From assembly GCA_947632375.1 (NCBI GenBank), contig CANRPF010000003.1, positions 33,099-97,098 on the forward strand: 64,000 nt of DNA, given 5' to 3'. The position numbers were made by a program, and so were the translations under genes. The notes below the pieces were generated by a model. The model was given only the letters and a program-made list of their open reading frames with translations. It was not told the DNA's origin and searched no databases. Shown here piece by piece: positions 1 to 64,000 of this stretch; the stretch's first letter is position 1, and each line of letters opens with the position of its first letter. This DNA comes from an uncultured Bacilli bacterium. Lineage in GTDB: Bacteria > Bacillota_I > Bacilli_A > RF39 > UBA660.

Positions 1-234
1 TTAATATCTATACCAGCAGGTATGAATAAAATGAAATTTTCAATATTTTTAATTTATACTTTAATAGGTTCTGTAATATGGAATATAGTATTAGTTACTT
101 TAGGTAAAATAGTTGGAGAAAACTATATGTTAGTCGCTAAAATATTTAGCAAATATTCTAAATTAATATTAATTCTTATAATAATATGTATAATATATAA
201 GTTAATAAAAAGACATTTTAATAAATTTATGTGA
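1..234 (+). CDS. DedA/SNARE-associated family membrane protein, C-terminal fragment (start upstream of window)
   Basis: Frame is open from base 1 (LISIPAGMNKMKFSIFLIYTLIGSVIWNIVLVTLGKIVGEN...), a DedA-like C-terminal pattern; TGA stop. Confidence 0.7.
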   Translation, partial: LISIPAGMNKMKFSIFLIYTLIGSVIWNIVLVTLGKIVGENYMLVAKIFSKYSKLILILIIICIIYKLIKRHFNKFM

Positions 235-257
235 TAGACTAATATAGGTGAATTAAT

Positions 258-962
258 ATGGATTTTAATAAGAAATGGAATAAAAAAACGTATGAAGAAT
301 ATATAAATTATTTAAAATCATTAGAAGATATAAAGTATAAAAAATTTAATAGTGGAATAGTTAAAACTAAATTAAATATGATAGGTATAAAGATACCTAT
401 ATTAAGAAAAATTTCTAAAAAAATTATAAAAGGAGATATAGATAATTATTTTAAATTTAATAATTTTAAATATTATGAAGAAGTTATTATATATGCATTA
501 GTTTTATCATATTCAGAAAAAAACTTTAAATATATAAATATTTTAATTGATAATATAGATAATTGGGCAGTATGTGATATTTTGTGCTCTAGTTTAAAAT
601 TTATAAATAATAATAAAAGATTTTATTTTAATTATTTTAAAAAATTAATAGACTTAAAAAAAGAATATCAAACAAGAATAAGTATAGTAGTAATGTTAAA
701 CTACTATTTATGTGATGAATATATAGATGATGTTTTAAATATAGTATCATCTATAGATACTGAATATTATTATATAAATATGGCAATAAGTTGGCTTTTA
801 TGTACCGCTACTTATAAATATAAAACAAAAGTAATAAATATATTATCAACTAAAAAATTAAATAAATTTGTACAAAACCAAACTATTTCTAAAATACAAG
901 ATTCATATAGAATTGAAAAACAAATAAAAGAAAAAGTAAAACTTTATAGAATAACTAACTAA
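258..962 (+). CDS. DNA alkylation repair protein (AlkD-like HEAT repeat)
   Basis: 234 aa; KTKLNMIGIKIPILRKISKKI and NWAVCDILCSSLKF resemble the AlkD family. Confidence 0.75.
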   Translation: MDFNKKWNKKTYEEYINYLKSLEDIKYKKFNSGIVKTKLNMIGIKIPILRKISKKIIKGDIDNYFKFNNFKYYEEVIIYALVLSYSEKNFKYINILIDNIDNWAVCDILCSSLKFINNNKRFYFNYFKKLIDLKKEYQTRISIVVMLNYYLCDEYIDDVLNIVSSIDTEYYYINMAISWLLCTATYKYKTKVINILSTKKLNKFVQNQTISKIQDSYRIEKQIKEKVKLYRITN

Positions 963-1025
963 ATTAAAAAAATAACTTTAAATTAATTATTTAATTTTGT
1001 ATAATTAAAAATAGGTGGTAATAAA

Positions 1026-2150
1026 ATGATATATTTAGATTATTCTGCAACGACACCTGTATTGCCAGAAGTATTAGATAGTTATAATAAAGTTACAACT
1101 GATTTCTTTGGAAATCCAAATAGTTTACATTCGCTTGGTATTAAATCTAATGATTTATTAAATAATGCAATTAACCAAGTAAGTGAATTATTAAACGTTA
1201 ATAATGAAGAGATAACTTTTACAAGTGGTGCAACTGAAAGCAATAATATAGCTTTAATAGGTACAGCAATTGCTAATAAAAATAAAGGTAACCATATAAT
1301 AGTTTCTAAATTAGAACATCCAAGTATATATAATATTTGTGATTATTTAAAAACAATAGGTTTTGATATAAGTTATGTTGATAATACAGAAGAAGGAGTA
1401 ATTGACTTTGAAGATTTAAAAAAGAAAATAAAAGATACAACTATATTAATAAGTATTTGTGCTGTAAATAGTGAAACAGGTATAAGACAACCCTTAAGAA
1501 CTATAAGACAAGTAATAAATAAATGTAATAATAAAATTATTCTTCATTCAGATATAACTCAAGCTTTAGGTAAAGTTCAAATAAATTTTAATGATTTTGA
1601 TTTAGCAAGTGCAAGTGGTCATAAAATTTATGCACCTAAAGGTATAGGATTATTTTATAAAAAGAAGGGAATAAAATGTACTCCTCTTTTATATGGAAGT
1701 GGAAATATATATCATCCTGGAACTCCATCTTTAGCACTTATAGTTAGTTTCTCTAAAGCCTTGAGAATTTCTTTACATGAACTTAGCAAAAAAACAGATA
1801 TTGTAACAAAATGGAATGAAAAAATATTAAATAATTTTAAAAAAATAGAAGGAATAAAAATTAATCATAGTAAATATTCTATTCCTCATATAATTAATAT
1901 AAGTTTAATGGATATAAAACCAGAAACATTTATACATGCAATGGAAAGACATGAAATATATATATCTAGCAATACAGCTTGTAGTAGCAATAAATTATCT
2001 ACAAGTGTAATGGCTTTATATAATGATAAAAAAAGAGCTGAAACTACAATAAGAATAAGTTTATCTTGTCTAACTAAATTAGAAGAAATAAATGTATTTA
2101 TTAATGCCTTTAATGGTGTATATGAAAAACTACATTCTTTAAATGATTAG
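1026..2150 (+). CDS. Cysteine desulfurase (NifS/IscS-like, class V aminotransferase)
   Basis: MIYLDYSATTPV, TSGATESNN, SGHKIYAPKGIG, and a SSNTACSS active-site Cys loop. Confidence 0.92.
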   Translation: MIYLDYSATTPVLPEVLDSYNKVTTDFFGNPNSLHSLGIKSNDLLNNAINQVSELLNVNNEEITFTSGATESNNIALIGTAIANKNKGNHIIVSKLEHPSIYNICDYLKTIGFDISYVDNTEEGVIDFEDLKKKIKDTTILISICAVNSETGIRQPLRTIRQVINKCNNKIILHSDITQALGKVQINFNDFDLASASGHKIYAPKGIGLFYKKKGIKCTPLLYGSGNIYHPGTPSLALIVSFSKALRISLHELSKKTDIVTKWNEKILNNFKKIEGIKINHSKYSIPHIINISLMDIKPETFIHAMERHEIYISSNTACSSNKLSTSVMALYNDKKRAETTIRISLSCLTKLEEINVFINAFNGVYEKLHSLND

Positions 2151-2160
2151 AATGTAGTTT
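2127..2160. terminator. Hairpin overlapping the cysteine desulfurase stop codon, between convergent genes
   Basis: AAACTACATTC ... GAATGTAGTTT perfect inverted repeat. Confidence 0.5.
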
Positions 2161-2574
2161 CTAAATAAACAAATTTTCATAATATTTAATATCATATTCA
2201 CTTTGTATGATGCATAAATCATTTTTTTGTTTAAAACTATGAAATATTTTATTTGAATTTAATATGAATGGTTGGGAATATCCATTTGAAAAATTAATTA
2301 TAATACTTTCAATATTTTTTTCATTTTTTATTAAATTAAATGCATTTTCACTTAATAAATTATTAGCTAAATTATATTCTATTATTTTATTTTTAAGTTT
2401 AATCATAAAGAAATTACCAATTAAAGAATTATCATATATTTTATTATATGGTATTTCATCACCATTATCATCTATATTTGAAATATATAAATTACTAAAC
2501 ATATTTTTATCTGCTAATATTGTTTTATTATTTTCTAAATTTATAATTATATTTTTTATTCCCCCATTGTTCAT
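2161..2574 (-). CDS. Hypothetical protein (137 aa)
   Basis: RBS-like AAGGTGATG upstream of the ATG on the minus strand; converges on the desulfurase gene. Confidence 0.6.
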   Translation of the reverse strand: MNNGGIKNIIINLENNKTILADKNMFSNLYISNIDDNGDEIPYNKIYDNSLIGNFFMIKLKNKIIEYNLANNLLSENAFNLIKNEKNIESIIINFSNGYSQPFILNSNKIFHSFKQKNDLCIIQSEYDIKYYENLFI

Positions 2575-2701
2575 ATCATCACCTTAATATAATTATAAAA
2601 CAAATAATGTTTTTTTGTCTATAAATTTATAGAATTATTATAAAAAAATAGGGCTTTATTTTTTTTTATATTATGATATAATATGATAGTATTTTAATTA
2701 T

Positions 2702-2778
2702 GCACCCATAGCTCAATTGGATAGAGCGCTAGACTACGGATCTAGAGGTTAGGGGTTCGACTCCCTTTGGGCGCACCA
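2702..2778 (+). tRNA. tRNA-Arg (anticodon ACG), CCA encoded
   Basis: Cloverleaf: CTAGA-CTACGGA-TCTAG anticodon arm, T arm AGGGG-TTCGACT-CCCTT, acceptor GCACCCA/TGGGCGC (one A-C mismatch), A-CCA end. Confidence 0.92.
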
Positions 2779-2821
2779 TTGACGTTTCTATTCGAACTTT
2801 TTCGAATTCTATATAGAGAAC

Positions 2822-2850
2822 TTGCAAAAAGTTCTTTTTTATGTTATTAT
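2822..2850 (+). promoter_or_regulatory. Putative promoter of antisense RNA of a type I toxin-antitoxin locus
   Basis: TTGCAA - 17 nt - TATTAT. Confidence 0.5.
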
Positions 2851-2856
2851 GAATAT

Positions 2857-2976
2857 GCCAAGGAAACTTGCATAAAATAAAAAAGGATACATTTGATTGG
2901 GCTAATCAAATGCAATCCCTTATTTAGGATAGCATCTGAAATCAACGAATGTTGAAATCAGATGCTTTTGCTATTT
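2857..2976 (+). ncRNA. Putative antisense (antitoxin) RNA overlapping the 3' part of the toxin transcript
   Basis: Starts just after the 2822-2850 promoter and ends at hairpin AGCATCTGAAATCAAC-GAAT-GTTGAAATCAGATGCT followed by TTTTGCTATTTT. Confidence 0.45.
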
Positions 2977-3048
2977 TAGAAATAAAATAATTACGACTAA
3001 GAATAGGAGTAATATTATAATAAATTGAGAAAATTCTCTTTTTGTCAT
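2971..3048 (-). CDS. Small single-TM peptide, putative type I toxin: MTKREFSQFIIILLLFLVVIILFLK
   Basis: 25-aa ORF with RBS GAAAGGTGGTGG upstream of ATG; charged N-terminus followed by a hydrophobic helix. Absent from ORF track because of size. Confidence 0.6.
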   Translation of the reverse strand: MTKREFSQFIIILLLFLVVIILFLK

Positions 3049-3126
3049 TAATACCACCACCTTTCTTTTATCATTTGATAAATAGAAAGGGAAAGCATCT
3101 GATATATTCCAAATGTATCCACTAAT

Positions 3127-3155
3127 ATCGTATCGAACAAATGTTCTTTATACAA
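3127..3155 (-). promoter_or_regulatory. Putative toxin promoter with a LexA-type SOS box in the spacer
   Basis: Minus strand TTGTAT - 17 nt - TACGAT. Spacer contains the perfect palindrome GAACATTTGTTC (3135-3146), matching GAAC-N4-GTTC of Firmicute LexA/DinR boxes. Confidence 0.55.
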
Positions 3156-3207
3156 TAAAAATTTTGAAAATAAAATATTTTTAGAAAAGGTATTGAGAAA
3201 GTAATTA

Positions 3208-3362
3208 ATTAGAATTGCTAAATTTCATTAGAAAAGTTGTCGTATTTCTTCCTTTATGGCACTATATAGATATAAACTCGAACTTTTATAGCACGAGTAT
3301 TTATAATAGCAATTGGCTAATGTAAAAATAGTACTAACTAAATGCTAGCACTATTTTTCTTT
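3208..3362. ncRNA. Putative structured RNA ending in an intrinsic terminator (strand uncertain)
   Basis: Long-range stem ATTAG-AATTGCTA (3208-3220) / TAGCAATT-gg-CTAAT (3307-3321), internal hairpin ACTCG/CGAGT (3276-3298), then terminator AAAAATAGT...ACTATTTTT (3324-3358). Confidence 0.35.
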
Positions 3363-3403
3363 TATAAAAATATTGATATAATTATATTTATGAGAGGGTA
3401 GTT

Positions 3404-4237
3404 ATGAAGAAAATAAAATATAATGGTGAATTTGATTTAGATAATACAATAACATGTGGTCAAATATTTAGATTTAATGAAGAACTTGATGGCAGCTATA
3501 CTATTATAATTACTGATAGAGTAATTAATTTAAAAATATTAGACAATATATTATATGTAGAATCAAATAATGAACAAAATATAGAAGAGATTGTTAGAAC
3601 TTTTTTAGATTTAGATAGAGATTATAATAAAATAATTGAAGATATAAAAAAGAAAGATAGTAAAATATCTAAATATTTAGATGAATCAATAGGTTTAAAA
3701 ATTATAAAACAAGAACCTATAGAATGTATTATAGAATATATAATAAGTCAAAATAATAGTGTTAGAAATATCGCTAGAAGTTTAAATTTATTAAGTGAAA
3801 AATATGGTGAAAAAGTAATATTTAAAGATAAAGTTTATTATTTATTTCCAACATTAGAAACACTTTATAAACTAGAAAAAGAAGATTTTAGAAAATGTGG
3901 AGTAGGTTTTAGAGATAAATATTTATATGATATAATAAAGTCTATAAAAGAAAAAAAGCTAGATATAGATATAATTAATAATATGTCAACTAATGAAGCA
4001 TTAGAATATTTAAAATCATTTAAAGGAATAGGTAATAAAGTAGCAAGTTGTATTTTATTATTTGCATATTTAAAATTTGATGTATTTCCTATAGATACAT
4101 GGGTAAAAAAATTTATGCTTGATAATTATAATATTTCTTCAGAAGAAAAGATAAAAGAATATTGTAAAAATACTTATAAAGAATATAGTGGTTTAGCTAT
4201 ACAATATATGTTTAATAGCAAAAGAAATAAAAATTAA
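3404..4237 (+). CDS. 8-oxoguanine DNA glycosylase/AP lyase, OGG1-type (HhH-GPD)
   Basis: TCGQIFRF N-terminus; FKGIGNKVASCILLFAYLKFDVFPIDTWVKK = HhH-GPD with catalytic Lys/Asp region. Confidence 0.85.
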   Translation: MKKIKYNGEFDLDNTITCGQIFRFNEELDGSYTIIITDRVINLKILDNILYVESNNEQNIEEIVRTFLDLDRDYNKIIEDIKKKDSKISKYLDESIGLKIIKQEPIECIIEYIISQNNSVRNIARSLNLLSEKYGEKVIFKDKVYYLFPTLETLYKLEKEDFRKCGVGFRDKYLYDIIKSIKEKKLDIDIINNMSTNEALEYLKSFKGIGNKVASCILLFAYLKFDVFPIDTWVKKFMLDNYNISSEEKIKEYCKNTYKEYSGLAIQYMFNSKRNKN

Positions 4238-4339
4238 TGTATATTTATGTAAAAATTAAATAAATAAATGAAATTATATTTGCTTTTTTAAAAGTTTTAT
4301 ATTATTATTTACTTATAAAGTAGAATAAAGGAGATTTAT

Positions 4340-4786
4340 ATGAAAAAATTAGATAATAAAGGTTTTACATTAGTAGAATTATTGGCCGTTATGGTAGTTT
4401 TGGCACTATTAATGGTTATAGCTGCAAATGTTGCATTGCCAGCATTAGACAAATCAAGAAGAACAGGATTAGTTACTTATGCAGGTAGATTAACTGAAAA
4501 GGCACAAGAATTATTTATGTTAGGTACTGCTGGAGCTGCTAGTGGTGCATATAGTGTTGAACAATTAATGGGATCATCAGCAACAGAAAGTTATAAAGGT
4601 TCTATTACAGTTGCAGAAGACAATGGTAACTATACCTTCACTGTTAAAGATGTTTTATTTGACGTTAATAATGGTATTTGCATTCCGACAAATACAAAAA
4701 TTACACCTAATACTAAACAAGAAGATGTAGTAAAAAATTGTTCTAGTTTTACAAAAGGCGCAACAAGTTGTACTTGTCCAAGTTAA
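4340..4786 (+). CDS. Type IV pilin-like prepilin
   Basis: MKKLDNKGFTLVELLAVMVVLALLMVIA prepilin N-methylation motif; Cys-containing C-terminus (GATSCTCPS). Confidence 0.88.
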   Translation: MKKLDNKGFTLVELLAVMVVLALLMVIAANVALPALDKSRRTGLVTYAGRLTEKAQELFMLGTAGAASGAYSVEQLMGSSATESYKGSITVAEDNGNYTFTVKDVLFDVNNGICIPTNTKITPNTKQEDVVKNCSSFTKGATSCTCPS

Positions 4787-4875
4787 AAAATAAGTTTTAT
4801 AGTTTAAAAACATTTGCATAAATTTGTGATGTATGCTATATTATTAAGTAGTTAATTAATTAACTGCTTTTTTAT

Positions 4876-4952
4876 CGAGAAGTAGCACAACTTGGTAGTG
4901 CACTTGGTTTGGGACCAAGGGGTTGCAGGTTCAAATCCTGTCTTCTCGACCA
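4876..4952 (+). tRNA. tRNA-Pro (anticodon TGG), CCA encoded
   Basis: Acceptor CGAGAAG/CTTCTCG, anticodon arm CTTGG-TTTGGGA-CCAAG, T loop TTCAAAT, A-CCA end. Confidence 0.95.
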
Positions 4953-5056
4953 TGTTGATTTTTAAAGCTATTTAGGTAGCTTTTTTTATTTAACTTTTTA
5001 TTTACAATATATTTTTTTTTTGCTATAATCTTTTATAGAATAGGAAGGTTATTGTT

Positions 5057-6763
5057 ATGGATAGTATGATAAGAGAAACTAATGAGAATTTAAGAGCGAT
5101 TGTTGATAATTTAAAAAGTACTTTAGATACTTCTGTAAATACTTTAGAAAATATTCAATTGCAAATGGATAAAAAGGTTGATGAAGCTAAAAAATATAAA
5201 GTTCAAGTAGATAATGCTAAAGAACAGATAAAGTTATTAGAGGAAGAAAATGATAATTTAGATCAATCTTTAAGAGAGTTAAGTGAAAAATATAGTAAAA
5301 TGAATTTAGTTTCTGTTATTGAAGCTGGAAATAAAGAAATTAAAGCTAAAATTAATAATAACTTGACTGAGATTAATAAATTAAGAGCTCATATAGCTGA
5401 TTTAACTAATAAAGCAAGAACTATTAAAGATTTATTAATTAGTTTGAAAAAAGATAAAACTGTTAAAGAAGAAAAATTAGAAAATCTTAGTGCTGCTTAT
5501 GAATATTATAATGATAAGATTTCTGAAGTAATCGAATATGCTTTAAGTCATGAAAATAATTTGATGGATTATAAAGAAGTTGCTAAGAAAGTTAATTATG
5601 AAGAAAAAGAATCTGAAGTTCCTGAAATTGATGAAATAGAAAACACTATGATTTTTGATGAAATAGCTAATATTGATAATAATAAGAACTTCAAAGATGA
5701 GATGTCTTTTATTGATGATCAAATTAATTCTAGTATTCAAAATGATGAAGATGAAATATCTGATGATGATATTAATAAATTAGTAGAACAATCTTTTAAT
5801 AAATATGATATAGGTACAAATGAAACTGATTCTTATGAAGAAGATAATTCAAGTGATGATGAAACAAGTGATGAAGTAGATGATAGTACAGCAGTATTTG
5901 ATACAATTTTAGGTACTGTTGAAGATAAAGAACCAAAAGAAGATTTAAAACAAGATAAACCTTTTATTGAACCAACTATAGATAATACAGTAGAACCTAT
6001 TAGTGTAGTTGAACCTGTTATTGAAGAAACTAATGTTGAATCAAATGATAATGTTTCAAATAATAATGATGAATCTGTTAATACTACTACTATTCAACCC
6101 GTTAATGATATAGAACCAATTGAAGAAGAAAGTTTAGATAATGAAAGTGCTGATAGGATAAATAAGATTAATGATTTATTTTCTTCAATAAATAATGATG
6201 AAGGAATAAATATTAATTCTAATAATGCTAATGATATTGAAAGTAAAATAGATAATGCTTATCAAGATGTTTTTGGTCAACCTTTAGAGGAAGAAAAGAA
6301 AGATCCTACTTTAACTGATATATTTGGTAATCCTATTAAAGAAGAGAATTTAAATGAAACTAAATCACAATCTTTAGAGGAATTATTTACTGAGAATGGT
6401 ATAGATTTTAAGAAGTTTAAAGATGATGAACAAAATTATTTAAGAGAAATATATGATTATAATAAGTTTTTAAATATTTTAAATACTTTAAAGAGAAATA
6501 AGATAAATTTAGATAATATTTATTATGCATTCAATATATTTGGTGAAATTAGTGCTAATGAAATGGAAGGTATTATTTCTAAGTTAATTAATGCTGGACA
6601 AAGTGTTGAAGCGATAGGATTAATATTAGAGAAATTACCTAAAATTAAAAAGTATAATTTAGATGAAGCTATTATTAGTTTTGGTGATTATATTAAAGAT
6701 ATTGATATAACAGAACTTATTACTAAAGCGAAAGAATTGTATAACAATGGAGGTAATCAATAA
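5057..6763 (+). CDS. Hypothetical acidic coiled-coil protein (568 aa)
   Basis: N-terminal coiled coil, long Asp/Glu/Asn-rich middle, conserved-looking C-terminus; TAA overlaps the next ATG. Confidence 0.7.
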   Translation: MDSMIRETNENLRAIVDNLKSTLDTSVNTLENIQLQMDKKVDEAKKYKVQVDNAKEQIKLLEEENDNLDQSLRELSEKYSKMNLVSVIEAGNKEIKAKINNNLTEINKLRAHIADLTNKARTIKDLLISLKKDKTVKEEKLENLSAAYEYYNDKISEVIEYALSHENNLMDYKEVAKKVNYEEKESEVPEIDEIENTMIFDEIANIDNNKNFKDEMSFIDDQINSSIQNDEDEISDDDINKLVEQSFNKYDIGTNETDSYEEDNSSDDETSDEVDDSTAVFDTILGTVEDKEPKEDLKQDKPFIEPTIDNTVEPISVVEPVIEETNVESNDNVSNNNDESVNTTTIQPVNDIEPIEEESLDNESADRINKINDLFSSINNDEGININSNNANDIESKIDNAYQDVFGQPLEEEKKDPTLTDIFGNPIKEENLNETKSQSLEELFTENGIDFKKFKDDEQNYLREIYDYNKFLNILNTLKRNKINLDNIYYAFNIFGEISANEMEGIISKLINAGQSVEAIGLILEKLPKIKKYNLDEAIISFGDYIKDIDITELITKAKELYNNGGNQ

Positions 6764-7050
6764 TGGAATATTTATTTGATTTTGGATTTTCATTAGACGA
6801 AATAAATAGTTTGAAAAGTAAATATGATAAAGTAGATATTGAAAAGTTAGAATCTTTTCCTAGATTAATAAAGAATAATTATCAATATTTAAATTCTTAT
6901 GGAATTAATAATATGAAAGTTTGTTTTATGAATCATGTAAGAATGTTTTTTATGAATCCAGATAAATTTAGAAATATATTTACTAAATATGATAGAGCTG
7001 ATTTAGTAAGATGTATTGAAAAAAATGATGCTGTATTAGAGAAGTTATAA
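6763..7050 (+). CDS. Hypothetical protein (95 aa), translationally coupled
   Basis: ATG overlaps upstream stop (TAATG); followed by hairpin AACTATTATTTTAAATAATAGTTTTTTT. Confidence 0.65.
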   Translation: MEYLFDFGFSLDEINSLKSKYDKVDIEKLESFPRLIKNNYQYLNSYGINNMKVCFMNHVRMFFMNPDKFRNIFTKYDRADLVRCIEKNDAVLEKL

Positions 7051-7117
7051 ACTATTATTTTAAATAATAGTTTTTTTGTTAAATGATGTAAAAAACAACA
7101 ACATATTTCGACATCAA

Positions 7118-7146
7118 TTTACATAGATATAGAATAGTGATATAAT
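7118..7146 (+). promoter_or_regulatory. Sigma-A-type promoter of the cell-wall hydrolase gene
   Basis: TTTACA - 17 nt - TATAAT, 25 nt before RBS/ATG. Confidence 0.6.
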
Positions 7147-7170
7147 TATATTAATATAAGGAGGTGCTAA

Positions 7171-8904
7171 ATGATTAAATATAAAAATAAATTTATTTTA
7201 ATTTTTGTTTTATTATTTATATTTGCTTTAACTGCAAATGCTCAATCTGGTTATACTACAGATAAAACAGGGTTGAGTTTGAGAGATGCACCTTCTACTA
7301 AAAATAGTAAAGTTATTCTAACTATTCCATATAATGAAGAATTTTATATAAGTAATACAGAAGCTGGTACAGGTGGTGGTTGTAGCAATAATTGGTATTA
7401 TGTATATTATAAAGGCAATTATGGGTATGTGTGTTCTTCATTGGTAGGAATAGTAGGAGAGTTAAAAACATCTTATGAAAGACCTTGGACAACTCCTAAA
7501 AAAGCTATTGTCGGTGGAGCAGAGTATATAAGTAATGGTTATATAGCTAAAGGACAATATACTTCATATTTAAAAAAATTTAATGTTAATCCAGAAGGTT
7601 ATTATAGTTTACATAATCATCAATACATGGCAAATTTAAGAGCACCAGCTAGTGAGGCAGCATCAACATATAAATCTTTAAATGAAAATAATTTTTTAAG
7701 TTATGCATTTGAATTTACAATACCTGTATTTAATGATATGCCTGAATCTACTTATAACGCAAATATATATGATACAGGAAGAAAAGAAGCTGGAGTTCAA
7801 GATGAAGCTTTTGAAACTTCAATTAAAGATTTCCCAGAAAGTTATAAACCTTATTTAAGATATTTACATACTATACATTCTAATTGGATATTTAAACCAA
7901 TGAAAACAAATACTACTTTTGATGAAAGTTATTTGGCAGAAAAACCTGTTTGTAGTATAGAAATATCATCAGGACAATGTGATCAAAATAATTATACAGT
8001 AACAGAATCAGGTTGGTGTATCGCTAATGAAGCATCTACAAAATTATTTTTAGATCCACGAAACTTTTTATCAGAAAAATATATATTTATGTTTGAAAAT
8101 TTATCTTTTTCAGAAAGATATAATGAAGAAATTGTACAAAGTGTATTAAATGGAACATTTATGTCTGATATTTCTGTATTAGATAATCAAAGTTATAAAT
8201 CAATTTTTGTTGAAGCAGGAAAAATAGCAAATGTTTCTCCATTATATTTAGCAAGTTTAGCAAGACAGGAAAGTGGTACGAAAGTATCTAAAACTACAAG
8301 TGGTGCAGAATTTACATATGAAGGATATACTTATTCAGGTTTATATAATTTCTTTAATATAGGAGCATCCTCTGGAGAGGAAAATCCTGCACTTGCAGGG
8401 CTAGTATGGGCAAATGGCGGAAAAGGTGTAAATGCAAGTACTGCCCAACCTAGTACAGATAATGTAGGTGATACAGCATCTTCAAATAATTTCTTATCAC
8501 TTTTACAATTAAGTAAAACATCTAACTATGTTAAAGGATATGGAATTGGAACAACAATTGGAAGAATGAAAGAAATAGCAGGTGCAAGTGTTACTATCGT
8601 TGTAAAAGATAAAAATGGAAAAGTATTATCTGATACTGATGTCTTGGGTACAGGTTATACTATTGATATAACGGATGGAACAAATCAATCAACATTTAAA
8701 TATGTAATGTATGGTGATTTAAATGGAGATGGAGAAGTTAATTCTGCTGATTTATTAAGTATGAGACAACACTTATTAGGTACTAATAGTTTAAAAAATG
8801 AATTCTTAGAAAGTGCTTATGTAAATAAGAAAAATGAAGTTAATTCGTCAAACTTATTAAAGTTAAGACAATATTTATTAGGTACATCTAATATAATTCA
8901 ATAG
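7171..8904 (+). CDS. Secreted SH3b + glucosaminidase-type peptidoglycan hydrolase with C-terminal dockerin-like repeats
   Basis: Signal peptide; SH3b (GLSLRDAPSTKNSKV); LARQESG...NFFNIGA; DLNGDGEVNSADLLSMRQHLLG plus VNKKNEVNSSNLLKLRQYLLG. Confidence 0.82.
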   Translation: MIKYKNKFILIFVLLFIFALTANAQSGYTTDKTGLSLRDAPSTKNSKVILTIPYNEEFYISNTEAGTGGGCSNNWYYVYYKGNYGYVCSSLVGIVGELKTSYERPWTTPKKAIVGGAEYISNGYIAKGQYTSYLKKFNVNPEGYYSLHNHQYMANLRAPASEAASTYKSLNENNFLSYAFEFTIPVFNDMPESTYNANIYDTGRKEAGVQDEAFETSIKDFPESYKPYLRYLHTIHSNWIFKPMKTNTTFDESYLAEKPVCSIEISSGQCDQNNYTVTESGWCIANEASTKLFLDPRNFLSEKYIFMFENLSFSERYNEEIVQSVLNGTFMSDISVLDNQSYKSIFVEAGKIANVSPLYLASLARQESGTKVSKTTSGAEFTYEGYTYSGLYNFFNIGASSGEENPALAGLVWANGGKGVNASTAQPSTDNVGDTASSNNFLSLLQLSKTSNYVKGYGIGTTIGRMKEIAGASVTIVVKDKNGKVLSDTDVLGTGYTIDITDGTNQSTFKYVMYGDLNGDGEVNSADLLSMRQHLLGTNSLKNEFLESAYVNKKNEVNSSNLLKLRQYLLGTSNIIQ

Positions 8905-8912
8905 GAGGATAA

Positions 8913-10241
8913 ATGAAAAAAATTAGAGTTTTATTAATATCGTTTTTTGCATTTTTTGCATTTTCTTCTGTTACTTTAGCAGCGGGTAGTGCAAGTTTAT
9001 CAGTAAGTAGTACAAAAATAGAAAATGGTGCAAGTGTAAAAGCTTCTGTTACAGTAAAAAATGCTGCTGCTTGGAATGTAAAAATTTCAAGTAGTGGAAA
9101 TACAAATGGTTGTACACAAATATTTGCAGATGCATCTAGTGATGGAAATAATGTAACAAAAACTTTTACTGTAACTTGTAAAGCTACATCAGTAGGTGTA
9201 ATTAATTTTGTATTAAGTGGTGATATAACAAGTAGTGATGGAGTTAATACAAAAGTAAGTGGTAGCAAAGCAGTTACTGTAACTGCTCCAAGAGCAAAAT
9301 CTAAAAATAATAAATTAAAATCTTTATCAGTAGAAGGCTTTACTATAAGCCCAGAATTTAATAAAGATGTAAATGAATATTCTGTTACTGTACCTTCTAC
9401 TACACAAACAATTAAAATTAATGCAACAAAGGAAGACAGCTATTCAAAAATAGAAGGAATTGGCGAAAAAAATGTTGAAGAAGGTACAAATGTTTTTGAA
9501 ATAATAGTAACTAGTGAAACCGGAGTTAGCAATGTATATAAACTTACAGTAGATGTATTAGATCAAAATCCTATTGAAGTCGTAGTAAATGGCGAAAAGT
9601 ATACTGTAGTTAAAGTAGCTAAAAACTTAGAAAAACCTGAATTATTTGAAGAAACTACTATAAATATAAATGAATTTGAAATTCCAGCATTTATTAATAC
9701 TGTAACTAACTATACTTTAGTTGGTTTAAAAAATGAAAATGGTGATATAAGTTTATTTATTTATGATAATGGAAACTATACTAAATATAATGAGTTTGTA
9801 AGTGCTAGATTAAATATTATATTTCTTGATATGAAAGACGTACCTAAAAATTATATTAAAGAAACTATAAAAATTAATGATCAAGAAGTAGTTGCATATA
9901 AAATAGAAGATAGTAGTAATTATTTAGTATATGGTATTAATTTAGAAACAGGTAAAAAGAATTATTATTCTTATGATCCAAATGAAAATACTTTGCAAAT
10001 ATTTGAACTTAAAAATTATGAAGATAAAGAAAAAGATATGAATAATAATAAATATTTAGTTTATATCTTATCAGTATGTATATTATTTTTAATTATTATT
10101 TTAGTTTTAGTTAATGCTAAATCAAGAAAATTAAAAAAACTTTTAAAATTAAAAAGTGTTGAGTTAGAAACTAAAGAAAAAGAAATTTCACTTGAAAAAG
10201 AAAAAAGAGAAACTAAACCTAAAAATAAAAAGAAAAAATAA
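8913..10241 (+). CDS. Membrane-anchored surface protein: N-terminal beta-sandwich domain, cadherin-like beta-sandwich domain, C-terminal TM and Lys-rich tail
   Basis: Signal peptide; NNKLKSLSVEGFTISPEFNKDVNEYSVTVPSTTQTIKINATKED resembles the cadherin-like beta-sandwich family; TM KYLVYILSVCILFLIIILVLV. Confidence 0.72.
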   Translation: MKKIRVLLISFFAFFAFSSVTLAAGSASLSVSSTKIENGASVKASVTVKNAAAWNVKISSSGNTNGCTQIFADASSDGNNVTKTFTVTCKATSVGVINFVLSGDITSSDGVNTKVSGSKAVTVTAPRAKSKNNKLKSLSVEGFTISPEFNKDVNEYSVTVPSTTQTIKINATKEDSYSKIEGIGEKNVEEGTNVFEIIVTSETGVSNVYKLTVDVLDQNPIEVVVNGEKYTVVKVAKNLEKPELFEETTININEFEIPAFINTVTNYTLVGLKNENGDISLFIYDNGNYTKYNEFVSARLNIIFLDMKDVPKNYIKETIKINDQEVVAYKIEDSSNYLVYGINLETGKKNYYSYDPNENTLQIFELKNYEDKEKDMNNNKYLVYILSVCILFLIIILVLVNAKSRKLKKLLKLKSVELETKEKEISLEKEKRETKPKNKKKK

Positions 10242-10327
10242 TTTAAGTAAATACAAATTATGTGTTTACTTTTTCTTTTACTTTATTAAACAACTTGGTA
10301 TAATTTAAATGAAAGAGTGTGTTTTAC

Positions 10328-11089
10328 ATGAAGATAGTAAAATTTAAAAAAGATAGAACTAGTAAATATAAAATATATTTAGATGATGATAATATTCTTC
10401 TTTTATATGATGATGTTATTATTAAATATAATTTATTAGTAAAGAAAGATTTATCTTCTGAATTATTAAAAGAAATTATTAAATATAATGATTTTATAGA
10501 GTCATATTATAAATCTATTAAATATATTAATAAAAAAATGAGAACAGAACTTGAAGTAAGAAAATTTTTAAAAAAAGAAGAATTAGATGAAACTAATATA
10601 GATGAAATTATAAAAAGACTTTATAAAGATGGATATTTAAATAAAATAAATTATATTTGTGCATATATAAACGATCAATATAATTTAACTAATAATGGTC
10701 CTTTAAAAGTAAATAAAAGCTTAATTAGTTTAGGATATAAAGAGGAAGATATAATAGAATATATTAATAATTATGAATGGGATTCTCGTATAGAAAAGAT
10801 AATTTTAAAGAAAATAAAAACTAATCATAAATTAAGTAATAATAATTTAAAAATTAAAATTAATCATGATTTAATTAATTTAGGTTATTCTAAAGATAGT
10901 ATAAATGAAGTTATAAATAATGTTACATTTAAAGATGATTATGACATATTATCTAATGAATTAAGAAAAGTAAAAAATAAATATAAACTTAAATATAGTG
11001 AAGAAAAGTTAGAATATAAAGTTATAAATTATTTTTTAAAATTAGGTTTTGATTTAAGTGATATAAAGAGGTGTTATAATGAAAATTAA
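10328..11089 (+). CDS. recX: Regulatory protein RecX
   Basis: MRTELEVRKFLKKEELDETNIDEIIKRLYKDGYLNKINYICAYINDQYNLTNNGPLKVNKSLISLGY is RecX-like. Confidence 0.8.
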   Translation: MKIVKFKKDRTSKYKIYLDDDNILLLYDDVIIKYNLLVKKDLSSELLKEIIKYNDFIESYYKSIKYINKKMRTELEVRKFLKKEELDETNIDEIIKRLYKDGYLNKINYICAYINDQYNLTNNGPLKVNKSLISLGYKEEDIIEYINNYEWDSRIEKIILKKIKTNHKLSNNNLKIKINHDLINLGYSKDSINEVINNVTFKDDYDILSNELRKVKNKYKLKYSEEKLEYKVINYFLKLGFDLSDIKRCYNEN

Positions 11090-11366
11090 ATATGATAATT
11101 TACCTAAAAAGACAAAAAAGAAAGTTTATGAAGAATATAGCAAAAAGAATCCAGATTTATCAAAAAAATTAAATAGGTTAATGATTATAACAATAATAGG
11201 TATAGCATATGGAATATTTATGTTTATATATGACTTATTTAGCAAAAATGGAACATTTAGTATAGTATTAGATATAATAGTTTTTGTATTCTGTATTCTT
11301 TCTATTATAAAATTATTTAGTATAAAAAAGAATTTATTAGAAAAATTTTTAAAAAATAAAAAATAA
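11079..11366 (+). CDS. Small membrane protein (95 aa)
   Basis: Overlaps recX stop by 11 nt; two hydrophobic segments. Confidence 0.6.
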   Translation: MKIKYDNLPKKTKKKVYEEYSKKNPDLSKKLNRLMIITIIGIAYGIFMFIYDLFSKNGTFSIVLDIIVFVFCILSIIKLFSIKKNLLEKFLKNKK

Positions 11367-11388
11367 ATCGATTGATTTATTTTTTTAA
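11361..11388. terminator. Bidirectional intrinsic terminator
   Basis: AAATAAATCGATTGATTTATTTTTTT between convergent genes. Confidence 0.6.
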
Positions 11389-12386
11389 TTTGCTGAAGTA
11401 GTACTAGTATTATAGTAGTTATATAATGTATTAATATATTTATTATAATCACTTTCTAATTTACTATCTTCAATTTTCATTCCTTTATTTTTTCTTAGTT
11501 CAGTTAATGCTGTTATTGAAATTGTATTATCATCTGAAATTTTTTCATCAGCTAATTTTTCTATAATAGAATCTTTAGAATCTTCTAAAGAAGCTTTATC
11601 ATATTCCTTAGTTTTTAAAATTATTTGATATCCATTTGAAGTTTTAATAGGTTCTTTTGTATATTCATTTACTTTTAACTTATAAGCTGCATCTGTAAAT
11701 GCTTTTTCAAATGAATCCTTGTTAAATTTACCTAAAGCACCACCATTTGATTTAGTAGCATCATCACTAGAATATTCTTTAGCTAGTTCACTAAAATCTT
11801 CTTTAGCATCTAACTTTTTAATTACTTCTTTAGCTTTTTCTAATGCTGCATCTTCAGCTTTAGTTTTTTCTTCATCACTCATATCATCAGTTACATCTGG
11901 TGTTATTAATATACGACTAGCTTCGATATCGCCAACTACTTCATCTTCATAATATTTTTCTATTTCATCATCAGTTATTTTTGATTTTGCATAATCTGTA
12001 GTAGCTAAATCTCTATAATAATTTAATTTAATATATTCTTTAAATTCTTTTATAGTACTATATCCATAATAACTTTGAATAGCAGCTAATAATTCATCAT
12101 CGCTTTCATAATTTTGTTTTAATGATGTAATAGATTGATCTGCATAATCATCAGCTTCATCTTCTTTACTTTCGTATTCTTTAAATAGTATCTCTTTATC
12201 AATCATATCGATTAATATACTTACAGCATATCTATCTTTTAATTGCTCATAAAGACTATCAACACTAATCATTTCATTTTCTTCAAAACTAACAACAGCA
12301 TCATTACCATTACTTAATTTAGGTACTTTACCACAACCACATAGTAATAATGTTAACATACTAATTAATAATATTTTCTTTTTCAT
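11385..12386 (-). CDS. prsA: Foldase/peptidylprolyl isomerase lipoprotein PrsA-like
   Basis: Lipobox LLCGCGK; parvulin-like ASRILI...FSELAKEYSSDDATKSNGGALGKF. Confidence 0.88.
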   Translation of the reverse strand: MKKKILLISMLTLLLCGCGKVPKLSNGNDAVVSFEENEMISVDSLYEQLKDRYAVSILIDMIDKEILFKEYESKEDEADDYADQSITSLKQNYESDDELLAAIQSYYGYSTIKEFKEYIKLNYYRDLATTDYAKSKITDDEIEKYYEDEVVGDIEASRILITPDVTDDMSDEEKTKAEDAALEKAKEVIKKLDAKEDFSELAKEYSSDDATKSNGGALGKFNKDSFEKAFTDAAYKLKVNEYTKEPIKTSNGYQIILKTKEYDKASLEDSKDSIIEKLADEKISDDNTISITALTELRKNKGMKIEDSKLESDYNKYINTLYNYYNTSTTSAN

Positions 12387-12504
12387 CTTATCCTCCCAAA
12401 TACATCTTATATTATAACTTGTTATTTTTAAAATTACAATAAAATACTCACAAAAATACTAATTTAACCATAAAATAAAGTGAGTAATGAAAAGGAGGGT
12501 TTTT

Positions 12505-12612
12505 ATGAACGGAACTTGTGGAAATAGTTGTGGAAATAGTGGAATTAGTGCAGCAGCATTTATATTAGTATTATTTATTTTATTAATAATCATTGTAGGT
12601 GCGTTTATTTAA
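12505..12612 (+). CDS. YjcZ-family-like microprotein (35 aa)
   Basis: MNGTCGNSCGNSGISAAAFILVLFILLIIIVGAFI; RBS AAAAGGAGGG. Not in ORF track. Confidence 0.7.
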   Translation: MNGTCGNSCGNSGISAAAFILVLFILLIIIVGAFI

Positions 12613-12623
12613 GGAGGTAAATT

Positions 12624-12749
12624 ATGTCTAAATTAACGTGCAATAACAATAATAATAACAGCAATAATAGTAACTATAGCAATTTTTTTATAATACTAGT
12701 TTTATTTATATTATTAGCTATTATTGTTAGTGCTGTATTTAATTATTAA
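12624..12749 (+). CDS. YjcZ-family-like microprotein (41 aa)
   Basis: MSKLTCNNNNNNSNNSNYSNFFIILVLFILLAIIVSAVFNY; RBS AAGGAGG. Shares LVLFILL core with the preceding gene. Not in ORF track. Confidence 0.65.
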   Translation: MSKLTCNNNNNNSNNSNYSNFFIILVLFILLAIIVSAVFNY

Positions 12750-12815
12750 GAGGTATAAACCTCTTTTTTTTTAAAACTTAATATGATAAAATTAGTATAA
12801 TAGAAGGTGATTCAT

Positions 12816-14570
12816 TTGTTTGGACAATTATTAGATGTATACGATAATTACGTTATAATAGAAAATAAAACAGGTGTAATAGATTCTAACTATTTAAACT
12901 TACATGTTGTTTTTAGCGATAATTTTAGAAAGATAGTTGGTGAAATAGTTTCTATTGATAAAAAAGAAATAAAAATCTTAATAGTAGGCGAAATAACTGA
13001 AAATGGTTTTATAAATGGAGTAGTTAGAAAACCTAATTTAAGTGGTGGATGTAGAATAATATATAAAAGTGAAGTAGAATCTTTTTTAGGAAGCCAAGAT
13101 ATTGATAATAAAGAATCGTTTTATATTGGTAAATCACTTATATATGATGGATTTAATGTAACAGGAGACTTTAATGATTTCTTTTCAAATCACTTTGCAA
13201 TATTAGGTAATACCGGTAGTGGAAAAAGTTGTGCAGTTGCACGTATACTACAAAATATTTTTTATAAGAGTAGTAGCAATATGCCAAAACAAGCTCATAT
13301 AGTTTTATTTGATGTTTATGGTGAATATAATAGAGCTTTTGAATCTTTAAATAGTATAAATGATATGGGATTTAAAAATTACTCTACTAAAATTGATTTA
13401 TCTGAAGGAGCTTTAGTTAATATACCAGCTTATTTTTTAGGAGTAGATGATTTAGCTTTACTTTTAAATGTAACTTCTACAAATCAATTACCAATTATAG
13501 AAAAAACATTAAAGTTAGTATATATATTTAAAAATACTGATGAAAATATTAGTCAATATAAAGATAACATTATAGCAGAGTGTGTTCTTGATATATTAAC
13601 AAGTGGTAGAACAAGTACTCAAATAAGAGATCAAGTAATAGCAGTTTTATCTAGATATAATACACCATCTTTAAATCTTGATACAGAAATTGTTCAACCG
13701 GGTTATACTAGAACTATAAGACATTGTTTAAATATTGATCAACAAGGTAAAATGAATTCTGTTCAATATGTAGTAGATTTATTAAATGAATATCAAAAAT
13801 TAGATTTAGGACAAATTAAAGCTGCACCACATTTTGTTTATAATTTAGACGATATTTATTATGCTTTAGAATTTGCATTAATTAGTGAAGGTGTTTTAAA
13901 AAGTGATAAATTATTTGATGAATATAATCAATTAAAAGTAAGATTACAACAAATAATAAATAGTGATGATAAACAAATATTTAATGTAACAGATTATGTT
14001 TCTAAAAATGATTTTGTTAGAAATTTATTTAGTTTAGGAAAAAATTATCAAGTAATAAATTTTAATCTTAATCATATAGATGAAAGACTTGCTAAAAAGA
14101 TAACAAAGATATATTCAAAATTATTTTTTGATTTTGCAACTTCATTAAATGATAGAGGCAGCTATCCAATTAATATTATTTTAGAAGAAGCACATAGATA
14201 TGTTCAAAAAGATACAGATATAGATATATTAGGATATAATATATTCGATAGAATCACAAAAGAAGGAAGAAAATATGGAGTAATATTAGGTATGATTACA
14301 CAACGACCTAGTGAATTGTCTATTACTGCATTAAGTCAATGTTCTAATTTTGTTGTTTTAAGAATGTTTTATCCTGATGATTTAGATATTATAAAATCTA
14401 TAACTAGTAATTTAGGAGATTCTATATTTGAAAGAGTTAAAAACTTTTCACCAGGTAATGCTTTAGTATTTGGTGTTGCATTTAAGTTACCTTTATTAGT
14501 TAAGTTAGAGTTACCTAATCCAATGCCGGAAAGTACTAGTGTAAATATTAGTAGTGTTTGGTATAAATAA
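12816..14570 (+). CDS. HerA-like ATPase (DUF87 family)
   Basis: Walker A GNTGSGKSCAV, VLFDVYGEYNRAF, EEAHRYVQ, EGRKYGVILGMITQRPSELS; likely TTG start with RBS GAAGG. Confidence 0.82.
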   Translation: MFGQLLDVYDNYVIIENKTGVIDSNYLNLHVVFSDNFRKIVGEIVSIDKKEIKILIVGEITENGFINGVVRKPNLSGGCRIIYKSEVESFLGSQDIDNKESFYIGKSLIYDGFNVTGDFNDFFSNHFAILGNTGSGKSCAVARILQNIFYKSSSNMPKQAHIVLFDVYGEYNRAFESLNSINDMGFKNYSTKIDLSEGALVNIPAYFLGVDDLALLLNVTSTNQLPIIEKTLKLVYIFKNTDENISQYKDNIIAECVLDILTSGRTSTQIRDQVIAVLSRYNTPSLNLDTEIVQPGYTRTIRHCLNIDQQGKMNSVQYVVDLLNEYQKLDLGQIKAAPHFVYNLDDIYYALEFALISEGVLKSDKLFDEYNQLKVRLQQIINSDDKQIFNVTDYVSKNDFVRNLFSLGKNYQVINFNLNHIDERLAKKITKIYSKLFFDFATSLNDRGSYPINIILEEAHRYVQKDTDIDILGYNIFDRITKEGRKYGVILGMITQRPSELSITALSQCSNFVVLRMFYPDDLDIIKSITSNLGDSIFERVKNFSPGNALVFGVAFKLPLLVKLELPNPMPESTSVNISSVWYK

Positions 14571-14577
14571 AAAAACT

Positions 14578-14751
14578 TCAGTTAGCTGAAGCTTTTTTTA
14601 TAGTCTTATATTCTCTAGCAGTTAATTTAACTTTTTGTCCATTAATAGTATAAGTTTGTAAATTTGTATTTTGATGCATTTTAGTTGCATTTAAAGCATG
14701 AGAACGTTTATTTCCAAATAAAGGTTTTTTTGTTGATATTTTTTTTGCCAT
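14578..14751 (-). CDS. rpmB: 50S ribosomal protein L28
   Basis: MAKKISTKKPLFGNKRSHALNATKMHQNTNLQTYTINGQKVKLTAREYKTIKKASAN; RBS AAGGAGGG. Not in ORF track. Confidence 0.85.
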   Translation of the reverse strand: MAKKISTKKPLFGNKRSHALNATKMHQNTNLQTYTINGQKVKLTAREYKTIKKASAN

Positions 14752-14823
14752 AATATATTCCCTCCTTAAATAGAATTCTAGTTGAGTTTATCATAAAAAA
14801 AATTAAAAGTCAATCTAAAATAG

Positions 14824-15495
14824 CTATATATGTTTTTTATATATTTTAATTATTTCTTCAGCTTCTAATACTGAGTCATTTGTATGAAAATTTTCAAATA
14901 TTATTTTTTGTTTTAAAAATATAAGAATTTTTTTTAAATCTTTTAAAGACATATTATCTATTGAATTAATATCTATTATAGAATCTTTATCTATTATTTT
15001 TTTATTTATTATTTTTTTAGTTTTATTAGATATTTTTAAATTTTTATTAATTTCTTTATTTTCATCTAATATTTTATTTTTATCTAATTCTTCTATATTA
15101 AAATATATTATATTTTTATTTATATCTTGTTTTAATATATGTATATTATATATATTTTTCAAAGTATTTATTGTTAATAAACTAGAAATTATTAACATGA
15201 TTTTTGTTAGAATAATATTACATGTTAAAGATAAAATAAATATTATTAAGTATAATAATAAGTAATGTTTTTCTATTTTTAAATTATTATTTAAAATTTT
15301 TATTATATTTTTATCTAATTTATAAAAATTATCTAACATAATATTATTTAATTTAATTTTAATATCTTTAGTTAATCTTAATTTTTGTTTAGTTTTATTA
15401 GCATACTTAATAATTATATTATAATCTTTAATTTTATAATTTAATATAAAAGTATCTTTATCTATATTTGATACATATTTGCTATAATCTTTCAT
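14824..15495 (-). CDS. Hypothetical membrane protein (223 aa)
   Basis: RBS AAAGGAA before ATG; central paired hydrophobic segments; divergent from dnaE. Confidence 0.55.
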   Translation of the reverse strand: MKDYSKYVSNIDKDTFILNYKIKDYNIIIKYANKTKQKLRLTKDIKIKLNNIMLDNFYKLDKNIIKILNNNLKIEKHYLLLYLIIFILSLTCNIILTKIMLIISSLLTINTLKNIYNIHILKQDINKNIIYFNIEELDKNKILDENKEINKNLKISNKTKKIINKKIIDKDSIIDINSIDNMSLKDLKKILIFLKQKIIFENFHTNDSVLEAEEIIKIYKKHI

Positions 15496-15563
15496 ATGTT
15501 CCTTTCTTAAAACATATTAAAAATTATGCTATTTTATTATATAATATTCTTGAGGTGACTAAT

Positions 15564-18410
15564 ATGGATTATATTAATTTAGGTATAGTAACTGATTATT
15601 CGCTTTTAAAAAGTTTAATAACTGTTGATACGTTAATTAATTATGCAATAGATAATAATATATCTGTATTAGGAATGTTAAACGATAATTTATATGGTAC
15701 TATGGATTTTTATACAAAATGTAAAAAAAATAAAATAAAGCCTATAATTGGATTAATACATAACATTGATGAATTAAAGTATTATATATATCCTAAAAAT
15801 TATAATGGATTAATAGATTTATTTAATGAATTGTATTTAACAGATAATTTAATTATAGTTATTCCTTATGAAAGTAAAGAATTATATCAAAAGATAGAAT
15901 CTAAAAATAAATATATATCATATAAAAATAAAGATGAATTAAAAAATGCTTTATTAATTACTAATAATGTAGTTTCATTAAATTTAGTATATAGTTTAAG
16001 TGAACAAGATGTAAAATATGTTAATTATTTACATATGATTGATTCTGGGTTAACAATTAGCAATTTTAATTTTATAGATTATAAAGAAAATATATTTACT
16101 AAAAGTAAAGATAACTTTGATAATTCAACAGCTAAAACTTTTTCTGAATTAATAGATATTAATTATGAAAATGAAAAAAAATATATTCCTACTTATTGTA
16201 ATAATTCATTTGATTTTTTAAAGAATTTAAGTATAAAAGGATTAAAGAAACGTTTAAATGGATTAGTAGATGAAGTTTATAAAAAAAGATTAATATATGA
16301 ATTAGATGTTATTAATAAAATGGGGTATGTAGATTATTTTTTAATAGTTTATGATTATGTAAAGTTTAGCAAAATGAATGATATAATGGTTGGACCAGGA
16401 AGAGGTAGTGCAGCTGGTTCATTAGTATCTTATTCTTTAGGTATAACAGAAATAGACCCTATAAAATATAATTTATTATTTGAAAGATTTCTTAATCCTG
16501 AAAGAATTACTATGCCTGATATAGATATAGATTTCGATGCTCTTAAAAGATATAAAGTTATAGATTATGTTGTAAATAAATATGGAAGAGAAAATGTTTC
16601 TAATATAATGACGTATTCTACTTTATCAAGTAAACAAGTTATTAGAGATGTATCTAAATGTTTAGAAGTTGATCCTAAAATAACTGATAGATTATGTTCT
16701 TTAATTGATGCTAAAAGTAATTTAAAAAGTAATTTAAATGATGAAGTAAAAAAGATGTTAGATCAATTTAGTAATTTAAAAAATGTATATTTAATATCAA
16801 TGAAAATAGAAGGATTAAAAAGACAAATAGGAACTCATGCTGCAGGTATAGTGATAAGTAGTGAAAAGTTAACTAATGTTATTCCTGTTATTAAATCTAA
16901 AGATTCTTATTTAACAGGTTATACTATGGAATATTTAGAAAATTTAGGCCTTTTAAAGATGGATTTTTTAGCGATAAAAGATTTAAGTATATTAGATAGT
17001 ATAATAAAAGCAGTTGAAAATAGAATTGGTAAAAAAATCAATATTAATTCTTTAAAGTTAGATGATAAGAGAACATATAATGCATTTAGTACTGCAAATA
17101 CTAGTGGAGTATTTCAATTTGAAAGTAGTGGAATGAAAAACTTTTTAGAAAAGTTAAAACCTGATTGTTTTGAAGATTTAATTGCAGCACTTGCATTATT
17201 TAGACCTGGACCTATGGGAAATATTGATCATTATATAGATAGGAAGAATGGTAAAGAATTAGTAGTATATCCTCATGAATCATTAGAACCTATTTTAAAA
17301 AGTACTTATGGAATAATAATATATCAAGAGCAAATTATGCAAATATTAAATAAAATGGCTAATTATTCTTATGCTGAAAGCGATTTAATAAGACGTGCTA
17401 TAAGTAAAAAAAAGTTAGATGTTATTAATAGTGAAAAAGATAAATTTCTTAATAATTGTGTAAAAAATGGATATAATTTAAATGTTTCTGAAGAAGTTTT
17501 TGAATTAATTGTTAAATTTGCTAATTATGGTTTTAATAAATCACATTCCGTAGCTTATGCATTAATTGGTTATCAAATGTGTTTTTTAAAAGTACATTAT
17601 CCTATATATTTTTATACAGCATTATTAAATTTTAATATAGGTAGTGAAAGTAAAACAAAGGAATATATAGATTGTTTAAAAGAATTACATATTGAAGTTT
17701 TAAAACCCGATATAAATTTAAGTACAGATAAATATCAAGTAATAGATAATAAATTATTATTGCCATTTAATATTATAAAAAATATTGGATCGAATGTTAG
17801 TTTAGCTATTACACAAGAAAGAAATGAAAAATTTTTAAATTATTTTGATTTTGTAAAAAGAATAATTGGAACTAATATAGGTGAAAAAACAATAGAATTA
17901 TTAATATTAGCAGGATGTTTAGATTCATTTAATTTAACAAGAAGAACTATGATTGAAAATATGAAAGATGCTATAACGTATTCTGAGTTATTAAGTGGTA
18001 TAGATGATTTTTTAGTAAGTATTCCTAATATTAAAGAATATGATGAATATAGTGAAGATGAATTAATTAAAAAAGAACAAGAATTATATGGTTTTTATAT
18101 TTCAAATCATCCAATAAGTAAATATAATAATTCTGTAAAATTAAATAACATAACATCTTATTTTGATAAGGTGATAGATATTGTTGTTTATATTGAAGAA
18201 ATAAAAACTATAAAAACTAAAAAGGATGAAAATATGGCATTTATTGTAGGTAGTGATGAATATGCTAAAAAAGACTTTATAGTTTTTCCTAATAAATATA
18301 ATTTAGTTGTTCAATTAAAAAGAAAAGATATTGTAAGAATTGTAGGTAAAGTAGAAAGAAGAGTAAATAAATATCAAATAGTTGTAGATAAAATAAAAAA
18401 GGTTGATTAA
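15564..18410 (+). CDS. dnaE: DNA polymerase III alpha subunit, DnaE type
   Basis: GPGRGSAAGSLVSYSLGITEIDPIKYNLLFERFLNPERITMPDIDIDFD; RBS GAGGTG before ATG 15564. Confidence 0.92.
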   Translation: MDYINLGIVTDYSLLKSLITVDTLINYAIDNNISVLGMLNDNLYGTMDFYTKCKKNKIKPIIGLIHNIDELKYYIYPKNYNGLIDLFNELYLTDNLIIVIPYESKELYQKIESKNKYISYKNKDELKNALLITNNVVSLNLVYSLSEQDVKYVNYLHMIDSGLTISNFNFIDYKENIFTKSKDNFDNSTAKTFSELIDINYENEKKYIPTYCNNSFDFLKNLSIKGLKKRLNGLVDEVYKKRLIYELDVINKMGYVDYFLIVYDYVKFSKMNDIMVGPGRGSAAGSLVSYSLGITEIDPIKYNLLFERFLNPERITMPDIDIDFDALKRYKVIDYVVNKYGRENVSNIMTYSTLSSKQVIRDVSKCLEVDPKITDRLCSLIDAKSNLKSNLNDEVKKMLDQFSNLKNVYLISMKIEGLKRQIGTHAAGIVISSEKLTNVIPVIKSKDSYLTGYTMEYLENLGLLKMDFLAIKDLSILDSIIKAVENRIGKKININSLKLDDKRTYNAFSTANTSGVFQFESSGMKNFLEKLKPDCFEDLIAALALFRPGPMGNIDHYIDRKNGKELVVYPHESLEPILKSTYGIIIYQEQIMQILNKMANYSYAESDLIRRAISKKKLDVINSEKDKFLNNCVKNGYNLNVSEEVFELIVKFANYGFNKSHSVAYALIGYQMCFLKVHYPIYFYTALLNFNIGSESKTKEYIDCLKELHIEVLKPDINLSTDKYQVIDNKLLLPFNIIKNIGSNVSLAITQERNEKFLNYFDFVKRIIGTNIGEKTIELLILAGCLDSFNLTRRTMIENMKDAITYSELLSGIDDFLVSIPNIKEYDEYSEDELIKKEQELYGFYISNHPISKYNNSVKLNNITSYFDKVIDIVVYIEEIKTIKTKKDENMAFIVGSDEYAKKDFIVFPNKYNLVVQLKRKDIVRIVGKVERRVNKYQIVVDKIKKVD

Positions 18411-18426
18411 ATTTAATCAACTTTTT
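18396..18426. terminator. Bidirectional terminator between dnaE and rpsD
   Basis: AAAAAGGTTGATTAAATTTAATCAACTTTTT. Confidence 0.75.
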
Positions 18427-19027
18427 ATCTATTATAGAATTCAACGATAAGTGATTCGTTAATTTCAGCATTTAATTCATTTCTTTCAGGTAATCTTAAA
18501 TAAGTACCTGTTAATTTTTTATTATCAAATTCAACAAAAGCAGGAGTTTTAATATTTAACTCTAATGTATTCTTTATAGCTTTATGTTCTAATGAATTTT
18601 CTTTAACACTGATAACATCACCAGGTTTGCAAGTGTAGCTAGGTATATTTACTTTTTTACCATTTACTAAAATGTGTCCATGATTAACAATTTGTCTTGC
18701 ACCACGTCTAGTAGTAGATAAACCCATTCTATAAACTAAATTATCTAGTCTACTTTCAAGTAATCTTAAGAAATTTTCACCTTGAATACCCTTCATTTTA
18801 GAAGCTTTTTCAAAAGTTCTTCTAAATTGTTTTTCATTTAATCCATACATAAATCTAACTTTTTGTTTTTCTTGTAATTGGATTCCATATTCACTTGTCT
18901 TTTTTCTTCTACTTGTTCCATGAATTCCTGGAGCATATGGTTTACGAGCTAACTCTTTACCATTTTCTAATGTTGAAAAACCTAATCTACGAGATTTTTT
19001 GTATGAAGGTCCTGTATATCTTGACAT
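18425..19027 (-). CDS. rpsD: 30S ribosomal protein S4
   Basis: [34 protein letters not shown]; canonical S4. Confidence 0.97.
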
Positions 19028-19169
19028 ATTTATCTCCTTTCTTTAATTTTACGTTTGTTGGTTTAAATTATTAATAGGGTGTTATTTATTCTTTCACTTT
19101 GGCAGCAAGCTACTAGATTCAAGAAATAAACACAATTACTAATATTTAAATCTCTGCCACAAATACGCA
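19028..19169 (-). promoter_or_regulatory. Long structured rpsD 5' leader (candidate S4 autoregulatory leader)
   Basis: Minus-strand TTGACA-16 nt-TATAAT (-10 at 19176-19181) places the start ~140 nt before ATG; leader contains GTGTTTATTTCTT...AAGAATAAATAACAC long stem. Confidence 0.5.
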
Positions 19170-19263
19170 ATTAAAATTATACAATAAATATTTAATTTGT
19201 CAATAAAATAAGTATTGCAAAAATATAATAAATATTTATAATAATACATCAAGAAGGTGTCTT

Positions 19264-19908
19264 ATGCAAAAAAGTAGTAGTATAACGTATACTAAAATAG
19301 CAGGCAATACAAAAAGTTTATTAAATAGCGGTAATGATTTATTTGTTAAAGTAAAAAACTCAAATTTAAAAAAAGAATTTTATGATTATTTAGTTTCTTT
19401 AGCTAATTTAGAAATTTCAATATTTGAAAATCCTAAATTAAATACTATATTAAGTAATAGAAGTTTGTTTTATGAAATTGCAAAATATAATATTTTTGAA
19501 AGACTTTTAAAATTATATAAAGAATCATTAGAATTTAATCAAAGTAAATTAGTATTTGTTTTAAAAGGAGAATTAAAAAATATATTAGAATTAATATATC
19601 ATATTGATAGCTATCATTCTTTAAAATTATTACAAGCTAATATGGCTATATTTGCAAAATCAGAAATATATTATAAAGGTTTAGAAGATAAAGCAGTAGA
19701 TTATTATAATGAATTTGTAGAGCAATATGAAGCTTGTAATGATTTTAATGCTAAATATTTAATAGGTTTAAAAATTGATGATTATAAAAAAATTAAAGTT
19801 TCTGAAAAAATTTTAGAAAAAGAATTTTGTATTAAAAGAGAAGAGTTAGTTCAAAAAAATTATGTAAAAGCTAAAGTATTATCTTGGATAAATTTATATA
19901 AAGAATGA
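19264..19908 (+). CDS. Hypothetical helical protein (214 aa)
   Basis: Intact ORF, RBS GAAGGTG; no recognised family. Confidence 0.6.
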   Translation: MQKSSSITYTKIAGNTKSLLNSGNDLFVKVKNSNLKKEFYDYLVSLANLEISIFENPKLNTILSNRSLFYEIAKYNIFERLLKLYKESLEFNQSKLVFVLKGELKNILELIYHIDSYHSLKLLQANMAIFAKSEIYYKGLEDKAVDYYNEFVEQYEACNDFNAKYLIGLKIDDYKKIKVSEKILEKEFCIKREELVQKNYVKAKVLSWINLYKE

Positions 19909-19961
19909 TTATTTACTTTACAAATTATAATTAATAATGTTATAATATCTTTGACAGATTT

Positions 19962-19988
19962 AAGTGGGCAGAATCCCACTTTTATTTA
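19962..19988 (+). terminator. Attenuator-like hairpin in rimP-nusA operon leader
   Basis: AAGTGGG-CAGAAT-CCCACTTTTATTT, downstream of a TATAAT (about 19940) and upstream of rimP RBS. Confidence 0.55.
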
Positions 19989-19998
19989 TGGAGGGAAT

Positions 19999-20250
19999 AT
20001 GGATAAGATTTTAGAACGTATTAAAGAATTAATTACAGAGCCAATTAGTAAATTAGATATGGTAGTTGATTCTATTGAATATGTTAAGGTTGGCAAAACT
20101 AATTCACTAAATATAGTATTGGATAGAGTAAATGGTATAGATTTAGATTCTATAGTAGAAGCTACTAATATAATTAATCCAATATTAGATGAATATGATT
20201 TAATTGATGAATCTTATGTTGTTGATATTTCTAGTAAGGAAAGAGGTTAA
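19999..20250 (+). CDS. rimP: Ribosome maturation factor RimP, N-terminal domain only (83 aa)
   Basis: LDRVNGIDLDSIVEATNIINPILDEYDLIDESYVVDISS; position directly before nusA. Confidence 0.78.
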   Translation: MDKILERIKELITEPISKLDMVVDSIEYVKVGKTNSLNIVLDRVNGIDLDSIVEATNIINPILDEYDLIDESYVVDISSKERG

Positions 20251-20252
20251 TT

Positions 20253-21371
20253 ATGGACGGAAAAGAATTTATAAAAGCAGTAAAAAATATTACAGAAGAA
20301 AAAGGAATTAGCGAAGAAATTGTATATGATGCTATGGAACAAGCATTGATAACAGCTTATAAGAAAAATTTTAAATCAAAAACTAATGTAAAAGTAAATA
20401 TTGATAAAGTAACAGGAGACATTAAAGTATATTCATATTATGTTGTTGTAGATGAATATATTGAAGGTGAAGAATATACTGATGAAGAAGGTAATGTTCA
20501 ATATAAAGAAGCTGAAATCAATGAAGATGCTCAAGTTCTTTTAGAAGATATAAAAGAAAAGTATCCAGATGCTAAAGTTGGGGATGTTATTCAAGAGGAA
20601 GTTACTCCAAAAGATTTTGGTAGAATAGCTGCAAGTACTGCAAAACAAGTTTTAACACAAAAAGTAAGAGAAGCTGAAAAAAATAGTATTATAGAAGAAT
20701 TTAGTGATAAACAAGATGAAATAATGATTGGTGCTCTTGCAATGGAAGATGCAAAAAATTATTATGTGGACTTAGGAAGAACTAGAGGAATATTACCTAA
20801 AAATGAAATTATTCCTGGCGAAAATTTAAAAATGGGAAGCAGTGTAAGAGTTTATATAAGTAAAATTGAAGCAACTACAAAAGGACCATTAATATTATGT
20901 ACAAGAAAACATTTTGGTTTTGTTAAGAGATTGTTTGAAAGTGTTATTCCTGAATTTAAAGAAGGAATCTTAGTTTTACATGGAGTAGCTAGAGAAGCTG
21001 GTGTAAGAAGCAAAGTAGCAGTTTCAAGTCTAAATCCTAATGTAGATCCAATTGGTGCTTGTATTGGTGAAAAAGGTAGTAGAATAGCATCTATACTTGC
21101 TGAATTAAATGGAGAAAAAGTAGATTTGGTATTATATAGTGATGATGAAGCAGAATATATAAAAAATGCATTGAGTCCTGCAAAAGATGTAATAGTAAGC
21201 ATAGTAGATAATACTAAAGAAAGAATTGCTTTAGCTGTTGTAAATGATGAAAATCAACGTTTAGCTATTGGTAAAGGTGGAATAAATATTAAACTTGCTT
21301 CTAAATTAACTAAATATAGAATAAATGTTAAAACTATGGAAGAGATACAAGAAGAAGGAAATAAAAATTAA
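20253..21371 (+). CDS. nusA: Transcription termination/antitermination protein NusA
   Basis: NusA N-terminal, S1 and KH domains (DPIGACIGEKGSRI, LAIGKGGINIKLASKLT). Confidence 0.97.
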   Translation: MDGKEFIKAVKNITEEKGISEEIVYDAMEQALITAYKKNFKSKTNVKVNIDKVTGDIKVYSYYVVVDEYIEGEEYTDEEGNVQYKEAEINEDAQVLLEDIKEKYPDAKVGDVIQEEVTPKDFGRIAASTAKQVLTQKVREAEKNSIIEEFSDKQDEIMIGALAMEDAKNYYVDLGRTRGILPKNEIIPGENLKMGSSVRVYISKIEATTKGPLILCTRKHFGFVKRLFESVIPEFKEGILVLHGVAREAGVRSKVAVSSLNPNVDPIGACIGEKGSRIASILAELNGEKVDLVLYSDDEAEYIKNALSPAKDVIVSIVDNTKERIALAVVNDENQRLAIGKGGINIKLASKLTKYRINVKTMEEIQEEGNKN

Positions 21372-21391
21372 ATTGCTAAGAAGGTGAAACT

Positions 21392-21649
21392 ATGAAAAAT
21401 GTAAAAATTCCTATGAGAACTTGCATTGTTACAAAAGAAAAATATCCGAAAAAGGAATTAATTAGAATTGTTAAAAATAAAGAAGGAATGGTATTCATAG
21501 ATTTAAGTGGTAAGCAAAATGGTAAAGGGGTATATTTAAAAAAAGATAAAGAAGTTTTTATGAAAGCTTATAAAAATAGAGTTTTAGATAAAGCATTAGA
21601 AACTAATGTTGACGATTCAATATACCTTGAATTAAATAAATTAATATAG
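21392..21649 (+). CDS. ylxR: YlxR family RNA-binding protein
   Basis: PMRTCIVTKEKYPKKELIRIVKNKEG; position between nusA and infB. Confidence 0.9.
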   Translation: MKNVKIPMRTCIVTKEKYPKKELIRIVKNKEGMVFIDLSGKQNGKGVYLKKDKEVFMKAYKNRVLDKALETNVDDSIYLELNKLI

Positions 21650-21664
21650 AAAGAAGGGATATTT

Positions 21665-23776
21665 ATGACGGTAAAAGATTATGCGTTAGAATCAGGTTTT
21701 TCTGTTCAAGAAGTTTTAGAAACTTGTAAAGAATTAGGCATCAAATGTAGTGAAGCAAGTGATTATTTAGATGATGATGCTATTGTAACCTTAGATATTT
21801 ATTTAGAAGCTAGTGAATCTAGTGATAGAGAAGGTGATTTTCTTGAACGTGATGAGTTAGATGAAGCTGTTGAAAATATAATGTTAGATTCAAAAATAAG
21901 TGCTAAAGAAAACAGTGTAAAGAAACAAAAATTAAAGAAAAAAAGTTCTCAAGAAAATGCAAATAAGAATGAATATTTGAAAAATAAAAAAGCAATGTAT
22001 AAAAATAAAGAAAAACTTCAAGAAAATGAAAGTAATGATAATATTATAGTTTTTAAAGAAGGAATGACTTTAAATGATTTAGCAACTCTTTTAAATGTAG
22101 ATGGTACTAAATTAGTTCAAAAATTATTTACAATGGGTATGATGATTACTTTAAATCAAGCTATAGATTTTGAAAATGCCGAAATAATTGCTTTAGAATA
22201 TGATAAAGTTTTAAAAAGAGAAGAAACTCAAGATATCTCAAATTTTGAAGAGTATGAAATAGTTGATAAAGAAGAAGATTTAATAAATCGTCCACCTGTA
22301 ATTACTATTATGGGCCATGTAGACCATGGAAAAACTTCTCTTTTAGATTATATTAGAAATACGCATGTAGTAGATAAAGAATTTGGTGGAATAACACAAC
22401 ATATAGGTGCTTATCAAATAGATTATAATGGAAATAAGATTACGTTTATAGATACTCCAGGACATGCAGCATTTACTGAAATGAGAGCTAGAGGAGCAAG
22501 TATTACAGATATAGTTATAATTATAGTAGCTGCTGATGATGGTGTTATGCCACAGACAAAAGAAGCAATAGATCATGCTTTAGCAGCAAATGTTCCAATA
22601 GTTGTCGCTGTTAATAAAATAGATAAACCAGGAGCAAATCCTGAAAAAATCTTACAAGAAATGGCTGAAAATAATATAACTCCAGAAGTTTGGGGTGGAA
22701 ATGTACCTTTTGTAAATATATCTGCAAAGACAGGTGAAGGTGTTGATAAATTATTAGAAACTCTTCTTGCAATAAGTGAAATGGAAAATCTTAAGGCTAA
22801 TCCAAATAGATATGCTATAGGTACAGTTATAGAATCACGTGTTGATAAAGCAATAGGCGGTGTTGCAACATTATTGATTCAAAATGGAACTTTAAGATTA
22901 GGAGATCCTATTGTAGTTGGAACAGCTCATGGTAGAGTAAGAACTTTTAAAAATGATTTAGGAGAAAATATCGTAGAAGCAGGACCTAGTACACCTGTTG
23001 AAATAACAGGCTTATCTGATAATCCATCAGCTGGCGATAAATTTATGGCTTTTGCTTCTGAAAAGGTTGCACGTGAAATCGCAGAGAAACGTTTAATTCA
23101 ATCTAAGTCAAATATAAAAAAGGAAGTTGTAACTTTTGATAGTTTATTTGAAAAATTACAATCTGGTATTAAAGAGATAAATGTTGTTTTAAAATGTGAT
23201 GTTCGTGGTAGTGAAGAAGCTGTTAAGAATGCCTTAGAAAAAATAGATGTAGAAGGTGTAAGAGTTAAAGTCATAAGAAGTGGTATTGGTACTATAACAG
23301 AATCTGATATAGTACTTGCTAATGCTAGTGATGCTATAGTTATAGGCTTTAATGTAGTTCCAAATTCAATAACTAAAGAAATAGCTAAAGAATATAATGT
23401 TGAAATGAGACTTTATACAATTATATATAAATTAGTTGAAGAAATGGAACTAGCAATGAAAGGGATGTTAGAACCAATATATGAAGAAAAAGTTATAGGT
23501 TCTTGCCAAGTAAAAAAGATATTTACTTATTCTAAAATAGGAAAAATAGCAGGAGTAATGGTAACTGATGGTGTTATAAAAAATAATGCTAAAGTTAGAA
23601 TTATAAGAGATGGAGTAATTATTTTCGATGGTAAAATAGGTAGTTTACAACGTGAAAAAGACTCTGTTAAAGAAGTTAAAGCTGGATATGAATGTGGTCT
23701 TACAATTGATAATTATAATGACATAAAAGAAAATGATATATTTGAAGCTTATGAAGAAGTAGAAATAAAAAGATAG
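21665..23776 (+). CDS. infB: Translation initiation factor IF-2
   Basis: [23 protein letters not shown]...[16 protein letters not shown]. Confidence 0.98.
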
Positions 23777-23787
23777 TAGGGATATTT

Positions 23788-24138
23788 ATGAATCAAATCA
23801 AACTAAAAAGAATAGCATCTTCAATAGTTAAAGAAGTAAGTGATATTTTAAATAACGTTGCAAGAGATCGTTTAATGCATACTATTACTATAACTGATTG
23901 TGAAGTAACAAATGATTTGAGTTTTGCAAAAGTTTATTTCACTTGTGCTTTAGATATTGATAAAGAAAGTATAGAAAAAGAATTAGAAGAAGCATCTTCT
24001 TTTATAAGACATGAGTTATCTGAAAGAATAGATATAAGACATACTCCAAAGTTAATTTTTAAATTTGATGAATCAATTGAATATGGAAATCATATAGAAG
24101 AGAAAATAAAAGAAATACATGAAAAGGAAAATGTTTAG
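23788..24138 (+). CDS. rbfA: Ribosome-binding factor A
   Basis: Small KH-fold protein between infB and truB; RIASSIVKEVSDIL...ITDCEVTNDLSFAKVYFT. Confidence 0.93.
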   Translation: MNQIKLKRIASSIVKEVSDILNNVARDRLMHTITITDCEVTNDLSFAKVYFTCALDIDKESIEKELEEASSFIRHELSERIDIRHTPKLIFKFDESIEYGNHIEEKIKEIHEKENV

Positions 24139-24163
24139 AAATAAACATTTTTTTGGTAATAAT

Positions 24164-25006
24164 ATGAACGGATTATTAATTATAAATAAAGAAAAAAATT
24201 ATACTTCTAGAGATGTTGTAAATATAGTATCCAAATATATAAATGAAAAAAAAGTAGGACATACAGGAACGCTAGATCCAATAGCAGAAGGAGTATTAGT
24301 TTTAACAATAGGTAAATGTACTAAATTATCTAATTTAATTACTCATGAATATAAAGAATATATTGCAGAATTTGAATTAGGATTTGTTACTGATACATTA
24401 GATATTACAGGAAAAGTTTTAAAAACTAGCCAAAAATCAGTTGATATATCTGATATTAAAAAAGTTATATTAAGTTTTATAGGAAAATATAAAACAACTG
24501 TCCCAAAATATAGTGCTATTAAAATAAATGGCAAAAAATTATACGAATATGCAAGAAATAATATAGAAGTAGAATTACCCACTAGAGAATTTGAAATAAA
24601 AGATATAAAGATTTTAGAAATAAAAAATAATAAAGTAATTATAAAATGTTTAGTATCTAAAGGAACTTATATAAGAAGTTTAATAAGAGATATAGGAGAA
24701 AAATTAGGTGTATATGCAACTATGACTAATTTAAAAAGAACTAAACTAGGTAATTTTAAAATAGAAGATAGCTATAAATTAGAAGATATAAAAAAAGGTA
24801 ATTATAAATTAATTACAGTAGAAGAATTATATAAAGATTATCCTATAATTAATATAGATGATAATTTATATAAAATAATAAAAAATGGAAATGTTTTAGA
24901 TAATATTTATAATAGTAAATATATACTTTTTTATTATAATAATAAATTAATTTCATTATATTATGAATATGAAAAAAGTAGGATTAAGCCTCTGATTCAG
25001 TTTTAG
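24164..25006 (+). CDS. truB: tRNA pseudouridine(55) synthase TruB
   Basis: MNGLLIINKEKNYTSRDVVNIV...KVGHTGTLDPIAEGVL. Confidence 0.95.
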   Translation: MNGLLIINKEKNYTSRDVVNIVSKYINEKKVGHTGTLDPIAEGVLVLTIGKCTKLSNLITHEYKEYIAEFELGFVTDTLDITGKVLKTSQKSVDISDIKKVILSFIGKYKTTVPKYSAIKINGKKLYEYARNNIEVELPTREFEIKDIKILEIKNNKVIIKCLVSKGTYIRSLIRDIGEKLGVYATMTNLKRTKLGNFKIEDSYKLEDIKKGNYKLITVEELYKDYPIINIDDNLYKIIKNGNVLDNIYNSKYILFYYNNKLISLYYEYEKSRIKPLIQF

Positions 25007-25019
25007 ATCCTACTTTTTT
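24973..25019. terminator. Bidirectional terminator inside overlapping 3' ends of truB and its convergent neighbour
   Basis: AAAAAAGTAGGA ... TCCTACTTTTTTT. Confidence 0.6.
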
Positions 25020-25658
25020 TATTATTGTATAAATTATAGATAATAATAATGTCGATATAATTATTATTACAAAATTACTTGTTAAATCTATTATTAATTT
25101 ATTAAACTCAACACTTTTAGAAATATCATTTATAACTGTATAACAAATTGTATCTAATGTATATGGAATAAAAAGTGATAATGAAAATGCTATAAATGTA
25201 TTAGTATATGGTGTCATTGCTTCGTATAAAATCATTATTATTGTATGACTTATATAGAAAAGTAAAATAAGTGATATTACATTTAATATATTAGGATAAT
25301 ATATTGAAAAGTTAAAAATACTTATATAATTTGGTGTTAATGTTTGTTTTAAAGCTACGTCTAATTCTAAAGTTTCATAGTTGCTAGGTATAGAAGCCAT
25401 TATTGACAAAAGTAAATTAAATACTAAAAATAATATAGATGTTATTATTACTATTTTATGTGCTTCTTTAAAACTTGTTTTATTTCTAATTAATATAATT
25501 AAAAGAAATGTTATTGGATATATAAATGAAGTAGTACTAACTTCTAATATATTTTTAGGTTCTATAAAAATTTTTTTAATACTAAATATACTACATATTA
25601 TTAAAAGAATAATTAATAGCATTTTTTCTATAGTTAAATATTTCCCCGTTTTATTCAT
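24984..25658 (-). CDS. Multi-pass membrane protein, possibly VUT/YhhQ-like transporter
   Basis: Several TM segments; STTSFIYPITFLLIILIRNKTSFKEAHKIVIITSILFLVFNLLLSIMASIPSN recalls YhhQ-type proteins. Confidence 0.5.
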   Translation of the reverse strand: MNKTGKYLTIEKMLLIILLIICSIFSIKKIFIEPKNILEVSTTSFIYPITFLLIILIRNKTSFKEAHKIVIITSILFLVFNLLLSIMASIPSNYETLELDVALKQTLTPNYISIFNFSIYYPNILNVISLILLFYISHTIIMILYEAMTPYTNTFIAFSLSLFIPYTLDTICYTVINDISKSVEFNKLIIDLTSNFVIIIISTLLLSIIYTIIKKVGSKTESEA

Positions 25659-25753
25659 ACTATCACCTATAATAAAATATTATCATAATATGTTTTTTAA
25701 GTCTAGAAAAAGAATATTATTTTTGATATTATATATTTGTTTTTGGAGGCTTT

Positions 25754-26935
25754 ATGGAAAAAATTATTATAATAAAGTATGCTGAACTAAATACAAAAAA
25801 AGATAATATTAATTATTTTTTATCTAGTTTAAAAGAAAATATAAAAAACTCTATAGGCGAATATTCTATAAAGTATGATAGAGGAAGAATGTTTATAAGT
25901 GATAAATCTGATAATTATGATTTAATATTAGAAAAATTAAAAAATATATTTGGAATACATGAAATAAATTTAGGATATAAAATAGATACTAATGATATAA
26001 AAGAAATTGAGTCAAATTTAGTAAGTTTATTAAAAGAAAAAACATTTAAAACATTTAAAGTAGAAACAAAAAGAAGCTATAAAGGATATAATATGACTTC
26101 TATGGAAGTAAGTCGTTATTTAGGAGGAGTAATATTAAAAAATATTAAAGGAATAAGTGTAGATGTACATAATCCTGAAATATTAGTTAATATTGAAATT
26201 CGTTTGAATGAATCTTATATATATTTTGAAAAAATAAATGGTTTAGGAGGTTATCCTGTTGGTACGTTAGGTAAAGGATTACTTATGCTAAGTGGTGGAA
26301 TAGATTCTCCTGTCGCTGGTTATTTAGCTTTAAAAAGGGGAATTAGAATTGAAGGAGTATATTTTGAAAGTCCACCACATACTAGTGAAGCTGCTAAAAA
26401 TAAAGTAATTAATTTATGTAAAATATTAACTAAGTATTCAGGGTATATTAAACTTCATGTAATTAATTTTACTAATATACAAGAAAGTATTTATAAAAAT
26501 ATTCCACATGATTATTTGATAACTATTATGAGAAGAATGATGTATAGAATATCAACTAGATTAGCAAATAAATTTAACTCTAAAGTAATTATTAATGGAG
26601 AAAGCGTTGGTCAAGTAGCAAGTCAAACTTTAACTAGTATGAAGGCTATTAATGCTGTTACTAATATGCCTATTATTAGACCTGTTGCGTGTTTAGATAA
26701 ATTGGAAATTATTGACATTGCTAAAAAGATAGGTACTTATGATACTAGTATTTTACCTTATGAAGATTGTTGTACTATATTTGTTCCTGAGCATCCTGTT
26801 ATTAATCCTGATGAAAAAAAGTGTGAAGAATATGAATCATTAATTGATTATGAAACTTTGATAAATGAAGCTTTAAAAAATTGTGTAATTATAAAAATAA
26901 GTGATAAAAATAAAGAATATGAAGATGTATTATAA
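25754..26935 (+). CDS. thiI: tRNA 4-thiouridine synthase ThiI (no rhodanese domain)
   Basis: THUMP domain, LSGGIDSPVAGYLALKRGI PP-loop. Confidence 0.93.
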   Translation: MEKIIIIKYAELNTKKDNINYFLSSLKENIKNSIGEYSIKYDRGRMFISDKSDNYDLILEKLKNIFGIHEINLGYKIDTNDIKEIESNLVSLLKEKTFKTFKVETKRSYKGYNMTSMEVSRYLGGVILKNIKGISVDVHNPEILVNIEIRLNESYIYFEKINGLGGYPVGTLGKGLLMLSGGIDSPVAGYLALKRGIRIEGVYFESPPHTSEAAKNKVINLCKILTKYSGYIKLHVINFTNIQESIYKNIPHDYLITIMRRMMYRISTRLANKFNSKVIINGESVGQVASQTLTSMKAINAVTNMPIIRPVACLDKLEIIDIAKKIGTYDTSILPYEDCCTIFVPEHPVINPDEKKCEEYESLIDYETLINEALKNCVIIKISDKNKEYEDVL

Positions 26936-26971
26936 TAATTAAAATTGCCATAATAATAATGGTGATTTTTT

Positions 26972-27139
26972 ATGGAATTTGAAAGAAAAAGTAATTGGAA
27001 ATCTAGTACATTAAATCCTACTTCTATTAAAGAGAATAATTTTAATTGTGCAAATATATTTGATACTAATTTAAGTAGCAAAAAGAATAATAAAAATTCA
27101 TTTAAAGAAGCTATTAAATTAACTAGAAATTTTAAATAG
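26972..27139 (+). CDS. Small hypothetical protein (55 aa)
   Basis: MEFERKSNWKSSTLNPTSIKENNFNCANIFDTNLSSKKNNKNSFKEAIKLTRNFK; GGTGA upstream. Not in ORF track. Confidence 0.4.
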   Translation: MEFERKSNWKSSTLNPTSIKENNFNCANIFDTNLSSKKNNKNSFKEAIKLTRNFK

Positions 27140-27196
27140 TTTAATTTGTAATTTCAGGCAAACTACTGTATAATTATTTTTGGAAAGGTGATTAAA

Positions 27197-28393
27197 TTGA
27201 AAATTTTAAGTGTAAATGCAGGATCATCTTCTTTAAAGTTTACTTTATTTGAAATGCCTGAAGGAAAAGAATTAATTAATGGATATTTTGAAAAAATTGG
27301 ATTTGAAGATAGTTTTTATTCTATAAAATTAAATGGACTTAAAGAAAAAAAACAAAAGAGTATAAAAAATCATGATGATGCTGTAAAAGTTTTAATAGAA
27401 GAAATGATATCTAATAAGGTTATAGATACATTAGATGAAATTGATGCAGTTGGACATAGAGTTGTTCATGGAGGAGAAAAATATTCTGAATCAGTTATAA
27501 TAGATCAAGAAGTTGTAGATTCTATTAATGATTTATCTCCATTAGCGCCATTACATAACCCAGCTAATTTAATAGGAGTAAAAGCTTTTATTAATGCGTT
27601 AAAAGATAAACCAAATGTAGCAGTTTTTGATACAGCTTTTCATCAAACATTAAATGAGTTACATTATCTTTATGCTATTCCTTATGAATTATATGAGAAT
27701 AACAAGATTAGAAAATATGGTTTCCATGGAACTAGTCATAAATATATAACACAATATATGAAAAAAGAATTAAATAAAGATGATGTTAATTTAATAATTT
27801 GCCATGTTGGTTCAGGTGGATCATTATGTGCAGTTAAAGATGGAAAAAGCTATGATACTACAATGGGATTTACACCTAATGCAGGAATAATGATGGGAAC
27901 TCGTTCAGGAGATATTGATTATTCAATTATACCTTATATTATTAAAGAAACTAATACTACTTTAGAAGAAGTAGATAATATGCTTAATAAAAAAAGTGGT
28001 CTTATTGGTATAAGTGGTGTATCTAGTGATCATAGAGATATAGAAGAAGAAATGGCTAAAGGAAATAAATTAGCTATCTTAGCTAATGATATGTATGTAA
28101 ATAAAATCGCTAATTATATTGCAACTTATTATCTTGAATTAGATGGAGTAGTTGATGCATTAGTATTTACTGCAGGTTTAGGAGAAAATGCTATAGGATT
28201 TAGAAAAGATGTATTAAATAAATTAACTTCTTTAGGAATATATCTTGATAGTGAAAAAAATGATTCTATTGCAGGATTTAAAGATAAAAAAAGTGGTATT
28301 ATAACTACTGATGATTCTAAAATTTCTGCTTATGTTGTACCAACAAATGAAGAATTAATGATAGCATTAGATACTTATAATTTAGTAAAGTAG
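27197..28393 (+). CDS. ackA: Acetate kinase
   Basis: KILSVNAGSSSLKFTLFEM; VGHRVVHGGE; FTAGLGENA; probable TTG start. Confidence 0.96.
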   Translation: MKILSVNAGSSSLKFTLFEMPEGKELINGYFEKIGFEDSFYSIKLNGLKEKKQKSIKNHDDAVKVLIEEMISNKVIDTLDEIDAVGHRVVHGGEKYSESVIIDQEVVDSINDLSPLAPLHNPANLIGVKAFINALKDKPNVAVFDTAFHQTLNELHYLYAIPYELYENNKIRKYGFHGTSHKYITQYMKKELNKDDVNLIICHVGSGGSLCAVKDGKSYDTTMGFTPNAGIMMGTRSGDIDYSIIPYIIKETNTTLEEVDNMLNKKSGLIGISGVSSDHRDIEEEMAKGNKLAILANDMYVNKIANYIATYYLELDGVVDALVFTAGLGENAIGFRKDVLNKLTSLGIYLDSEKNDSIAGFKDKKSGIITTDDSKISAYVVPTNEELMIALDTYNLVK

Positions 28394-28406
28394 AAGAGGT
28401 TATATA

Positions 28407-29375
28407 GTGAGCATAATATTTAAAAAGATAATAAAATCTATAAAGCAATATGAAAATATTGTTATTGCAAGACATATTGGACCAGATCCAGATGCAGTAG
28501 CGAGTCAAATTGCATTACGTGATTCCATTAGAAAAACGTTTCCAAAAAAGAATGTTTATGCAGTAGGAACACAAGTAGCTAAATTTAAATATTATGGTAT
28601 TCTAGATAAAATTGATGAATCTTCTTTAAATGATGCATTATTAATTATTTTGGATGTTCCAAATAAAGCTAGGATTGATGGAGTAAATTATAATCATTAT
28701 AAATATGTAATTAGAATAGATCATCATCCTAATGTAGAAGAAATAGCAAATTTAGAATTTGTCGATGAAAAAAGTACTAGTACTTGTGAAATGATATCAG
28801 AACTTTTACTTAGTTCTAATTTAAAAATAGATAATTCTATAGCTTCTAATTTATTTTTGGGAATAGTAGCTGATAGTGATAGATTTTTATTATCTTCTAC
28901 AACTCCTAAAACTTTTAAAATAATTACTACATTAATAGAAAATTATAATTTAGATATAAATAAATTATATTATAAATTATATGAACGTCCTATAAATGAA
29001 GTTAAATTTCAATCTTATATTGCATTAAATATGATAGTTACTTCTAATAATTTTGGATATATAAAATTAGATAAAAAAGTAATGGAAGAATTTAAAGTTG
29101 ATGCATCTGCTGCTTCAAATATGATAAATAATTTTAATTTTATAAAAGAACTATATTGTTGGGCATTCTCTAGCTATGATGAAAAAAATTCAATATATAA
29201 GATAAATATAAGAAGTAGAGGGCCTATTATAAATGAAATCGCTAGCAAATATAATGGCGGTGGACATAAATATGCAAGCGGTGCAAGAATTAAAGAAGAA
29301 CAAGAAGTAGATAATTTATTTAATGATTTAGATAATGCTTGTTTAGAATATAAAAATAATAATAAAAGCGCGTGA
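28407..29375 (+). CDS. nrnA: DHH phosphoesterase, NrnA-like oligoribonuclease/pAp phosphatase
   Basis: RHIGPDPDAVASQ, IRIDHHPNVE, GGGHKYASGA DHHA1 motif. Confidence 0.88.
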   Translation: MSIIFKKIIKSIKQYENIVIARHIGPDPDAVASQIALRDSIRKTFPKKNVYAVGTQVAKFKYYGILDKIDESSLNDALLIILDVPNKARIDGVNYNHYKYVIRIDHHPNVEEIANLEFVDEKSTSTCEMISELLLSSNLKIDNSIASNLFLGIVADSDRFLLSSTTPKTFKIITTLIENYNLDINKLYYKLYERPINEVKFQSYIALNMIVTSNNFGYIKLDKKVMEEFKVDASAASNMINNFNFIKELYCWAFSSYDEKNSIYKINIRSRGPIINEIASKYNGGGHKYASGARIKEEQEVDNLFNDLDNACLEYKNNNKSA

Positions 29376-29445
29376 GCGTTTTTTTAGTTTACAAAAATCT
29401 TTTTTTGCAATAAAAAATATAATATAATAATAACAAGGTGGTAGT

Positions 29446-31998
29446 ATGAAAAAAATAATACTTGTTGATGGTAATAATTTGCTATTTAGGAGTTATTATG
29501 CAACAGCATATACAGGAAAAATGATGAAAAATAGTAAAGGTTTTTGTACTAATGCATTATATGGATTTGTCTCTATGATTAATAAAATAATTGAAGAAGA
29601 AGATCCTAAATATATGGCAGTTGCTTTTGATATAGGAACAAATTTTAGAAAATCTTTATATAAAGATTACAAAGCAGGAAGACAACAAACGCCAGAAGAA
29701 TTAAAAATGCAAATGCCTGTTGCAAGAAAAATACTTAAAGCTATGGGAATAAAATATTATGAAATAGATGGTTATGAAGCTGATGATATAATAGGTACTT
29801 TTTCTAAAAGAGCAAGTGAAGATAAAGATTTTGATGCTACAATAGTTTCTAGTGATAAAGATTTATTACAATTAATATCTGATCAAGTTGATGTAAAATT
29901 ATTAAAGACAAAAGATTTTATAAGATATAATACTCATACATTTATGAAAGATTATGGTTTTAAACCAATAAGAATAATTGATTTAAAAGCTTTAATGGGA
30001 GATGCAAGTGATAATATACCTGGAGTTAAAGGTATTGGAGAAAAAGGTGCTATTAAGTTAATACAGGAATATGATACTATAGAAAATTTATATGATAATA
30101 TAGATAATATTAGTGGAAAATTAAAAGAAAAATTAATAGAAGGAAAAGAAGATGCATTTTTTTCAAAAAAACTAGCTACTATTGTACTAGATGTTCCAAT
30201 AGAAGATAATTTTTTAGAAATGGAATATGTTGGAGAAAATGAAACTGAATTAACTAATATATTTGAAGAATTAGAATTTTATTCTTTTATTAAAAATTTT
30301 AAAACTAAAAAGAAAAAAATAGAAATAGAATATAAATTATTAAATTCAGTAACTGAAATAAAAAAAGAAAATATAATAAGTTATTATATAGAATGTGATA
30401 ATTCTAACTATCATATGGCTTCTATAATAGGTATGTCTTTATATGATGGAGTTAATTTATTTTATATAGAACCAAATTTAATAAATGATGTTTTATATTA
30501 TATTAATGATAGTATTAAATATACGTTTGATTTAAAAAAGAATAATTGTTTAATAAATGGTATTATTAATAATACTATATATGATCAAGATATTGCAGCT
30601 AATATGCTTAATTATAATTTTAAAGATGATTTAGCTATATTGATGATGAATGATGGAATAAGTACTATATTATATGATGAATTTATAAAGAAAAAAGAAA
30701 ATAAAGAATATTATATCTGTCTTAAAGCTAAATATATATATGATTATAGAGATGAATATATAAAGAAATTAAAAATGGAAGATATGTATGATTTATTTAA
30801 TAATGTTGAAATGCCTTTAATTAATACATTAACTCGTATGGAATTAAATGGTATTAAAGTAGATAGATTAATACTTGATGAAATGGGTGTAGAATTAGAA
30901 AAAAAGATAGAAGAAATGAAAAATCAAATATATGAACTAGCTAATGAAAAATTTAATATTTCTTCACCTAAACAATTAGGACATATTTTATTTGAAAAAT
31001 TAGGATTAAAACATGGAAGAAAAAATAGTAGTGGTTATAGTACAGATGCAAAAGTTTTAGAAAAATTAATTGATGAACATCCTATAGTTCCTCTTGTAAT
31101 AATTTATAGAAACTTATCTAAATTATATAGTACTTATATAGAAGGATTAAATAATTATATATTAAGTGATGGAAAAATTCATACTATATATAAACAAGTA
31201 TTAACAAGAACAGGAAGACTTTCAAGTATAGAACCTAATTTACAAAATATACCTACTAGAGATGATATAGGAAAATTAATAAGAAAAGCATTTTTACCTA
31301 TAAATGATTATTTTTTATCAGCAGATTATAGTCAAATTGAATTAAGAATTTTAGCTCATTTATCTAATGATGAAAAATTAATTAATGCATTTAAAAATGA
31401 TGAAGATATTCATACTACAGTAGCAAGTGATATTTTTGGCATCGAGAAAGATGAAGTAACTAAAGATCAAAGAAGAGCTGCTAAAGCTGTAATATTTGGT
31501 ATAGTTTATGGAATAAGTGGATTTGGTTTAAGTGAAAATATAGGTATAAATCCTAAAGAAGCTAAAACTTTTATAAATAAGTATTATGAATTATATCCTG
31601 GAGTAAAAAAATATATGGATAAAATAGTAGAAGAAGCTTATGATGATGGATTTGTAAGAACTATCTTTAATAGAAAAAGAGTTATTGATGAATTAACAAG
31701 CAATATATATAGTGTTAGAAGTAGTGGAGAAAGAATGGCTTTAAATACACCAATTCAAGGTACTAGTGCTGATATTATAAAAATGGCTATGATTAAGATA
31801 GATAACGAGTTGAAAAAAAATAATTTTAAGAGTAAAATGTTATTACAGATACATGATGAATTAGTATTTGATGTTTGTAAAGATGAATTAGAAGATTTAA
31901 CAAAATTAGTAAAAGATATTATGGAAAATATAGTTTCATTAAAAGTACCACTAAAAGTAAGTACAAGTTTTGGTACAGATTTATATGAAACAAAGTAG
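29446..31998 (+). CDS. polA: DNA polymerase I
   Basis: 5' nuclease (VDGNNLLFRSYYA) and polymerase domain (SADYSQIELRILAHLS, QIHDELVFD). Confidence 0.96.
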   Translation: MKKIILVDGNNLLFRSYYATAYTGKMMKNSKGFCTNALYGFVSMINKIIEEEDPKYMAVAFDIGTNFRKSLYKDYKAGRQQTPEELKMQMPVARKILKAMGIKYYEIDGYEADDIIGTFSKRASEDKDFDATIVSSDKDLLQLISDQVDVKLLKTKDFIRYNTHTFMKDYGFKPIRIIDLKALMGDASDNIPGVKGIGEKGAIKLIQEYDTIENLYDNIDNISGKLKEKLIEGKEDAFFSKKLATIVLDVPIEDNFLEMEYVGENETELTNIFEELEFYSFIKNFKTKKKKIEIEYKLLNSVTEIKKENIISYYIECDNSNYHMASIIGMSLYDGVNLFYIEPNLINDVLYYINDSIKYTFDLKKNNCLINGIINNTIYDQDIAANMLNYNFKDDLAILMMNDGISTILYDEFIKKKENKEYYICLKAKYIYDYRDEYIKKLKMEDMYDLFNNVEMPLINTLTRMELNGIKVDRLILDEMGVELEKKIEEMKNQIYELANEKFNISSPKQLGHILFEKLGLKHGRKNSSGYSTDAKVLEKLIDEHPIVPLVIIYRNLSKLYSTYIEGLNNYILSDGKIHTIYKQVLTRTGRLSSIEPNLQNIPTRDDIGKLIRKAFLPINDYFLSADYSQIELRILAHLSNDEKLINAFKNDEDIHTTVASDIFGIEKDEVTKDQRRAAKAVIFGIVYGISGFGLSENIGINPKEAKTFINKYYELYPGVKKYMDKIVEEAYDDGFVRTIFNRKRVIDELTSNIYSVRSSGERMALNTPIQGTSADIIKMAMIKIDNELKKNNFKSKMLLQIHDELVFDVCKDELEDLTKLVKDIMENIVSLKVPLKVSTSFGTDLYETK

Positions 31999-32006
31999 GT
32001 GAAAAT

Positions 32007-32261
32007 ATGAAATATAAGATAAACGTTGATGTAATAGTTCCTGCAATAAATGAAACATATAATTTATTAATTCCTGTTAATAAAAAAGTAGGAGAAGTAA
32101 TAAAATTATTAAATCAAGCTATTAATGATTTAACAGATAAAGAATTTCCTATAAAGAATAATTTATCACTAATTAATTTAATTAATGGGGATGTTTATGA
32201 TACAAACTTATCTATTAAAGATAATAAAGTTTTAAATGGAAGTAGATTAGTATTAATATAA
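32007..32261 (+). CDS. EsaB/YukD-like ubiquitin-fold protein (T7SSb)
   Basis: 84 aa, KYKINVDVIVPAINETYNLLIPVNKKVGEVIKLLNQAIND...NGSRLVLI; immediately before essC. Confidence 0.72.
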   Translation: MKYKINVDVIVPAINETYNLLIPVNKKVGEVIKLLNQAINDLTDKEFPIKNNLSLINLINGDVYDTNLSIKDNKVLNGSRLVLI

Positions 32262-32282
32262 TATTAATCTTTTTATTTTTAA

Positions 32283-32311
32283 TTGAAAAAAAATAATAGA
32301 TAAAGTATAAT
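32283..32311 (+). promoter_or_regulatory. Promoter upstream of essC
   Basis: TTGAAA - 17 nt - TATAAT. Confidence 0.65.
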
Positions 32312-32337
32312 TTTAGTATGATAGGAAGTGCATCTTT

Positions 32338-35300
32338 ATGAAAGTAATTCTACAAGATAACAAGAAACTATTAAAAACAAAATTACCTAAAGAAATAAAT
32401 GGTAATTATTGGTTAACAGATGCTAATAATAAAAATCTTGTTAATATAGAATCAGATAATAATAGATGGATTTTAAAAAGTAATAACGATATTAAAATTA
32501 TAGATGATAATGAAAATTTAGATAATGAAGGTCTATTTGCAGGTCAAGTAAATGAATTAGAATTATCTAATTTTGTAAGTGGTCGATTATATGATATTGG
32601 AAATGGGAACGAATATAAATTTTTTTGCCTTCCTACTTATGATGATACTATAAGACAAATAGAAATTAATAAATTAACTTTAAATAATATAACTATTGGT
32701 AAAAATCCTACTTCTACAATCGTAGTAAATTTTCCTGTTTTTGCTGATAAACAAATAGAAATTGTTTGTGAAAATGGAATATTTAAAATAATAAATTATA
32801 ATGTTAATGTTCCTATGTTTATAAATGATAAAATGGTTGTATCATCTATTTTAAGACCTGGAGATTATGTATTTATTTTAGGATTTTCTATAGCTATATA
32901 TGGAAATATATTAATATTTAATAATCCTAATAATTTAGTAACTTTTAATGAAGAAATATTAAAATATAGAAATATACCTGTTAATGATGATGTTGATTAT
33001 AAAAATGAAATAGAATTAAATGTTCCTTTATATACAAAAAAAGATTTTTTTCAAAGAATACCTAGAATAAGAAGAGTAATTGAAAATAAAGAATTAAGAA
33101 TAGATGCTCCTCCACAAATGCAAACAAATGAAGATATGCCATTAATTTTAACAATTGGTCCAATGATGGTTATGGGATTAACTTCTTTAGTTAGTGGTGT
33201 AATAGCTATTATAAAAATAAGAAGTGGAGAAGCTACTATAAAAAATAGTATTACAACTTTAGTTATGAGTGGTAGTATGCTTATCGGTATGATAGTATTT
33301 CCACTTATTCAAAGATTTTATATAAAACATAGAACTAAGAAAAAAGAAAAAATAAGAATAAAAAAATATACTGAATATATAAATAAAAAACAAGAAGAAA
33401 TACAAAAAGAATTAGAAATAGAAAGACAAATACTTTTAGAAAATTTTGTTCCATTAAATGAAATAAAAAATATAATTATGGAAAAGAAACCTAATTTATG
33501 GGAAAGAAAAATAGATCATCAAGATTTCTTATCAGTTAGATTAGGTACAGGTAGAGTAAATTCTTCTTTACAAATAGAATTTCAAGATGAAAAATTTAGT
33601 ATTGTAGAAGATAAATTACTAAGTTTAGGTAAAGCTTTAAAAGATAATTCTAAATATTTAAATGATGCTCCTGTTTCTATTAATTTAATAGAAAATAGAT
33701 TTACTGCTATAGTTGGCAATATAGATTATTTAAAAAAATATTTCGAATGCTTTTTATTACAATTATTAACATTTCATTCTTATGATATGTTAAATGTAGT
33801 TGTTTTAACTACTGATGATAATAAAGATTATTGGACTAAGTATGATAATATTCCTCATTTTTGGAATAGAGATGGAAGTATAAGATTTATAAGTAAAAAC
33901 GTAGATGAAGCTGATACATTATCAAATTTCTTAATGGAAGAGTTAAATAATAGAATATTAAGTATTGAAGAAAGTGAAAATAATTCAGAACTTGAAAAAG
34001 TATTTTTGAAATTTCCTCCTTATTATTTAATAATTACTGACTGTATTTCAAAAGTTAAGAATATACCGATAATTAATACATTATTAGATTCTACTGTTAA
34101 TTATGGTTTTAGTTTATTAATGTTATCAGAACGATTAGATAATTTACCTAATGAAACTACAACATTTATAAATATCGTTCCTGAAAAAAGTACTATTTTT
34201 GAAAATGAATTAGTAAGTAATTCTCAAAAAGAATTTATGCCAGAAATGTTAAATATTGATTTTACAGATTGTTATATACAACTTTCTAATATTCCTGTAG
34301 ATGTTGCTGATGGTAAATTTGATTTGCCAACGTCTTATTCATTTTTAGAAATGTATGATGTTGGTAATGTAAATCAATTAAATATAGTTAATAGATGGAA
34401 AGAAAGTAATGTTACTAGTTCTTTAGCAGCTCCTGTTGGTATAAATGAACAAGGTGAACAATTTAAAATAGATTTACATGAAAAAGCACATGGACCTCAT
34501 GGATTAGTAGCTGGTATGACAGGTTCAGGAAAATCTGAATGGATTATTACTTATATACTTTCTATGTGTATAAATTATCATCCATATGAAGTACAATTTG
34601 TACTAATAGATTATAAAGGTGGAGGACTAGCAGGTACATTTGAAAATAAAGAAACAGGTTTTAAACTTCCTCATTTAGCAGGGACTATAACTAACTTGGA
34701 TGTAGCTGAAATTAATAGAAGTTTAGCTAGTATACAAAGTGAATTAAAAAGAAGACAAAAGAAATTTAATGAAGCTCGTGATAAATTAGGAGAAAGTAGT
34801 ATAGATATTTATAAATATCAAAGACTTTATAGAGAAGGTAAAATTGAAGAACCAATAAGTCATTTATTTATAATATGTGATGAATTTGCAGAGTTAAAAG
34901 CAGATCAACCAGAATTTATGCAACAATTAATATCTACAGCAAGAATCGGTAGATCTTTAGGAGTACACTTGATACTAGCTACTCAAAAACCTAGTGGTGT
35001 AGTAGATGATCAAATATGGTCTAACTCCAAATTTAGAGTATGTTTAAAAGTACAAGATAAAGGCGATTCAAATGACATGATAAGAGTTCCTGATGCAGCA
35101 TATTTAAAAGAAGCTGGTAGATTTTACTTACAAGTTGGTTATAATGAATTCTTTGCATTAGGACAAGCTGCTTATGCTGGAAGTCCTTATTATGAAAGTG
35201 ATAAACATAAAACTGTAGCAAATACTGATATAGAATTTTTAACTGATACAGGTCAAAGTTATAAAACTATCAATACCGAAAAAGAAAAAACTGAACTAAT

Positions 35301-36918
35301 TTATAAAGGAGAAGAATTACCATTTATATTAAAAAGTATAGATAATGTTGCAAAAGAATTAAATATTAATATAAGACAATTATGGTTAGATGCTATACCT
35401 AAAGATATTTATATATTGGATTTAATAAAAAAATATGGTTATAAAAAAGAAAATTTCATACTAAACCCTGTAATTGGTGAATATGATGCTCCTGCTTATC
35501 AAAAACAAGGACTACTAACACTTCCTCTTTCTAAAAAGGGAAATACTTTAATATATGGTATGGCTAATAGTGGTAAAGAAGATTTATTAACTACTATTAT
35601 GTATTCTATGATGATTAATTATGTAGCTGATGAAGTAAATATATATGCAATAGATTGTGGAGCTGAAACATTAAATTCATTTAGAAATAGTCCAATAGTT
35701 GGTGATGTTATTAGTTCATCTGATCCAGGTAAATTAACTAATTTAATAAAAAAGATATTAAAAGAATTAGAAGAAAGAAAAGATAAATTCAAAGATTATA
35801 ATGGTGATTATTACTATTATATAACCCATCAAAAAGAAAAAATTCCTAATATAGTTATTATAATAAATAATTATGATGCATTTACTGAAGTATTTGAAGG
35901 CTTGGATGATGTTTTAATTAAAATGACAAGAGAAGGCGAAAAGTTAGGTATTTATTTTATAATTACAGCTCTAGCATCTAATTCAGTTAAATATAAATTA
36001 TCACAAAACTTCAAACAATCATTAGTAATGCAAATGACTGATGCAATGGATTATAGAACTATTCTTAATAATGTTAATAAAGTTGTACCATCTAGTATTA
36101 AAGGAAGAGGTATTGTTGATATAGGAGAAGTTTTTGAATTTCAAAGTGCTAAACCTAGCAATGCGGAAAATATGACTGAATTTATAAATGAAGTATCTCT
36201 TAAATTACATAGTACAGCTAAAAGTTTTGCACCTAGTGTGCCTGTACTTCCAAAAATTGTTAATTATGACTTTATTTCAACTTCTATAACTGATTTAACT
36301 CAAGTACCTATAGGAGTAGAAAGAGAAACTTTAGAAATTTCAAAGATGAATTTTGTAAACAAAAATTTTGTAATTTCTACTAATGATGAAGAAGCTTTAT
36401 ATTCTTTTACAGGATTATTGTTTAAAGTAATTGATTCTTCTAAAGATGCTACTAAGAAAATAATAATAAACTCATTGGAACAAAATATAGATGGATTAAC
36501 TCAAACAACATTGTTTAAAGAAAACTTTGAAATGGTATTTAAACAATTATATGAATTTGCAAGTAAGAAACCAGAATTAAAAATATTAGTTTTAATAAAT
36601 GGTGTATCAATACTAACGGAAACTACAATAGGTAATTTACTTAATAGTATTATGAATTTAAAAAATATAAATGTAGTTTTAATAGATTTATTAGAAAAAT
36701 TAAAAGAAATTAAAATATTAGAATTATATAGAAATGTTGATAATAAAGCAGGTATTTGGATATCAAATGGTATTCAAGATCAAAGTATTATTGCTTTAAG
36801 AGATCAATATAATAAAGATTTAAGAGAAGAGATGCCATTCTTTGCTGGATATGCAATTAATAATGGTAAATATTCTAAGATAAAATTATTACAATCAAAA
36901 ACGAATGTTGATGAGTAA
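32338..36918 (+). CDS. essC: Type VII secretion FtsK/SpoIIIE ATPase EssC
   Basis: 1526 aa: N-terminal FHA-like region, two TMs, GMTGSGKSEWIITYIL Walker A, second ATPase GMANSGKEDLL, third degenerate. Confidence 0.92.
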   Translation: MKVILQDNKKLLKTKLPKEINGNYWLTDANNKNLVNIESDNNRWILKSNNDIKIIDDNENLDNEGLFAGQVNELELSNFVSGRLYDIGNGNEYKFFCLPTYDDTIRQIEINKLTLNNITIGKNPTSTIVVNFPVFADKQIEIVCENGIFKIINYNVNVPMFINDKMVVSSILRPGDYVFILGFSIAIYGNILIFNNPNNLVTFNEEILKYRNIPVNDDVDYKNEIELNVPLYTKKDFFQRIPRIRRVIENKELRIDAPPQMQTNEDMPLILTIGPMMVMGLTSLVSGVIAIIKIRSGEATIKNSITTLVMSGSMLIGMIVFPLIQRFYIKHRTKKKEKIRIKKYTEYINKKQEEIQKELEIERQILLENFVPLNEIKNIIMEKKPNLWERKIDHQDFLSVRLGTGRVNSSLQIEFQDEKFSIVEDKLLSLGKALKDNSKYLNDAPVSINLIENRFTAIVGNIDYLKKYFECFLLQLLTFHSYDMLNVVVLTTDDNKDYWTKYDNIPHFWNRDGSIRFISKNVDEADTLSNFLMEELNNRILSIEESENNSELEKVFLKFPPYYLIITDCISKVKNIPIINTLLDSTVNYGFSLLMLSERLDNLPNETTTFINIVPEKSTIFENELVSNSQKEFMPEMLNIDFTDCYIQLSNIPVDVADGKFDLPTSYSFLEMYDVGNVNQLNIVNRWKESNVTSSLAAPVGINEQGEQFKIDLHEKAHGPHGLVAGMTGSGKSEWIITYILSMCINYHPYEVQFVLIDYKGGGLAGTFENKETGFKLPHLAGTITNLDVAEINRSLASIQSELKRRQKKFNEARDKLGESSIDIYKYQRLYREGKIEEPISHLFIICDEFAELKADQPEFMQQLISTARIGRSLGVHLILATQKPSGVVDDQIWSNSKFRVCLKVQDKGDSNDMIRVPDAAYLKEAGRFYLQVGYNEFFALGQAAYAGSPYYESDKHKTVANTDIEFLTDTGQSYKTINTEKEKTELIYKGEELPFILKSIDNVAKELNINIRQLWLDAIPKDIYILDLIKKYGYKKENFILNPVIGEYDAPAYQKQGLLTLPLSKKGNTLIYGMANSGKEDLLTTIMYSMMINYVADEVNIYAIDCGAETLNSFRNSPIVGDVISSSDPGKLTNLIKKILKELEERKDKFKDYNGDYYYYITHQKEKIPNIVIIINNYDAFTEVFEGLDDVLIKMTREGEKLGIYFIITALASNSVKYKLSQNFKQSLVMQMTDAMDYRTILNNVNKVVPSSIKGRGIVDIGEVFEFQSAKPSNAENMTEFINEVSLKLHSTAKSFAPSVPVLPKIVNYDFISTSITDLTQVPIGVERETLEISKMNFVNKNFVISTNDEEALYSFTGLLFKVIDSSKDATKKIIINSLEQNIDGLTQTTLFKENFEMVFKQLYEFASKKPELKILVLINGVSILTETTIGNLLNSIMNLKNINVVLIDLLEKLKEIKILELYRNVDNKAGIWISNGIQDQSIIALRDQYNKDLREEMPFFAGYAINNGKYSKIKLLQSKTNVDE

Positions 36919-37003
36919 CGTAAAAAAATAATATTTATTATTGCAATTATTAAATTGCTGTTTTATAATTAATATATAAAAAATAGAGAAAGAAGGTATA
37001 ATT

Positions 37004-37765
37004 ATGGCTGGAAATGCTTTAGATAAAAGAACCGCTATTAAATACTTACAAAGTGCAGAAAACGAATTAAACACAATTCAACAACAAGCTAATGCTCTTA
37101 TAGAAGGAGTACATCAACTTAATTTAGGGTTTACAGGTGAAGTGGGATCTAAATTAAATCAATTATTTAATTCAACATATGCAAGTATAGATTCTGCTTT
37201 TTCAAAATTCTTTGATACAGGTGTAGGGATTCCTCATTTACATATAGAAATGGCAGATTTAATTAATACAAGTGAAGATAGCTTAGTTGCAACTCCAATT
37301 AGAATAACTATCGATCCTAGAAGTTGGGATTCAGGAAGATATAAAGCTTTAGAATTAACTATATTTGGTTTCTTTAATCTTAATGCAACGCAAAGTGCTA
37401 TTGATGAAATGAGAGCAAAAATTTCATCTTTAGTAAAAAGTTTTGATGGTATTGTTGAAAACTATAAGCATATTTGGTCTTTAGCATCTGAAACTGAATT
37501 TGAAGACTTAGCTAATAATGCTCATTCAGCAGCAGATCAAGTAAGAACTTTAGCTCAAAGTTTGGAAATATGTTTTACTTCATTTGCTCAAAAATTTTAT
37601 GATGAAGTATCAACTCAAAGAGTTAAGAGTGTAGGACAAGCTACTAAATTAGCAAATTCAATTAATGCATTGAAGAGTCAAAGTCTTTTCGATGTTACAG
37701 CTGCTAATGAAGGTCCAACAACGGCATTTAGTAGACAACATATTGATAATTGGGAAAGATTATAA
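37004..37765 (+). CDS. Candidate T7SS substrate, helical 253-aa protein
   Basis: Directly downstream of essC, no signal peptide, helical; own transcriptional terminator AAGTAGACAATGTCTACTTTTTTT. Confidence 0.5.
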   Translation: MAGNALDKRTAIKYLQSAENELNTIQQQANALIEGVHQLNLGFTGEVGSKLNQLFNSTYASIDSAFSKFFDTGVGIPHLHIEMADLINTSEDSLVATPIRITIDPRSWDSGRYKALELTIFGFFNLNATQSAIDEMRAKISSLVKSFDGIVENYKHIWSLASETEFEDLANNAHSAADQVRTLAQSLEICFTSFAQKFYDEVSTQRVKSVGQATKLANSINALKSQSLFDVTAANEGPTTAFSRQHIDNWERL

Positions 37766-37872
37766 AAGTAGACAATGTCTACTTTTTTTGTAAATATAAT
37801 GTATATATTTTTTAAATAAATTTGAAATTAATTTTAAGTATGATATCCTTAAAATAAGGAGGAGATAAGTAA

Positions 37873-38655
37873 ATGGGTGAAGGTTTAAGAATTGATACTG
37901 ATGCTGTTCAAAGCAGAATTAAAATATTGGAATCTGATATAGATAATTATGCCAATCAACTTCCAAAAATAAAAGGACAATTTGAAACAATTTTTAATGA
38001 ATTTAAGCCTGCAAATAACAGTGAAGTTAGAAGAATTATGCAAACACAAGGAGAACGCTTAAATAAAGTATTTTTAATACCACAAGATTCATCATCAATG
38101 TTAAATGGTGCTATAGAGCTTATTAATTCAGCACTAAGTACTTTAGCTATTACAATTAGTAAATATAGTGGTCCTTCTGTAAGTGGTGTTGTTTATGATG
38201 AACTACCTGCAGCAGGAAGCGAAGTAGGTATTGCATCATTTTCAAACGCAATTAGTTGTTCTGAGCAATTTCTTTCTTATGTAACTGAATTATTTTCAAC
38301 TTATGCTAACGCAATAATTAATGACTGTAAGATTCTTTGGGAACTATTTAATAATGCAAATGCAGAAGTTCAAAATAGTTTTCATGAATTAGCTGAATTA
38401 GTTAGAAATTATGGATATGAATCAAGTAGTGTTTTCAATGCTCTTTGTAATTCGTTAATTGCAGAGGTTGAAGATCAGTTAGCTGCTGGAGAACATAGTG
38501 CTGCTTACATGCAAAATGAATTAAATAGTTTAAAAAGTAAATTATCTGATTTTAATGCAACATCAGTTTTATCAGCTGATAAAGATAGTTATGTATTAGG
38601 AGAAGGCTCAACATTTGGAGATTATAGATTCAAAAGATCAGATTGGAATGCTTAA
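37873..38655 (+). CDS. Candidate T7SS substrate, helical 260-aa protein
   Basis: Similar size and layout to the 37004 product; shared K-x-[IL]-W-x-L segment; followed by terminator. Confidence 0.5.
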   Translation: MGEGLRIDTDAVQSRIKILESDIDNYANQLPKIKGQFETIFNEFKPANNSEVRRIMQTQGERLNKVFLIPQDSSSMLNGAIELINSALSTLAITISKYSGPSVSGVVYDELPAAGSEVGIASFSNAISCSEQFLSYVTELFSTYANAIINDCKILWELFNNANAEVQNSFHELAELVRNYGYESSSVFNALCNSLIAEVEDQLAAGEHSAAYMQNELNSLKSKLSDFNATSVLSADKDSYVLGEGSTFGDYRFKRSDWNA

Positions 38656-38760
38656 AAAGAAATTTTAAATTTCTTTTTTTATTTTGTTATTTTTACTATT
38701 TATGATATAATGTTTATGCGTTTATAACTTTATTATTAATTTTTAGAAAGAGTGATTTTA

Positions 38761-40392
38761 ATGAGTAAAATAAAAATAATGAGCTTAGGCGGATTAAATG
38801 AAAATGGAAAAAATACATATATAGTAGAAATAGATGAAAAAATATTTGTTTTAGATGCTGGGTTAAAATATGCAACTGATTCAATGTATGGAATAGATTA
38901 TATTATTCCTGATTATTCTTATTTAGCTAATAACAAAAACAGAATAGTTGGTGTATTTTTAACACATGCTCATCCAGAGAATATGGGTGGAATTCATGAT
39001 TTGATTGCATTGATACCAAATATTAAAGTTTATTGTACAAAATATACAAAAAAATACTTAGAACTTGAAGGAATAAAAGGTAATATTCACGAAATTCAAG
39101 CTCATAAGAAAATAAATTTTAATGATGTATCTGTTTTTCCTATTAGTGTTAGTCATTCAGTACCAGATGCAGTAATGTATATTATTAATACAAAAGATGG
39201 TGCAATTGCGTATACAGGAGATTTTATAATAGATCCTTCTATGAAAAGTAAATATAGTATGGATATTGGAAAAGTTGCTTATATTGGTAAACAAGGTGTA
39301 CTTTGTTTATTAAGTGATTCTGTATTTTCAGAAAGAACAGGTCATACTAGTCCTAATCATAGATTACAAGGATTTTTTAGAGATTTAATAAATAGAACTG
39401 AAGATCGTATGATATTTACAGTTTTACCAATACATTTATTTACTATTGAAGAAATTTTTGAGGCTGCTAAAAATACACATAGAAAAGTTGTTATTATGGG
39501 TAAAAAACTACAAAGTGTAGTAAATATGGCAATTAAAGAAAAATATATAAATATTGATGAAAATTTCTTGGGTGATTTATCTAATATAAATGATAAAAAC
39601 GTTATCTTATTAGTTTGTGATGATAAAGAAAAACCATATATAGCAATAGATCGTATTGTAGGTGGTTATGATAAATTTATAAAATTAAATAAAACTGATA
39701 CGATTGTATTTGCAGAACCTAGGTATGATGAAAATGAAAAAATAATAGTTCGTTTAGAAAATGAAATTGCAATAATGGGAGCAGAAACTATTTCCATACC
39801 TAAAGATAAAGTTATAACACATCATGCTTCTAAAGAAGATTTAATGTTAATGATAGATTTATTAAAACCAAAATATTATATGCCTGTTGAAGGTGAATAT
39901 AGATATATGGTTAATAATGCTAATATAGCGTCTTCATTAGGAATACCAAATGAAAATATTATTTTAAAAACAAATGGTGAATTTGTACTTATAGAAGATA
40001 AAGAATTAAAAGAATGTTATGATAGAATTGATGTAAATGATGTTTTAATTGATGGTAATAGCAATGATGATATTGGAGAATTAGTTATTAAAGATAGAGA
40101 GATGCTTAGTGAAAATGGAATAGTTTTAATAAGTGCTACTTTATCTAAAGAAGATAAGAAAGTACTAGTTGGTCCTGAAATTACTACAAGAGGATTTATT
40201 TATATTAAAGATTCAAAAGATATGATGGAAAATGTTAAAAAAATATCTTTAGATATAATAGAAAAAAATACTAGCAACAATTATGTTGATTATAATAATA
40301 TAAAACTTGAAATTAGAGAACAATTAAGTAAATATTTCTATTCTGAAACAGAATGTAAACCTATGATTATCGCTGTAATACAAGAGGTTTGA
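38761..40392 (+). CDS. Ribonuclease J-family protein with degenerate HxHxDH motif
   Basis: MSKIKIMSLGGLNENGKNTYIVE; LTHAHPENMGG; ISVSHSVPDAV; GDFIIDPS. Confidence 0.88.
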   Translation: MSKIKIMSLGGLNENGKNTYIVEIDEKIFVLDAGLKYATDSMYGIDYIIPDYSYLANNKNRIVGVFLTHAHPENMGGIHDLIALIPNIKVYCTKYTKKYLELEGIKGNIHEIQAHKKINFNDVSVFPISVSHSVPDAVMYIINTKDGAIAYTGDFIIDPSMKSKYSMDIGKVAYIGKQGVLCLLSDSVFSERTGHTSPNHRLQGFFRDLINRTEDRMIFTVLPIHLFTIEEIFEAAKNTHRKVVIMGKKLQSVVNMAIKEKYINIDENFLGDLSNINDKNVILLVCDDKEKPYIAIDRIVGGYDKFIKLNKTDTIVFAEPRYDENEKIIVRLENEIAIMGAETISIPKDKVITHHASKEDLMLMIDLLKPKYYMPVEGEYRYMVNNANIASSLGIPNENIILKTNGEFVLIEDKELKECYDRIDVNDVLIDGNSNDDIGELVIKDREMLSENGIVLISATLSKEDKKVLVGPEITTRGFIYIKDSKDMMENVKKISLDIIEKNTSNNYVDYNNIKLEIREQLSKYFYSETECKPMIIAVIQEV

Positions 40393-40826
40393 TGAAAAAA
40401 ATAATTTTTCTTAGTATGATTTTTCTTTTCATAACAGCTTGTAGTAGTAACAGAATTACAAATAATAATAATTTTTATACAATGTATTGTAATAAAAGTT
40501 ATAATAAATACGAAGAATACCTTGATATTACTTATGAAAATAATATAGTTAATACATTATCTTATTCATATATTTTTAATAATAATATTAAAGCACAAGA
40601 AAAACTAGAAAATTTTTTAATTGACTATAACAATATAGAATATGATATAACCGATAATGAAATAGATATAATTTTTAAACAAATTAATATTGATGATTAT
40701 AAAAATATAAAACAATATTTGATTAAAAATTATAAAATTAATGAAGATGATTTTTCTTATATTGAGGAAAATGAAATATTATACAATTTATTTAGTAATT
40801 ATATTAAAGATTATTCATGTGATTAA
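40389..40826 (+). CDS. Putative lipoprotein (145 aa)
   Basis: Lipobox FLFITACSSN; overlaps RNase J stop (ATGA). Confidence 0.65.
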   Translation: MMKKIIFLSMIFLFITACSSNRITNNNNFYTMYCNKSYNKYEEYLDITYENNIVNTLSYSYIFNNNIKAQEKLENFLIDYNNIEYDITDNEIDIIFKQINIDDYKNIKQYLIKNYKINEDDFSYIEENEILYNLFSNYIKDYSCD

Positions 40827-40907
40827 TCTTTTTTTGTAAAATTGACTTGAATTAATTATCTTTTTTTAGTATTATTAAAATGTATAAAATAAAGAGAGGT
40901 CTAAGGT

Positions 40908-43880
40908 ATGAAAAAAAGAAAAATTTTTAATACTGTTTGTTATGTTTTATTAGCTTTATCTTTTATTGTATTCTCTTTAAAAGCTGATGCAAGTACTGAT
41001 ATAATAAATGGTATAAGGTATTCAGCGGAGATTGGCTCAAAATGTGGTAAAGCTGTACATATAACAACTTGTGCAGGCCAAGGAGCTAAGGCATTATGTA
41101 AATATGATATGATTGATAATGTTGCTCAATCTGGAACAGTTTATAGAGGACAATTAACTATAGATCAAAATGAAGCTTTAAAAGCTTGTAATATAGATTA
41201 TTATAGTGAATCAGCTACAAAATATAGGGTAACATTTACTCCAAGCGGAAATGATAACGTTAGATGTGGTGGTAAATTTTCTAATAAAGCAGATGCTTAT
41301 TGCTATAATGTTTTTGACACAAATTCTGAACAATATATTGATTTTTCAAATGATTTAGGGTCAATAAATGATACATTGGATTCTTATGGTCGACCTTTAT
41401 ATGGATGGACTACTGTATTAAATTATGATAATCCTGATAATCCTGTTCCATATTGTACTGAAAATACTATTATTAGTAAAAATGATCCAAGTGTAAGAAT
41501 TACAGGAAATATGGATTTTTATGGATGCTATACTAGAATCGTTGCCACTAAAGGTGGAATTGCTACTAGATATTCTATCGCTAATTGTGATTCTGATTTA
41601 ACTCCTGTAACTTTAGGTGTAACTGAATGTTTCTTACAATTAGTAAATGGCGAAGAAGAAGAATATTGTTATTATCAATCTAGTGATCCTAGTGGATTCT
41701 CAACTATAAATTCATCTTATTTAAAAGTAGATTGGGATGATGCTGTTAAAGCATGTAATAAGAAAAATACTTCTGAAAATGGTGGTACATATTATGTTAA
41801 ATTAGGTGCTCCAGCATCAATGAGTCTTGCTTGTGGTGCAAAATTAAAAATAACTACTTGTGAAGGCGATAATTGTAGATTTACAAAAGTTGATGGAAAA
41901 AGTATTGCTGGTGAAGGCACAATAAATAAAAATTATATAACTACAGATAAAAAAGAAGCAGAAGCAACTTGTAAAACTTATTCAGATGGTAATGTAGGAA
42001 GTGATAACCCTTCTATAGATGAAGAACAACAAGAATTACAATCTTGTGATAATGAAGTTCATAAAAATGTAAAAGATGATTATTCATTTAAAGTTTGTTA
42101 TGACAGAAAACTTTCTAGTGATGAAGTCGAAGATATGATTTATGAAAAGCTTGTAACTTGTAAGAGAGGTTATGCTATAGATACTACTAAGACAACTTCA
42201 TCTAAACCGGCTTGTAATAGTGAAAATTGTACTAGAACATATACTGTAACTTGTACAAAATTTAATAGAGTAAAACCAACTTTAGATGTTACATCAGGTA
42301 TTGTTGGTGCAAATGGTATTGGAACTATAAGAATAAAGGCTCAAGCTACAGAAGCAGAAGTAACTGCTTATTATGTTAGTGAACAATATATCGTTCCAAC
42401 TAGTAGAAGTGAATGGAAAACTTTACATAGTAATGAATTTACAATTGATTCAACACCAGGTGTTAAATATATTTGGGTAATGGATAGCAATGGTACTATT
42501 AGTAATGCTTATAGAGGCACAGTAATAGATACTGTAAATATGAACAATACTGTTAAACAATTACAATTATATGATAATAGAGGAAAATTAACTTCTCCAA
42601 GTAGAGTAGCTTATGATTATAATGGAATTACTTCAAGTAATTATGTAAGATTATCAAATAATTTAGCTAATGATAGTAATGCATTAGCAGATGCATTTAA
42701 TCCATTTGATAATGAATATGAATTAGAAGTTAGTGGTCCAACTGTAACTGTATACGCAACTTTAACAAGTAGTGACGCAAAATATGTTGAAGGATATGAA
42801 CCAAGAACAGTTAATTTACAATATGGTATGAATACTGTATTAATTAAAATTCAAGATAAAGAAGGAAAAGTAAGAACATATACTATATTAGTAAATAGAA
42901 CTGATGATAGAACATCAGACAACACATTAAATTCATTGGCTGTTGGTATAGGTGATTTGAAATTTAATGCAAATGTTACAAATTATAACGTAACTATACC
43001 TGTTGATACTAAAGAAGTTGCTGTTTCAGCAAAATTAAATAGTGATGTTGCAAGTTTTGTATCAGGATATGAACCAGGTGTAGTACAAATTACAGGTGAT
43101 ACTACAACTAAGTTAGTTAAAGTAAAAAGTCAAACAGGTAGTACTAGAACTTATGTAATTAACTTTATTAAAAAAGGTACAGATATAATTGAAGACGAAA
43201 CATTACAATTATTTGATTTAAATATTCCAAATGTATATATACCTTTTGAAGAAAGCATTACAAATTATAGTTTAAGTGTAGATTATGAAACTGATAGAAT
43301 AGATTTATTAGCATCTACTAAAATAGATTCAAGTAAATTCTTTGTTAAAGTAAAAGATAAGAATTCTGATAAATATGAAATTGTATCTAATAAAGGAATA
43401 ACTTTAGATGTCGGTGAAAACTATATTGAAATTGAAGTAAGAAATGCTAAAGATGAAAAAGCTTATTATAGATTTACTATAATTAGAAAAGAATTTGGAT
43501 TAGATGTTTCTAGTGATAAAACTTTAAAAGAATTGAATGTTTTAGGATATAATATAGGATTTACACCTGAGAAAAAAGATTATAAAGTAAAAATAAAGAC
43601 AGAAAAATCATTAGTTATTACTGCAGTACCTGCAAATAATAGAGCAGAAGTATTTATTCTAGGTAATGATAATTTGACAGGATTTAGTACTGTAAGAGTT
43701 AAAGTGGTAGCTGAAAATGGTGAATATGAAACATATTCTATAGATATTGGAAAAGATGCATTTAATAAAGAAATAGAGTTTTTAGCTATTATTGCTGGTG
43801 CTGTAATAATTTTATTAAGTAGTTGCATAATAATAATAAAGAAGAAAGTTAAGTCAAGAAGAGACTATTATAGAGAATAG
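40908..43880 (+). CDS. Large surface protein: Cys-rich repeats + cadherin-like beta-sandwich domains + C-terminal TM
   Basis: Signal peptide; three Cys-rich modules (~41.03-41.99 kb); DNTLNSLAVGIGDLKFNANVTNYNVTIP-type repeats; TM FLAIIAGAVIILLSSCIIII. Confidence 0.75.
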   Translation: MKKRKIFNTVCYVLLALSFIVFSLKADASTDIINGIRYSAEIGSKCGKAVHITTCAGQGAKALCKYDMIDNVAQSGTVYRGQLTIDQNEALKACNIDYYSESATKYRVTFTPSGNDNVRCGGKFSNKADAYCYNVFDTNSEQYIDFSNDLGSINDTLDSYGRPLYGWTTVLNYDNPDNPVPYCTENTIISKNDPSVRITGNMDFYGCYTRIVATKGGIATRYSIANCDSDLTPVTLGVTECFLQLVNGEEEEYCYYQSSDPSGFSTINSSYLKVDWDDAVKACNKKNTSENGGTYYVKLGAPASMSLACGAKLKITTCEGDNCRFTKVDGKSIAGEGTINKNYITTDKKEAEATCKTYSDGNVGSDNPSIDEEQQELQSCDNEVHKNVKDDYSFKVCYDRKLSSDEVEDMIYEKLVTCKRGYAIDTTKTTSSKPACNSENCTRTYTVTCTKFNRVKPTLDVTSGIVGANGIGTIRIKAQATEAEVTAYYVSEQYIVPTSRSEWKTLHSNEFTIDSTPGVKYIWVMDSNGTISNAYRGTVIDTVNMNNTVKQLQLYDNRGKLTSPSRVAYDYNGITSSNYVRLSNNLANDSNALADAFNPFDNEYELEVSGPTVTVYATLTSSDAKYVEGYEPRTVNLQYGMNTVLIKIQDKEGKVRTYTILVNRTDDRTSDNTLNSLAVGIGDLKFNANVTNYNVTIPVDTKEVAVSAKLNSDVASFVSGYEPGVVQITGDTTTKLVKVKSQTGSTRTYVINFIKKGTDIIEDETLQLFDLNIPNVYIPFEESITNYSLSVDYETDRIDLLASTKIDSSKFFVKVKDKNSDKYEIVSNKGITLDVGENYIEIEVRNAKDEKAYYRFTIIRKEFGLDVSSDKTLKELNVLGYNIGFTPEKKDYKVKIKTEKSLVITAVPANNRAEVFILGNDNLTGFSTVRVKVVAENGEYETYSIDIGKDAFNKEIEFLAIIAGAVIILLSSCIIIIKKKVKSRRDYYRE

Positions 43881-43890
43881 GAAGTGTGTT

Positions 43891-44619
43891 ATGAAAAAAA
43901 GATATTATTTATTAATAGCAAGTTTGTTGGTGTTACCTTTGATTAACGCAAATGCTTCTTCTGAAGCTTTACCAGGTACTGCCAATTATGATGCTTTTAA
44001 AAATGCATATACAAAACATGAACAAATAACTGTTAATTCATCAGCAACTGTTACTATTTATGCAGAAGCAACTTGTACATTAAGTCCAAAGACTTGTTCA
44101 CTATTATATCAAGGTGGATATGAGACAATTGACGATGCTTTAATACATAACATTGTTTGTGCAAATGGAGAAAAAAACATAGTTGCACAAGATATGGGTT
44201 CAGCTTGTGATTCATATAATGATACTAATGACGCAAATTACGATAATGAAGAACCTGCTTATTGTTCATCTGATTTCTATATAACATGTACAAGTAGTTC
44301 TTCTGGTAATAATACATTAGGACTTGATTCAAGTTCTTCATCAGAAAAAACTACTCAAAAGCCATCTTCAAGTGGTGGTTCTTCTGGAGGCTCTTCTAGT
44401 GGAAGCAGTTCTTCTGGAAGTACATCTAGTGGTGGAAGTTCTTCAAGCGGAAGTAGTAGCTCATCTAGTGGATCAGGCTCTAAATATGAAGGATCATCAG
44501 CAGAAAAAAGTCCTCAAACAGGAGTAGGAACTTATTATATTGTATTAGGTGTAGTTGCTATATTAGCTTATAGCTTAATGCTAGTAGTAAAGAAATTTAA
44601 TTTATTTAAAAAACTATAA
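43891..44619 (+). CDS. Secreted Ser/Gly-rich surface protein with sortase-like signal SPQTG
   Basis: Signal peptide; Ser/Gly linker; SPQTGVGTYYIVLGVVAILAYSLMLVVKKFNLFKK. Confidence 0.75.
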   Translation: MKKRYYLLIASLLVLPLINANASSEALPGTANYDAFKNAYTKHEQITVNSSATVTIYAEATCTLSPKTCSLLYQGGYETIDDALIHNIVCANGEKNIVAQDMGSACDSYNDTNDANYDNEEPAYCSSDFYITCTSSSSGNNTLGLDSSSSSEKTTQKPSSSGGSSGGSSSGSSSSGSTSSGGSSSSGSSSSSSGSGSKYEGSSAEKSPQTGVGTYYIVLGVVAILAYSLMLVVKKFNLFKKL

Positions 44620-44736
44620 TTATGAACCTTTAATGGTTCTTTTTTTGATAAAAAAAGTACGGGCTTATAGTACTGATAATTTGTGTTTTTATTGTTTTAA
44701 TAAAATTTGTATGTTATATTTTGATTAGGAGTTAGT

Positions 44737-46196
44737 ATGAAAAAATACAAGAAGATATTATTTTATTGCAGTTTATTAATTATTTCATTTTTTATATGTT
44801 ATCAATGTGATACGAATCCATTTGTTGAACGAAGATTAAATGCAGACTCTAGCGTTTAAATATATATTGGTGAGATGATTAAAAAAGGTTTTTTACCATA
44901 TAGAGATATTTTTGATAATAAAGGCCCACTTTTATATTTGATTAATTTTCTAGGTATTCTATTAACGAATCATGGGTATATGGGTATTTGGTTAATAGAA
45001 GTAATTTTTATGTTCTTTGATTTGGTTTTTATTGATAAAATATGTAGACTTTTTTTTAACAATAGAATATTTTCAATTTTTATAATATCATTTTTGGCAA
45101 TTCCAATTGCTACTTTTTTAGAAGGCGGTAATTATTCAGAAGAATATGCAATGCCATTTATATTAATGTCATTGTATTATTTTATAAAGTATATACTTTA
45201 TCCAGATAAATATAAATATTATGAAAGTTTAATTACGGGTATTTCAATGGCGTTTGTATTATTGTTACGTCCAAATATGATTACTTTATGGTTAGTTTAT
45301 GCTTTGTTCTTTCTTTTTGATTTTATAAAAAAGAAGAAATTCGTAGAACTAAGTGAAACCATCTTTTATTTCTTTGTTGGATTGCTCAGTGTGCTATCGA
45401 TTTTTTATTAATTCTTAGCTATAAAGGAATACTAATTGATTGTATAAAAGAATATATAATTTTTAATTTTAAATATACAACAGTGCATAATGTTACACCT
45501 CTTTATTCATTATCAACTTTTTTAGAAAAAACATCATTTTTATTCTTTTCTTTTTGTATGCCATTTGTATATTTATTTTTTAGAAGAAAAAATAATATTA
45601 ATATGACTATTGCAAGTATTATCTATTTGTTGTTAACTCTTTTATTAATTATATTACCAGGAAGAATTTATGGACATTATATGTTGTTTATAATTCCTGC
45701 ATTTATAATACCTATTTTAATGTATTTTGATCTTATTAATAGTTTTAAAAATATTTATGTATTGATTATAGGAATATTATTTATTATGTTTTTATGTAAA
45801 GATAATATGAGCACTGTTTTCGATATATATAATAATTTAAATACAAATACTATTACAGCAGATGTGTTAAAAACAGTAATAAATAAAAATACTGAAAAAG
45901 ATGATAAAATAATAGTATTCGGTAATGAAAGTAGAATTTATTTAGAAACAAAACATTTAGCAGCTAGCAAACATATAATTCAGCTTCCTGCTGTATATGT
46001 TGATAGCTATTTAATGGATAATTTTGTTCATGATTTAGATTCTTGTTCGGCCAAATTAATTTTATATACTAAATTTAAGCTTTATTCACCTAAGAATGTT
46101 ATTATAAAAAATAAAATAGATACTCTTTTAAAAGAAAAAAAGTATAAAGAATTAACTGAAGTGGCTAATTATGTAATATTGAAGAGAAATGATTGA
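44737..46196 (+). pseudogene. Membrane glycosyltransferase/mannosyltransferase-like protein (GT39/ArnT-like layout), interrupted by a nonsense codon and a frameshift
   Basis: N-terminal fragment MKKYKK...NADSSV-TAA(44857-44859)-IYIGEMIKKGFLPYRDIFDNKGPLLYLINFL in one frame; frame lost at T6 run 45401-45406; one extra T restores IFLLILSYKGILIDCIKEY...MHNVTPLYS. Confidence 0.78.
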
Positions 46197-46264
46197 AATT
46201 TAGTATATTGATTTTATTTCAAAAATATTATATTATGTTAATAGAGACTACAAGCTAATAGGAG

Positions 46265-47365
46265 TTGGTAAAATTGAAAAAAAAGTTACTATTAATATTA
46301 AGTTGCTTATTGCTAGTTCCTCTTGGAACTAAAGCTGCAACTCAAAGTACAGAGGTTGGGTATGATTTAACACAATATCAGTGTTCGAAATTGCAAGATA
46401 GAAGTATAACTACTAGTGATAGTGTATATTTTTCACAATGTATGAAAGCTACTTGTAATAATTTAGAATATAAATTAAATTATTATTCAAATAATACTGT
46501 AAAATGTTCAAATGGAAATACTAAACCTTATTATAATTTATATAAAAATGGTTGTGCAAATTATCAAACTTCAGTATGTAATGATAATACAGTAAAATAT
46601 TGTTCTATAGTTATGTATTATGATTGTAATAAAAAGCAAGATGGATCAGATTATACTACTACAACAACAAAAACTAAAAAGCCTACAAATACAAAAACAA
46701 CAACAACTAAAGCACCTGTTAAAAGCAATACTAAACTAAGTAGTTTAACTTTATCTAGTGGAAGTATAGCATTTAATAGTGATACTTATGTTTATAATAT
46801 GATTGTTGGTCAAAATATTAATAGTATTGTTGTCAATGCAGTTCCAGAGGATTCGAATAGTAAAGTTGCAGTTAGTGGAAACGATAACATTTCTAATGGT
46901 AGTGTTATTTCAATAGTAGTAACAGGTACTGATGGTTCCACTAGTGAATATAAAATTAATATTTTAAAAGAGTCAGCACAGAATTTATCAAATAATACAA
47001 GATTAAAATCATTGAATGTAGAAGATTATAATATCAATTTTAGTCCTAATATAAATGAATACTCTGTAACTATAGATGAAGATATTAAAGAATTATCATT
47101 GGATTATGAAACTGAAGATTCTACTTCAACTGTTACAGTAAGTGGTAACAATAATTTATCTAATGGTAGTAAAGTAGTTTTAAATGTAACTGCTCAAGAT
47201 GGAACAACAGGACATTATACATTAAATATTTTTGTTAGAAAAAAATCTAATATAATAAAAATATTATTTATTATAGTATTGTTATTGGCATTAGCAGCTG
47301 GTGGCTATTATATGTACAATAAATTTATGGCGAATAGAAAGGGAGATAAATATGAATATGAATAA
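46265..47365 (+). CDS. Surface protein with Cys-rich N-terminus, Thr/Lys linker, two cadherin-like beta-sandwich domains and C-terminal TM
   Basis: LSSLTLSSGSIAFNSDTYVYNMIVGQ..., LKSLNVEDYNINFSPNINEYSVTIDE...; TM at C-terminus. Confidence 0.72.
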   Translation: MVKLKKKLLLILSCLLLVPLGTKAATQSTEVGYDLTQYQCSKLQDRSITTSDSVYFSQCMKATCNNLEYKLNYYSNNTVKCSNGNTKPYYNLYKNGCANYQTSVCNDNTVKYCSIVMYYDCNKKQDGSDYTTTTTKTKKPTNTKTTTTKAPVKSNTKLSSLTLSSGSIAFNSDTYVYNMIVGQNINSIVVNAVPEDSNSKVAVSGNDNISNGSVISIVVTGTDGSTSEYKINILKESAQNLSNNTRLKSLNVEDYNINFSPNINEYSVTIDEDIKELSLDYETEDSTSTVTVSGNNNLSNGSKVVLNVTAQDGTTGHYTLNIFVRKKSNIIKILFIIVLLLALAAGGYYMYNKFMANRKGDKYEYE

Positions 47366-47873
47366 AATATCAAAATGTGCTTTGATATTCATCTTCTCCT
47401 TTTTTCTTTTTAGTTTAAATTCTTTCGCTGCAACAACAACTACTTCTGTGAATTGTAATGCATTAGGTAAAAAAGCCTGCCAAGCTTATGGTGGAAAATG
47501 CAGATGGATGAGTGGTACTTGCCAAGAACAATATGTTGCTCAATCTCCATGTAGCGATAAGAATATCAGAACTGTTTTAAGATTGGCTGGTTATGCTCTT
47601 AAACTTGCAACAATTGCAATTCCTATAATATTAATAGTTTTAGGAACTATTGATTTATATAAAGCAGTTGTTGATAAAGATGAAAAAATGTTTTCAAAAC
47701 AAATAAAGGTATTTTTAATAAGAGTAGCGATTGGTATATTTGTATTTTTTATACCAACCATTACGAAAGCATTGTTTAGCTTAGATGATAATATAAATGT
47801 TACTGAAGATAATGAATATAAACTATGTGAGATTTGTTTATTAGAACCATCTAAATGTGATATTTCGAATTGA
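47352..47873 (+). CDS. VirB2/TrbC-like T4SS pilin-like protein
   Basis: Signal peptide, two TMs separated by DLYKAVVDKDEKMFSKQIKVF, Cys tail CEICLLEPSKC; overlaps upstream gene. Confidence 0.6.
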   Translation: MNMNKISKCALIFIFSFFLFSLNSFAATTTTSVNCNALGKKACQAYGGKCRWMSGTCQEQYVAQSPCSDKNIRTVLRLAGYALKLATIAIPIILIVLGTIDLYKAVVDKDEKMFSKQIKVFLIRVAIGIFVFFIPTITKALFSLDDNINVTEDNEYKLCEICLLEPSKCDISN

Positions 47874-47885
47874 ACTCATAATTAA

Positions 47886-49022
47886 TTGAGTTCTTTAATT
47901 TTATATCGTATAATTATTATGGGGTTGTTTATTTGCTTATCATTGATGGCAGGTGACGAGATGATTTATTTTTTACTATTGATATTAATTTTGCTACTAT
48001 ATAAATTAGGCAAGGAAAAAAAGAATGTACTTTTTTATTTTAATGTAGCTTGTATAATGCTTATTTTAGTTTCTGCATTAAGATATGATACAGGGTGTGA
48101 TTATTCTTATACTTATTTAAGAATTTTCAATAAATTAAAACTTGGATATTATTATCATTATGAAATTTTATTTAAATTATTAAATGAATTATTTATTTTT
48201 TTTCATTGCAATGCAATGATGCTAATATCTTTTTGTGGTATAGTCACTTTATTATTTATTTTTTCATTTTTAAAGGATAATATAGACCAACAGTATTTAA
48301 TAATTTCACTTTTATTTTTATTGATTTTTGGTATATATTTTGAAACTTTAGTTTGTATAAGGCAGTGGCTTGCTGTATCATTATTCCTATTTGGAGTGAA
48401 ATATTTAAAGCAAAATAAATATTTACAATATTTTATTTTTAATATTATTGCAGTAGGCATTCATACGACTAGTATATTAGGATTTGTATATTTTTTTGCA
48501 TATTGCTTTTTAAAAAATAAAAAGAAATTAATTTTTGTAATATATTTAGTTTCTGTATTTCTAATTTTTATTGATTGGAGATTAATTTTAAAATGTTTAA
48601 TTTTTTTAGTACCTAAAAGGTATAATTATTTATTAGTTGGAATATTAGGAGTTCCCAAAATGTATAATATAAGCATATTAAACATTATTTTTCCGAATGT
48701 TTTATTTGTTATATCATCATTAAAAAGAGATGTTTTGATTCGTGATAATAAACATTTTGACTTACACTATGTAGGTTTATTTATATATACTTTTATTTAT
48801 AATTTGACATTTTGGATTCCTGGTATAGTTAGAATTATAATGTTATTTAATATATTTCAAATTACTATTTTAATTTATTGGATTAAAAATATGATTACCA
48901 AAAAAGAGAAAGTAATATATAATCTATTAATATTTTTAGTTGGAGGTTTAACAATTTATAAATATTTTATTGTGGCAACCTATGGTATAGTGCCATACAA
49001 ATCAATTTTTTCTTTATTATAA
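47886..49022 (+). CDS. EpsG-family polysaccharide biosynthesis membrane protein
   Basis: Multi-TM; ALRYDTGCDYSYTY...CIRQWLAVSLFLFGVKYLKQNKYLQYFIFNIIAVGIHTTSIL; true start probably downstream of 47886. Confidence 0.72.
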   Translation: MSSLILYRIIIMGLFICLSLMAGDEMIYFLLLILILLLYKLGKEKKNVLFYFNVACIMLILVSALRYDTGCDYSYTYLRIFNKLKLGYYYHYEILFKLLNELFIFFHCNAMMLISFCGIVTLLFIFSFLKDNIDQQYLIISLLFLLIFGIYFETLVCIRQWLAVSLFLFGVKYLKQNKYLQYFIFNIIAVGIHTTSILGFVYFFAYCFLKNKKKLIFVIYLVSVFLIFIDWRLILKCLIFLVPKRYNYLLVGILGVPKMYNISILNIIFPNVLFVISSLKRDVLIRDNKHFDLHYVGLFIYTFIYNLTFWIPGIVRIIMLFNIFQITILIYWIKNMITKKEKVIYNLLIFLVGGLTIYKYFIVATYGIVPYKSIFSLL

Positions 49023-49041
49023 TGTTGTAAGGGAGTATTTT

Positions 49042-51432
49042 ATGAAAAAATCAAATAAATATTATTTATTATCATTTTTAATACCTATAATAATTGCAAG
49101 TGTTGTATTAGTTCCTTATATTATTAAGGGAAAAGGGATACTAATTTTGTGGGGAGATTTTTATCAACAACAAATACCTTTTGGAATGTATGTAAATAAA
49201 GCTTTGAAAAGTGGAAATTTTTATTTTAATTGGAATAACCATTTAGGTAATTCATTTTTAGCATCATTTTCGTTTTATAATTTAGGAAGTATATTTTATT
49301 TAATTAGTTTGTTATTTAGTTATAAAATATATCCATATTTAATAGGGCCAATATTAATATTAAAATATGGGGTAGCAGGATTAACAAGTTATGCATATAT
49401 AAAGACATTTGTTAAAAATAAAAAATATGCATTGTTAGGATCAATATTATATTCTTTTTGTGGATTTCAAATAACGAATAATTTTTTTAATCATTTTCAT
49501 GATGTTGTAGCACTATTTCCTTTATTATTGTTAACTTTGGATAAATTTGTTATAGAGAATAAAAAAGGATACTTTCCAATTGTACTTGCAATATGTGCAT
49601 TAACAAACTATTTCTTTTTTATAGGGGAATGTGTATTTTTATTAATTTATTTTATATGTAATATTATAGGAAAAAGATATAAAATAACAAAAGAAAAATT
49701 TGCATTATTAGCTTTTGAAACAGTTTTAGGAGTATTATTATCAAGTGTATTATTTTTGCCATCTATAATAAATGTTTTAAATAATCCTCGTGCAGAATTT
49801 TCATGGGCTTTAAAAGATATGTTTATTTATGATTATAAATGTATTTATCCTACTATAATAAAAAGTTTTATAATACCTCCAGATAATATGTTTAATAAAA
49901 GTATGTTTGTAAATATGGAATTTTCTTCATGCGAGCAATATTTACCTTTTATAGGTATTACTTTAGCAATTCCATATATTATAAAAAATAAAAAATCTCC
50001 ATTAACTTATATAATTTTAACATCTTTAATTATCATGTTTATTCCAATATTAAATAGTGTATTTTTTGGTTTTTCTTCGCAATATTATGCTAGATGGTTT
50101 TATATGCCAATATTGATTTACATTATTTGTTCTATGAAAACATTAGATGAAAATTATAATATTAAAAGTGGTGCTATAGGCACGGTAATACTATGGATTA
50201 TTTTTATAGTATTTACTGTACTTGTAATGCTTTTATCAACTAGAGATTTTAAGTTTATAAATGCAGGTTTATTTATATTTAATGTAACTATATCTTTATT
50301 ATCTTTTATTGTATTAATAGTGATATATAAATATAAAAATAAATTTTTGTATATATTTATATTTAGTTTGTTATCTATATATTTTATTTTTGATTCAAGT
50401 ATTTATCAGCATTCTGAAAGAAATAATTCATTGAATGACGATTATACTTTTGAGGAGTATTATACTAAATATTATTTAAATAGTAATGATTATTTAAAAT
50501 TTGAAAATGCTTCAAATTTTAGAATTAGTACTTCAGGTTATTCTAATATAGAATACATACTTGATAAAAATGCTACAATGGCTTTTATTAGTACTGCAAA
50601 TGGTAATATATATAAATTTTATAAATCGTTAAATGAGAGCTATATTCCTAGCGCCGAATATAAATATAAATTACAAGATGGAGAACATATTGCAAAAACG
50701 TTTTTATCTAATAAATATTTAATTCAATGGAAGGTAAAATTAAATAAGGGTGAGAATTCAAAAAATGTGTCAATTAAAATTGATGCAGATGAAGTTGATA
50801 ATGAATTCAATTTAATTGATAAATATTATAAAAAAAATTACGAAAATGATGCTTATACTTTGTATGAAAATAAAAATTTTTTAAGTTTTGGTTTATTGTA
50901 TGATAGTTTTATAAAAACAAAAGATTTTAATAATCTTGATTATGAAGATAGGGCAAGAGCATACTTAAAAGGGGTAATATTAAGTGATGATCAAATAAAG
51001 AAATATGAAGATATATTAAATGAAGTAAATAGTGAAGAATTAAAAAAGAATAGTTACGAAGATTATGAAAAAGATGTAAACAAAATAAAAAGTAACGGAG
51101 AAGTAGATTTTAAAATAACCAAAAAAGGATTTAAAGTAAAAGTAGATGCTAAAAAAGAAAATTTAATGTTATTTACAATACCATTTGATAAAGGGTGGGA
51201 AGCATATATAAATGGGAAAAAAGCCGAAATAGAAGAAGTAAGTAATGGCTTTATGGCAATTAAAGTTAATAAAGGAACAAGTAATATTGAATTTAAGTAT
51301 CATACAATAGGTGCTAAATTAGGCATATATATAAGTTTGATAAGCTTAATTATCTATTTTGTTTATTTGATTAAAAAAACAAAAATAAAAAAGTGTAAAA
51401 AAAGATTGAATTTTGAAAATAATATAGTATAA
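49042..51432 (+). CDS. YfhO-family membrane protein (putative glycosyltransferase)
   Basis: GILILWGDFYQQQIPFGMYVNKALKSGNFYFNWNNHLGNSF...; C-terminal ectodomain FTIPFDKGWEAYINGKKAEIEEVSNGFMAIKV. Confidence 0.85.
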   Translation: MKKSNKYYLLSFLIPIIIASVVLVPYIIKGKGILILWGDFYQQQIPFGMYVNKALKSGNFYFNWNNHLGNSFLASFSFYNLGSIFYLISLLFSYKIYPYLIGPILILKYGVAGLTSYAYIKTFVKNKKYALLGSILYSFCGFQITNNFFNHFHDVVALFPLLLLTLDKFVIENKKGYFPIVLAICALTNYFFFIGECVFLLIYFICNIIGKRYKITKEKFALLAFETVLGVLLSSVLFLPSIINVLNNPRAEFSWALKDMFIYDYKCIYPTIIKSFIIPPDNMFNKSMFVNMEFSSCEQYLPFIGITLAIPYIIKNKKSPLTYIILTSLIIMFIPILNSVFFGFSSQYYARWFYMPILIYIICSMKTLDENYNIKSGAIGTVILWIIFIVFTVLVMLLSTRDFKFINAGLFIFNVTISLLSFIVLIVIYKYKNKFLYIFIFSLLSIYFIFDSSIYQHSERNNSLNDDYTFEEYYTKYYLNSNDYLKFENASNFRISTSGYSNIEYILDKNATMAFISTANGNIYKFYKSLNESYIPSAEYKYKLQDGEHIAKTFLSNKYLIQWKVKLNKGENSKNVSIKIDADEVDNEFNLIDKYYKKNYENDAYTLYENKNFLSFGLLYDSFIKTKDFNNLDYEDRARAYLKGVILSDDQIKKYEDILNEVNSEELKKNSYEDYEKDVNKIKSNGEVDFKITKKGFKVKVDAKKENLMLFTIPFDKGWEAYINGKKAEIEEVSNGFMAIKVNKGTSNIEFKYHTIGAKLGIYISLISLIIYFVYLIKKTKIKKCKKRLNFENNIV

Positions 51433-51468
51433 TTATATTTGTAAATGATAGAGAGGAATGGTATATAA

Positions 51469-51714
51469 ATGAAAGAAGCAAGTGGAGAATTAAGTGTAAC
51501 AGCAATTACTGTAATAGCAATCGCTGCAATTGCAACATTATTCATGGTATTAATTTATCCAAGAATTAAAAATCAAATAGTAAGTGGAGCAAATTGTTCG
51601 GCAGCATTTGCTTGTAAAGATATTTCAGGAACAAATACTAGAAGTTGTTTATATTATACTAATGAAAATGGTAGTACTGCTAGTGTTGTTTGTCCAAAAC
51701 AAGATGATGTTTAG
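51469..51714 (+). CDS. Small pilin-like protein (Flp/class-III-like)
   Basis: MKEASGELSVTAITVIAIAAIATLFMVLIYPRIKNQI then short Cys-containing domain. Confidence 0.5.
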   Translation: MKEASGELSVTAITVIAIAAIATLFMVLIYPRIKNQIVSGANCSAAFACKDISGTNTRSCLYYTNENGSTASVVCPKQDDV

Positions 51715-51755
51715 TATTATTTAAAAAATTAATTAAGAAGGAAAGGAAGACATAA

Positions 51756-52244
51756 ATGAGAGAATCTATAGGAGCAACTTGGTTGTTAGGTTTAGTTATC
51801 GCATTTATAATATTCTTTTCTTCTTTTTTAGCTTTATCAGTAAATTATAGTAAAGCATTCAATGTTAAGAATAATATTGTAGACTTTGTGGAAAAATATG
51901 AAGGTAATACTTGTGAAACTAGAAAGGCTATAGGAGAATATTTATATGATGTCGGCTATCTTGTAGCAGGAAATTGTCCTACTGAAAAAGACGATGATGG
52001 TAACGTTATTAGGACATATAAAGGATATGGAACTGATGGAAACGAGACTAGTGGCAAAGCATATTATTGTATTTCTGAAGAAGCACATGAAGATGATAAT
52101 GGCCTTAAAAAAACTTGGTTTAGTGTCATAGTATTTTTTAAAGTTGATTTACCAATTATAGGTGATTTAACTACATTTAGAATAAAAGGGGAAACTGAAT
52201 CAATATATTTCCCTGGTGAGGATGCTCATCCAGGTGCATGTTAA
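51756..52244 (+). CDS. TadE-like pseudopilin/membrane protein
   Basis: MRESIGATWLLGLVIAFIIFFSSFLALSVNYSKAFNVKNNIVDFVE: short cytosolic N-terminus, one TM, extracellular Cys-containing domain. Confidence 0.5.
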   Translation: MRESIGATWLLGLVIAFIIFFSSFLALSVNYSKAFNVKNNIVDFVEKYEGNTCETRKAIGEYLYDVGYLVAGNCPTEKDDDGNVIRTYKGYGTDGNETSGKAYYCISEEAHEDDNGLKKTWFSVIVFFKVDLPIIGDLTTFRIKGETESIYFPGEDAHPGAC

Positions 52245-52257
52245 TAGGAGATAAAGT

Positions 52258-53304
52258 ATGAATGTAATAATTGCAAATGAAAGAAATCAAGAGTTAAGTT
52301 CATTAACAATTGATGTAATAAAAAAAGTTGAAGGTGTTTACCCTGTTAATGAATTAGTTGCAATGTTCACTAATTTTTTCTTTAATAAGATGATTTTGGA
52401 CATTACTTCTATAAAAGACTATAATGATTATAGAAATTTAAAACAGTTTTTTCAAACAATAGATGTAAGTAAAGTAATTCTATATTTAGCTGATAATAGT
52501 GCATGTAATTCTAAAGAATTTATTTCAAATTTAATAACTCTTGGTGTTTATAATTTTACTAATAATTTTTCAGAGATAATGACTTTATATGAACATCCAA
52601 GAACTTACTCTGAAGTTAGTCATTTACAAATTACTAAGAGTTCTTATGAAATAAATGCTCAAATAGATGCATCAGAACAAAAAGAAGAAAAAGAATTTGT
52701 TTTTGCAGAGGCTGAGGCACCAGCTAATTATGCAGGTGATAAAAGAGTTATTGGTGTTATTAATTTAACAGAGCATGCTGGAGCAACTACTTTAGTTGTA
52801 CAAATGGTTAAACAATTAAATTTATATTATAATGCGATTGGTATTGAAATGAATAAACAGGACTTTGTTTTTTTTGATACAGAGAATATTTATTCTTGTA
52901 CTTCAAAAGATGACGCTATAAAGAAAATTAATAGCTCTGGTGATATAGATGCTGTAATAATTGATTTGAATAATATGGATCCTGAAGGATTTTGTTCTGA
53001 TGTAATATATTTAATGGAACCAGGTACTATAAAGATGACAAAATTAATTAAAAAGAATGGAAAGATATTTGAAGAATTATCTGGACAGAAATTAATTTTG
53101 AATAGAGCTAATTTAGATGATAATGAAGTAAGTGAATTTGAGGTGGAAAGCCATACTAAGATATTCTGTGTTGTTTCTAATTTTAGAGATAATTTAGAAA
53201 GAGTTATAAGTGTTGATAAATTGCTTTCTAAACTAGGATATCGTAAATGTGGCAGAAGCGGAGCTGATGCTTCAATTAAAAAGCATGGTTTTTTTAAAAA
53301 ATAA
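52258..53304 (+). CDS. TadZ/CpaE-like protein (pseudo-receiver + degenerate MinD/ParA ATPase)
   Basis: N-terminal receiver-like half; VIGVINLTEHAGATTLVVQMVKQL in Walker A position; VFFDTENIY; DAVIIDLNNMD. Confidence 0.6.
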   Translation: MNVIIANERNQELSSLTIDVIKKVEGVYPVNELVAMFTNFFFNKMILDITSIKDYNDYRNLKQFFQTIDVSKVILYLADNSACNSKEFISNLITLGVYNFTNNFSEIMTLYEHPRTYSEVSHLQITKSSYEINAQIDASEQKEEKEFVFAEAEAPANYAGDKRVIGVINLTEHAGATTLVVQMVKQLNLYYNAIGIEMNKQDFVFFDTENIYSCTSKDDAIKKINSSGDIDAVIIDLNNMDPEGFCSDVIYLMEPGTIKMTKLIKKNGKIFEELSGQKLILNRANLDDNEVSEFEVESHTKIFCVVSNFRDNLERVISVDKLLSKLGYRKCGRSGADASIKKHGFFKK

Positions 53305-53418
53305 TTATAGTGATAATCAATTTTCACTTTTTTTATAAACTTTTTACATATAGTTTAAAATTGTATTGACATTATTTTATATTTTTTTTAAAATAATAGT
53401 AGAAAGAAGAGGTTTTTT

Positions 53419-53799
53419 ATGAATATATTAACTTTAGGATCAGGAATAACAGATTTTTGTCAAAAGATGGCTAATGTTGTTCAATTGATAGGATATATTT
53501 TGTTAGTATTTAAAATAGCAATACCATTAATTATTATTGCATTAGGTATGTTTGATTTTGGTAAAGCTGTTGTTGCAGAAAAAGAAGATGAAGTTAAGAA
53601 ACAAACTAAGAGATTAATTTATAGAATTGTAGCAGGAATTGTTATATTCTTTATTCCTACTATTGTTATGTTTTTATTTGATATAGCAGTAAGTTATGAT
53701 ACTGAAAAAGAAGAAGCTGGATTTGATGTTTGTCAACAATGTATTTTGTCTCCAGGTTCTGCTGAATGCAAGACTAAAGTATCTGCATCAAAAAATTAA
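53419..53799 (+). CDS. VirB2/TrbC-like T4SS pilin-like protein
   Basis: Two TMs with DFGKAVVAEKEDEVKKQTKRL connector; CQQCILSPGSAEC tail similar to the 47352 product. Confidence 0.62.
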   Translation: MNILTLGSGITDFCQKMANVVQLIGYILLVFKIAIPLIIIALGMFDFGKAVVAEKEDEVKKQTKRLIYRIVAGIVIFFIPTIVMFLFDIAVSYDTEKEEAGFDVCQQCILSPGSAECKTKVSASKN

Positions 53800-53880
53800 T
53801 AGAAAACAACCTTTACAGGTTTTTTTTTTTTTGGTATACTTGTGTATGTATACTATACAAATTCTTAGAAGAGGTAATTT

Positions 53881-54231
53881 ATGAAAGGCAAAAAGGTTAT
53901 TAAATATTTGGCTTGTGCTTACTTAGTTATTTTTAGTTTTAATAATTTAGTATTAGCTGATAGTATAGATTGTAAAAGTATGGGTGATTTTAGAACTGAC
54001 ATACAAAATTTATTTAATTTTTTAAAGATAATATTGCCACTATTAGTTATTGTTTTAAGTACTTATGATTTTATTAGAGCAATTACTGCTAAAGATGAAA
54101 AGGATGTAAAAAAGGCATTTCAAAAATTGTTAAAGAGATTTGCGTGTGCTGTTATTTTGTTTATTTTGCCGACAATTTTAAATTTACTTTTAGATCTTCT
54201 TGGTATAGGCAGTAGTGTATGTATAGAGTAG
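53881..54231 (+). CDS. VirB2/TrbC-like T4SS pilin-like protein
   Basis: Signal peptide, two TMs with DFIRAITAKDEKDVKKAFQKLLKRF connector. Confidence 0.62.
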   Translation: MKGKKVIKYLACAYLVIFSFNNLVLADSIDCKSMGDFRTDIQNLFNFLKIILPLLVIVLSTYDFIRAITAKDEKDVKKAFQKLLKRFACAVILFILPTILNLLLDLLGIGSSVCIE

Positions 54232-54241
54232 GAGGACAAAA

Positions 54242-56566
54242 ATGAACTTATTAAGTTTAGGTGGAGTAATAGAAGAATTATTAAACACTTTAGTTTTAGC
54301 GATTTGTCAGCCTATTTATATATTGATTAGTTGGCTTTATCAGCTATATGAAAGAATATGTAGTATTAATTTATTTAGTTCTGAAGTTTTTGAAGAAATA
54401 ACGGGAAGAATTTATGTAATAATGGGAATAGCAATGCTATTTATTTTTGCGTATAATTTGATTTTGATGGTTATTAATCCTGATGATAAAAAGGGTACAG
54501 GAGAAACAGGTAAAGTTGTTAAAAATACTGTTATTTCGTTAATAGTAGTTGTGTTATTGCCTACGATATTTAATTATTTATATATAATTCAAAGTCATGT
54601 TTTGGAATCAAACATAATATCTCAGATTATTTTAGGTACTACAGGTAGTACTTCTGGCACTGATGATTGTGATGCAAATGATTATGAATGTAAGTGTGAT
54701 TATTCTAATTATGATAATTTGGATAAATATAATAATCAGATTAGGTTAAAGTTGTTTGGTATAATTAAGATATTTGATTTTAATTGGGGTACTGATAAAA
54801 CAGACAATTTGAATAAAGCATGTAAAGCTTATAAAAATGATTTGACACCATCGCAAAGAGGAGCTTATTCTGTAGCGCCTACTGTATTTGCTGCTTTTTA
54901 TCATCCTAATGAATTTGATTATGATGATTGTGCAGAGTATATTGTAAATAATGATACTTCTATTATTAATGATTCTACTAAAGAACAAATTTGTGTTAAT
55001 TATTACTATGATGTTAACTTTTCTAGATATTCAGGAAATGTAATACCTATGTTAACGGATACTTATTTAAATAATCAGGTTACTGATAATGATGGAGGAA
55101 TGACGTTCTCTTGGTTCCCAGCAATTATAGCTGGTGGACTTGCGGCATGGATGTTCTGGTGTTATGCATGGGAAGTAGGAGTTCGTGTAGCTAAATTAGG
55201 ATTTTTACAAATGATATCTCCAATAACAGTAATGTTAAGAATTGTGCCAAAACAAGGTGAAAAAATATTTGATGAGTGGTTTAAGAATGTAAAAAGTGCA
55301 TATTTAGATGTATTTATTAGATTGTTTATTATAAATTTTGCATTGTTTGGTATTAGTTTGATTCCAAGCGTTCTTAAAACCATTTGGTCAAGTACAATTA
55401 ATGGCGATGGAGGATTTGTAATAAAATCATTAGCAGCGGCAATATTGATTTTAGGTATAATGAAATTTGCTCAAGAAGCGCCTAAGTTGTTAAAAGATAT
55501 ATTTCAATTATCTGGTAATTTCCCTCTTAGAAGTGTTAAAAAACAAGTTCAAGATAACAAGATGGCAATGGGTATTATTGGAGGAGCAACATCCGCAGTA
55601 AAAACTAGCGTAGGTAATGTAATTCGTACTTATAATGTTGATGATGATAAGGCAAAACCATCTACAGGTGAAGTTATTAGAAGCGGTTTAGGAGGATTTG
55701 GAGCTGGTGCATATAGAGGATTTAAAGAAGGTTATAAATCAAAGGATTTTGATGAATTAGATACTGCAGTAACTAGAGCAAAAGCTACTAATGATGAACA
55801 TTATGCTGCGAGAGCTAGAAGAAGAGAAACTAATAGAGAAATATTTGATGAAAATGGTACTTTAGGTGGAATTGTAGAAATCGCTAAAAACAAGTTTGAT
55901 GATGGAAAAGAGACTGTTGTTTCTTGGGGAGCTCCAGCTACTGATAACGCTAAAAGAAAAGCTAATTCAGAAGTTGAAAGCTATGATAAAACTACTCAAG
56001 AGTATGTTGATAAAAAATCTAAAGCTACAGACTATGAAAGCATGCGTGATAGAATGATTTCTCAATTGAATGATCCAAATGTTGAGTTTGAAAACTTCCC
56101 TTTATTAAAAAGGAATGGATTTACGAATAGTTCAGATATCGCTGATGTTAAAAAGTTCATAAGAGATTATTTTGGACAATTGGCTGATGATACTAGAGCA
56201 GAAACGATTAGAGATTTTGTAAAAGATAAAGATGAAACATTTATTGCAACTGTAGAAAATCTTACTAGAAGTATGGAAAGCAATAAGGATTTCTTAGAAG
56301 GTATTTCTGGAGATAAAGGTATGATTCAAAGACTTGTTGATAAAAATGAAAATAATGTCTTTGATATGAGTGCATTAAGTGAAAGTTGTAGACAAGCATT
56401 TAGTGGCAATTTAGATGATTTTGTTAAAGGATTAAATGATTTTGTTAAATCTGGTGATAAAGTTACTATGGAAGATGCTAAGGCGTTCCAAAAAGCTTTA
56501 TATGAAATATCTAAAGTTACAGGAAGTAATCAACAAAGATTATCTCTTGAACAAAAGAAAAAATAG
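54242..56566 (+). CDS. VirB6/TrbL-like T4SS polytopic membrane protein
   Basis: Multiple TMs in first half, FFPAIIAGG-like core and large hydrophilic C-terminal region; position between VirB2-like and PrgI-like genes. Confidence 0.68.
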   Translation: MNLLSLGGVIEELLNTLVLAICQPIYILISWLYQLYERICSINLFSSEVFEEITGRIYVIMGIAMLFIFAYNLILMVINPDDKKGTGETGKVVKNTVISLIVVVLLPTIFNYLYIIQSHVLESNIISQIILGTTGSTSGTDDCDANDYECKCDYSNYDNLDKYNNQIRLKLFGIIKIFDFNWGTDKTDNLNKACKAYKNDLTPSQRGAYSVAPTVFAAFYHPNEFDYDDCAEYIVNNDTSIINDSTKEQICVNYYYDVNFSRYSGNVIPMLTDTYLNNQVTDNDGGMTFSWFPAIIAGGLAAWMFWCYAWEVGVRVAKLGFLQMISPITVMLRIVPKQGEKIFDEWFKNVKSAYLDVFIRLFIINFALFGISLIPSVLKTIWSSTINGDGGFVIKSLAAAILILGIMKFAQEAPKLLKDIFQLSGNFPLRSVKKQVQDNKMAMGIIGGATSAVKTSVGNVIRTYNVDDDKAKPSTGEVIRSGLGGFGAGAYRGFKEGYKSKDFDELDTAVTRAKATNDEHYAARARRRETNREIFDENGTLGGIVEIAKNKFDDGKETVVSWGAPATDNAKRKANSEVESYDKTTQEYVDKKSKATDYESMRDRMISQLNDPNVEFENFPLLKRNGFTNSSDIADVKKFIRDYFGQLADDTRAETIRDFVKDKDETFIATVENLTRSMESNKDFLEGISGDKGMIQRLVDKNENNVFDMSALSESCRQAFSGNLDDFVKGLNDFVKSGDKVTMEDAKAFQKALYEISKVTGSNQQRLSLEQKKK

Positions 56567-56577
56567 GAGGAATATAA

Positions 56578-56898
56578 ATGAACAACAATCAATATTTAAT
56601 ACCTGCTAACTCGAAGAAGTCTATGTTGATTTTAGGCTTCTTCAATGTAACAGATTTGATTATATTTATTACAGGTTGCATAATAACGTTTATACTATTA
56701 ATGTTAATAAAGACGAATTCTTTGAAAGAAGCATTCTTCATTATTACCCCTGCATTAATTAGTGCGTTTCTAGTAATGCCTGTACCAAATCATCATAATA
56801 TAAGGACTTTTATAAAAAACGTTTATCAATATTTTAGTAATGAAAGAGTATATAAGTGGAAAGGTTGGTGTATAAGAAATGGCGAAAAACAAAAGTAA
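56578..56898 (+). CDS. PrgI/VirB3-like T4SS inner membrane protein
   Basis: Two TMs then PVPNHHNIRTFIKNVYQYFSNERVYKWKGW, a PrgI-like tail. Confidence 0.75.
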   Translation: MNNNQYLIPANSKKSMLILGFFNVTDLIIFITGCIITFILLMLIKTNSLKEAFFIITPALISAFLVMPVPNHHNIRTFIKNVYQYFSNERVYKWKGWCIRNGEKQK

Positions 56899-57439
56899 TA
56901 CAAAATATACTGAAGATTGGGTTCCAATAAAAGGTATAAAAAATGGTATGATTCAATTAGAAAGTAATTATTTTGTTACAGGTATTCGTGTAGAACCAAA
57001 AAATATTTTTATTCTAGATTATCAAGAACAAAATAATATAATATTTAGTTTTAGAAATTTTTATAATGTAATTGACTATGAATTTTGGTTAGTTGTTTGT
57101 GATAGACCTGTAGATATAAATATGTATTTAGCACAATTGCAATTAATGTATTCTAATGCATCTACTCAACAAATAAGAAAGGTTATAAAGCAAGATATTG
57201 ATAAAGGAGAAGCATTTAGAAGTACTGCAGTTAATGCCGTTGATACAGAATATTACATTTTGTTTAGAGATAAAAAAACAGAAGTATTACAGAAAAGAGT
57301 TCATACATTAATAAGTAATTTAGCAACATGTGGTTTAAACTCTAGACAAGTTACTGATGATGATTTAAGAGTAATTTTAGATAGTTTCTTTAATGGAAAT
57401 GTAAAAACTGAGTTTGGGACGGTGATGAGTAGTGTCTAG
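56879..57439 (+). CDS. TraC-like/VirB4 N-terminal domain as separate protein
   Basis: VPIKGIKNGMIQLESNYFVTGIRVEPKNIFILDYQEQNNIIFSFRNFYN; overlaps both neighbours. Confidence 0.7.
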   Translation: MAKNKSNTKYTEDWVPIKGIKNGMIQLESNYFVTGIRVEPKNIFILDYQEQNNIIFSFRNFYNVIDYEFWLVVCDRPVDINMYLAQLQLMYSNASTQQIRKVIKQDIDKGEAFRSTAVNAVDTEYYILFRDKKTEVLQKRVHTLISNLATCGLNSRQVTDDDLRVILDSFFNGNVKTEFGTVMSSV

Positions 57440-59234
57440 TACATTTAAAAGTGAAATAGCCCCTAAGGGAATAGATTTTGATTTAAATCAATTTGTAATA
57501 AGTGATAAATTTTGTACTATTTTTACTGTAATTAATTATCCTAAATTAATAGGTCCAGGATTTTTATCTAATATTACTAATTTACCAGGAGTAAAAGTCG
57601 TTGTTAAACATATACCTATTGAATTTTCTACAATGAGTAAGATGATTAATAAAGAAATAGCTGATTTAAAAGAACGTTATCAACATGAAAGAGATAGAAC
57701 AATGCAAGAAAGTATTCGTCAAGATTATGAATCTTTGGAAAGTTTTGTTTCTATGCTTGCAGCTACTCAATCTAGAATATTTGATTTTCAAATGCACATT
57801 ATGTTATCTGCAGATACTAAAGAAGAATTAGAAATGAAAAAGATTCAAACTAGAAATTATTTGGATGCTTTAGGATTAAGAGGTATTCCAATGATGTTTG
57901 AACAAGAAAAAGTTTTGAAATCAATGATACCTATTTTCCCTAAACAAGATATTGAAGAAAGAGTAGGTATTCCAATTCCAAGTCCTACTATAGCAGCAAT
58001 GTATCCATTTGTATTTGATAGTATAAAAGATCCAGGAGGAGAATTTACTGCACCTACATTATTAGGAGTTGATTTCTCTGGTGGTGTTGTTTTATTTAAT
58101 CAATTTTTATATCAAACTAAAAAAGAATTTAATAGAAATAATGCCAATATGATAATTTTGGGTACATCAGGTAGTGGTAAATCAACTGCCGCTAAATTAA
58201 TGTTAAGAACACATATAAGAAATGGTTGTCAATTAATATGTATTGATCCTGAAGGTGAACTTGAGGAAATGACAAAAAACTTTGGTGGAGATTTTATTGA
58301 TTTAGGTAAAGGTGGAAAATTCGGTATAATAAATCCATTAGAAGTTATAGTAGATGCTGATGAAGATGAATTAAAACAAGGATTAGGTTATACAGTATTA
58401 ACTAGAACGTTACAATCATTAAAAGCTTTCTTAAAATATTATAGTCCAGATATTGAAGAAGATGTACTTGCTATGTTTAGTGAAGTAGTTCAAGATACAT
58501 ATAAAAGATTTAATATTGATTTTAATACAGACTTTAGTAATTTTACTTCAAAAGATTATCCTACATTTGATGACGTTTATAGTACTATTAAAGGTAGACT
58601 TTTATCTATGCCTGAAGCAACAAGAGAAAAAGATGTTATGGAACGTCTTGAATTAAAAATAAGACCATTTGTTAAAGAATTAAGATATTATTTTAATGGT
58701 CATACTACTATTACACAAGATAGTGACTTTATGGTATTTAATATAAAAGAATTAATGAATAGTGATGAATCTATAAGAAATGCTTTATTCTTTAATATTT
58801 TAAAATATGCTTGGGGCTTATGTTTAGATCCTTCTGTAAATACAGTATTAATGGTTGATGAAGCTCACGTATTATTAGGTGGAAGAAATGAATTAGGTGC
58901 TGAATTCTTAGCACAAATGCAAAGAAGAAGTAGAAAATATAATACAGGTACTATTATAATTACTCAACAACCTACTGACTTTGCAGCTGAAAATGTTATA
59001 GTTCATGGAAAAGCAATATTTGACAATGCATCATATTACTTAATAATGGGTTTAAAAAAGCAAGCAGTTGAAGATTTAGCTAAGTTAATAGATTTAAATG
59101 ATAATGAAAAAGAAAGTATTAAAAGTTATAGTCAGGGAGAAGCATTATTTGTTTGTGGAAGTCGTCGTATGAGAATTAATGTTATTTTAACTCAAGAAGA
59201 ACTTGATTCATTTGGTAGCGGCGGCGGATTGTAA
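57432..59234 (+). CDS. VirB4-family T4SS ATPase
   Basis: LGTSGSGKSTAAKLMLRTHI Walker A, CIDPEGELEEMTKNFGGDFIDLG, VLMVDEAHVLL, ITQQPTDF. Confidence 0.92.
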   Translation: MSSTFKSEIAPKGIDFDLNQFVISDKFCTIFTVINYPKLIGPGFLSNITNLPGVKVVVKHIPIEFSTMSKMINKEIADLKERYQHERDRTMQESIRQDYESLESFVSMLAATQSRIFDFQMHIMLSADTKEELEMKKIQTRNYLDALGLRGIPMMFEQEKVLKSMIPIFPKQDIEERVGIPIPSPTIAAMYPFVFDSIKDPGGEFTAPTLLGVDFSGGVVLFNQFLYQTKKEFNRNNANMIILGTSGSGKSTAAKLMLRTHIRNGCQLICIDPEGELEEMTKNFGGDFIDLGKGGKFGIINPLEVIVDADEDELKQGLGYTVLTRTLQSLKAFLKYYSPDIEEDVLAMFSEVVQDTYKRFNIDFNTDFSNFTSKDYPTFDDVYSTIKGRLLSMPEATREKDVMERLELKIRPFVKELRYYFNGHTTITQDSDFMVFNIKELMNSDESIRNALFFNILKYAWGLCLDPSVNTVLMVDEAHVLLGGRNELGAEFLAQMQRRSRKYNTGTIIITQQPTDFAAENVIVHGKAIFDNASYYLIMGLKKQAVEDLAKLIDLNDNEKESIKSYSQGEALFVCGSRRMRINVILTQEELDSFGSGGGL

Positions 59235-59248
59235 TAGGATGTGATTGT

Positions 59249-61348
59249 ATGAAAAAGATATATGTTTTTAAAAGATGGGCGATAGTCGCTTGTCTTTTGA
59301 TAACATTTTTTTGTATTAGTATAACTGCTAATGCATCTAGTTTTGCATATTCTGACTTTAATTGGGAAGAATTTTTAGAACAAAATAAAAATTATTGGGT
59401 TCAAGTATGTGAAACCGATGATAAAGAATGTCAAGATGAAATTTTAAAAACTAAAGAAAAATTTTATAAAAGACTTTATAGTTTATTAACTAAGTTTGAA
59501 AATAAAGGTTATAAAATTAATGATAATATTATTATTGAAACAGTATTTTATGGATTAACACCAGATACTTTTAGAGATGAAGGTACTTTAAAAGATGAAT
59601 ACGTTGGTCAAATTCATAAATATGGATATAAAGTAGATGAAGGTAATAAAAAAGAAAGTTATATAGCAAGTACTGATAATGATATTGAAGGAGCTAGAGA
59701 ATACTTTAAAAATGAAACCGATAGTTTAAAGACATTAATGAATGCCATGATTGGTTATTCTCAAGTTTGTTATGGAGTTTCTGCATCAGCTCCAAGAGCA
59801 GTACAAAATGAAAATGGTACTACTTCTTATGTTTGTGATGGCGAAGAGTTTGTGCCAATGAATGGTCAATGTGTAGCGAAAGTAGACATTTTAGAAGCTT
59901 CATTCTTTGATGCTATAGGATTATCTATATTTAGTAGTGAAAATAATGATGATAAATGTAAAGCTTTAACTACTATGTATCCAAGTTATAAATTAGGTGA
60001 AGTAACTGATAATGGTGTAAATGAAGATTTATATTGGAAATTTTTAGAGAATAATATATATTTTGATAATAAGCCTCAATTACAAGATTATTTTGATTTA
60101 GTTTTAAAAAAGACAAATCATAAAAAAATGGAAGAGCTTACTTTAGATGAATATAAAGCTAATAAAGATGATATTATCGACGCCAGAAAAAGAATAATAA
60201 CATATATAAAAGAAGTATTAGATAATTATGGTGATTTTGCTGAAACACCTTCAAGTACTTTCGCAAGTTATGTAGCTGGTAATAACGACTTATATTGGTG
60301 GCCTGTTGGTGGTTCTGAAATTACTAATAATGGTAATATTGCAATGGCAATAGGAACTCCAACTAGTACAAGAATAACTAGTAAGTTTGGTGTAAGAGTT
60401 CACCCTGTCACAGGAAAAGCTGGTTCAATGCATTATGGTGTTGATATAGGTGCTACAGAAGGTGTTGCAAGTGTTATAGCAGCTAAGAGTGGAGTTGTTG
60501 TATATCCACCACAAGGAAATAAAGGAAATTGTGTTAAAGGTGACCAATCTTGTGGAGGTTCTTATGGAAATTATGTAATAATTCAACATAGTGATGGAAA
60601 TTATACATTATATGCGCATATGGCTACTAATTCTTTAAGAGTTGCAGCTGGTGATAGTGTTGTTCAAGGTCAAGTAATTGGTACTGTAGGAAGTACAGGA
60701 CGTTCTACAGGAGGACACGTTCACTTTGAAGTTAGAGTAGGAGGAAATAGTGGCTCTGCTGCTCAAGAACCTTTAAATTTTATTTCTGCTGATAATCCAA
60801 GACCTGTTTCAGCAAGTTCTGTAACAGAAGGTGGAGCTTCTAGTGGATCAAGTAATTTAATTGAATTTATACATAGTTGGGAAGGTACTCCAAAACAAAG
60901 TGGATCAGATTATATTGCATTTGACGATGGATATGGTAATGTAACAATTGGATGGGGAGTTGTTCCTAAATATAATAAAGATAGATTTTTATCATTAGGT
61001 GTTGATCCAAATAGTATTACAGTTGGTTCAAAAGTTTCAAAAAGTGTTGTAGATAGAGTAGAACAAATGGAATTAGATTCTGCACTAAATTCAATTAAAT
61101 CTATGTTATCTAAAGAAGGAATTACTTTACAAGGATATCAGATTGATGCTTTAGTAAGTAGAAAATATAATTATAATGTTAATGGTTTTGCTGATGCTTA
61201 TAAAAAGTATGGAACATCTCAAGCATTATATGATAACTATATGTCTAAGCCAATAACTGCAAGTGGAGTTAGATCTCAAGGTCTTGTTCGTAGAAGAGAA
61301 GCTGAATGGGAATTATTCTCAAAAGGTATCTATAAAATGAATAGTTAG
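59249..61348 (+). CDS. Secreted bifunctional cell-wall hydrolase: M23 peptidase + GH24 lysozyme-like domain (T4SS-associated)
   Basis: HPVTGKAGSMHYGVDIGA...GHVHFEVRV; C-terminal FIHSWEGTPKQSGSDYIAFDDGYGNVTIGWG...LVRRREAEWELFSKG. Confidence 0.88.
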   Translation: MKKIYVFKRWAIVACLLITFFCISITANASSFAYSDFNWEEFLEQNKNYWVQVCETDDKECQDEILKTKEKFYKRLYSLLTKFENKGYKINDNIIIETVFYGLTPDTFRDEGTLKDEYVGQIHKYGYKVDEGNKKESYIASTDNDIEGAREYFKNETDSLKTLMNAMIGYSQVCYGVSASAPRAVQNENGTTSYVCDGEEFVPMNGQCVAKVDILEASFFDAIGLSIFSSENNDDKCKALTTMYPSYKLGEVTDNGVNEDLYWKFLENNIYFDNKPQLQDYFDLVLKKTNHKKMEELTLDEYKANKDDIIDARKRIITYIKEVLDNYGDFAETPSSTFASYVAGNNDLYWWPVGGSEITNNGNIAMAIGTPTSTRITSKFGVRVHPVTGKAGSMHYGVDIGATEGVASVIAAKSGVVVYPPQGNKGNCVKGDQSCGGSYGNYVIIQHSDGNYTLYAHMATNSLRVAAGDSVVQGQVIGTVGSTGRSTGGHVHFEVRVGGNSGSAAQEPLNFISADNPRPVSASSVTEGGASSGSSNLIEFIHSWEGTPKQSGSDYIAFDDGYGNVTIGWGVVPKYNKDRFLSLGVDPNSITVGSKVSKSVVDRVEQMELDSALNSIKSMLSKEGITLQGYQIDALVSRKYNYNVNGFADAYKKYGTSQALYDNYMSKPITASGVRSQGLVRRREAEWELFSKGIYKMNS

Positions 61349-61356
61349 GTGGTTGT

Positions 61357-61875
61357 ATGAAATTAAAACAAAGTGATTATAAATTAATTGGAATTTGTGT
61401 TGTTTTAGTTATAATAAGTTTAGTAATTTTTAGTTTGAAAAATGAAAAAGAAGATAATAAAGATACAAATGATTATTCAAAATATAAATTAGTAACTGAT
61501 TATTCTAGATTTTTTACTGTAAATTCTTGTATATATAAATATATTGTATTTTTAGAAACAGAGGATTTTGATAATTTATTTAAAGTACTTGATAAAGATT
61601 ATGTTGAAAATAATAATTTAAATTCTAATAATATATATAATTATATATCTAAATTAGAAGGTAATAATTCATTTGTTTCTAAAAAAATGTATTCAGAAGA
61701 AATAAGTAGTGACTATATTAGATATTATGTATATGGATATTTATACTTAGATGATTTAGATAGTCCTAAAAAAAGTGGTGAAAATTACTATATAGTAGAT
61801 TTAGATTTAAAAAATGAATTATTTAGTATAACACCTTCTAATGAACAATCATTTAGGGAGGTACAAAATGGATAA
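61357..61875 (+). CDS. VirB8-like bitopic protein
   Basis: One N-terminal TM and ~140-aa extracytoplasmic alpha/beta domain; located within T4SS cluster. Confidence 0.45.
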   Translation: MKLKQSDYKLIGICVVLVIISLVIFSLKNEKEDNKDTNDYSKYKLVTDYSRFFTVNSCIYKYIVFLETEDFDNLFKVLDKDYVENNNLNSNNIYNYISKLEGNNSFVSKKMYSEEISSDYIRYYVYGYLYLDDLDSPKKSGENYYIVDLDLKNELFSITPSNEQSFREVQNG

Positions 61876-62365
61876 TATACTTTATAATAAAAAAGTAATA
61901 CTTTTATGTTTTATATTAGTAATAATTGTTTTTGTAATATTTTATTTAATAAGTAATGGTGTTTTTTCTAAATATGAAGAAACTGAAGATAATATAAATT
62001 ATTTAAGAAATTATGAAGCAAATGAATTTATGCCTGTTTATGTAACTGAACAAGATATGGCATCAAAATATTTGATTGATTATAAAAATAATATGTTAGT
62101 AGATGAAAATGCTGCATATCAAAGTTTAAATGAAGAATATAGAAATAAAAAATTTGGAAATAAAGAAAACTATATTAAATATATTAATGAGAATTTGAGT
62201 TTATCAACAATCAGTATGGAAGTTGATAGATACTCAGTAGCTACTATAAATGGTTATAAGTTCTTTAAAGTTTATGATAAAAGTGATAGATATTATATTT
62301 TCAAAGAAAAATCAATAATGGATTATGAAGTTTATTTAGATGATTATACTGTAGAATTAAAATAA
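61868..62365 (+). CDS. VirB8-like bitopic protein (second copy)
   Basis: Same topology and size as preceding gene, overlaps it by 8 nt. Confidence 0.45.
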   Translation: MDNILYNKKVILLCFILVIIVFVIFYLISNGVFSKYEETEDNINYLRNYEANEFMPVYVTEQDMASKYLIDYKNNMLVDENAAYQSLNEEYRNKKFGNKENYIKYINENLSLSTISMEVDRYSVATINGYKFFKVYDKSDRYYIFKEKSIMDYEVYLDDYTVELK

Positions 62366-62380
62366 AGGTGGTGAAGTCGA

Positions 62381-64000
62381 ATGGGTACTTATAAGGCAAA
62401 TAGAAATAATGAAAATCCCGAAAATGCTGAAAAATCTGAAAAACAACAAAAAGAGGAATCTACTGAAAAATTAGTTGATGAAGGTTTAGGTGTTGCTGCG
62501 GAAGCTGTAGGTACTTATTTTGGTATCCCAGGAGGCGGAGCCATTTATGATAGTGCCAAAAATATGCCTGTAGTAGGAGATGCAATTAATGGTACAGTTC
62601 ATAATATTGGTAAGACTTTAGCTAAAACTCCTGTTGGAGATATAGCTGAAAAAGCCGATGAGGCTGGATTAACAGATGCTTTAGGGACTGCAAGACAGAT
62701 GTTTTCATCTGTCTCTTCTGCTGGTGCCGGAGCACCTACACAAGGTGCTGGAGCTGCTGCTGGTGCTGCGGGTGCTGTAGGTGCAACTGCTCCTATGGGA
62801 GCTGGAGGTAGTCAAGCTAATATAGTAAGTACACCAAAGCTGAATAATTCAACACCAGGTGTAAATGGAAATAATAGTGCACTTTCACAATCAGCAAATA
62901 AAACTAACATGGCAGAAGATAGAGCCAACAAAGAAAAAGGATTAACCGTAGATGACATTTCTGATTTAGATTTATTAGACGGCGGTTATAATGAAGAAGA
63001 GGAAACGGAAGAAAAAGAGAAAAAAGATAGAAGACCTTCTATTATTTTGTTGTTAATTTTATCTCCAACTGCTTTTATATTTTTATTCTTAATTTTATTC
63101 TTAGCTTATGATGATTATGCAAATTTAAAATTAACTAATAATACTATCTTAGCTTCATCAAGTGTAGGAAAAACTACTTGTACTACGCAAGAGATTGCAA
63201 CTAAAATGTTATATTTTGGTGATAAAACTGTTGAAGATATTAAGAAAGTTGTAAATAATAGTGATATTAAATATATAAGTGATAATAATGCCGATTATGA
63301 CAAATTAGCTGATTCTTTCTCTATTATTGAATCTCAATTATCTAATGATGTTTCTATAGTAGTTTTTGCTTTAGGAAGAAATGATTTAAATAATATAGAT
63401 AGTTATGTAACTTATTATAAAAATTTTATAAATACACATGATGGTATTAATGTATATTTTTTATCTGTTGTTCCTTCAAATGATGCTAATGAAAATATAG
63501 CTATTGACAGTTTTAATCAAAGATTAAAAGCAGAATTTTCATCAAAATATATAGATGTTTATAGCAATGTTATCTATAACTACGATGTTTTTGGTAATAT
63601 TGATAGTAATGCTATAAATGCAATACATAGTGAAGTTTTATCAACTGTTGGCTCATCATCAAACGTTACTTGTTCTTCTGGAACTATTAACCAAATAAGT
63701 TCAAGTGTAACAAGTGGTGGTGGAAAGGCAATTTTAAAAAACGGAGAAAGTATTGTATCAAAAATTGGTCAAGCAGAATTAGATAAATGGAATGCTAATA
63801 TTAAAAATGATGTTAATAAAGCTGGTAAAGGGACCGGTGATGCAATTGCGATAGCTGCTTATGATTTAGTTACAGGAGCTTATAATTACGGTTTTGTAAT
63901 TCCGTATTTTTGGGGCGGAGGACACGGAAACATTAGTGATGGAATTGATCCTTCATGGGGTTCATCAGCTAAAATAACAGCCTCTGGATCAAGTGCCCAA
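62381..64000 (+). CDS. T4SS-associated membrane protein: Gly/Ala-rich N-terminus, one TM, SGNH-hydrolase-like segment, start of a possible NlpC/P60-like domain (truncated at window end)
   Basis: MGTYKANRNNENPENAEKSEKQQKEES...; TM PSIILLLILSPTAFIFLFLILFLAYDDY; VVFALGRNDLNN; ...NYGFVIPYFWGGGHGN; open to base 64000. Not in ORF track. Confidence 0.65.
   Translation, partial: MGTYKANRNNENPENAEKSEKQQKEESTEKLVDEGLGVAAEAVGTYFGIPGGGAIYDSAKNMPVVGDAINGTVHNIGKTLAKTPVGDIAEKADEAGLTDALGTARQMFSSVSSAGAGAPTQGAGAAAGAAGAVGATAPMGAGGSQANIVSTPKLNNSTPGVNGNNSALSQSANKTNMAEDRANKEKGLTVDDISDLDLLDGGYNEEEETEEKEKKDRRPSIILLLILSPTAFIFLFLILFLAYDDYANLKLTNNTILASSSVGKTTCTTQEIATKMLYFGDKTVEDIKKVVNNSDIKYISDNNADYDKLADSFSIIESQLSNDVSIVVFALGRNDLNNIDSYVTYYKNFINTHDGINVYFLSVVPSNDANENIAIDSFNQRLKAEFSSKYIDVYSNVIYNYDVFGNIDSNAINAIHSEVLSTVGSSSNVTCSSGTINQISSSVTSGGGKAILKNGESIVSKIGQAELDKWNANIKNDVNKAGKGTGDAIAIAAYDLVTGAYNYGFVIPYFWGGGHGNISDGIDPSWGSSAKITASGSSAQ

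Follow-up and report, generated by a model that had tools for sequence, protein, structure and literature searches.

A chromosomal gene cluster joining Tad-type pilus and type IV secretion parts in an order of uncultured Bacilli: a probable relaxase-free relative of the pLS20-type conjugation apparatus

Introduction

The question raised by this locus is whether a gene cluster that is built like a conjugation apparatus can be a fixed part of the chromosome with a role other than self-transfer. The cluster occupies the last part of the window, by which we mean the whole 64,000 nucleotide stretch that was analysed, from an uncultured bacterium of the Bacilli (RF39). A reading made from the sequence alone described at least 13 co-directional, tightly packed genes in which Tad-type and type IV secretion system (T4SS) parts are combined, noted that relaxase, integrase and VirD4 coupling protein genes were missing, and proposed a chromosomal, possibly undescribed, secretion or pilus system rather than a simple conjugative element. 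The combination of Tad and T4SS genes without a gene for initiating DNA transfer suggests a DNA-mating apparatus that has been retained for another job.

Results

Gene content of the locus

Checking the open reading frames confirmed 13 tightly packed ORFs on the + strand at 51469–64000. The block stops at a contig break, as the end of the window is also the end of the contig (C3).

51469..51714, +, Flp-like major pilin, 81 aa; MKEASGEL followed by a hydrophobic helix, identity from context and N-terminus
51756..52244, +, TadE-like pseudopilin, 162 aa; family F7, 44 loci
52258..53304, +, TadZ-like MinD/ParA-fold protein with a receiver-like N domain and a degenerate P-loop (HAGATTL); AlphaFold/Foldseek, family F10
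53419..53799, +, VirB2-like T4SS pilin 1; PF18895 2.7e-6, over cut-off
53881..54231, +, VirB2-like T4SS pilin 2; PF18895 3.2e-6, over cut-off
54242..56566, +, VirB6-like polytopic membrane protein; NF045889 (ICE_Mbov_0396_TM) 9.2e-7, under equivalog cut-off
56578..56898, +, PrgI/TcpE/VirB3-like membrane protein; PF12648 3.5e-4 and PF12666 0.048, both under cut-offs
56879..57439, +, VirB4 N-terminal part as its own ORF; NF045975 1.6e-17
57432..59234, +, VirB4 ATPase part; NF045975 6.1e-104
59249..61348, +, VirB1-like wall hydrolase, M23 and GH24 (phage lysozyme); PF01551 2.1e-24, PF00959 9.5e-7
61357..61875, +, VirB8-like protein 1, TM helix and NTF2-like domain; AlphaFold model, pLDDT 90
61841..62365, +, VirB8-like protein 2; 22% identity to VirB8-like protein 1 in alignment
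62381..64000, +, membrane-anchored wall/surface hydrolase cut by the contig end; ORF open at the window end

The C-terminus of the terminal hydrolase, whose relative at one other locus (L002) gives a weak GDSL match, sits at the start of contig C28 of the same genome, where C28:3-284 matches the same family. This contig carries a lipoprotein gene and a VirD4 gene (G000:C28:1053-3332) adjoining the S10 ribosomal operon. The VirD4-type coupling protein is well recognised (NF045973 6.1e-89, over cut-off) and belongs to the CD1115 conjugation family; therefore the absence of VirD4, which the sequence-only reading had used against conjugation, is not available as an argument. The genes DUF5411-CpaB-TadA-TadB-TadC lie on the window's own contig, 70 kb upstream, so that the search beyond the window recovered VirD4, TadA, TadB and TadC, all within one genome. 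Many relatives carry these pieces as a single operon-like block, DUF5411-CpaB-TadA-TadB-TadC-Flp-TadE-TadZ-VirB2-VirB6-PrgI-VirB4(split)-M23-VirB8-VirD4, which unites the complete Tad export genes with those of the T4SS channel and with VirD4 in a locus without a relaxase, in agreement with the hybrid character first proposed.

Type IV secretion parts

The T4SS assignments held up in family tests for the two pilins (approximately 3e-6 each), the VirB6-like protein, the split VirB4 and the M23 and GH24 hydrolase, with a weaker, sub-threshold result for PrgI. The clade VirB6 profile also matches pLS20_p028 at 3e-9. A PrgI/TcpE-like gene precedes VirB4 in 75 loci, its family match being weak, and the N-terminal part of VirB4 is a separate ORF in 80 loci; the Pfam family of this N-terminal region, when used alone, missed the system. 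In the models of the two proteins that had been called VirB8-like, a single membrane helix precedes an NTF2-like domain (pLDDT 90), and the structure matches of the first are NTF2/cystatin-like and all weak, including 3ub1 at E 0.06. The locus thus contains a VirB4 ATPase together with candidate membrane channel proteins (VirB6, VirB3/PrgI and VirB8-like), of which PrgI is the weak member.

Tad-type parts

From the window alone the Flp-, TadE- and TadZ-like genes gave no meaningful Pfam or NCBIfam match. Their identities are assigned because TadA, TadB, TadC and CpaB lie directly upstream in relatives and because the prepilin-like N-termini are conserved; for the TadZ-like protein the MinD/ParA fold behind a receiver-like domain is a further reason. 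The Flp-like gene follows TadC where relatives have the joined operon, and its family (F8, 41 loci) has invariant A4, G6, E7 and T11, giving a conserved charged-xxxGE N-terminus and hydrophobic helix without the E+5/Y+6 of Flp pilins. In the TadE-like family M1, R2 and G6 are invariant. The TadZ-like family covers 44 loci; the window's member was modelled with pLDDT 79 and has Foldseek matches to ParF and MinD, while a PDB sequence search with it found nothing.

A TadA/CpaF-type ATPase is present (PF00437 8.5e-27) and matches CpaF at 1.6e-18, with VirB11 (1e-17) and FlaI (7e-21) equally close. The TadB and TadC proteins of the clade are unrecognised by Pfam, even member by member, and a PDB sequence search with TadC gave a chance match only. 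Through a Priestia plasmid anchor both could be identified as T2SSF-type proteins, by hhalign to the Priestia T2SSF protein (96.8%, 2.6e-10) and to its TadC-like neighbour (97.3%, 1.6e-11). RcpC/CpaB scores of 3e-5 and 8.5e-5 (PF16976) fall somewhat under the curated cut-off, and the clade CpaB profile matches the Priestia SAF/CpaB protein at 6e-35. A prepilin peptidase (PF01478) is encoded outside the operon in 87 of 90 genomes, including this one, and is possibly shared with Com pili. Just upstream of DUF5411 lies a gene for a large, cysteine-rich secreted protein; such proteins have no Pfam domain at this site, and from its position it may be an adhesin.

Distribution and inheritance

Within one uncultured order of Bacilli almost every genome has the core of the system, mostly in a single copy and passed on vertically. 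The conservation across the clade that the chromosomal reading called for is seen for VirB4 in 264/288 genomes of the order (96/104 genera, nearly always a single copy) and for TadA in 240/288. Only distant VirB4 relatives occur in the class outside the order, and close VirB4 was found in 30/33 genomes of the window's own family but 8/213 others, those 8 being much weaker. Where TadA and VirB4 were both listed for a genome and lie on one contig, TadA is 9.1–13.5 kb upstream of VirB4 on the same strand in 36/40 genomes. The trees of VirB4 and RpoB share 12/25 splits (permuted mean 0.23, maximum 3), with no conflict supported at >=95 on both sides and a Mantel r of 0.87. The mean distance is 0.47 for VirB4 and 0.84 for RpoB, so VirB4 is the less diverged. 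The flanks are the S10 operon in this genome and other housekeeping genes elsewhere.

The locus yielded neither a relaxase nor an integrase, in keeping with the sequence-only reading, and sampled relaxases and recombinases gave zero matches across 1.7 Mb of loci. Genome-wide the relaxase search covered the MOBP class only (PF03432), which is absent from this genome and over cut-off in 20/90 genomes of the order. The near-universal VirB4, the RpoB-like tree and the lack of a relaxase in the loci together indicate a fixed chromosomal system and not an integrative and conjugative element (ICE).

Comparison with known systems

The closest arrangement is that of pLS20-type plasmids of Bacilli (pLS20, pLGUG1, pZB18 and pL21564-1), which have common modules in largely the same order: an adhesin slot, a DUF5411-like pseudopilin, TadA/CpaF, two membrane proteins matching TadB and TadC, TadE-like, short Flp-like, VirB6 (p028), PrgI-like and VirB8-like proteins, a split VirB4 (in pLS20 by position) and a VirD4 of the CD1115 family. 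Clade profiles match pLS20 at the corresponding positions for VirD4 (2.4e-67), TadA (1.2e-53), VirB4 (2.5e-39), VirB6 (at the value given above), TadC (5.8e-6) and DUF5411 (3e-4), and both DUF5411-TadA-TadB-TadC-TadE and VirB6-PrgI-split VirB4-VirB8 follow the same order. The matches are strong for TadA, VirB4, VirD4, VirB6 and TadC and weak for the rest; homology of TadB, TadE and Flp is judged by position, and in pLS20 and the plasmids related to it the TadE-like profile selects the gene of 120 aa that follows TadC, with weak E-values of 5.7e-5 to 0.057. In pLS20 the TadB-, TadC-, TadE- and Flp-like genes occupy 11049-13334 of NC_015148. The plasmid alignment excluded the Priestia anchor, and a mismatched pair gave 0.4% as a control. 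The plasmids differ in being plasmid-borne with a MOBP relaxase, in having no recognised CpaB or TadZ-like gene, in placing VirD4 before VirB6 and VirB4, and in having an adhesin of thioester (Tie) or similar type. Because a relaxase is absent from the locus, the cluster is a relative rather than a member of the pLS20-type apparatus. A literature search, with bioRxiv and most subscription papers outside its coverage, found no description of the cluster in RF39-like genomes; the arrangement itself recurs in conjugative plasmids.

Other systems are less similar. Tad/Flp (type IVc) pili share CpaB/RcpC, TadA (T2SSE; CpaF structures), TadB, TadC, TadE- and Flp-like pilins, a TadZ-like protein and a prepilin peptidase in the genome, whereas the cluster lacks the canonical Flp residues and a TadV in the operon, and has a T4SS joined to it. 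The Mycoplasma ICE T4SS (Mbov_0395-0397 families) shares the VirB4 ATPase (NF045975), the VirB6-like Mbov_0396 and a weak pilin-like Mbov_0395; in contrast, the cluster scores under curated cut-offs, is not mobile and has Tad genes joined. In Cutibacterium acnes plasmids a tad locus is found beside conjugation genes (PMC5696575), with sortase and VirB4/TcpC-like genes on the same replicon, but these are actinobacterial, plasmid-borne, use an FtsK/TraB-type translocase and are not a fixed chromosomal core locus.

Discussion

We consider the cluster to be a domesticated, chromosomally fixed, relaxase-free relative of the pLS20-type conjugation apparatus, with a probability of roughly 0.6. Most likely it forms an adhesive Tad-like pilus and transfers proteins into adjacent cells, DNA being the less likely cargo. 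The prepilin peptidase encoded elsewhere would process the Flp-, TadE- and DUF5411-type pilins, and a thin pilus would be extended and retracted by TadA with TadB/TadC, whose placement would fall to the TadZ-like protein. With the large Cys-rich secreted protein on display, this pilus could draw an adjacent cell into contact. The wall would be opened by the M23/GH24 enzyme for a putative channel of VirB2, VirB6, PrgI, VirB8 and split VirB4, which VirD4 would supply with proteins (most likely) and not with relaxase-bound DNA.

Whether pilus and channel form one machine is less certain. A single composite nanomachine, in which a retractable Tad pilus and a T4SS channel would act together and which the whole order would retain for delivering proteins between cells, while pLS20-type plasmids would use it for DNA, is less likely than not. 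That they are two separate machines with a common operon for co-regulation only is slightly less probable, and on balance doubtful. The operon of this genome is broken between TadC and Flp, and two genomes (G111 and G106) have VirB2-VirB6-PrgI-VirB4 alone at the site with TadA elsewhere; Tad export genes are apart from the T4SS genes in this species and many others, and the two sets thus need not be physically linked in every genome. Against separate machines, Flp, TadE and TadZ remain with the T4SS genes and not with TadA-C in split operons (here and in L002/L004), and pLS20-type plasmids have this combination too.

As to the main role, protein delivery or contact has about even odds. It is unlikely that the cluster mainly serves, as a chromosomal helper, relaxase-bearing plasmids or mobilizable elements of the clade that would use the host channel in trans: the retained CD1115-family VirD4 and the MOBP relaxases found elsewhere in 20 genomes are in keeping with this, but most genomes have no MOBP relaxase while almost all retain the system, and the slow evolution of VirB4 needs a host benefit. 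Among relatives of T4SSs, that of the gonococcal island can release DNA, and the uptake system of Helicobacter is not known to have a VirD4 coupling ATPase. A machine for DNA uptake or release, like Helicobacter ComB, the gonococcal island or the Flp-dependent transformation of Micrococcus, is a little less probable again; it draws on the import of DNA by a T4SS relative in Helicobacter (PMC6668835) and the support that Flp pilus genes give to transformation in Micrococcus (PMC4322843), but the VirD4 coupling ATPase speaks for a machine that exports chosen substrates. The rest of the probability falls to adhesion alone. That the cluster is a standard ICE or an integrated conjugative plasmid, its relaxase and integrase lying just outside the window, is very improbable and we reject it: VirB4, VirD4 and VirB6 do fall in conjugation families and the nearest outside relatives are conjugative plasmids, but what lies beyond the window is VirD4 and then the S10 operon, sampled relaxases and recombinases have no match in the loci, and a near-universal, mostly single-copy, RpoB-congruent system between housekeeping genes is not patchy in distribution.

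If the preferred reading, that of a domesticated relative of the pLS20-type apparatus, is right, pLS20-type conjugation is predicted to use a Tad-like pilus, whereas recent papers describe Gram-positive conjugation systems as apparently lacking pili (PMC11730352, PMC8092201); this is directly testable in Bacillus subtilis with pLS20. Because its motor has diverged less than RNA polymerase, the system would also serve an important cell function, and an entire order of uncultured Bacilli that are abundant in the gut would depend on a repurposed mating machine.

The secretion cluster and its missing parts

Between 51469 and 64000 the window carries 13 ORFs, all on the plus strand and overlapping or narrowly spaced, and the window (C3:33099–97098) ends exactly where contig C3 does. 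A sequence-only reading had described this cluster as a hybrid of Tad-type and type IV secretion system (T4SS) parts. Family searches bear out the T4SS half, with two T4SS pilins, a VirB6-like protein, a VirB4 in two ORFs and an M23 + GH24 hydrolase. The N-terminal part of VirB4 is an ORF of its own in 80 loci and, by position, in the plasmid pLS20, so the split is a trait of the family rather than a frameshift. The two small proteins at 61357–62365 give a joint model of a single membrane helix and an NTF2-like domain (the VirB8 fold), with weak structural matches (E about 0.01–0.07).

The earlier reading saw no VirD4, but its parts list was incomplete only because contig C3 ended. A profile made from relatives placed the genome's own TadA at C3:10761–11849, on the same contig as the window, and VirD4 lies past the contig break on contig C28.

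Parts located elsewhere in the same genome
C3:9338–13543, DUF5411-CpaB-TadA-TadB-TadC, containing the genome's TadA
C28:1053–3332, VirD4

C28 starts with the tail of the hydrolase cut at the window's end, followed by a lipoprotein, VirD4, an opposite-strand glycosyltransferase and rpsJ, and the order from Flp to rpsJ is identical and unbroken in L002, a locus from a close relative. The bin has an estimated contamination of 9%; C3 and C28 nevertheless both match this one relative. By eye, we take the C28 genes to be rpsJ with the remainder of the S10 and spc ribosomal operon, and those after TadC on C3 to be rimM- and trmD-like.

Upstream of the cluster, the stretch 40908–47873 has co-directional genes whose products contain Cadherin-like domains (4.7e-17, 2.3e-14), as well as an additional T4SS-pilin-like protein (47301–47873). 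This set, a possible surface cargo of the system, also precedes Flp in L002, in a second relative's locus (L004) and partly in a third (L008).

The canonical operon

The operon order was derived from ORF clustering in 80 related loci and longer stretches of three genomes. It runs from a DUF4352-like membrane protein, an Ig-like/DUF6273 protein, a sortase-like protein and a secreted protein of approximately 1000 residues (29–39 Cys) through DUF5411, CpaB, TadA, TadB, TadC, Flp-like (1–3), TadE-like (1–2) and TadZ-like proteins to VirB2-like (1–4), VirB6, PrgI-like, VirB4-N, VirB4 and the M23 hydrolase, and ends with VirB8-like or different small membrane proteins, often a lipoprotein, and then VirD4. 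TadA lies 9.1–13.5 kb upstream of VirB4 on the same strand in 36/40 genomes with both listed on one contig, a count biased to joined cases as fragmented genomes fall out of it; the two are on different contigs in 46 more. The Tad export genes are located elsewhere in many species, including that of the window, and Flp, TadE and TadZ remain with the T4SS half when the operon is divided as it is here.

DUF5411 (PF17424), a Pfam family of unassigned function that looks like a Tad pseudopilin, stands immediately before CpaB in all complete loci seen (L087 9338–9754; L173–L176, L178). Reduced VirB2-VirB6-PrgI-VirB4N-VirB4 loci adjoin the ribosomal protein L32 gene in genomes G111 (L089, 12918–19063) and G106 (L092, 11790–17551), with TadA elsewhere in the genome and VirD4 not found in the stretch read. 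Three further loci (L015, L018, L019) are rearranged forms, in which TadA sits on the opposite strand beside PrgI-VirB4 and the neighbouring genes differ.

Identity of the Tad genes

Taken together, the gene set is a Tad system, in line with the Tad-type parts named in the sequence-only reading; any single pilin is uncertain on its own. TadA is a T2SSE ATPase roughly equidistant from CpaF, FlaI and VirB11 and is therefore not decisive alone. CpaB matches RcpC/CpaB somewhat under the cut-off. TadB and TadC had no match in a Pfam search; in profile comparison they match a protein pair of a Priestia plasmid, the first of which is a T2SSF protein (Pfam T2SSF 3.4e-5, slightly under cut-off; NCBI annotation agrees). 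The TadZ-like protein has a receiver-like domain followed by a MinD/ParA fold with a degenerate P-loop, a fold that is not TadZ-specific. The Flp-like proteins begin with a conserved charged-xxxGE motif, have a hydrophobic helix and lack the canonical Flp E+5/Y+6; Flp-like pilins without the tyrosine have been described in Gram-positive tad loci (PMC3244431). A prepilin peptidase occurs in 87/90 genomes, this one among them.

A fixed cluster

By its distribution, its phylogeny and the relaxase and recombinase searches, the cluster is fixed rather than mobile, and the earlier doubt about a simple conjugative element was justified. VirB4 is present in 264 of the 288 genomes and 96 of the 104 genera of the order, mostly in single copy, and TadA in 240/288. 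In a class-wide sample, 30/33 genomes of the own family have the close VirB4 form, while outside it just 8/213 have a match at 1e-60, and a far weaker one. VirB4 and RpoB trees of 28 genomes have 12/25 splits in common (0.23 expected) with no strongly supported conflict, their distances correlate at 0.87 (largest permuted value 0.33), and VirB4 diverges less than RpoB (0.47 against 0.84). The MOBP relaxase, the class searched genome-wide, is above cut-off in 20/90 genomes and not in this one, and sampled relaxases and recombinases had no match in 1.7 Mb of loci.

Relation to pLS20-type plasmids

A plasmid search with the genome's TadA gave 154 records at 1e-22, in which Bacillus, Listeria and Enterococcus predominate. 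In the stretches read, some of which end before the T4SS genes, the layout is adhesin, DUF5411-like, TadA, two membrane proteins, TadE-like and Flp-like, then VirD4, VirB6, PrgI-like, split VirB4 and VirB8-like. Profiles built from the uncultured clade alone hit pLS20 at the expected positions for TadA (1.2e-53), VirD4 (2.4e-67), VirB4 (2.5e-39), VirB6 (3.1e-9), TadC (5.8e-6), DUF5411 (3.1e-4), TadB (0.0021), VirB8 (0.0025) and TadE (0.012), where E-values are per one plasmid's ORFs and noise starts near 0.01–0.03; the Flp profile missed its expected target among these ORFs. With hhalign, TadC matches its plasmid counterpart at 95.6% (1.2e-8; mismatched control 0.4%), TadE is intermediate (58%) and TadB weak (17%).

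In pLS20, DUF5411-, TadA-, TadB-, TadC-, TadE- and Flp-like genes follow the adhesin Tie consecutively (9446–13334), which suggests from sequence that this model Gram-positive plasmid has a Tad-like mating pilus. According to recent papers, pili are apparently absent from Gram-positive conjugation (PMC11730352, PMC8092201), and we came across none that reports Tad-like genes in pLS20; parts of the likeness may already be known to annotators, since NCBI names the pLS20 ATPase tadA. Cutibacterium acnes plasmids carry a tad locus beside conjugation genes (PMC5696575). On a Priestia koreensis plasmid, DUF5411-SAF/CpaB-ParA-CpaF-T2SSF-TadC-DUF4320 (9517–15296) follows genes for Ig-like surface proteins. 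The 25 kb read there contain no T4SS genes, so this may be the same Tad module in free-standing form.

Proposed role

The mechanism, filament and substrate included, is read here from genes. TadA-TadB-TadC would extend a pilus to make contact, with the large upstream secreted protein as a putative tip or surface adhesin by positional analogy with Tie; the hydrolase would breach the wall, the VirB proteins would form a channel and VirD4 would choose the substrates. Since no relaxase was found in the loci and conservation is strong, we consider protein delivery or contact a likelier role than the transfer of DNA.
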